From contig JACNHM010000188.1 of NCBI GenBank assembly GCA_014383605.1, forward strand, positions 1-25,808: DNA of 25,808 nucleotides. The letters run 5' to 3'. This DNA is from Chloroflexota bacterium (lineage in GTDB: Bacteria > Chloroflexota > Anaerolineae > UBA3071). Below the pieces are notes generated by a model that saw nothing but the letters and a program-made list of their open reading frames with translations, did no database searches and had not been told where the DNA came from. Of the stretch, positions 1 to 25,808 are shown in pieces. Positions within the stretch are counted from its first letter, which is position 1; each line of letters begins with the position of its first letter. The translations under genes were made by a program, and so were the position numbers.

Positions 1-365
1 CAATACAAAACAGGGAAACCATCCCCGTTTGTTAACTGATAGACCTGCACTACTGATAACACGACAAGTATTCCCCCCGGTTACTCAAGTGCTTTTCAAG
101 CCTGTAGGAGCCTCTTGCAGGACACAGGAGCACCGATACAGATCCGGAACCCAAACGCTCCGAGACCTGGGCTTTCTCAGAAACGGCGAAGGTCATGCTA
201 TCTTCCCGGCTCCCAGAAAGAGCGATGGCTCTTTGCAAGGCCTTGCAGACAGGAAGGAGGTGATGTGCAGCGGTCTTTTTTCAGGTTACAGGTGATCGGC
301 AAGATCAGGCGAGGTCTCCATGGTTCGCCTGACGGTTCTTCCAACATGAAAGGAGAAAAGAAATA
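1..365. other. Leader region upstream of the alkaline phosphatase
   Basis: No convincing protein gene fills this stretch. The open frames in it have no family resemblance that I recognise. A TTGTTA at 29-34 and a GATAAC at 55-60 could be read as a promoter, but the 20-base spacer is poor, so I do not call one. The notable element is AAGGAGGTGAT at 254-264, a full complement of the usual 16S rRNA 3' end. It sits just before a GTG at 265 that opens a short frame ending at the phosphatase start. Confidence 0.4.
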
Positions 366-366
366 A
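265..366 (+). CDS. Possible 33-residue leader peptide coupled to the phosphatase gene
   Basis: A GTG at 265 follows the 11-base Shine-Dalgarno sequence at 254-264, with only 4 bases between GGAGG and the GTG, which is short. The frame runs 33 codons to a TAA at 364-366 that shares its last base with the phosphatase ATG at 366 (TAATG), the classic arrangement for translational coupling. The peptide would be basic (ten Lys/Arg) with no predicted membrane segment and no family that I recognise. The strong ribosome site and the stop/start overlap are seen directly; that it is translated is inference. An alternative ATG at 263 in another frame gives only a 10-residue peptide. Confidence 0.25.
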   Translation: MQRSFFRLQVIGKIRRGLHGSPDGSSNMKGEKK

Positions 367-2030
367 TGTTGCGCAAACTATCTGCTTTGTTGGTCCTGGT
401 GATCGTAGTCGGCCTGCTGGCTGGTTGCCCCTTGCCCCCCCCTCAGGTGGTGGAAAAAGAGGTGGTGGTCGAGAAGACGGTGATCGAGACCGTGGTCATC
501 GAGAAACAGGTGGTGATAGAGAAGGAAGTTATGGTCACCCCGATTCCTGAGCCGGCTGCGAAGGCCAAGTACATTTTCCTTTTTATCGGCGACGGGATGG
601 CAGTGGCCCAACGCACCTCGGCCGAGGTCTACCGGGCTGCCATCGAGGGGGGTCGGCCGGAAGCGCTCAAGCTGGTCATGAACTCGTTCCCTGGCCAGGG
701 AATGAACACAACCTACGACCTGACCAGCGTTATCCCTGATTCGGCCTCTACTGGCACTGCGCTGGCCACCGGCCAAAAGACCAGTTCCGGCCGCATCAGT
801 ATGGACGCTGATGGGAAGGAGGTCTTTGAAACCATAGCTGAGATGGCCAAGGCTAAGGGCATGAAGGTCGGCATCGTCTCCAGCGTGTCCATAGATCACG
901 CCACCCCGGCCAGTTTCTATGCCCACCAAACCAGCAGGAACAACTACTACGAAATCTCCCATGAGTTGGCCAATAGCGGCTTTGATTACTTTGGCGGCGG
1001 CCCGCCAAAGTATCCGGCGGGCAAAGAAGGAGACAAGGCCGACGCCATCGAGGCGGCCAAGGCCAATGGGTACACGGTAGCTGTCGGTCGGGCCGAATTT
1101 GATAAGCTGGCCCCTGAAATGGGCAAGGTTTGGGCCATGCCAGATTATACAATCGGCGGCAACGCCCTGTACTACGCCCTTGACCGGCCTGCGGACGACG
1201 TCACGCTCGCCGAGTACACCGCGAAGGGGATTGAGCTGCTCGACAATCCGGACGGTTTCTTTATGATGGTCGAGGGCGGCAAGATCGACTGGGCCTGTCA
1301 CGCCAACGACGCTGGCACTGCGATTAACGATACACTGGCCTTCGACGCTGCCGTCGCCGAGGGTGTCAAGTTCTATGAACAGCATCCCGCAGAGACCTTG
1401 ATCGTGGTCACGGGTGACCACGAGTGCGGCGGCATGACGATCGGGTTTGCCGGCACACGATACGCGACCTTCTTTGACAAGATCCAGCATCAAACGATGT
1501 CCTGCGACACGTTCAGTGGCAATCTCGCTGAGTACAAAGAGACCCACACGCCTGCAGACGTCAAGTTTGAAGACATGGTTCCAATGATCGAGGAGGCCTT
1601 CGGTCTGTATGTCATACCGGCCGACGAGAAGGCAGCCCTCGAAAAGGCGGTTGCGGATGGCAAAGCTGAGGGGGCGAGTGATGACGCCATAAATGCCGGC
1701 AAGGAAGCTGAGAAGGAACTAACCCAGAGCATGGCGCTCACTGACCTGGAGCTTGAGATCCTTGTGGGAGCCTTCGAGCAGAGCATGTTGGGCAAAGAGG
1801 AACGGGCCACGGACGACTATACCTACCTGCTGTACGGCGGCTACGAACCTCTGACGGTCAAGCTGACGACGATCTTGAATCAGAAGGCGGGCATTTCGTG
1901 GACGTCCTACTCTCACACCGGAATCCCGGTCCAGACGTCCGCCCTCGGCGTCGGCTACGAGCGATTCAACGGCTACTATGACAACACCGATGTTGCCAAG
2001 AATATCATGGCCATCGCCGGGTTTGATTAG
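366..2030 (+). CDS. Alkaline phosphatase, secreted lipoprotein (PhoA superfamily)
   Basis: This 554-residue protein hydrolyses phosphate monoesters outside the membrane. Residues 1-21 form a lipoprotein signal peptide with lipobox LLAGC (Cys21). Residues 28-56 form a Val/Glu/Lys-rich stalk that would hold the enzyme off the membrane. The catalytic core carries the PhoA-family metal and nucleophile motifs: IGDGM (Asp76), PDSAS with nucleophile Ser126, DHATP (177-181), EGGKIDWACH (Glu303, Asp308, His312), TGDHE (Asp351, His352) and the late zinc ligand His517 in SYSHTG. Between about 415 and 485 lies a charged Ala/Glu/Lys-rich helical insert that looks like a crown or cap segment. The start is supported by AAAGGAG at 349-355. 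It is followed by a strong hairpin, so it is probably its own transcription unit. All core residues are present, so it should be active. The natural substrate is unknown. Confidence 0.93.
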   Translation: MLRKLSALLVLVIVVGLLAGCPLPPPQVVEKEVVVEKTVIETVVIEKQVVIEKEVMVTPIPEPAAKAKYIFLFIGDGMAVAQRTSAEVYRAAIEGGRPEALKLVMNSFPGQGMNTTYDLTSVIPDSASTGTALATGQKTSSGRISMDADGKEVFETIAEMAKAKGMKVGIVSSVSIDHATPASFYAHQTSRNNYYEISHELANSGFDYFGGGPPKYPAGKEGDKADAIEAAKANGYTVAVGRAEFDKLAPEMGKVWAMPDYTIGGNALYYALDRPADDVTLAEYTAKGIELLDNPDGFFMMVEGGKIDWACHANDAGTAINDTLAFDAAVAEGVKFYEQHPAETLIVVTGDHECGGMTIGFAGTRYATFFDKIQHQTMSCDTFSGNLAEYKETHTPADVKFEDMVPMIEEAFGLYVIPADEKAALEKAVADGKAEGASDDAINAGKEAEKELTQSMALTDLELEILVGAFEQSMLGKEERATDDYTYLLYGGYEPLTVKLTTILNQKAGISWTSYSHTGIPVQTSALGVGYERFNGYYDNTDVAKNIMAIAGFD

Positions 2031-2052
2031 ACTTAGAGCGAGAACTAACTCT

Positions 2053-2092
2053 GGAGCAAGATGGGCCAGGCGGCAGCCGCCCATCTTGCTCC
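2053..2092. terminator. Strong hairpin after the phosphatase gene
   Basis: Arms GGAGCAAGATGGG (2053-2065) and CCCATCTTGCTCC (2080-2092) are perfectly complementary over 13 bp around a 14-base GC-rich loop. It begins 22 bases after the phosphatase stop and ends 27 bases before the next gene. The following sequence (TCGTTATC) is not a true T tract. It is therefore either a non-canonical terminator or an mRNA 3'-end stabiliser. Confidence 0.6.
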
Positions 2093-2119
2093 TCGTTATC
2101 TGGAAAGCAGGTGAAAAGC

Positions 2120-3481
2120 ATGCGGCCTTTTTCCGCTGTTATGAAGATGCGCCACCGGGATGCCGTCCTTGTCCTGGTTGTCCTCATCCTCTCGATCGTC
2201 CTCCTCGTGGTGCCGAGTGGCTTTGAAAGCCCCTTTGCCCAGGATGTGGAGCGGCTCCGAGGACAGGTACTGGAGATGGATAACTCTAACGTCCTGCAAT
2301 TCGGTATCGTCAAGACCGGTAGCCAGACGCTGAGGGTCAGGATTTTGGACGGGCCGCACGCAGGCCAGGAGGTGGAAGCCGACAATAACTTGTTGGGCAA
2401 GATGGATATAGACAAGCTCTTCAAGGTTGGCGACACCGCCTTCCTGGTTATAGATTTGGACGGGGATCGTCTCGTCTCGGCCACCGCCTATGACCATTAC
2501 CGGCTGGATACTGAGCTACTTCTTTTTGCTCTTTTCGCCGCTCTTCTGATCTGTTTCGCTGGCTGGTCCGGGGTCAGGGCGCTGCTGTCCTTCGTCTTTG
2601 CCGTCTTGCTGATTTGGAAGGTATTGGTACCCAACATTCTCCTGGGCCGGGATCCGATTGGGGTTGCCATAGCTGTGGTGACTGTAATGACCGCTGCAAC
2701 ACTGTATCTCGTCGCAGGTGTGAACAAGACAGCTCTGGTGGCTTTCCTGGGTTCTTTGCTGGGTGTTGTGCTCACCTGCGGGCTGGCAATGGTCTTGTTT
2801 CCATCTTTTCACCTCCACGGCGCGATCCAGCCTTTTTCGGAAACAGTGCTCTATTCCGGGTTCCCGCACCTGGACCTCAATCGCGTGTTCCTGGCCGCGA
2901 TCTTTATCGGCGCGTCGGGAGCCGTGTTGGACGTGGCCATAGACGTCTCGACTGCCATGAACGAGGTGGTGGAAAAGCGGCCCGACCTCTCTCGCAAAGA
3001 GCTGATTCGATCGGGGCTTGTCGTAGGCCGCAACATGACCAGTACGATGGTCACCACCTTGCTGATGGCGTACGTGTCGGGATACATAGCCTTATTGATG
3101 ATGTTTGTGGGCCGGGGGATACCGCCCATCAGCCTTCTGAACACCAATTACGTCGCGGCCGAGATTCTCAAGACCATCGTCGGGAGTTTTGGCCTGGTCA
3201 CAGTGGCTCCTTTTACGGCCATCATAGGGGGGCTAATATACCGTAAAACGGAGGCATACATGACCCAAGACAGAATTTCACCAGACCCCATCTTGTTCAA
3301 GATAGGTGCCAGCCGGTGCGATCTTCGAGTCGGCGACCGCGTGACTCCTGAGACAACGGTCGGCGAGGATTTCGAGACCGGCGAAACGGTGAAGGCGGGA
3401 TGCCACGGACGAGTCGAGGGCATCAGCTTTATTGCGGACGATCATGCTCTGGTAGTTGTGATCCGTCCAGCCGATCAGTAG
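2120..3481 (+). CDS. YibE/F family multi-pass membrane protein
   Basis: The protein of about 453 residues matches the YibE/F-like family, whose function is poorly defined. The N-terminus has one membrane helix, followed by an extracytoplasmic beta-rich domain (about 40-120; RGQVLEM, LRVRILDGPHAGQEVEA). Then come a run of about seven membrane helices (about 130-380) with the family-typical GASGAVLDVAIDVSTAMNEV segment and N-M-T-S-T-M motif. After the last helix is an extra soluble domain (about 385-450; VGDRVTPETTVG, VKAGCHGRVEGI) that reads like a barrel-sandwich (lipoyl-like) fold. AGGTGA at 2109-2114 lies 5 bases before the ATG at 2120, which favours that start. A GTG at 2111 in the same frame is possible but overlaps the ribosome site. 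It follows the phosphatase by about 90 bases, with a hairpin between them. Any link to phosphate or metal supply is speculation. Confidence 0.85.
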   Translation: MRPFSAVMKMRHRDAVLVLVVLILSIVLLVVPSGFESPFAQDVERLRGQVLEMDNSNVLQFGIVKTGSQTLRVRILDGPHAGQEVEADNNLLGKMDIDKLFKVGDTAFLVIDLDGDRLVSATAYDHYRLDTELLLFALFAALLICFAGWSGVRALLSFVFAVLLIWKVLVPNILLGRDPIGVAIAVVTVMTAATLYLVAGVNKTALVAFLGSLLGVVLTCGLAMVLFPSFHLHGAIQPFSETVLYSGFPHLDLNRVFLAAIFIGASGAVLDVAIDVSTAMNEVVEKRPDLSRKELIRSGLVVGRNMTSTMVTTLLMAYVSGYIALLMMFVGRGIPPISLLNTNYVAAEILKTIVGSFGLVTVAPFTAIIGGLIYRKTEAYMTQDRISPDPILFKIGASRCDLRVGDRVTPETTVGEDFETGETVKAGCHGRVEGISFIADDHALVVVIRPADQ

Positions 3482-4107
3482 TACCGCCTTATCCTCGTTG
3501 CGGAACGACGTCCCCGCTGCCTTTTCCTCCTGGTTGCCCGATTACTGGGATGAATGGATAACTTTTTCCTGCAGATTTACTATCGGGCAGACCGGTACTC
3601 CTTGTACAACGAACTCCAAGGGTAACTACCTTGACAATGTTAAATTCGCCTACGTCAGACCTCCGAGGTCTAGGAAACGGCTTGGGGATGGCGAAATCGT
3701 AGCTTCTGCAAGCATTTCGACAGATGGAACTACTCATGGAGACCTCGAGGTCTAGATCTAACATTGTCGAGCTGCTCACCTTACCTCTGTTCAAGGCGCT
3801 CTCTGACCGCCGTTCGCATTGCTGGCTGCCGGTCAGAGACTCTAGATTTACCCGATGTCTTCGGGCGCTTGTTCCCCCACGGAGCTGTTGGTGCGCGCCC
3901 GAAGATGGCTCGCTCCGGCCATCTACTAGCACACCAGCCTCTTCCCGCATGCCTTAGCCAAGCCACAACGTGTTCTCGGACACGCAGAGCCTGTCTGATC
4001 GGCTTCTCGGAGTGCCTTCAAGTCTGATTCCCCCCCATTGCTTGAGAGTGACATCGAATTGCGTCCCAAATTGGGGGGCTTTCAAAATGTCTGCCTGGCC
4101 TGGGTAG
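3482..4107. other. Gene-free stretch between the YibE/F gene and the isomerase remnant
   Basis: About 625 bases without a supportable gene. The short open frames here are rich in Arg/Ser/Cys/Pro with no recognisable family, as expected from non-coding DNA. The stretch contains a palindrome-rich, MITE-like segment (3631-3770). Its right end abuts the truncated isomerase at a TAG (4105-4107). I could not identify transposase fragments in any frame. Confidence 0.5.
3631..3770. repeat. MITE-like segment with terminal inverted repeats and internal palindromes
   Basis: GACAATGTTA (3633-3642) and its complement TAACATTGTC (3759-3768) bracket about 116 bases. With neighbours included, TTGACAATGTTAAA matches the reverse complement of the right end at 12 of 14 positions. 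Just inside each end is a near-identical palindrome: AGACCTCCGAGGTCT at 3657-3671 and AGACCTCGAGGTCT at 3740-3753. This layout fits a small non-autonomous mobile element or a REP-type repeat. I see no clear target-site duplication, so mobility is inference. Confidence 0.4.
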
Positions 4108-4131
4108 TCTCCCTCCACCATAGGCCACTGC

Positions 4132-4563
4132 ATGACCGTCATCAACGAGATTAACCGCCCCAACCTGGGCGTCAACATTGACGTGGGCCACGCGCTGATC
4201 ATGAAGGAGAACCTGGCCGAGTCCATTGCCCTCTGCTGCCGCTATGGCAAGCTCTTCCACACCCACTGGAATGACAACTGGAAGCTCTTCGACGACGACA
4301 TCATCGTGGGCACGGTGAACCTGTGGGAGACGCTGGAAGCGCTCTTCTGGCTCGACGAGTGGGGCTACGACGGCTGGTACGGCCTGGACCTCTTCCCCTA
4401 CCGCGAGCCGCCGGAGAAGGCGGTCGAGGAGAGCATTCGTAACCTTCAGTTCGGCTTCGAGTTGCTGGATCGTGTGCCCAGGGACGAGCTGCGCCAGTGC
4501 TTCCAGACCTCCGATGCCATCAAAATCTCGCAACTCATGCGGCGGATGTTGGGCGGGACGTGA
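4132..4563 (+). pseudogene. 5'-truncated sugar phosphate isomerase/epimerase (xylose isomerase-like TIM barrel)
   Basis: The 143-residue frame encodes only the C-terminal half of an AP-endonuclease-2/xylose-isomerase-like TIM barrel, a family usually near 280-330 residues. Visible metal-site motifs are NIDVGHAL (Asp and His ligands), FHTHWND and YGLDLFPY. The frame is open upstream only to a TAG at 4105-4107, and homology-like sequence begins abruptly near 4130, with no N-terminal beta strands encoded in any upstream frame. There is no ribosome site before the ATG at 4132, so that ATG is simply the first in-frame one. It is probably a remnant. Sugar isomerases of this fold fit the catabolic cluster that follows, so it may be a lost first member of it. 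A complete isomerase of the same superfamily is encoded at 10882-11844. Confidence 0.7.
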
Positions 4564-4604
4564 TGCGCCAGGCGTGAAGCCCGATCCGCACTGGAGCGAC
4601 GAGG

Positions 4605-4675
4605 GACGAAAGACGAACGACGAAGGAGCACGAGATAGACGTTCGTCCTTCGTCCTTCGTCATCCGTCATTCGTC
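4605..4675. repeat. Heptamer inverted-unit array
   Basis: Three 7-base units of the form GACGAAN (4605-4625) face five units NTTCGTC or NTCCGTC (about 4641-4675), so the two halves can pair into a long stem-loop. It lies 42 bases after the isomerase remnant and ends 23 bases before the hydrolase ATG at 4699. It may act as a terminator or mRNA-stability element. Confidence 0.65.
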
Positions 4676-4698
4676 AACTGAGTTCAGGAGCCACCAAC

Positions 4699-5499
4699 AT
4701 GCGTACTGGATACATCGAAGCCAACGGCCAGAAACTTTACTACGAAATCCAGGGCGAGGGCGAGCCGCTGGTCATCATCTCCGGGCTGGCGGGGGACATC
4801 ACCGGCTGGGGATTGCAGATCGAGGCCTGGAAAGAGCATTTCCAGGTCATCGCCTACGACAACCGCGATGCCGGGCGCAGCTCGCGGGCCGCGGCCCCTT
4901 ACACCCTGGTGGACATGGCCGAGGACGCCGCGGCGGTCTTGGACGGGCTGGGCATCGCCTCGGCCCACGTGATGGGCGCTTCCATGGGCAGCATGATCGC
5001 CCAGGAGCTGGCGCTGGCCCATCCGGACAAGGTGCGCAAGCTGGTCCTGGTCTGCACCATGGCCCAGATGGTTCGCTATCGCCTCTCCTTTGTTGACCCC
5101 TGGAAGTGGATCGTGGACAACGATCCCCAGGCGGAGATTCTGCCGGCGCACATCATCACCTGGTGCATGACCCACGACTTCCAGCAGAACGCTGAAGTCG
5201 TGGACACCATGATCGAGCAGATGCTCGCCGCGCCCTATCCGCAGCCGCCAGAGGCCTTCGGACGACAGGCCGCTGCGCTCAGCGGCCATGACGCCCTGGA
5301 GCGGCTAGGGGGCATCACCGCGCCGACGCTGGTCATCGTGGGCGATCAGGACCTGCTGACGCCGCCCTGGAACGGTCGCCAGGTGGCCGCGGCCATCCCT
5401 GGCGCGCGGTTTCAGATTCTGGAAGGCGGTGGCCACTGCCTGTTCTGGGAGATACCGGACAAGTTCAATCAGGCGGTGATCGAGTTTCTGATTGTCTGA
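4699..5499 (+). CDS. Alpha/beta-fold hydrolase
   Basis: A 266-residue single-domain alpha/beta hydrolase, full length for the family. The oxyanion region is ISGLAGD (27-33). The nucleophile elbow is GASMG with Ser95, followed by acid Asp218 in GDQD and catalytic His246 in GGGHCLF, so the triad is complete. The overall pattern (YDNRDAGRS, TLVDMAEDAAAVLDGLGI) is that of 3-oxoadipate enol-lactonase-type esterases. No signal peptide is visible, so it is cytoplasmic. CAGGAG at 4685-4690 supports the start. It is the first intact gene of the catabolic cluster and may open a lactone or remove an acyl group from the imported sugar. That role is inferred from position only, and other ester substrates are equally possible. 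Confidence 0.85.
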   Translation: MRTGYIEANGQKLYYEIQGEGEPLVIISGLAGDITGWGLQIEAWKEHFQVIAYDNRDAGRSSRAAAPYTLVDMAEDAAAVLDGLGIASAHVMGASMGSMIAQELALAHPDKVRKLVLVCTMAQMVRYRLSFVDPWKWIVDNDPQAEILPAHIITWCMTHDFQQNAEVVDTMIEQMLAAPYPQPPEAFGRQAAALSGHDALERLGGITAPTLVIVGDQDLLTPPWNGRQVAAAIPGARFQILEGGGHCLFWEIPDKFNQAVIEFLIV

Positions 5500-5508
5500 T
5501 GGTGAGTT

Positions 5509-5580
5509 CCTATCTGAAAGAACAGAGTGCTGGCATCTTGCCAGCGGCTAGGAGCCGCCTCTGCGCACTTCTCAGATAGG
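5509..5580. other. Structured three-way-junction element between hydrolase and kinase genes
   Basis: An outer stem CCTATCTGA (5509-5517) / TCAGATAGG (5572-5580) encloses two hairpins: GCTGGC-loop-GCCAGC (5529-5545) and GCGGCT-loop-AGCCGC (5544-5558). It ends 18 bases before the kinase ATG. The folding is read by eye. It could be an intergenic repeat copy or an RNA control element, and no riboswitch family is recognised. Confidence 0.45.
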
Positions 5581-5598
5581 TTCCAAGAGGTAAGGATC

Positions 5599-6558
5599 AT
5601 GGACATCGTTTGTCTGGGCGAACTTCTAGTGGACATGTTTCCGGCCGAGGTGGGCCGGAGGCTGGCCGAGGTGTCTGCCTTTCATCCCAAGCCTGGCGGC
5701 GCGCCGGCCAACGTGGCCGTGGCCGCGGCCCGTCTGGGTGCGCAAAGCGCCTTCATCGGCAAGGTGGGCGATGAAGCCTTCGGCCACCACCTGGCCCACG
5801 TCTTGCAGCGCGAGGGCGTGGACGTCCGCGGCATGCGCTTTGACGAGTACGCCCGCACAGGGCTGGCCTTCATCGCCATGCCCGACGAGAACACACAGGA
5901 GTTCGTCTTCTACCGCAACCCAGGCGCGGATATGCTTCTGCGAGCCGATGAGCTGGATCGGGAATTGCTGCGGGAGACGCGCTCCTTTCACTTCGGGTCC
6001 CTCAGCCTGATCCAGGAGCCCAGCTGCGGAGCCACGCTGGAGGCGGCGGCCATCGCCCGCGGGGCGGGCGCGCTGATCTCCTTCGACGTCAACTACCGCC
6101 CCACCCTGTGGAGCAGCCCTGAAGAGGCCTATGAACGGGTCATGGCTACGGTCCCCCACGTGAATCTGCTGAAGGTCAACGAGGTGGAACTGGCTCTCCT
6201 CACCGGCAGCGACGACTTGGACGGGGGCAGCCAGGCTCTGCTGGAGCTGGGGCCAGACATCTGCGTGGTGACGCTGGGTCCGCATGGCAGCTACTTCCGG
6301 ACGGCCCAGGGCGGCGAGCACGTGCCCGCTTTCAAGGTGCCGACCGTGGACGCCACAGGCTGCGGCGATGCCTTCATCGCCGGCCTGCTTTGCCAACTCG
6401 TAGTCGGTGCGGACTGGCGCGGGCAACTGTCGGTGGCGCGCATGCGCCAGATCCTGCGCTATGCCAACGCTGTGGGCGCGCTCACCTCGCTGACCCAAGG
6501 CGTCATCCCGGCGCTGCCCACCGCGGCCCAGGTGGACGAGTTTCTGTCAATCGGGTAG
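5599..6558 (+). CDS. PfkB-family carbohydrate kinase (fructokinase-like)
   Basis: A 319-residue cytoplasmic kinase that transfers phosphate from ATP to a sugar hydroxyl. The N-terminal PfkB pattern is GELLVDMFP (7-15) and KPGGAPANVAVAAARLGA (31-48). The second signature, DATGCGDAF (251-259), carries the anion hole and catalytic Asp257. SFDVNYRPTLW (161-171) and NEVE (194-197) are typical of fructokinase and KDG-kinase members. The start at 5599 is chosen because AAGAGG (5585-5590) and TAAGGA precede it and the protein then begins directly with the first beta strand. The 24 extra residues from the ATG at 5527 come from the structured intergenic element. Its stop codon lies inside a 51-base repeat. 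Substrate could be fructose, another ketose or 2-keto-3-deoxygluconate. Confidence 0.9.
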   Translation: MDIVCLGELLVDMFPAEVGRRLAEVSAFHPKPGGAPANVAVAAARLGAQSAFIGKVGDEAFGHHLAHVLQREGVDVRGMRFDEYARTGLAFIAMPDENTQEFVFYRNPGADMLLRADELDRELLRETRSFHFGSLSLIQEPSCGATLEAAAIARGAGALISFDVNYRPTLWSSPEEAYERVMATVPHVNLLKVNEVELALLTGSDDLDGGSQALLELGPDICVVTLGPHGSYFRTAQGGEHVPAFKVPTVDATGCGDAFIAGLLCQLVVGADWRGQLSVARMRQILRYANAVGALTSLTQGVIPALPTAAQVDEFLSIG

Positions 6559-6667
6559 GGGCAGGCCTTGTGTCTGCCCTGGGCGACGGCAAGGGTCGCC
6601 CCTACGATGCCTGTCTGTAGGGGCAGGCCTTGCGCCTGCCCTGGGCAACCGCAAGGGTTGCCCCTAC
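6555..6667. repeat. Two copies of a 51-base cloverleaf-like repeat
   Basis: Copy 1 (6555-6605) and copy 2 (6617-6667) are separated by 11 bases. Each begins GTAGGGGCAGGC and ends in CCCCTAC, and contains two hairpins closed by GGGCAG/CTGCCC and GGGCRAC/GTYGCCC. The second hairpin is GGGCGAC/GTCGCCC in copy 1 and GGGCAAC/GTTGCCC in copy 2, a paired substitution that keeps the stem. The kinase stop TAG (6556-6558) lies within copy 1. Confidence 0.8.
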
Positions 6668-6691
6668 ACGAACGTGTTCAGGTAGGAGGTT

Positions 6692-7522
6692 ATGTCTCAA
6701 ACATCAGATTTGCTAGCTCTCAAGCAGTTGGCGCGAGATCTGCGCCTGGACGTCCTGGACATGACCACCCCGGTCGGTTCGGGGCACGTGTCGAGCTCCT
6801 ACTCCTCGGTGGAGATCCTGACGGCCCTGTACTTCGGCGGCATCTTGCGCTACCGCGCCGACGAGCCGCATTGGCCAGAGCGGGATCGCTTCTTCATCAG
6901 CAAGGGGCACGCGGCGCCGATTTTCTACGCCGTGCTGGCCCGCGCCGGCTACTTCGACCGCGACGAGCTGTGGGGACTGCGCACCGTCAACCGCCGCGCC
7001 GAGGGGCACCCGGTTCAGGACAAGCTGCCGGGCATCGAAACCACAACAGGCTCGTTGGGCAAGGGGCTTTCGGTGGCCCTGGGCCACGTGCTGGCGGGCC
7101 GGCTGAACAAGCTGGACTACCGCTGCTATGTGCTGCTGGGCGACGGCGAGTGCCAGGAGGGCCAGATCTGGGAGGCGGCCATGGCCGCGGCCCACTTCCA
7201 GGCCGACAACCTCATCGCCATCGTGGACTACAACAAGTACCAGGAGAGCGGCCCCATCAGCCGAGAGATGGAACTGGAGCCTTTCGTGGACAAATGGCGC
7301 GCCTTCGGCTGGCACGTGGAAGAGATTGACGGGCATGATTTCGCAGCGATCATCGCCACGCTCCGAGCTGTGCAAGAGGTCAAGGGGCAGCCCTCGGTGA
7401 TCATCGCCCACACGGTCAAAGGCAGGCCCGTCTCCTTCGTAGAGGCGGACTACAGGTTCCACGGCAAGGCGCTCAAGCCGGATCAGGCCGAGAAGGCACG
7501 GGAGGAAATCCTATGCGCTTAG
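6692..7522 (+). CDS. Transketolase, N-terminal (TPP-binding) subunit
   Basis: This 276-residue subunit carries the thiamine-diphosphate-binding half of a split transketolase. Motifs are GSGHVSSSYSSVE (29-41), SKGHAAPIFYA (70-80), GHP (105-107), TGSLGKGLS (119-127) and the TPP/Mg signature GDGECQEGQIWEAA (150-163) ending with Asn181 in VDYNKYQ. AGGAGG at 6683-6688 fixes the start. It overlaps the C-terminal subunit gene by 10 bases, so the two are translated together and presumably form an alpha2beta2 enzyme. Split transketolases are known both in central metabolism and in dedicated sugar pathways such as D-apulose-4-phosphate cleavage (AptA/AptB). In this setting a dedicated role is more likely, moving a two-carbon ketol unit from a pathway ketose phosphate. 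Confidence 0.93.
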   Translation: MSQTSDLLALKQLARDLRLDVLDMTTPVGSGHVSSSYSSVEILTALYFGGILRYRADEPHWPERDRFFISKGHAAPIFYAVLARAGYFDRDELWGLRTVNRRAEGHPVQDKLPGIETTTGSLGKGLSVALGHVLAGRLNKLDYRCYVLLGDGECQEGQIWEAAMAAAHFQADNLIAIVDYNKYQESGPISREMELEPFVDKWRAFGWHVEEIDGHDFAAIIATLRAVQEVKGQPSVIIAHTVKGRPVSFVEADYRFHGKALKPDQAEKAREEILCA

Positions 7523-8478
7523 GAGAGAAGGCGGGTCTGCCGCCTGCCAGGCAGATGCGCGAGGTATTCGGCGACGCGTTGCTGGACCTCTGTCGCCAGA
7601 ACGAGAAAGTGGTCGTCCTGGATGGCGATCTGAGCCCCACGACGAAAACGCACCACGTCCTACGGGAGTTTCCCGAGCGGTTCTTCAACATCGGCATCGC
7701 CGAAAGCAACATGATCAGCATCGCCGCGGGGATGGCGTCGTGCGGCCTGATCCCCTTTGCGTCCAGCCTGGCTGGGTTCATACTGGCCAACGGCTACGAC
7801 CAGTTGCGGGTCTCCGTCGCCGTGGCTGGTCTCAACGTCAAGATCGTGGGCAGCCACGGTGGCATCACGCTGGGCAAGGATGGCGCCACGGCCATGGCCA
7901 TCGAGGACCTGGCGCTGGTGGGGGGCTTGCCCACCTTCGTCATCCTGGTGCCTGGCGATCCCGCGTCCATGCACAAGGCGGTGCACGCCGCCGCCGAGCA
8001 TGTGGGGCCCCTGTATCTGCGCACCAGCCGCATGCCTATGCCGCACATCTACCCTATGGACGATTGCCCCTTCGAGATCGGCAAAGCGAACGTCGTTCGG
8101 GAAGGCCGCGACCTGACCATCATCGGCTGCGGCATCATGGTGGCGGCGGCGCTGGACGCGGCGGCCATGCTGGCCGAGGAGGGCATCGAGGCCCGCGTCC
8201 TGGACATGCACACGCTGCGGCCGATGGATCGGGAGGCCATTGCTGCCGCAGCGCGGGAGACGGGCGCCATCGTCACCGCCGAGGAGCACCTGCTGCACGG
8301 CGGCATGGGCAGCAACATCGCCCGCATCGTGGCGCAGACGCATCCCGTGCCCATGCGCTTCGTCGGCCTGGCCGATACCTACACCGACTCCGGCGAGGCG
8401 GACGCTCTGCTGGAGAAGTACGGGCTGACGGCGATGGACATCGTCGAGGCGGCGCGAGAGGTAAAACGTAATGCGTAA
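7513..8478 (+). CDS. Transketolase, C-terminal (pyrimidine-binding) subunit
   Basis: A 321-residue partner of the preceding gene. It contains the pyrimidine-binding domain with LDGDLSPTTKT (36-46) and GIAESNMISIAAGMA (61-75), where Glu64 is the catalytic Glu that activates the TPP aminopyrimidine. The DQLRVSVA and GSHGGITLGKDGATAMAIEDLAL segments follow, then the C-terminal Rossmann-like domain (about 195-315). GGAGG at 7500-7504 lies inside the upstream gene, 8 bases before the ATG. Lengths of both subunits match the split family. The last five codons and the stop (8464-8478) lie inside a heptamer repeat array, so the native C-terminus may have been altered by the repeat. Confidence 0.93.
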   Translation: MRLGEKAGLPPARQMREVFGDALLDLCRQNEKVVVLDGDLSPTTKTHHVLREFPERFFNIGIAESNMISIAAGMASCGLIPFASSLAGFILANGYDQLRVSVAVAGLNVKIVGSHGGITLGKDGATAMAIEDLALVGGLPTFVILVPGDPASMHKAVHAAAEHVGPLYLRTSRMPMPHIYPMDDCPFEIGKANVVREGRDLTIIGCGIMVAAALDAAAMLAEEGIEARVLDMHTLRPMDREAIAAAARETGAIVTAEEHLLHGGMGSNIARIVAQTHPVPMRFVGLADTYTDSGEADALLEKYGLTAMDIVEAAREVKRNA

Positions 8479-8549
8479 AACGTAATGCGTAAAGCGCATC
8501 TTACGTTTCACGTTTCACGCATTACGGATCACGCATCACGCATCACGGG
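8461..8549. repeat. Heptamer inverted-unit array overlapping the transketolase 3' end
   Basis: Five 7-base units (GTAAAAC, GTAATGC, GTAAAAC, GTAATGC, GTAAAGC; 8461-8495) are followed by seven units in the opposite sense (TTACGTT, TCACGTT, TCACGCA, TTACGGA, TCACGCA, TCACGCA, TCACGGG; 8501-8549). CGTAATGCGT (8467-8476 and 8481-8490) pairs with ACGCATTACG (8517-8526). The transketolase stop TAA (8476-8478) lies within the left half. The array ends 11 bases before the next ATG. Confidence 0.75.
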
Positions 8550-8560
8550 GAGTCATTGCC

Positions 8561-9853
8561 ATGCTGCGACAAGATTTGCTGAATCTGGAAGCCAAGAACA
8601 CCCCTATTCGTGTCGGCGTCAGCGGCGCGGGGTGGATGGGCAGCGGGTTCGTGGCCCAGGTGGCCCACGTGCCAGGCATGGAAGTGACCGTGCTGGCCGA
8701 TGCGGACACGCGCCGGGCCTGGGACACGTTCGTCGCCACGGGCGTGGCGCGGGAGGGCATCGTCGAGGCCAACGCACCGGGGCCGGCCATGGACGCCTTG
8801 CGCGCTGGCAAGCGGGTGGTCACCGGCTCCTATGCGCTGGCCGCGCAGTTGGAGGCCGTGGATATCGTCGCCGACGTCACGCCGTCGCCGGCCATCGGCG
8901 CCGAGACGGCCTACGCTGGCATCCAGCACGGCAAAGACGTGGTCATGGTCAACATCGAGGCCGACGTCACCGTGGGGCGCATCCTCCACAAACTGGCCCG
9001 CGAGGCGGGCGTGCTCTACACCGTCTCCTCCGGCGACGAGCCGGGCTGCCTGATGGAACTCTACGACTTCGTCACCAGCCTGGGCTGGGAGCTGATCGTC
9101 ATCGGCAAGGGCAAGAACAATCCCCTCAACCCCTTGGCCACGCCGGAGACGGTGGCCGCATCGGCCCGCCGTGCGGACAAAGACCCTTTCCAGGTGGCCT
9201 CCTACGTGGACGGCACCAAGACCATGTTTGAGATGACCTGCGCGGCCAACGCCACCGGCTGCCTGCCCCTGCAGCGGGGCATGATCGGCCCCGAAGCCAC
9301 GCTGGAGACGGTGTCCGGCATCTTCGCCCTGGAAGAGGATGGCGGCATCACCAGGTTCCCCGGCGCCGTGGACTTCGTGCAGGGGCCGGCGATGGCCGGC
9401 GGCGTCTTCGTCGTCGTCCGCGTGGAGGACGAGCGCATCCGTGCCGACCTGCAGTACCTCAAGGTGGGTAAGGGCAAGTACTTCACCTTGTTCCGGCCCT
9501 ATCACCTGTGGTTCCTGGAAGCGCCGCACTCCGTCGCCCGCGCTGTTCTCTACCGCCAGACGACGCTGGTGCCGCTGGACCGGCCCGTGGCCGAGGTGAT
9601 GACCGTGGCCAAACGCGCGTTGCAGCCGGGAGAGCGGCTCGACGACTTTGGCGGATTCACGTTCTATGGTATTATGGATCGGGCCGAGGAGGCCTGCGCT
9701 CTCAACGCGCTGCCCGTCGGACTGTCGCCGGGTGCCGAGATTATCCGGCCGGTTGCCGCCGGTGAGATCATCACCTGGGACGACGTCAGGCTGGACGAGG
9801 AGAGCGTGGTGGTAAAGCTGCGTCGCCAGCAGGATGCGCTGTGCGACGGATGA
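8561..9853 (+). CDS. SAF-domain NAD(P)-dependent oxidoreductase (homoserine dehydrogenase/StrU-like)
   Basis: A 430-residue two-part enzyme. The N-terminal Rossmann domain opens with VGVSGAGWMG (18-27), where GAGWMG is the dinucleotide-binding glycine motif, and continues through DIVADVTPSP and VVMVNIEADVTVG, as in homoserine dehydrogenase-like proteins. The middle (about 160-330) is the catalytic alpha/beta domain with GKGKNNPLN, and the C-terminus (about 340-415) is a SAF (antifreeze-like) domain ending VAAGEIITWDDV. Family members include StrU-type dehydrogenases of sugar and aminocyclitol pathways. GGGGAG at 8547-8552 supports the start. It probably oxidises or reduces a branched or acidic sugar intermediate made by its neighbours. 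No SAF-family enzyme that I can recall fixes the substrate. Confidence 0.82.
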   Translation: MLRQDLLNLEAKNTPIRVGVSGAGWMGSGFVAQVAHVPGMEVTVLADADTRRAWDTFVATGVAREGIVEANAPGPAMDALRAGKRVVTGSYALAAQLEAVDIVADVTPSPAIGAETAYAGIQHGKDVVMVNIEADVTVGRILHKLAREAGVLYTVSSGDEPGCLMELYDFVTSLGWELIVIGKGKNNPLNPLATPETVAASARRADKDPFQVASYVDGTKTMFEMTCAANATGCLPLQRGMIGPEATLETVSGIFALEEDGGITRFPGAVDFVQGPAMAGGVFVVVRVEDERIRADLQYLKVGKGKYFTLFRPYHLWFLEAPHSVARAVLYRQTTLVPLDRPVAEVMTVAKRALQPGERLDDFGGFTFYGIMDRAEEACALNALPVGLSPGAEIIRPVAAGEIITWDDVRLDEESVVVKLRRQQDALCDG

Positions 9854-9888
9854 CCAAAGACGAATGACCAAACATTGAGGAGAGAGGT

Positions 9889-10848
9889 ATGCTGGTAACA
9901 ACAAGTGATCTGTTCAAACTTGCCTATGGACGCTACGCCATCGGCGCCTACAACATCAACAACATGGAACAAGCGCTGGGGCTGTTCCAGGGAGCCGTCG
10001 AGGCCCAGGCTCCGCTCATCGTGCAAATCTCCAAGGGCGCTCGATCTTATGCCGGCGTCAAGATGATCGAGCATCTCATCGCCGCCGTGCAGGAGATGTA
10101 CCCCGAGGTCATCTTCGCGCTGCACATTGACCACGGCGACGAAGCCACCTGCTACGACGCCATCGACTCTGGCGCCTACAGCTCGGTGATGATTGACGCC
10201 TCGCACGAGCCTTTCGAGAAGAACGTGGAGATCACCCAACGGGTGGTGGAACGCGCCCACGCCAAGGGCGTCAGCGTGGAGGCGGAGATGGGCATGCTGG
10301 GCGGCGTGGAAGAGGACATCCAGGTGGATGAGAAACATGCTCTGCTGACCGATCCCGACGAGGCCGCCGAATTCGTGCGCTTGAGCGGCTGCGACAGCCT
10401 GGCCGTGGCCATCGGCACCAGCCACGGCGCGTACAAATTCACGGGGCGGCAATCGCTGCACCTGGAGCGTCTGGCCGAGATCCAGCAGCGGCTGCCCGGC
10501 TTCCCGCTGGTCATGCATGGCTCATCCTCGGTGCCGCAGGAGGAAGTGGCGCGCATCAACGCGGCGGGCGGCGCCATGGATCCTTCCGCCCGGGGCGTGG
10601 ACGAGGACGAGTTCGCCAGAGCTGTGCCTTTGGGCGTGGTCAAGGTCAACATAGATACCGACGGCCGGCTGGTGTGGACGCGGGTGCACCGCGAGCACTT
10701 CCGCGATCACCCTGAAGACTTCGACTTCCGCAAGCCGGGCCAGATCATGATGGCCGAGTACGCGCGCTTCATCGTCCACAAGAGCGAGAAGCTGGGCTGT
10801 GCAGGCATGCTCACCGAGGTGCGCGCGGCGCTGATCAACAAAGAGTGA
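9889..10848 (+). CDS. Class II (zinc) fructose/tagatose-bisphosphate-type aldolase
   Basis: A 319-residue class II aldolase of the FbaA/GatY/KbaY family. HIDHGD (79-84) supplies catalytic Asp81 and zinc ligand His82, Glu133 in VEAEMG follows, and the other zinc histidines are His179 in GTSHGAYKF and His210 in VMHGSSSV. VKVNIDTD near 268-275 is the phosphate-binding stretch. It cleaves a ketose 1-phosphate or 1,6-bisphosphate to dihydroxyacetone phosphate and an aldehyde. AGGAGAGAGG upstream (ending near 9886) supports the ATG. A second, unrelated aldolase in the same cluster suggests that this one acts on a pathway-specific ketose phosphate rather than serving glycolysis. I cannot tell fructose from tagatose or other configurations by eye. 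Confidence 0.93.
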   Translation: MLVTTSDLFKLAYGRYAIGAYNINNMEQALGLFQGAVEAQAPLIVQISKGARSYAGVKMIEHLIAAVQEMYPEVIFALHIDHGDEATCYDAIDSGAYSSVMIDASHEPFEKNVEITQRVVERAHAKGVSVEAEMGMLGGVEEDIQVDEKHALLTDPDEAAEFVRLSGCDSLAVAIGTSHGAYKFTGRQSLHLERLAEIQQRLPGFPLVMHGSSSVPQEEVARINAAGGAMDPSARGVDEDEFARAVPLGVVKVNIDTDGRLVWTRVHREHFRDHPEDFDFRKPGQIMMAEYARFIVHKSEKLGCAGMLTEVRAALINKE

Positions 10849-10881
10849 TCGGAATATCCAACACGAGAAAGGAGACATCCC

Positions 10882-11844
10882 ATGCGTATCGGACTCTTCA
10901 CTGCTCTGTTCGGGGGCCAGCCTTTTGAGGAGGCCCTGGACCGGGCCGTCGCCGCCGGTGTGTCGGCGGTAGAGATCGGATCGGGGGGACTGCCGGGCCA
11001 TCCCCATTGCCCTGTGGACGACCTGCTGGACAGCAAGCAGGCGCGCCAGAAGTACCTGGACGCCATCACCTCGCGGGGCCTGATCCTCAGCGCCTTTAGC
11101 TGCCACGACAATCCGGTCCATCCCGACCCGGCGGTGGCCAGGAAGGCGGACGAGGACTTCCGCAAGTCGGTGCGTCTGGCCCATCTGATGGGCGTGCCTG
11201 TGGTCAACGCCTTCTCCGGCCTCCCAGCCGGTGGGCCGGACGACAAGTGCCCCAACTGGGTGACTTGCCCCTGGCCGCCGGACTTCCTGGAGATGCTGGA
11301 CTACCAGTGGAACGAGATGGCCATCCCCTACTGGACGGAGGCGGGCCAGTTCGCCGCGGATCACGGCATCAAGGTCGCTTTCGAGATGCACCCGGGCATG
11401 CTGGTCTACAACGTGGACACGCTGCTGCGTATGCGCGAGGCGGTGGGGCCGGTCATCGGCTGCAACTTCGACCCCAGCCACCTCTTCTGGAACGGGGTGG
11501 ACCCGGTAGCGGCCATCCGCAAGCTGGGCGAGGCCATCTTCCACGTGCACGGCAAGGATGTCTACGTAGACCCCTTCAACGTGGCCGTCAACGGCTGCAA
11601 CGACAACAAGCCCTACGACCGCATCCCCGAGCGTTCCTGGACCTTCCGCACCATCGGCTACGGCCACGGCAGCGAGGTCTGGAAGGGCATCATGAGCGCC
11701 TTCCGCATGGTGGGCTACGACTACGTCATCTCCATCGAGCACGAGGATGCGCTGATGTCCTCTGACGAGGGGTTGGCCAAGGCCGTGGCCGCCCTCAAGG
11801 AAGCGTGCATCTTCGAGCAGCCCGGCGAGATGTTCTGGGCCTGA
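10882..11844 (+). CDS. Sugar phosphate isomerase/epimerase (xylose isomerase-like TIM barrel)
   Basis: A 320-residue, full-length TIM-barrel isomerase/epimerase of the AP-endonuclease-2-like family. The metal site is visible as Glu168 in FEMHPGM, Asp197 and His200 in NFDPSHLFW, His223 in HVHGKD and Glu286 in SIEHEDA. The N-terminus (MRIGLFTALFGG) starts at beta strand 1, and AAAGGAG (10867-10873) precedes the ATG. Relatives isomerise aldoses and ketoses, epimerise ketoses, or act on inosose (IolE). In D-apiose catabolism a protein of this fold makes D-apulose ahead of a split transketolase, which is also present here. A D-apiose-like or other unusual aldose substrate is therefore a reasonable guess, but only a guess. 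Confidence 0.88.
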   Translation: MRIGLFTALFGGQPFEEALDRAVAAGVSAVEIGSGGLPGHPHCPVDDLLDSKQARQKYLDAITSRGLILSAFSCHDNPVHPDPAVARKADEDFRKSVRLAHLMGVPVVNAFSGLPAGGPDDKCPNWVTCPWPPDFLEMLDYQWNEMAIPYWTEAGQFAADHGIKVAFEMHPGMLVYNVDTLLRMREAVGPVIGCNFDPSHLFWNGVDPVAAIRKLGEAIFHVHGKDVYVDPFNVAVNGCNDNKPYDRIPERSWTFRTIGYGHGSEVWKGIMSAFRMVGYDYVISIEHEDALMSSDEGLAKAVAALKEACIFEQPGEMFWA

Positions 11845-11863
11845 TCTCGAAGTCAGAGGAAGA

Positions 11864-11913
11864 GCGGAACTAGCGGAAACAGGGGAACGGTTCCGCACCT
11901 TCCGCTTTTCCGC
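11864..11913. repeat. Nonamer-phased inverted-unit array
   Basis: GCGGAA at 11864-11869 and 11873-11878 and GGGGAA at 11882-11887 (9-base spacing) face TTCCGC at 11891-11896, 11900-11905 and 11908-11913. The two halves form a long imperfect stem with almost no loop. It fills the gap between the isomerase and class I aldolase genes. Confidence 0.65.
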
Positions 11914-11946
11914 TGATAGTGAGACATGGAGACAAATGGAGACAAG

Positions 11947-12747
11947 ATGAACGTTGGCAAACTAGTGCGGCTGAACCGCCTCTTCTCCCACCCCTCCGGC
12001 CGGCTGTGCTCGGTGGCCGTGGATCACTTCATCGGCTACCAGGCCGGCATACCGGACGGCTTGCGGCACATGCAGGAAGCTCTGGCGGCCATCGCCGCCG
12101 CGCAGCCGGACGCCGTGACCATGCACAAGGGCATGGCCTCTGCGGCCTGGGCTCCCTTCGCCGGCAAGGTGCCCTTGATCGTCCAGGCCATCATCGGGCG
12201 GCCCGACGATTCGGCCTATGAGCAGTTGAGCACGCCGGAAGATGCCATCCGGCTGGGCGCTGATGCCATCGCCATTTCCGCTTTCCTGCGCGGCCCCACG
12301 GAAGGACGCCGTCTGCGCACCATCGCCGACTGCGTGCGCGAGGCCGCCCGTTACGAGCTGCCGGTCATCGGCCACGTCTACCCCCGCGACGAGAACGACC
12401 TGTCCCGGATTTCCTTCGCTCCCGAAGATGTCGCCTGGGTCGTGCGCTGCGCCGCCGAGGTGGGAGTGGATGTGATCAAAGCGCCCTACTGCGGCGACGT
12501 GCAAGCCCATGCCCAGATCGTGGCCAGTTGCCCTGTGCCCCTGGTGGCGGCTGGCGGCCCCAAGCACGACACGCTGGAGGGGGCGCTGGGAATGATGGCC
12601 GAGGTGGTGCGGAGCGGCGCACGCGGCGCCACCATCGGCCGCAACGTCTGGAGCTTTCCCCAGATCACCAAGGCCGTGCTGGCCTTCAAGGCCGTCATCC
12701 ACGACGACCGGACGCCCCAGGAGGCCCTGCGGATCGCCGGCTTATGA
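11947..12747 (+). CDS. Class I aldolase, DhnA/FbaB-LacD-like family
   Basis: A Schiff-base aldolase of about 266 residues in the archaeal-type class I fructose-bisphosphate aldolase group (also LsrF and YihT relatives). SVAVDHFIG (22-30) holds the early Asp. Lys178 in VIKAPYCGD is the expected Schiff-base lysine. VAAGGPK (200-206) and GATIGRNVW (228-236) form the phosphate pocket. The ATG at 11947 has GGAG at 11938-11941, five bases upstream. The earlier ATG at 11926 has only a weak site, although it would add just seven residues. The stop overlaps the start of the next kinase (ATGA), so the two proteins are translationally coupled and probably act in sequence: kinase product, then cleavage. 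The kinase-aldolase pairing recalls YihV-YihT of sulfoglycolysis, but the substrate is not identifiable here. Confidence 0.85.
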   Translation: MNVGKLVRLNRLFSHPSGRLCSVAVDHFIGYQAGIPDGLRHMQEALAAIAAAQPDAVTMHKGMASAAWAPFAGKVPLIVQAIIGRPDDSAYEQLSTPEDAIRLGADAIAISAFLRGPTEGRRLRTIADCVREAARYELPVIGHVYPRDENDLSRISFAPEDVAWVVRCAAEVGVDVIKAPYCGDVQAHAQIVASCPVPLVAAGGPKHDTLEGALGMMAEVVRSGARGATIGRNVWSFPQITKAVLAFKAVIHDDRTPQEALRIAGL

Positions 12748-13667
12748 GTGCTCGTTGGGATGTGCTGGGCTTCGGCGCCGTGGCTGTGGATGACCTGATC
12801 TACGTGGATCAGCATCCCCTGCCTGGCAGCAAAATGCTCGTGCGCGACAAGCAGCGCCAGGGTGGCGGCCTGGCGGGAACAGCGCTGGTCGCCGCCGCGC
12901 GCCTGGGGGCTAAGACCGCCTACTGCGGCGTGCTGGGCGACGACGACCTGTCCCGTTTCACGCGCCGGGAGTTGGAGCGTGAGGGGGTGGACTGTGCGCC
13001 GATCCTCCACGATCCGGCGGCGCGGCCCATCCATTCCATCGTGATCGTTGATCTGTCCACGGGAGACCGCAGCATCCTCTTCTCGATGGCTGGTGTCAGG
13101 GAGCCGGGACCGGCGGATATCACGCCGGAACTGGTGGCCCGCTGCCGTGTGGTCTTCGTGGATCACACCCTCGTGGAGACAGGGGCACGCATCATCGAGC
13201 TGGCCCACGCCCAGGGAATCCCGGTGGTGGGTGACATTGAGGCGGTCCGCCATCCTCGCGTGCTTGATCTTGTGCATCAGATTGATCACCTGATCGTCGG
13301 GATGCATCTGGCTGGCCAGGTGACGGGAGAAGATGAACCGGCAGCCATGGTGCGTGCCCTTTCCGGGCCTGAGCGGGCCTGCTGCGTGGTGACCGCGGGA
13401 GAGCGTGGCTGTTGGTACACCCAGGGGGGCGGCGAGGTGTGTCACTTCCCGGCCTTCCGAGTCGAGGTCGTGGACACCACCGGCTGTGGCGACGTCTTTC
13501 ACGGTGCGTATGCGGCCTGCATCGCCGGCGGCCAAAGCGTCCGCCGGGCGGTTCAGATCGCCACGGCTACTGCGGGCATCAAAGCCACCCAGCCTGGCGG
13601 CCGCGGCGGCATCCCCGATCTCCCCACGGTGGAGCGCTTTCTGAGAGAACAAGGGTATGATGAATAG
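12744..13667 (+). CDS. PfkB-family sugar kinase (ribokinase/sulfofructose kinase-like)
   Basis: A 307-residue PfkB kinase, distinct from the one at 5599. The N-terminal half has DVLGFGAVAVDDLIYVD (6-22) and GGGLAGTALVAAARLGA (40-56). The C-terminal signature is DTTGCGDVFHGAY (244-256) with catalytic Asp250. The ATG at 12744 overlaps the aldolase stop (ATGA). I prefer it because it begins exactly at the first Rossmann strand. The frame stays open upstream to 12528, but that sequence is the aldolase gene read in another frame. It phosphorylates a sugar that the adjacent class I aldolase probably cleaves. It overlaps the URO-D-family gene by 11 bases, so three genes form one tightly coupled block. 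Confidence 0.9.
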   Translation: MSARWDVLGFGAVAVDDLIYVDQHPLPGSKMLVRDKQRQGGGLAGTALVAAARLGAKTAYCGVLGDDDLSRFTRRELEREGVDCAPILHDPAARPIHSIVIVDLSTGDRSILFSMAGVREPGPADITPELVARCRVVFVDHTLVETGARIIELAHAQGIPVVGDIEAVRHPRVLDLVHQIDHLIVGMHLAGQVTGEDEPAAMVRALSGPERACCVVTAGERGCWYTQGGGEVCHFPAFRVEVVDTTGCGDVFHGAYAACIAGGQSVRRAVQIATATAGIKATQPGGRGGIPDLPTVERFLREQGYDE

Positions 13668-14682
13668 CCGTGAGCGGGTCTGGGCCAGCATACGACATCA
13701 GCAGCCCGACCGGGTGCCCTACTACTTCAGTTTCACGCAGGCCGCCGCCGGCAAGCTGGCGGCCTACTACGGCACCGCAGACCTGGACGTGTTCCTCGAC
13801 AACGACATGGCGCGCTACAGCGTGCGCCGCCCGGCTTTGTTCGAGGAGGTGCGTCCCGGTTTCCTGCGCGACGAGTTCGGCGTGCTCTGGAACCGCACCG
13901 TGGACAAGGACATCGGCGTCCCAGAAGAGTACCCGCTGCAGCGCCGCTCGCTGAGCGACTACACTTTTCCCGACCCGCTCGATCCGAGACGCTACGCGGA
14001 GTTGCCCGCCTTCCTGGAAAAGCATTCCCAGCGCTTCCGCTACGTCAGCTATGGTTTCACGCTGTTCGAACGGGCCTGGACCTTGCGCGGTATGCCGGAG
14101 CTGCTGGTGGACATGCTGGAGGCTCCCGAATGGGTGGATGAGTTGTTCGACCGCCTGATGGCCTTCAACCTGGGCGTCGTGCAGGAGCTTCTGAAGTACG
14201 ACGTGGACGGTTTCCTGTTCAGCGACGACTGGGGGCATCAGCAGGGACTGCTCTTCAGCCCGCGGCTGTGGCACCGCTTCATCAAGCCGCGGCTGGCGCG
14301 ACTGTTCAGCACCATCAAACAGGCCGGCAAGGCGGCCTTCGTCCATTCCTGCGGCAAGGTGCAAACGCTGTTCCCCGACCTGATCGAGATCGGCCTGGAC
14401 GTGTTCAATCCTTTCCAGCCCGATGTGATGGACGTCTACGAGATGAAGCGGCAGTTCGGCGATCGGCTGGCCTTCTACGGCGGCATGAGCGTGCAGAACA
14501 CTCTCCCGCATGGCACGGTGCAGGAGATCCGGGCCGAGGCGCGCCGCCTGATGGATGAGATCGGCCGAGGCGGTGGCTTCATCATCGCCCCGTCCCATCA
14601 CATGCCCGGCGACATCGCGGTGGAGAACATGGTCGCCTTCATCGAGGCGGTGCGGGGGGATGGTAGATTGGTAGCTTGGTAG
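13657..14682 (+). CDS. Uroporphyrinogen decarboxylase-fold protein (MtaA/methyltransferase-like)
   Basis: A 341-residue protein of the URO-D superfamily. It has the N-terminal pattern RERVWASIRHQQPDRVP (5-21), FSDDWGHQQGLLFSPRLW (188-205), VHSCGKV (229-235) with His230 and Cys232, and a C-terminal APSHHMPGDIAVENM (311-325). HxC is the zinc site of corrinoid or coenzyme M methyltransferases of this fold, but the third ligand, usually a Cys near the C-terminal motif, appears as Ser-His-His here. No heme biosynthesis gene and no corrinoid protein is nearby, so it is not likely to be HemE. URO-D-fold proteins are found in other sugar clusters without known function. ATG at 13657 and 13660 are both possible. 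The final residues (about GRLVAW) and the stop come from an 8-base repeat. Confidence 0.85.
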   Translation: MMNSRERVWASIRHQQPDRVPYYFSFTQAAAGKLAAYYGTADLDVFLDNDMARYSVRRPALFEEVRPGFLRDEFGVLWNRTVDKDIGVPEEYPLQRRSLSDYTFPDPLDPRRYAELPAFLEKHSQRFRYVSYGFTLFERAWTLRGMPELLVDMLEAPEWVDELFDRLMAFNLGVVQELLKYDVDGFLFSDDWGHQQGLLFSPRLWHRFIKPRLARLFSTIKQAGKAAFVHSCGKVQTLFPDLIEIGLDVFNPFQPDVMDVYEMKRQFGDRLAFYGGMSVQNTLPHGTVQEIRAEARRLMDEIGRGGGFIIAPSHHMPGDIAVENMVAFIEAVRGDGRLVAW

Positions 14683-14701
14683 ATTGGTAGAGTGGTGAAG
14701 T
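14662..14701 (+). repeat. Octamer tandem repeat at the URO-D/kinase junction
   Basis: Five 8-base units, GGTAGATT, GGTAGCTT, GGTAGATT, GGTAGAGT and GGTGAAGT, run from 14662 to 14701. They encode the last residues and stop (14680-14682) of the upstream protein and touch the GTG proposed as the start of the next gene. Unlike the other arrays it has no inverted half. Confidence 0.75.
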
Positions 14702-15515
14702 GGGTGATAGACAGAGGGCTCACTCTGTTGTCTGGGAGCGCCTGGCTTGCTCACCTTTGTACCTGGATCAGACCGATGCCCGGTTGGAGGTGGATCGGGA
14801 CCAGGTCGAGCGCTTCTACCATCCACTGGCGGCCGCTTTGCTCTCCCAATCCAGGTCGGTGCCCCGGCTGATGGTAGCCGTGGCCGGCCCGCCCGGCAGC
14901 GGCAAGACCGCCTTCGCCACCATCCTGGTCGCCGTGATCAACGCCGAAGCAGATGATGACTCTGCTGTGCTGGTCGGCCTGGACGGCTGGCACTATCCCA
15001 ACGGTTATCTGGAAACCCATTTCGTGGGGCGGGACGGGCAGAGGATCGTTTTGCGCAGCATCAAGGGAGCGCCGGAAACGTTCGATGCGGCTGCGGCCTA
15101 TGACTGCCTGGCCGAGATGCGCCTCGGCGGGCGGGTGAGCTTCCCGGTCTACAGCCGCCGGCTGCACGAGCCGGTACCCGCCGGCGGGACGATTGCCCCT
15201 TGGCACCGCATCGTGGTGGTGGAGGGCAACTATCTGCTGCTGGACGAAGAGCCTTGGCTGCGCTTTCACGAGTTATTCGACGTGCGGGTGTTCATCTCCG
15301 CCGGCCTGGACACCCTGCTCGAGGGCCTGAGAGAACGACACTTGCGTGGTGGGAAACCGGCCGAGGGCACGGAGCAGCACATGCGCCGGGTGGATGTGCC
15401 CAACATCGGACGGGTGGTTAACAGCGCGGCGCAGGCGCAGGTGCTCGTCCACAAGTCGGATGTCCGGCGCATTGAGCGCATCGAGCCGGTGACGCCTTTT
15501 CAGTTTTGGGGATGA
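14700..15515 (+). CDS. P-loop kinase of the uridine kinase/phosphoribulokinase group
   Basis: A protein of about 271 residues with Walker A GPPGSGKT (63-70), an acidic GLDGWHYPNGYL segment (about 92-104) that resembles the substrate lid of uridine or pantothenate kinase relatives, RSIKGAPETFDA (119-130), and VVVEGNYLLLDEEPW (Walker-B-like). The pattern KGAPETFD with VEGNYLL is shared with 'nucleoside/nucleotide kinase family' proteins often found in sugar operons (FrcK-like). A sugar or polyol phosphorylation role is therefore likely. The start is uncertain: GTG at 14700 has only a GGTGA one base away inside the octamer repeat, and the true start could be internal (for example TTG at 14757). 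It is the last gene before the strong promoter at 15538. Confidence 0.8.
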   Translation: MGDRQRAHSVVWERLACSPLYLDQTDARLEVDRDQVERFYHPLAAALLSQSRSVPRLMVAVAGPPGSGKTAFATILVAVINAEADDDSAVLVGLDGWHYPNGYLETHFVGRDGQRIVLRSIKGAPETFDAAAAYDCLAEMRLGGRVSFPVYSRRLHEPVPAGGTIAPWHRIVVVEGNYLLLDEEPWLRFHELFDVRVFISAGLDTLLEGLRERHLRGGKPAEGTEQHMRRVDVPNIGRVVNSAAQAQVLVHKSDVRRIERIEPVTPFQFWG

Positions 15516-15537
15516 GGCAAAACCTTTCGACTTCTGT

Positions 15538-15566
15538 TTGACAGACCATGGAGAATCTGCTATAAT
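15538..15566 (+). promoter_or_regulatory. Consensus sigma-70 promoter with extended -10
   Basis: TTGACA (15538-15543), a 17-base spacer and TATAAT (15561-15566), all exact consensus, with TGC directly before the -10 (extended -10 motif). The expected transcription start is near 15573. It lies 22 bases after the kinase stop and drives the ABC importer genes, separating transport from catabolic transcription. Confidence 0.88.
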
Positions 15567-15575
15567 GCGGCCGCG

Positions 15576-15605
15576 TTGAAAACGATATCATGACATCGTT
15601 TTCAA
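15576..15605. promoter_or_regulatory. 30-bp operator-like palindrome at the transcription start
   Basis: TTGAAAACGATATCA (15576-15590) and the reverse complement of 15591-15605 (TTGAAAACGATGTCA) match at 14 of 15 positions. It would occupy about +3 to +33, where a bound repressor blocks initiation or clearance. The GAAAACG/CGTTTTC half-sites resemble LacI-family operators, but the arms are further apart than in the standard compact LacI site, so another family is possible. Confidence 0.78.
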
Positions 15606-15914
15606 AAGACAACGCCATCCAGATGGCTTCTGATGTCGTGATGTTTTTCGACAAGCTACCCCAGATCAATCGCTCCTCATTATGCTTTGTTTCTCCGAGG
15701 CTGGGCGGGCCACGCCGCGGTGGGATTGCCCACGCACGGGCAATTGGGCGGTGCCGGCTCTTCATCTGCAGAACACGAATCCGCTTGACCTATGACTCCA
15801 TGGCGTTGCATTTCGTGGAAAGGAGGTGCTGGAGAGCGTATCAAACCGAGGTAACCAACATCTGAGTAACCACATGACCACGTTTCCCAAGAAAACAACA
15901 AGGAGGAATGCAAG

Positions 15915-18593
15915 ATGTCGAAAAGAATAGTTCTGTTGCTGGCATTGGTCGCCGTTCTGGTTGTGGCCAGCTGCGCTAAAGAGGCTGAGCCGACCGAGGC
16001 CCCTGCCCCGGCCGCGCCGACCGAAACCCCAGTTGCAGTCGTGCCCGCAGCACCCGCCGTCGACGAGCTGGTGATCTGGTGGGCTGAATGGGATCCCGCC
16101 AACTACCTGCAGGAAGTCGGCAACATGTACGAAGAGGAGACCGGCATCAAGGTCACCGTCGTGCAGGAGCCGTGGGGCAGCTACTTCAACCGCGTATCGG
16201 CGGAGTGGGCGGCCCGTGGCACCGGGTTCGACATGGTCGTGGGCGACAGCCAGTGGATCGGCCAGGCCGTGACCGAGGGCCACTACGTGGACATGACCGG
16301 CTTCCTGACCTCCACAGGCCTGAAGGACACGGTCACTGCGGCGACGCTGACGTACTATGGCGAGTATCCGCCGGGATCGGGCAACTACTACGCCTATCCG
16401 ACCGAGGGTGACGCCAATGGCTGGGCCTACCGGACGGACCTGGTGGACAATCCTGACGAGAAGGCGGCCTTTGCGGCGGAGTATGGGTACGAGTACTCGG
16501 TGCCGCCGAAGGACTACAACGAATTCGTGGACATGTCGGAGTTCTTCTATCGCCCGGACGAGAACATCTACGGAGCGGCGGTGTACACGCAGAAGGACTA
16601 CGATGCGATCACGATGGGGTTCCAGAACTCGCTGTTCACCTACGGCTGCGACTGGAACGAGGCCTTCAAGGTTGACGGTGTGGTGAACAAGCCGGAGTGC
16701 GTGGAGTCGTTGGAGGCCTACAAGGCGCTGTACGACAGTGGTCCTCCCGGGAACACGAACAGCTTCTTCCCGGAGATGAACGACTACTTCATCAACGGGC
16801 AGGCGGTGTTCTCGATGAACTACTTTGCGTTCTTGCCGGCGCTGGCGAATCCGGGCACGGACCCGAACTACTGGGACAAGGTGGGGTTCTTCTCCAACCC
16901 GCCGGGGCCTTACGGGCAGCAGTATGCTTCGTTGGGCGGCCAGGGCACGAGCATCAACGCCTACATCAGCGACGAGCGCAAGGCGGCCTCCCTGGCCTTC
17001 ATCGAGTGGTTCGCGCAGGATGACATCCAGATGGAGTGGGCAGCGCTGGGCGGCTACACCTGCAACAAGAAGGCGCTGGCTTCTCCTGAGTTCCTGGCGG
17101 CTGCGCCGTACAATGCGGCGTTCGCCGAGACGATGGGGATGGTGAAGGACTTCTACAACATTCCCGAGTATGGCGAGCTGTTGCCTTCGGCGCAGGCTGC
17201 GTTGAGCAACTACGTGGTGGGTGGACAGGGCACGGCGCAGGAAGCGCTGGATGCCATCGCCGCCGAGCACGAGGCCATCTTCAAGACCTACGGCTACCTC
17301 AAGGAGGGCGAGGCCCCCGTGGGGATAACGCCTGACCTGGGCAATGTCGAGGAGTTGGTGATCTGGTGGGCCGAGTGGGATCCCGCCAACTATCTGCAGG
17401 AAGTCGGCAATATGTTCGAGGCGGAGACCGGCGTCAAGGTCACCGTCGTGCAGGAGCCCTGGGGCAGCTACTTCAACCGCGTATCGGCGGAGTGGGCGGC
17501 CCGTGGCACCGGGTTCGACATGGTCGTGGGCGACAGCCAGTGGATCGGCCAGGCCGTGACCGAGGGCCACTACGTGGACATGACCGGCTTCCTGACCTCC
17601 ACAGGCCTGAAGGACACGGTCACTGCGGCGACGCTGACGTACTATGGCGAGTATCCGCCGGGATCGGGCAACTACTACGCCTATCCGACCGAGGGTGACG
17701 CCAATGGCTGGGCCTACCGGACGGACCTGGTGGACAATCCTGACGAGAAGGCGGCCTTTGCGGCGGAGTATGGGTACGAGTACTCGGTGCCGCCGAAGGA
17801 CTACAACGAATTCGTGGACATGTCGGAGTTCTTCTATCGCCCGGACGAGAACATCTACGGAGCGGCGGTGTACACGCAGAAGGACTACGATGCGATCACG
17901 ATGGGGTTCCAGAACTCGCTGTTCACCTACGGCTGCGACTGGAACGAGGCCTTCAAGGTTGACGGTGTGGTGAACAAGCCGGAGTGCGTGGAGTCGTTGG
18001 AGGCCTACAAGGCGCTGTACGACAGTGGTCCTCCCGGGAACACGAACAGCTTCTTCCCGGAGATGAACGACTACTTCATCAACGGGCAGGCGGTGTTCTC
18101 GATGAACTACTTTGCGTTCTTGCCGGCGCTGGCGAATCCGGGCACGGACCCGAACTACTGGGACAAGGTGGGGTTCTTCTCCAACCCGCCGGGGCCTTAC
18201 GGGCAGCAGTATGCTTCGTTGGGCGGCCAGGGCACGAGCATCAACGCCTACATCAGCGACGAGCGCAAGGCGGCCTCCCTGGCCTTCATCGAGTGGTTCG
18301 CGCAGGATGACATCCAGATGGAGTGGGCAGCGCTGGGCGGCTACACCTGCAACAAGAAGGCGCTGGCTTCTCCTGAGTTCCTGGCGGCTGCGCCGTACAA
18401 TGCGGCGTTCGCCGAGACGATGGGGATGGTGAAGGACTTCTACAACATTCCCGAGTATGGCGAGCTGTTGCCTTCGGCGCAGGCTGCGTTGAGCAACTAC
18501 GTGGTGGGTGGACAGGGCACGGCGCAGGAAGCGCTGGATGCCATCGCCGCCGAGCACGAGGCCATCTTCAAGACCTACGGCTACCTGCCGTAG
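15915..18593 (+). CDS. Tandem-duplicated carbohydrate ABC solute-binding lipoprotein
   Basis: An 892-residue extracellular lipoprotein, twice the usual length of about 430. Signal peptide residues 1-20 end in the lipobox VASC (Cys20), followed by a Pro/Thr/Glu/Ala linker (21-48). Two family-1 (MalE/UgpB-like) binding domains follow, residues 50-462 and 479-891, joined by a linker of about 16 residues (463-478). Each begins ELVIWWAEWDPANYLQEVGN and carries the aromatic and acidic residues typical of sugar binders. AGGAGG at 15901-15906 sets the start. The domains differ at only four residues, all within the first 40; the rest is identical even at DNA level. Either one polypeptide really presents two binding domains to the permease, or two adjacent genes were fused by recombination or assembly. 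The permeases and ATPases follow directly. Confidence 0.85.
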   Translation: MSKRIVLLLALVAVLVVASCAKEAEPTEAPAPAAPTETPVAVVPAAPAVDELVIWWAEWDPANYLQEVGNMYEEETGIKVTVVQEPWGSYFNRVSAEWAARGTGFDMVVGDSQWIGQAVTEGHYVDMTGFLTSTGLKDTVTAATLTYYGEYPPGSGNYYAYPTEGDANGWAYRTDLVDNPDEKAAFAAEYGYEYSVPPKDYNEFVDMSEFFYRPDENIYGAAVYTQKDYDAITMGFQNSLFTYGCDWNEAFKVDGVVNKPECVESLEAYKALYDSGPPGNTNSFFPEMNDYFINGQAVFSMNYFAFLPALANPGTDPNYWDKVGFFSNPPGPYGQQYASLGGQGTSINAYISDERKAASLAFIEWFAQDDIQMEWAALGGYTCNKKALASPEFLAAAPYNAAFAETMGMVKDFYNIPEYGELLPSAQAALSNYVVGGQGTAQEALDAIAAEHEAIFKTYGYLKEGEAPVGITPDLGNVEELVIWWAEWDPANYLQEVGNMFEAETGVKVTVVQEPWGSYFNRVSAEWAARGTGFDMVVGDSQWIGQAVTEGHYVDMTGFLTSTGLKDTVTAATLTYYGEYPPGSGNYYAYPTEGDANGWAYRTDLVDNPDEKAAFAAEYGYEYSVPPKDYNEFVDMSEFFYRPDENIYGAAVYTQKDYDAITMGFQNSLFTYGCDWNEAFKVDGVVNKPECVESLEAYKALYDSGPPGNTNSFFPEMNDYFINGQAVFSMNYFAFLPALANPGTDPNYWDKVGFFSNPPGPYGQQYASLGGQGTSINAYISDERKAASLAFIEWFAQDDIQMEWAALGGYTCNKKALASPEFLAAAPYNAAFAETMGMVKDFYNIPEYGELLPSAQAALSNYVVGGQGTAQEALDAIAAEHEAIFKTYGYLP
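16062..17299 (+). repeat. Direct repeat copy 1 of the binding-protein domain
   Basis: Aligns with 17349-18586 at a constant offset of 1287 bases without gaps. By eye there are 11 differences in 16062-16172 and none from 16173 to 17299. Confidence 0.9.
17349..18586 (+). repeat. Direct repeat copy 2 of the binding-protein domain
   Basis: Second copy of the 1238-base unit. Positions 17460-18586 (1127 bases) read identical to copy 1, while 17349-17459 differ at 11 positions. The copies are separated by 49 bases encoding the linker. Confidence 0.9.
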
Positions 18594-18672
18594 CAGGTTC
18601 AATCTCAAAGAGATCGTTCGGGATGCGGTGTCCCCCACAGGGCCCGCTTCCCGGACCGATCTCGCTGTCGAC

Positions 18673-18701
18673 ACAGGGCGGCGGCAACCCCGCCGCCCTG
18701 T
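18673..18701. terminator. GC-rich hairpin between binding-protein and permease genes
   Basis: ACAGGGCGGCGG (18673-18684), loop CAACC, CCGCCGCCCTGT (18690-18701): a perfect 12-bp stem. No T tract follows directly (CCTTTTCC occurs 13 bases later). In importer operons such hairpins commonly protect the binding-protein mRNA and lower expression of the membrane genes, which fits the need for excess binding protein. Confidence 0.7.
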
Positions 18702-18740
18702 AGCATCTGCTGCCTTTTCCTGAAACGAGAGGCTTGTGGC

Positions 18741-19658
18741 ATGGACAATTCCACACAGATCGCCCCGGCGCCGCGCACCCGTCGCCGCCAGATCGGTGAT
18801 GCCGCGATCCAGCGGCTGTTTATTGTGCCCACCCTGGTGCTGCTGGTCATCTGGAACATCTTCCCGCTGTTCTACAGCCTGTACCTCAGCTTCACCCAGT
18901 ATTCGCACAGTGGTAAAGTGTCGCCGCTGTGGATTGGCACAGGCAACTTCGGTGCCCTCCTGACCAACCCCAAGATCTGGCAGAGCTTCGCCGTCACCGG
19001 GCGTTACGCATTGTTATCGGTGTTGCTGCAGACCCTGGTCGGCTTTGCCATGGCGCTGCTGCTGCATGCCAAGTTCAAGGGCAACGGGCTGCTCACGACC
19101 CTCATCCTGATCCCCATGATGCTCTCGCCCGCGGTGGTGGGTCTCTTCTGGAAGCTGATCTTCAACCCGCTCATGGGCATCTTCAATTATCTGATTGGAT
19201 TCTGGAATCTGGCGACGGCGCCCATTTGGCTGAAGGACCACGCCCTGTGGTCCGTTGTGATCGTCGACGTGTGGATGTGGAGTCCGTTTGTGATGCTGCT
19301 GTCTCTATCCGGTCTCAAAGCCATACCTGACTACATTTACGAGGCGGCGGCCATCGACCGAGCCAGCGGCTGGCGCCAGTTCTGGCGCATCACGCTGCCC
19401 CAGGTGGCGCCCCTGCTGATGCTCGCCGTGCTCTTCCGCACCATCGAGGCGCTCAAGGCCTTCGACCTGGTGATGGGCCTCACGGGCGGCGGGCCGGGCA
19501 ACGCTACCGAGACGGTGTCCGTCGCCCTCTACCGTATGGTCTTCCAGGGCCAGGCCCGCACCGGCGTTGCCAGCGCGCTCGCCTACATCATGTTGATCGT
19601 GATCGTCGGGGTGAGCAACGTCTACGTCCGGTATCTCAACAGGATGCAGGAGGCCTAG
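18741..19658 (+). CDS. Carbohydrate ABC transporter permease 1 (UgpA/MalF type)
   Basis: A 305-residue inner-membrane permease. Residues 1-28 are a charged cytoplasmic tail, then about six helices: FIVPTLVLLVIWNIFPLFYSLYLSF near 32-56, others near 85-110, 115-140, 165-185, 220-245 and 275-297. The EAA loop that docks the ATPase reads EAAAIDRASGWRQFWRITLPQ (about 199-219). NFG after the first periplasmic loop and the GGPGNATETVS segment are typical of MalF/UgpA carbohydrate permeases. GAGAGG (18727-18732) supports the start. It overlaps no neighbour; the second permease starts 1 base after its stop. It pairs with that protein to form the channel. Confidence 0.94.
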   Translation: MDNSTQIAPAPRTRRRQIGDAAIQRLFIVPTLVLLVIWNIFPLFYSLYLSFTQYSHSGKVSPLWIGTGNFGALLTNPKIWQSFAVTGRYALLSVLLQTLVGFAMALLLHAKFKGNGLLTTLILIPMMLSPAVVGLFWKLIFNPLMGIFNYLIGFWNLATAPIWLKDHALWSVVIVDVWMWSPFVMLLSLSGLKAIPDYIYEAAAIDRASGWRQFWRITLPQVAPLLMLAVLFRTIEALKAFDLVMGLTGGGPGNATETVSVALYRMVFQGQARTGVASALAYIMLIVIVGVSNVYVRYLNRMQEA

Positions 19659-19659
19659 C

Positions 19660-20673
19660 ATGGCGACAAACGCAAGAGACTCCAATTGGTCAGAGAGCGG
19701 ACCCGGCTCGCCGGTGGTGGACTCGGTGCGCGTGGACCAGGTTACCCCGCGCGCCAGGGCTGGCGTGACGGCGCGCATTGTCATCTCGATCCTGCTCACG
19801 ATTGTCATGCTCATCCCCGTGGTCTGGATGGCCATGACCGCGATCAAGTCGCGGCCCGATGCTACCGCTTCGCCGCCCAAGGTCTTCTTCAAACCGTCGT
19901 GGGATGGATTCATTGGCCTATTTGCTGATCGCAGCCAGCTGTCGTTCGGGAAGCTGAAGGAGTACCAGGAGCGCACCGACCTGAACTTCTGGGAGCAGCA
20001 GGCGCTGATACGGGGCATGCGTATCCTGGGGCCGAGCAAATTCGTCGGCAGGCTGCGCAACTCGCTGATCATCGCCGTGTCGTCGACGCTGCTGTCGGTG
20101 GCCCTGGGGGTATTGTCGGCCTATGCCTTCAGCCGCTACGACATCAAGGGCAAGGGCGACCTGCTCTTCTTCATCTTGAGCACCCGCATGTTGCCGCCGG
20201 TGGTGGTGACGATCCCCATCTTCCTGATGTACCGGGCGGTCGGCCTGTACGATACGCACATCGGCATGATCTTGCTCTATACGGCGTTTAACCTCTCGTT
20301 CTCCGTCTGGCTGCTCAAGGGCTTCATCGACGAGATCCCCAAGGAGTACGAGGAGGCGGCGCTGGTGGATGGCTACAGCCGGCTGCAGGCCTTCCGCAAG
20401 GTCGTGCTGCCCCAGGCGGCCACGGGCATCGTGGCCACGGCCGTCTTCTGCCTGATCTTCGCCTGGAACGAGTACGCCTTCGCGCTGATGCTGACCGGCG
20501 ACAAGGCCCGCACGGCGCCGCCCTCCATCCCGTCCATGCTGGGCGTTGGCGGCATCGAATGGGGTTCCATCGCCGCGGGATCGTTGCTCTTCCTGATCCC
20601 TGTGGTCATCGTGACCTTCGCCCTGCGCAACCACCTGCTGCGCGGCGTCACCTTCGGCGCGATCCGCCAGTGA
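19660..20673 (+). CDS. Carbohydrate ABC transporter permease 2 (UgpE/MalG type)
   Basis: A 337-residue inner-membrane permease, longer than the usual 270-290. A hydrophilic N-terminal extension (1-40) precedes the first helix (about 41-62). A long external segment (about 65-125; SFGKLKEYQERTDLNFWEQQ) then separates it from NSLIIAVSSTLLSVALGVLSAYAFSRY. The EAA loop is EYEEAALVDGYSRLQAFRKV (about 227-246), matching the MalG/UgpE pattern. AGGAGG at 19648-19653 lies in the end of the upstream gene. The lengthened first external loop could contact the oversized binding protein, but this is conjecture. Confidence 0.94.
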   Translation: MATNARDSNWSESGPGSPVVDSVRVDQVTPRARAGVTARIVISILLTIVMLIPVVWMAMTAIKSRPDATASPPKVFFKPSWDGFIGLFADRSQLSFGKLKEYQERTDLNFWEQQALIRGMRILGPSKFVGRLRNSLIIAVSSTLLSVALGVLSAYAFSRYDIKGKGDLLFFILSTRMLPPVVVTIPIFLMYRAVGLYDTHIGMILLYTAFNLSFSVWLLKGFIDEIPKEYEEAALVDGYSRLQAFRKVVLPQAATGIVATAVFCLIFAWNEYAFALMLTGDKARTAPPSIPSMLGVGGIEWGSIAAGSLLFLIPVVIVTFALRNHLLRGVTFGAIRQ

Positions 20674-20682
20674 GAGATCGGC

Positions 20683-20710
20683 AGAAACCGGGTTTCTAGC
20701 TCTGGTTTCT
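20683..20710. repeat. Short palindromic repeat between permease and ATPase genes
   Basis: AGAAACC-G-GGTTTCT (20683-20697) is a 7-bp palindrome, with a third GGTTTCT arm at 20704-20710. It fills most of the gap between the permease stop (20673) and the ATPase start (20733). It is too weak to call a terminator. Confidence 0.55.
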
Positions 20711-20732
20711 TGGTCTGAGGAAAGGCTAGAAT

Positions 20733-21851
<1,119 letters not shown>

Positions 21852-21863
21852 GAGGTATAGATC

Positions 21864-22925
21864 ATGAGTCAGATCACATTGCAGAACATCTCCAAGACCT
21901 TTGGGGACATCACCGCTCTCAGGAACGTATCCTTTGACATCCAGGACTCCGAGTTCTTCGTGTTGCTGGGGCCGACCGGCGCCGGAAAGACGACCACCCT
22001 GCGCGTGATCGCCGGGCTGGAGAAGCCCAACGAAGGCCACGTGCTGTTCGATGGGCAGTCCGTGGATGCGCTGGCGCCGGCGGATCGCGACGTCGCCTTC
22101 GTATTCCAGCAGTACTCGCTGTATCCGACCATGACGGTGTACGACAACCTGGCCTTCCCACTGCGCTCCCCCATGCGCAAGATCCGGGAGCCCGAGATCA
22201 AGGAGCGGGTCACCGAGACCGCCGAAAAGCTTCGCATCGGCCACCTGCTGAAGCGCAAGACCGCGCGCCTCTCCGGTGGCGAGATGCAGCGGGTGTCCCT
22301 GGGCCGGGCGTTGGTCCGGGAGCCGCGGCTTTATCTCATGGACGAGCCGCTTTCCAACCTGGATGCCAAACTGCGCGAGGCCCTGCGGGTGGAACTGAAG
22401 CACCTGCAGAAGACTCAGGGCAGCACCACGCTCTTCGTCACCCACGACCAGATCGAGGCGCTGACCATGGGCGATCGCATCGGAGTGCTGAACAAGGGGC
22501 GCATCGTGCAGATCGGCACGCCCGAGGACATCTACGACCGGCCAGCCATGACCTTCGTAGCCCAGCTCGTCGGCACGCCGCGTATCAACTTGCATGAGGC
22601 GTATTGTGAAAACAGCACGCTGCACGTGACCGGCAGCACGATTCACCTGCCCGTGCCCCAGGAAGGATGTCTGCCCTCTTCGTTCCTGCTGGGCGTGCGG
22701 CCCGAGGACGTGCAGATCCACGGCGAGGGCGATTTCCCCGGCGAGATCATTCTGGTCGAACCCCTGGGCGTGGAAACGATCCTGCACGTCAGGGCAGGGG
22801 AGAAGACCGTCGTGAGTTTGGTGTCCGGCATGACCGATCTGCGCCTCGGCGATCCGGTGAAGTTCGACATCATCCGCCAACGGCTGCATTACTTCCAGCC
22901 GGATGGCACGCGCATCGCGGTGTAA
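21864..22925 (+). CDS. ABC transporter ATPase 2 (UgpC/MalK type)
   Basis: A 353-residue partner of the preceding ATPase, starting 12 bases after its stop. Walker A is GPTGAGKT (36-43), Q-loop Gln82, signature LSGGEMQRV (136-144), Walker B LYLMDEP with Glu161, D-loop SNLDAKLR and H-loop His194. The TOBE domain spans about 240-350. GAGAGG at 21850-21855 precedes the ATG. Both nucleotide sites keep all catalytic residues, so neither subunit is obviously dead. It closes the importer operon; the next genes are unrelated. Confidence 0.94.
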   Translation: MSQITLQNISKTFGDITALRNVSFDIQDSEFFVLLGPTGAGKTTTLRVIAGLEKPNEGHVLFDGQSVDALAPADRDVAFVFQQYSLYPTMTVYDNLAFPLRSPMRKIREPEIKERVTETAEKLRIGHLLKRKTARLSGGEMQRVSLGRALVREPRLYLMDEPLSNLDAKLREALRVELKHLQKTQGSTTLFVTHDQIEALTMGDRIGVLNKGRIVQIGTPEDIYDRPAMTFVAQLVGTPRINLHEAYCENSTLHVTGSTIHLPVPQEGCLPSSFLLGVRPEDVQIHGEGDFPGEIILVEPLGVETILHVRAGEKTVVSLVSGMTDLRLGDPVKFDIIRQRLHYFQPDGTRIAV

Positions 22926-22980
22926 AACCGTCTGAAATGATCTTGACACACGATAGCTTCGGTTGTGGAGGAAACCTGTT

Positions 22981-23196
22981 ATGAATGTGGCACCGGTTGA
23001 TGAAGTCAGGCTCAAGGATGTGGTCAAATCAGCCGTTCTGGAAGTCTTCGAGGAGAGGCGAGACTGGCTGGCTGACGTGCTTGGCGAGGCATTATCGGAC
23101 GTTGGTTTCGGCTACGCTATCCAAGAGGGGGAGCAAACCGAGACAGTCAGCAGGGACGAGGTGTTTCAGATACTTGAGGCCGGGTCTAACACGTAG
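22981..23196 (+). CDS. Small antitoxin-like protein
   Basis: 71 residues from the ATG at 22981, which has GGAGGA at 22967-22972. An ATG at 22963 would overlap the ribosome site. The pattern LKDVVKSAVLEVFEERRDWLADVLGEALSDVGFGYAIQEGEQT-(x)-SRDEVFQILE resembles small helical type II antitoxins that usually sit immediately before a PIN- or RelE-type toxin gene. No such toxin follows. The next frame is a DUF4258 remnant. This could therefore be an orphan antitoxin left after toxin loss. Family assignment is from memory of the pattern. Confidence 0.6.
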   Translation: MNVAPVDEVRLKDVVKSAVLEVFEERRDWLADVLGEALSDVGFGYAIQEGEQTETVSRDEVFQILEAGSNT

Positions 23197-23204
23197 TTTA
23201 GCTG

Positions 23205-23357
23205 ATGATTGAGCACATACGCAACAAGATCCAAGCGGGGTTATTTGAATTCTCAAAGCACATTCAATGCAGTTACCCGTCTCGCCCGCTGCTGAAGATC
23301 GTTACCCTGTACGAACCGAACCCGGCCCAATGGGCTGATTTCAGGGTGAGAGTGTGA
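23205..23357 (+). pseudogene. DUF4258 family protein with in-frame internal deletion
   Basis: A 50-residue frame. The N-terminal part (HIRNKIQAGLFEFSKH) and C-terminal part (IQCSYPSRPLLKIVTLYEPNPAQWADF) correspond to the two ends of DUF4258 proteins, normally about 85-100 residues. The middle 40 or so residues (the usual AVDQ...RGI...EIEEAI...IEDYP...GRPLH block) are missing. The junction is His19-Ile20, near position 23262. The reading frame is kept across the deletion. The stop ends one base before the start of a YgiT-like gene, the common DUF4258-YgiT order of a putative toxin-antitoxin pair. It is probably inactive. Confidence 0.6.
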
Positions 23358-23358
23358 G

Positions 23359-23583
23359 ATGAAGGGTTATCAGTGGAAAGAGAGACTGGTAGAGAGAAGA
23401 GTCTCTTACATGCTTGAGGTGAACGGCCAACTCATTGTGGTTGACAATGTTCCAGCACGGGTGAATGTAGAAACTGGCGAGCAGTTATTCTCACCTGCTA
23501 CAGTAGAACGCTTGCAGGCGATGATCTGGGCACAGAAGGAACCCCAGCGTATCATTCAAGTTCCTGTGTACGAGTTTGTCTAG
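23359..23583 (+). CDS. YgiT/MqsA-type antitoxin-like protein lacking zinc cysteines
   Basis: 74 residues with the C-terminal part typical of YgiT-type zinc-finger proteins (YMLEVNGQLIVVDNVPARV, then GEQLFSPATVERLQ and PVYEF). The family normally has two CxxC pairs. Here there is no cysteine at all: the N-terminal pair is replaced by GYQWKERL, and VC..CGE reads VNVETGE. It follows the deleted DUF4258 gene by one base. It may still fold, but as a zinc-less derivative. It may be decaying with its partner or belong to a zinc-independent subgroup. Confidence 0.65.
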   Translation: MKGYQWKERLVERRVSYMLEVNGQLIVVDNVPARVNVETGEQLFSPATVERLQAMIWAQKEPQRIIQVPVYEFV

Positions 23584-23744
23584 GCCAAAGGAGCGGGAAT
23601 CGCCAGACACATGCCAGCCAACCACGCTGTGCCCTCGTTTCGGGGTGGCGGCTGACCTTTGGGATGGTTACCGTGAGAGGGCATTGCTCGGCGCATCGGC
23701 GTCTGCTCCAGACGTTCAAGAAATCTCATCACTGGAGGTTGAAC

Positions 23745-25157
23745 ATGGCGAAAGTTGCGATCATCGGCGCGGGAAGCATCGTCTTCTGCAAGACGCTGAT
23801 CCTGGACATTCTGGCCACCGGTGGCCTGGAGGATACCGAATTCGCCCTCATGGCCCCCAGCACCCGCCGGACGCCCTACGTGGAGTCTTTCGTGCAACGG
23901 GTGATCGAGGCCAACGACCTGCCGGCCAGGGTCTGGCTGACCACCGACAGCCGCGAGGCAGTGAAGGGTGCTGACTACGTCATCACCACCTTCCAGGTGG
24001 GCGGCATCGAGGGCTTTGCAGCCGACTACAAGATCCCGCTGAAGTACGGCGTGGATCAGTGCATCGGCGACACGCTGGGGCCGGGCGGCGTCTTCCGCGC
24101 CCTGCGTTCCATCCCCGTGATGATGGACCTGGCCCGGGACATGGAGGAGCTCTGCCCGGAGGCGCTGATCCTGCAGTACGTCAATCCCATGGCCATGGTC
24201 TGCTGGGCGCTGGGCACCACCAACGTCAACTTCGTGGGCCTCTGCCACGGCGTGCAGACCACGCTGGACCTCATCTCCGGCTACGTGGGCGTGCCCAAGG
24301 AGGAGATAGATCAGCTCTGCGCCGGCATCAACCACATGGGCTGGTTCCTCAAGCTGGAGCACCACGGCCAGGACCTCTATCCCCTGCTGCGGGAGCGGTT
24401 CGAGCTGCCCGAGTACTACGTCAACGAGAAGGTGCGCGGCGAGGTCTTCCGCCATTTCGGCTACTTCATGACCGAGTCCACGGGCCACCTGGCGGAATAC
24501 GTGCCCTGGTTCCGCAAGAACCAGATGGCCCTCGACCTCTACTGCGACGAGCCGGCCTTCGGCGGCGAGAGCGGCGCCTACTACGCCTGGTGCAAGTACG
24601 TGGCCGAGAAGTACGCTTCGGGCGACATCCTGGCCGACGAGCCGGTGGAGCTGCCCTCCCGCAGCGTCGAGTACGGGTCGTACGTCATCGAGGCGCTGGA
24701 GACGGGGCGTACCTTCAAGTTCAACGGCAACGTGCGCAACGGCGGCATGATCGCCAACCTGCCGCCCGACTGCTGCGCCGAGGGGCCGATGTACGCCGAC
24801 GGCGCTGGTCTGCACAAAACCATCGTCGGCGACCTGCCGCCGCAGTGCGCGGCGCTGAACATGACCAACATCAACGTGCAGCGGCTGGCCGTGCAAGCGG
24901 CCCTCACCGGCGACCCCGAGCACATCGTCCAGGCCATCGCCCTGGATCCGCTGACCTCTGCCGTGCTCACCCTCAAGGAGATCCGGGAGATGGCCACGGA
25001 GATGCTGGAGGCGGAGCGGCAGTGGCTGCCGCAGTTCGCCGGCAAGACCATCCGCCCGACGCCCACCATCAGCATCCCCGAGGACGTCCAGCGGACCGAG
25101 GTGCCCATTGACCCGGCCCTGGCCATCATGGCCAGGTTCGGTGAACTGGCCGAGTAG
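23745..25157 (+). CDS. GH4 family NAD/Mn-dependent glycosidase (alpha-glycosidase type)
   Basis: A 470-residue family 4 glycosidase. These enzymes cleave glycosides by NAD-dependent oxidation and elimination and need Mn. The Rossmann start is VAIIGAGSIVF (4-14). GPGG (112-115) follows, then NPM (147-149), the metal motif CHG with Cys167-His168 in GLCHGVQ, and GINHMGWF with His197. CHG, rather than the CNVP of 6-phospho-beta-glucosidases or CHEV of phospho-alpha-glucosidases, points to an unphosphorylated alpha-glycoside or uronide. GGAGG at 23734-23738 supports the ATG at 23745. The 27 upstream codons from 23664 add a basic stretch unlike the family. It probably hydrolyses the sugar brought in by the importer, and the toxin-antitoxin remnant seems to have been inserted between them. 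Confidence 0.9.
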   Translation: MAKVAIIGAGSIVFCKTLILDILATGGLEDTEFALMAPSTRRTPYVESFVQRVIEANDLPARVWLTTDSREAVKGADYVITTFQVGGIEGFAADYKIPLKYGVDQCIGDTLGPGGVFRALRSIPVMMDLARDMEELCPEALILQYVNPMAMVCWALGTTNVNFVGLCHGVQTTLDLISGYVGVPKEEIDQLCAGINHMGWFLKLEHHGQDLYPLLRERFELPEYYVNEKVRGEVFRHFGYFMTESTGHLAEYVPWFRKNQMALDLYCDEPAFGGESGAYYAWCKYVAEKYASGDILADEPVELPSRSVEYGSYVIEALETGRTFKFNGNVRNGGMIANLPPDCCAEGPMYADGAGLHKTIVGDLPPQCAALNMTNINVQRLAVQAALTGDPEHIVQAIALDPLTSAVLTLKEIREMATEMLEAERQWLPQFAGKTIRPTPTISIPEDVQRTEVPIDPALAIMARFGELAE

Positions 25158-25188
25158 TATCAGAGGTGCATTGTTTTGCAGCAGAGCA

Positions 25189-25233
25189 GGCTCCCACGTC
25201 GGCGGACTCGAGCGTCAACGCAGGGTGGGAGCC
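25189..25233. terminator. Hairpin after the GH4 gene
   Basis: GGCTCCCAC (25189-25197) and GTGGGAGCC (25225-25233) pair perfectly over 9 bp around 27 bases, 31 bases after the GH4 stop. No T tract follows. It is a possible terminator or repeat copy. The stretch 25158-25418 holds nothing else that I can support. Confidence 0.45.
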
Positions 25234-25418
25234 CAAGCGACTGCTGGCCGTCTAGATGCTGCGTGCGGCTGAGTGTGCGCCAGGTGGCCTGGGCAAGCAT
25301 GCATGACAGGGCTTCCGCATAAGATTCTCAGGGGGATGATTATGTGGAAGACTTCTGTAGAAGTGTATGCTCTTATGATGATCTCGGCATATTTTTGTTC
25401 GGGAGGGTAAAACGAACT

Positions 25419-25763
25419 ATGTCTCAAGTAACTCAAATCACAGGAATTTTAATCAGTGCAATATCTGCAATAGCCGCTGTGGTATCAATTTTATTTGCTT
25501 GGAAGGCAGTAAAGACATCTGAACGCAGCAACACGGCGGGATTAATTGTAGAGTTACACAAGCTATATCACTCCGATAAAATTCTCAGGGCAACCCAAAT
25601 ATACTGGGATATGTTTAGCCCTTACCAAGAAACCGCAGGAAATATCCCCCTATCTCACCAAAAAGCTTCAGATTTTGCAAAAAATAAAGATCGGTCATCT
25701 GTAGAGTGGAAAGCAGTTCACGATTTGTCGTCTTTTTGGCGTTACGTTGCATTGTTAGCATGA
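25419..25763 (+). CDS. Small membrane-anchored protein, DUF4760-like
   Basis: 114 residues from the ATG at 25419, with GGGAGGG at 25401-25407. One N-terminal membrane helix (about 7-29; ITGILISAISAIAAVVSILFAW) is followed by a cytoplasmic helical region (LIVELHKLYHSDKILRATQIYW ... AVHDLSSFWRYVALLA). The end of the helical region resembles DUF4760-type proteins, which usually continue past FW..VALL, so this one may be cut short by the TGA at 25761. Codon use and base composition are clearly more AT-rich than in the sugar cluster, suggesting separate acquisition. Function unknown. An upstream ATG at 25344 in the same frame is less likely. Confidence 0.5.
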   Translation: MSQVTQITGILISAISAIAAVVSILFAWKAVKTSERSNTAGLIVELHKLYHSDKILRATQIYWDMFSPYQETAGNIPLSHQKASDFAKNKDRSSVEWKAVHDLSSFWRYVALLA

Positions 25764-25808
25764 CCTTTGACCGACTTCGGAGAAATCGAAGAATTGGAAT
25801 CTCAAGGC

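Follow-up and report, generated by a model that had tools for sequence, protein, structure and literature searches.

Gene organization

The window, by which we mean the whole stretch of 25,808 bases that was analysed, contains a gene for a solute-binding protein with two domains in series, preceded by a promoter-like site and followed by importer genes (Table 1). Since two permease genes and two ATPase genes are located downstream, the product is taken to serve as the binding protein of a CUT1 importer for sugars. A putative N-terminal processing site was recognized by eye from the lipobox motif, and the corresponding Cys is present in 10 of the 11 proteins of alignment A1, P0007 being the one that lacks it. 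The tether between the presumed lipid anchor and the first domain has a length of about 30 residues.

Table 1 Features of the binding-protein gene, its upstream region and the downstream importer genes (positions in the window)
Feature	Position	Strand	Remarks
Sigma-70 promoter-like site	15538..15566	+	TTGACA-N17-TATAAT, 12/12 consensus matches
Inverted repeat	15576..15605	+	Two 11-base arms separated by 8 bases; may act as operator or as 5' RNA hairpin; found by eye
Two-domain solute-binding protein gene, whole	15915..18593	+	892 aa
Signal peptide	15915..15974	+	Putative; lipobox-like VASC ending at Cys20; read by eye from translation
Ala/Pro-rich tether, presumed lipid anchor to domain 1	15975..16058	+	From translation
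Head of domain 1 (first beta-alpha-beta unit)	16062..16172	+	11 differences with head of domain 2; beta-alpha-beta unit from secondary structure
Body of domain 1	16173..17299	+	Identical to body of domain 2
Linker, 18 residues, in frame	17301..17354	+	KEGEAPVGITPDLGNVEE; final two residues already inside the repeat unit
Head of domain 2	17349..17459	+	F/V type
Body of domain 2	17460..18586	+	Identical to body of domain 1
Permease 1, UgpA/MalF-like	18741..19658	+	BPD_transp_1; best NCBIfam hit UgpA, below cut-off
Permease 2, MalG/UgpE-like	19660..20673	+	BPD_transp_1; NCBIfam hits below cut-off
ATPase 1, UgpC/MalK-like	20733..21851	+	ABC_tran, OB_MalK; best NCBIfam hit UgpC, below cut-off
ATPase 2, UgpC/MalK-like	21864..22925	+	ABC_tran, TOBE_2; best NCBIfam hit UgpC, below cut-off

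The Pfam families SBP_bac_8 (168.5 bits with a cut-off of 27) and SBP_bac_1 (135.4 bits with a cut-off of 26) each matched two stretches of the 892-residue protein, which bears out the claim of an earlier note on this DNA that two complete solute-binding domains are present. For domain 1 alone, a model built on 75 sequences was predicted with a pLDDT of 96.8. It has the two-lobed fold of carbohydrate-binding proteins, and 5iai and MalE3 were among its top structural matches (Foldseek, VIA-align). The closest solved relatives of the domain, 5iai and Thermotoga MalE3, are 22–26% identical to it. An AlphaFold model of the complete protein, built on 11 sequences, had a mean pLDDT of only 55.2 and was set aside as poor. 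Each domain is thus a complete binding protein as judged by Pfam and, in the case of domain 1, also as judged by the predicted model.

The promoter-like site carries a TG before the second hexamer and lies about 310 bases before the binding-protein gene. The same promoter, again with 12 of 12 matches, occurs at positions 7515–7543 of locus L057, where a similar but less perfect inverted repeat was seen as well, whereas the best candidate in L058 reaches only 9 of 12. The region upstream of the importer (5527–15515) is a sugar or polyol catabolic cluster, with genes for two PfkB kinases, a split transketolase, a DRL-type oxidoreductase and two aldolases, in addition to xylose-isomerase-like, URO-D and PRK/uridine-kinase-like proteins. 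Searches of the window for tRNAs, tmRNAs and Rfam families (gathering score) gave no hits.

Differences between the two copies

When the copies are compared at an offset of 1287 bases, they differ at positions 16064, 16068, 16085, 16088, 16106, 16124, 16129, 16133, 16135, 16146 and 16172. All 11 differences are located in the first 111 of the 1238 compared bases (16062–17299) and are followed by 1127 identical bases, a run that is not exceeded anywhere else in the window when this offset is used. This reproduces to the base what had been described earlier, including the predominance of third codon positions, to which 7 of the 11 sites belong. Seven of the differences are silent and the others change a residue (16064 D/E, 16129 Y/F, 16135 E/A, 16146 I/V), which gives 4 differences in 412 aligned residues between the domains. 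The identical run stops within the last shared Leu codon. Inside it, 375 of 375 codons agree at silent sites too, by which protein-level selection is ruled out as the cause of the identity of the bodies. Chance clustering of the differences is ruled out as well, the probability of finding all 11 in the head being P = 1.9e-12 if an even spread is assumed. Selection for different heads may also play a part. A BLAST comparison of the window with itself brought up two other matches: one of 646 bases (67%) between the two ATPase genes, which are paralogues, and a 51-base repeat at 6555/6617.

Occurrence of tandem binding proteins

The search for other two-domain binding proteins that had been suggested earlier produced 10 further tandems, with identities of 57–99%, and three partial ones. 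Eight of these two-domain proteins, P0001–P0008 (827–930 residues), were among the 69 hits of the first protein search. Genome searches, in which few candidates per genome are scored (two in the search of 396 genomes), so that distant extra copies could escape, gave a match in 44 of the 396 genomes of one class. In two of these 44 the match is a two-domain protein (L015 and L016), and in the other 42 it covers one domain, in an open frame of 363–579 residues, with G027 cut by the contig end. The seven named relative loci, five from Anaerolineae, one from Chloroflexi and one from Trueperaceae, are all single-domain and, judging by their titles, all from metagenome-assembled genomes. No new tandem was present in the genomes of L001–L007 (7 of 7 matched, each over one domain), and no new tandem locus in the family of G001 (2 of 10 genomes matched), the order of G025 (1 of 2, G025 itself), the phylum of G001 (4 of 400, only G534 being new) or the class of G534 (4 of 158 at E <= 1e-140). 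In the order of G331, where 6 of 25 genomes matched, G331 was the only tandem.

In all three protein searches, scoring was limited to the candidates, about 8000, that share most words. A profile search gave no new full tandem among the best 120 of 746 hits. A search with L016 as query, in which a length limit left out the majority of single-domain proteins, produced 35 hits (E <= 1e-60). These contain no further tandem of the window's family, but include protein P0184, which is discussed below. Six peptide patterns found no match in viral contigs. Among the papers listed by literature searches on tandem binding proteins, concerted evolution and Anaerolineae, none describes such a protein, judging by titles and the first parts of abstracts.

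The linkers of 14 tandem proteins vary from 10 to 36 residues and are similar within clades, and those of the window and P0004 have only the last part (LGNV-E) in common. P0009 and P0012 are fragments that start in domain 1 and cross the linker into domain 2. P0011 seems to leave the frame in copy 2, and P0002, P0003 and P0004, when read by eye, also appear out of frame within this copy.

A distribution of differences like that in the window was found in L016, of which the protein is 62% identical to that of the window: its 10 differences are all in the first 104 of 1243 bases, and the following 1139 bases are identical. The copies of L015 differ at 12 of 1263 positions, 7 of which are in the first 97 bases, one at 951 and 4 between 1230 and 1254. 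At the protein level, L015 and L016 have one inter-copy difference each. P0005, P0006 and P0008 each have one near the 3' end, and P0007 has 16, all in the last quarter. For P0002, P0003 and P0004, compared up to the point where the frame is lost, 18 of 293, 9 of 321 and 6 of 220 residues differ, in the head plus a few or more interior positions. Patchwork borders can thus be recognized at the DNA level in the window, L016 and L015 and at the protein level in P0002, P0003 and P0007. Across the tandems, the bodies are much alike and the edges often divergent, with patches persisting in some of them.

Age of the duplication and probable homogenization

At two positions of the head, Y and I are found in copy 1 and F and V in copy 2 of the window protein, P0001, P0002, P0003 and P0004, i.e. 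in all five tandems of the window's clade that have both heads. Fragment P0009 likewise has F and V in copy 2. Among 150 heads that fit the pattern, F and V occur in 10, which are six copy-2 heads and the heads of four single-domain proteins (P0137, P0084, P0147 and P0158). In P0137, a copy-2-like linker directly follows the signal peptide, as if copy 1 were lost or copy 2 once stood alone. The F/V marker is absent from six tandems outside the window's clade (P0005–P0008, L015 and L016), so that the age of the duplication in those clades has to be judged from the linkers only.

The bodies behave differently from the heads. The body of the window protein differs from that of P0001, its only close relative, at 4 of 376 residues, and all four changes are found in both copies. 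For L016 versus P0005 and L015 versus P0006, 40 and 55 changes, respectively, are present in both copies. Apart from the pair of the window and P0001, the bodies of the tandems in the window's clade are 13–21% apart. A domain tree was built without P0036 and without copy 2 of P0002 and of P0003, which fall below the length cut. In all 9 proteins represented by both copies, each copy has its own partner as nearest sequence, and single-domain genes are interspersed with the tandems. The two copies in one genome thus resemble each other more than they resemble the copies of relatives with the same duplication, where the common origin of the duplication is itself deduced from heads and linkers.

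Copy-specific head states, together with body changes that are present in both copies, point to an old duplication of which the bodies have been homogenized, and the sequences suggest that the duplication in the window's clade is older than the members of this clade. The earlier reading, an older duplication homogenized by gene conversion, is supported by the recurrence of the tandem, the heads shared within the clade, the two-copy body changes and the step in L016. Gene conversion and unequal crossing-over via a three-unit stage leave the same trace, however, and are not separable here. Homogenization is incomplete, since interior differences have been kept in P0002, P0003 and P0007. A probable course of events would start with an in-frame tandem duplication before the window's clade split up. 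The bodies, of about 1.1 kb, would then be kept alike by homologous recombination from one copy to the other, either by conversion or by crossing-over with gain and loss of units, and the first 110 bases or so, which adjoin non-homologous flanks, would usually escape from it.

A different history can be envisaged in which tandems arise repeatedly from single-domain genes, are selected for uptake and are soon lost, the heads being a result of the mode of duplication or of exchange with other single-domain genes. This would agree with the scattered position of tandems among single-domain genes in the tree, with their rarity (2 of 44 matching genomes), with the occurrence of a near-identical tandem in the unrelated P0184, and with the F/V heads of four single-domain genes. 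However, F and V mark copy 2 in five of five window-clade tandems in spite of the distances between most of their bodies, and the linkers are alike within clades, a combination that needs a shared tandem ancestor or repeated chance. We consider repeated young duplication an unlikely explanation of the data, although it may hold for clades other than that of the window, and part of the tandems could be young in view of the single-domain genes among them and the existence of near-identical single forms.

Possible role of a second head

As a whole, the best explanation is in our opinion that the gene is a real fusion in which two CUT1 (SBP_bac_1/8) domains share one predicted lipoprotein anchor, and we regard this as probable. 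Both heads would then bind the same carbohydrate or polyol. With two equal heads on each anchor, more binding sites would be available close to the permease, and by analogy with GlnPQ the protein would double the sites per lipid anchor with unchanged specificity. One head may deliver its substrate while the other is being loaded, and the tether and the 18-residue linker might let either domain reach the permease. Anaerolineae are generally regarded as single-membraned, in which case binding proteins must be anchored, and this would favour a two-headed lipoprotein.

It is also conceivable that the fusion is non-adaptive, with the second domain as a passenger and only one working head, as the apparent loss of frame in copy 2 of P0002, P0003, P0004 and P0011, with copy 1 left whole, could indicate. 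Single-domain relatives moreover manage without a second domain. On the other hand, frameshifts confined to copy 2 are to be expected, because a frameshift in copy 1 would drop the protein from the search, and indel errors in long reads would look the same. Of the 11 proteins in alignment A1, moreover, 8 have two complete copies. A passenger role of the second domain appears improbable.

Possible assembly effects

Tandem near-identical domains are easily miscounted in metagenome assemblies. Slightly different copies may be collapsed, or one copy may be walked twice through a loop in the assembly graph, and in both cases identity or copy number would be false. The window may be derived from a metagenome, like the seven named relatives, and its identity is exact over 1127 bases. 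Near-identical single forms, found in P0014 beside L016 and in P0071 beside L015, resemble what a skipped loop would give, and P0036 what might result from a misjoined one. However, simulated copies that are 10% apart, like the heads, share 11% of their 21-mers and on average a fraction of 0.00 of their 55-mers. Such copies would stay apart, which makes it unlikely that the step between head and body is a product of assembly. Simulated copies that are about 1% apart share 81% of 21-mers and may be merged by an assembler, so a few differences could have gone unnoticed in the body, and the true number of units could be higher or lower than two.

Against an assembly effect also argue the retention of interior differences in P0002, P0003 and P0007 and the fact that tandems, complete or almost so, were found in data from ncbi, ena and jgi, on contigs of up to 493,905 bases, with linkers that are in frame and alike within clades across these sources. 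P0014 may be the result of a collapse during assembly or of a true loss. In G234, a single-domain gene is located on a 4.67-Mb contig, so single forms are not all collapsed tandems. All in all, we hold an assembly origin of the exact identity or of the copy number to be quite unlikely. The joining of two adjacent paralogous genes by an assembler, raised earlier as an alternative, is not favoured: the linker is in frame, and linkers are similar within clades from different data sources, although that of the window resembles the linker of P0004 in its last part only. P0036 itself is a protein of 715 residues in which about one circularly permuted tandem unit lies within an unrelated repeat protein, either by misassembly or by a strange insertion.

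Possible exchange of bodies between lineages

Next to homogenization within a gene, there are indications for exchange between lineages. The copy-1 heads of P0002, P0003 and P0004 are identical (0 of 36 residues differ) and 93–96% of the signal peptide and tether is in common, with bodies that are 14–17% apart (84–87% identical). In the comparison with G025, positions 1–19001 of L057 and 8561–25157 of the window have the same operon order, with flanking proteins that are 77–94% identical, and have the upstream genes, the promoter and a GH4 gene in common; the binding protein, the permeases and the first ATPase are only 60–70% identical. From the operon order and the flanking proteins, the organism of the window is probably close to G025. 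The transporter core seems to have been replaced in the window or in L057. In G001, by contrast, the binding protein (81–82%) is in line with GH4 (77%). Homogenization within the gene may thus be accompanied by an exchange of bodies between lineages, which we regard as no more than a lead.

Comparison with known systems

In OpuA of Lactococcus lactis, each permease subunit of the dimer is fused to one binding domain, in contrast to the two domains in one chain found here. The presence of two substrate-binding domains per importer, as described for OpuA (PMC11065425), is nevertheless a property that the window's system would share. Similar in layout is GlnPQ of the same organism, in which the domains SBD1 and SBD2, joined by a 14-residue linker, are described to act largely independently and to place four sites near the pore (PMC8025302). 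Both systems have two binding domains in series with a short linker (14 residues there, 18 here) and one ABC importer. According to the same source, however, the GlnPQ domains form one protein with the permease and have different specificities and affinities, whereas the window gene stops at 18593, its permeases are separate ORFs that start at 18741 and 19660, and its domains are nearly identical, the identical bodies speaking against different specificities. Single-domain CUT1 proteins such as that of G001/L001 (82% identity) have the same domain and the same downstream importer genes, but one domain only.

With respect to its evolution, the gene resembles bacterial rRNA operons, for which concerted evolution by gene conversion is described, with recombination keeping the copies within a genome alike (PMC8022953). 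Unlike these operons, the copies in the window are arranged head to tail within a single protein-coding gene, and the repeat has edges that escape. If real, the window protein would be a clear example of copies evolving in concert within a single bacterial gene, in which unconverted edges mark the age of the duplication. It would also provide a natural experiment on the number of binding sites per anchor, with equal domains, single-domain controls and an importer composed of separate subunits.

The tandem layout is also found in P0184, a protein of 981 residues (SBP_bac_1) with two copies that show one difference in 447 aligned residues, at the seventh (98.6% identity over 432 if the tether is partly included). 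P0184 is known from the protein only and belongs to a separate family, presumably of separate origin; it is 28% identical to the protein of L016. When 396 genomes of the class of G001 were searched for it (E <= 1e-120), one matched, and the locus retrieved from that genome contains a single copy. The single difference near the start fits repeated young duplication as well as repeated homogenization. A tentative and rather doubtful generalization would be that Chloroflexota-type bacteria possess self-homogenizing two-headed binding lipoproteins that originated more than once, in unrelated families (those of the window and P0184), and of which the bodies are kept identical and swapped between lineages under a constant signal peptide, tether and head, with both sites changing specificity together.

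The same binding domain was also found in other fusions, with a Peripla_BP_4 domain that precedes it in P0038 and follows it in P0010, and with a protein kinase domain in P0176.
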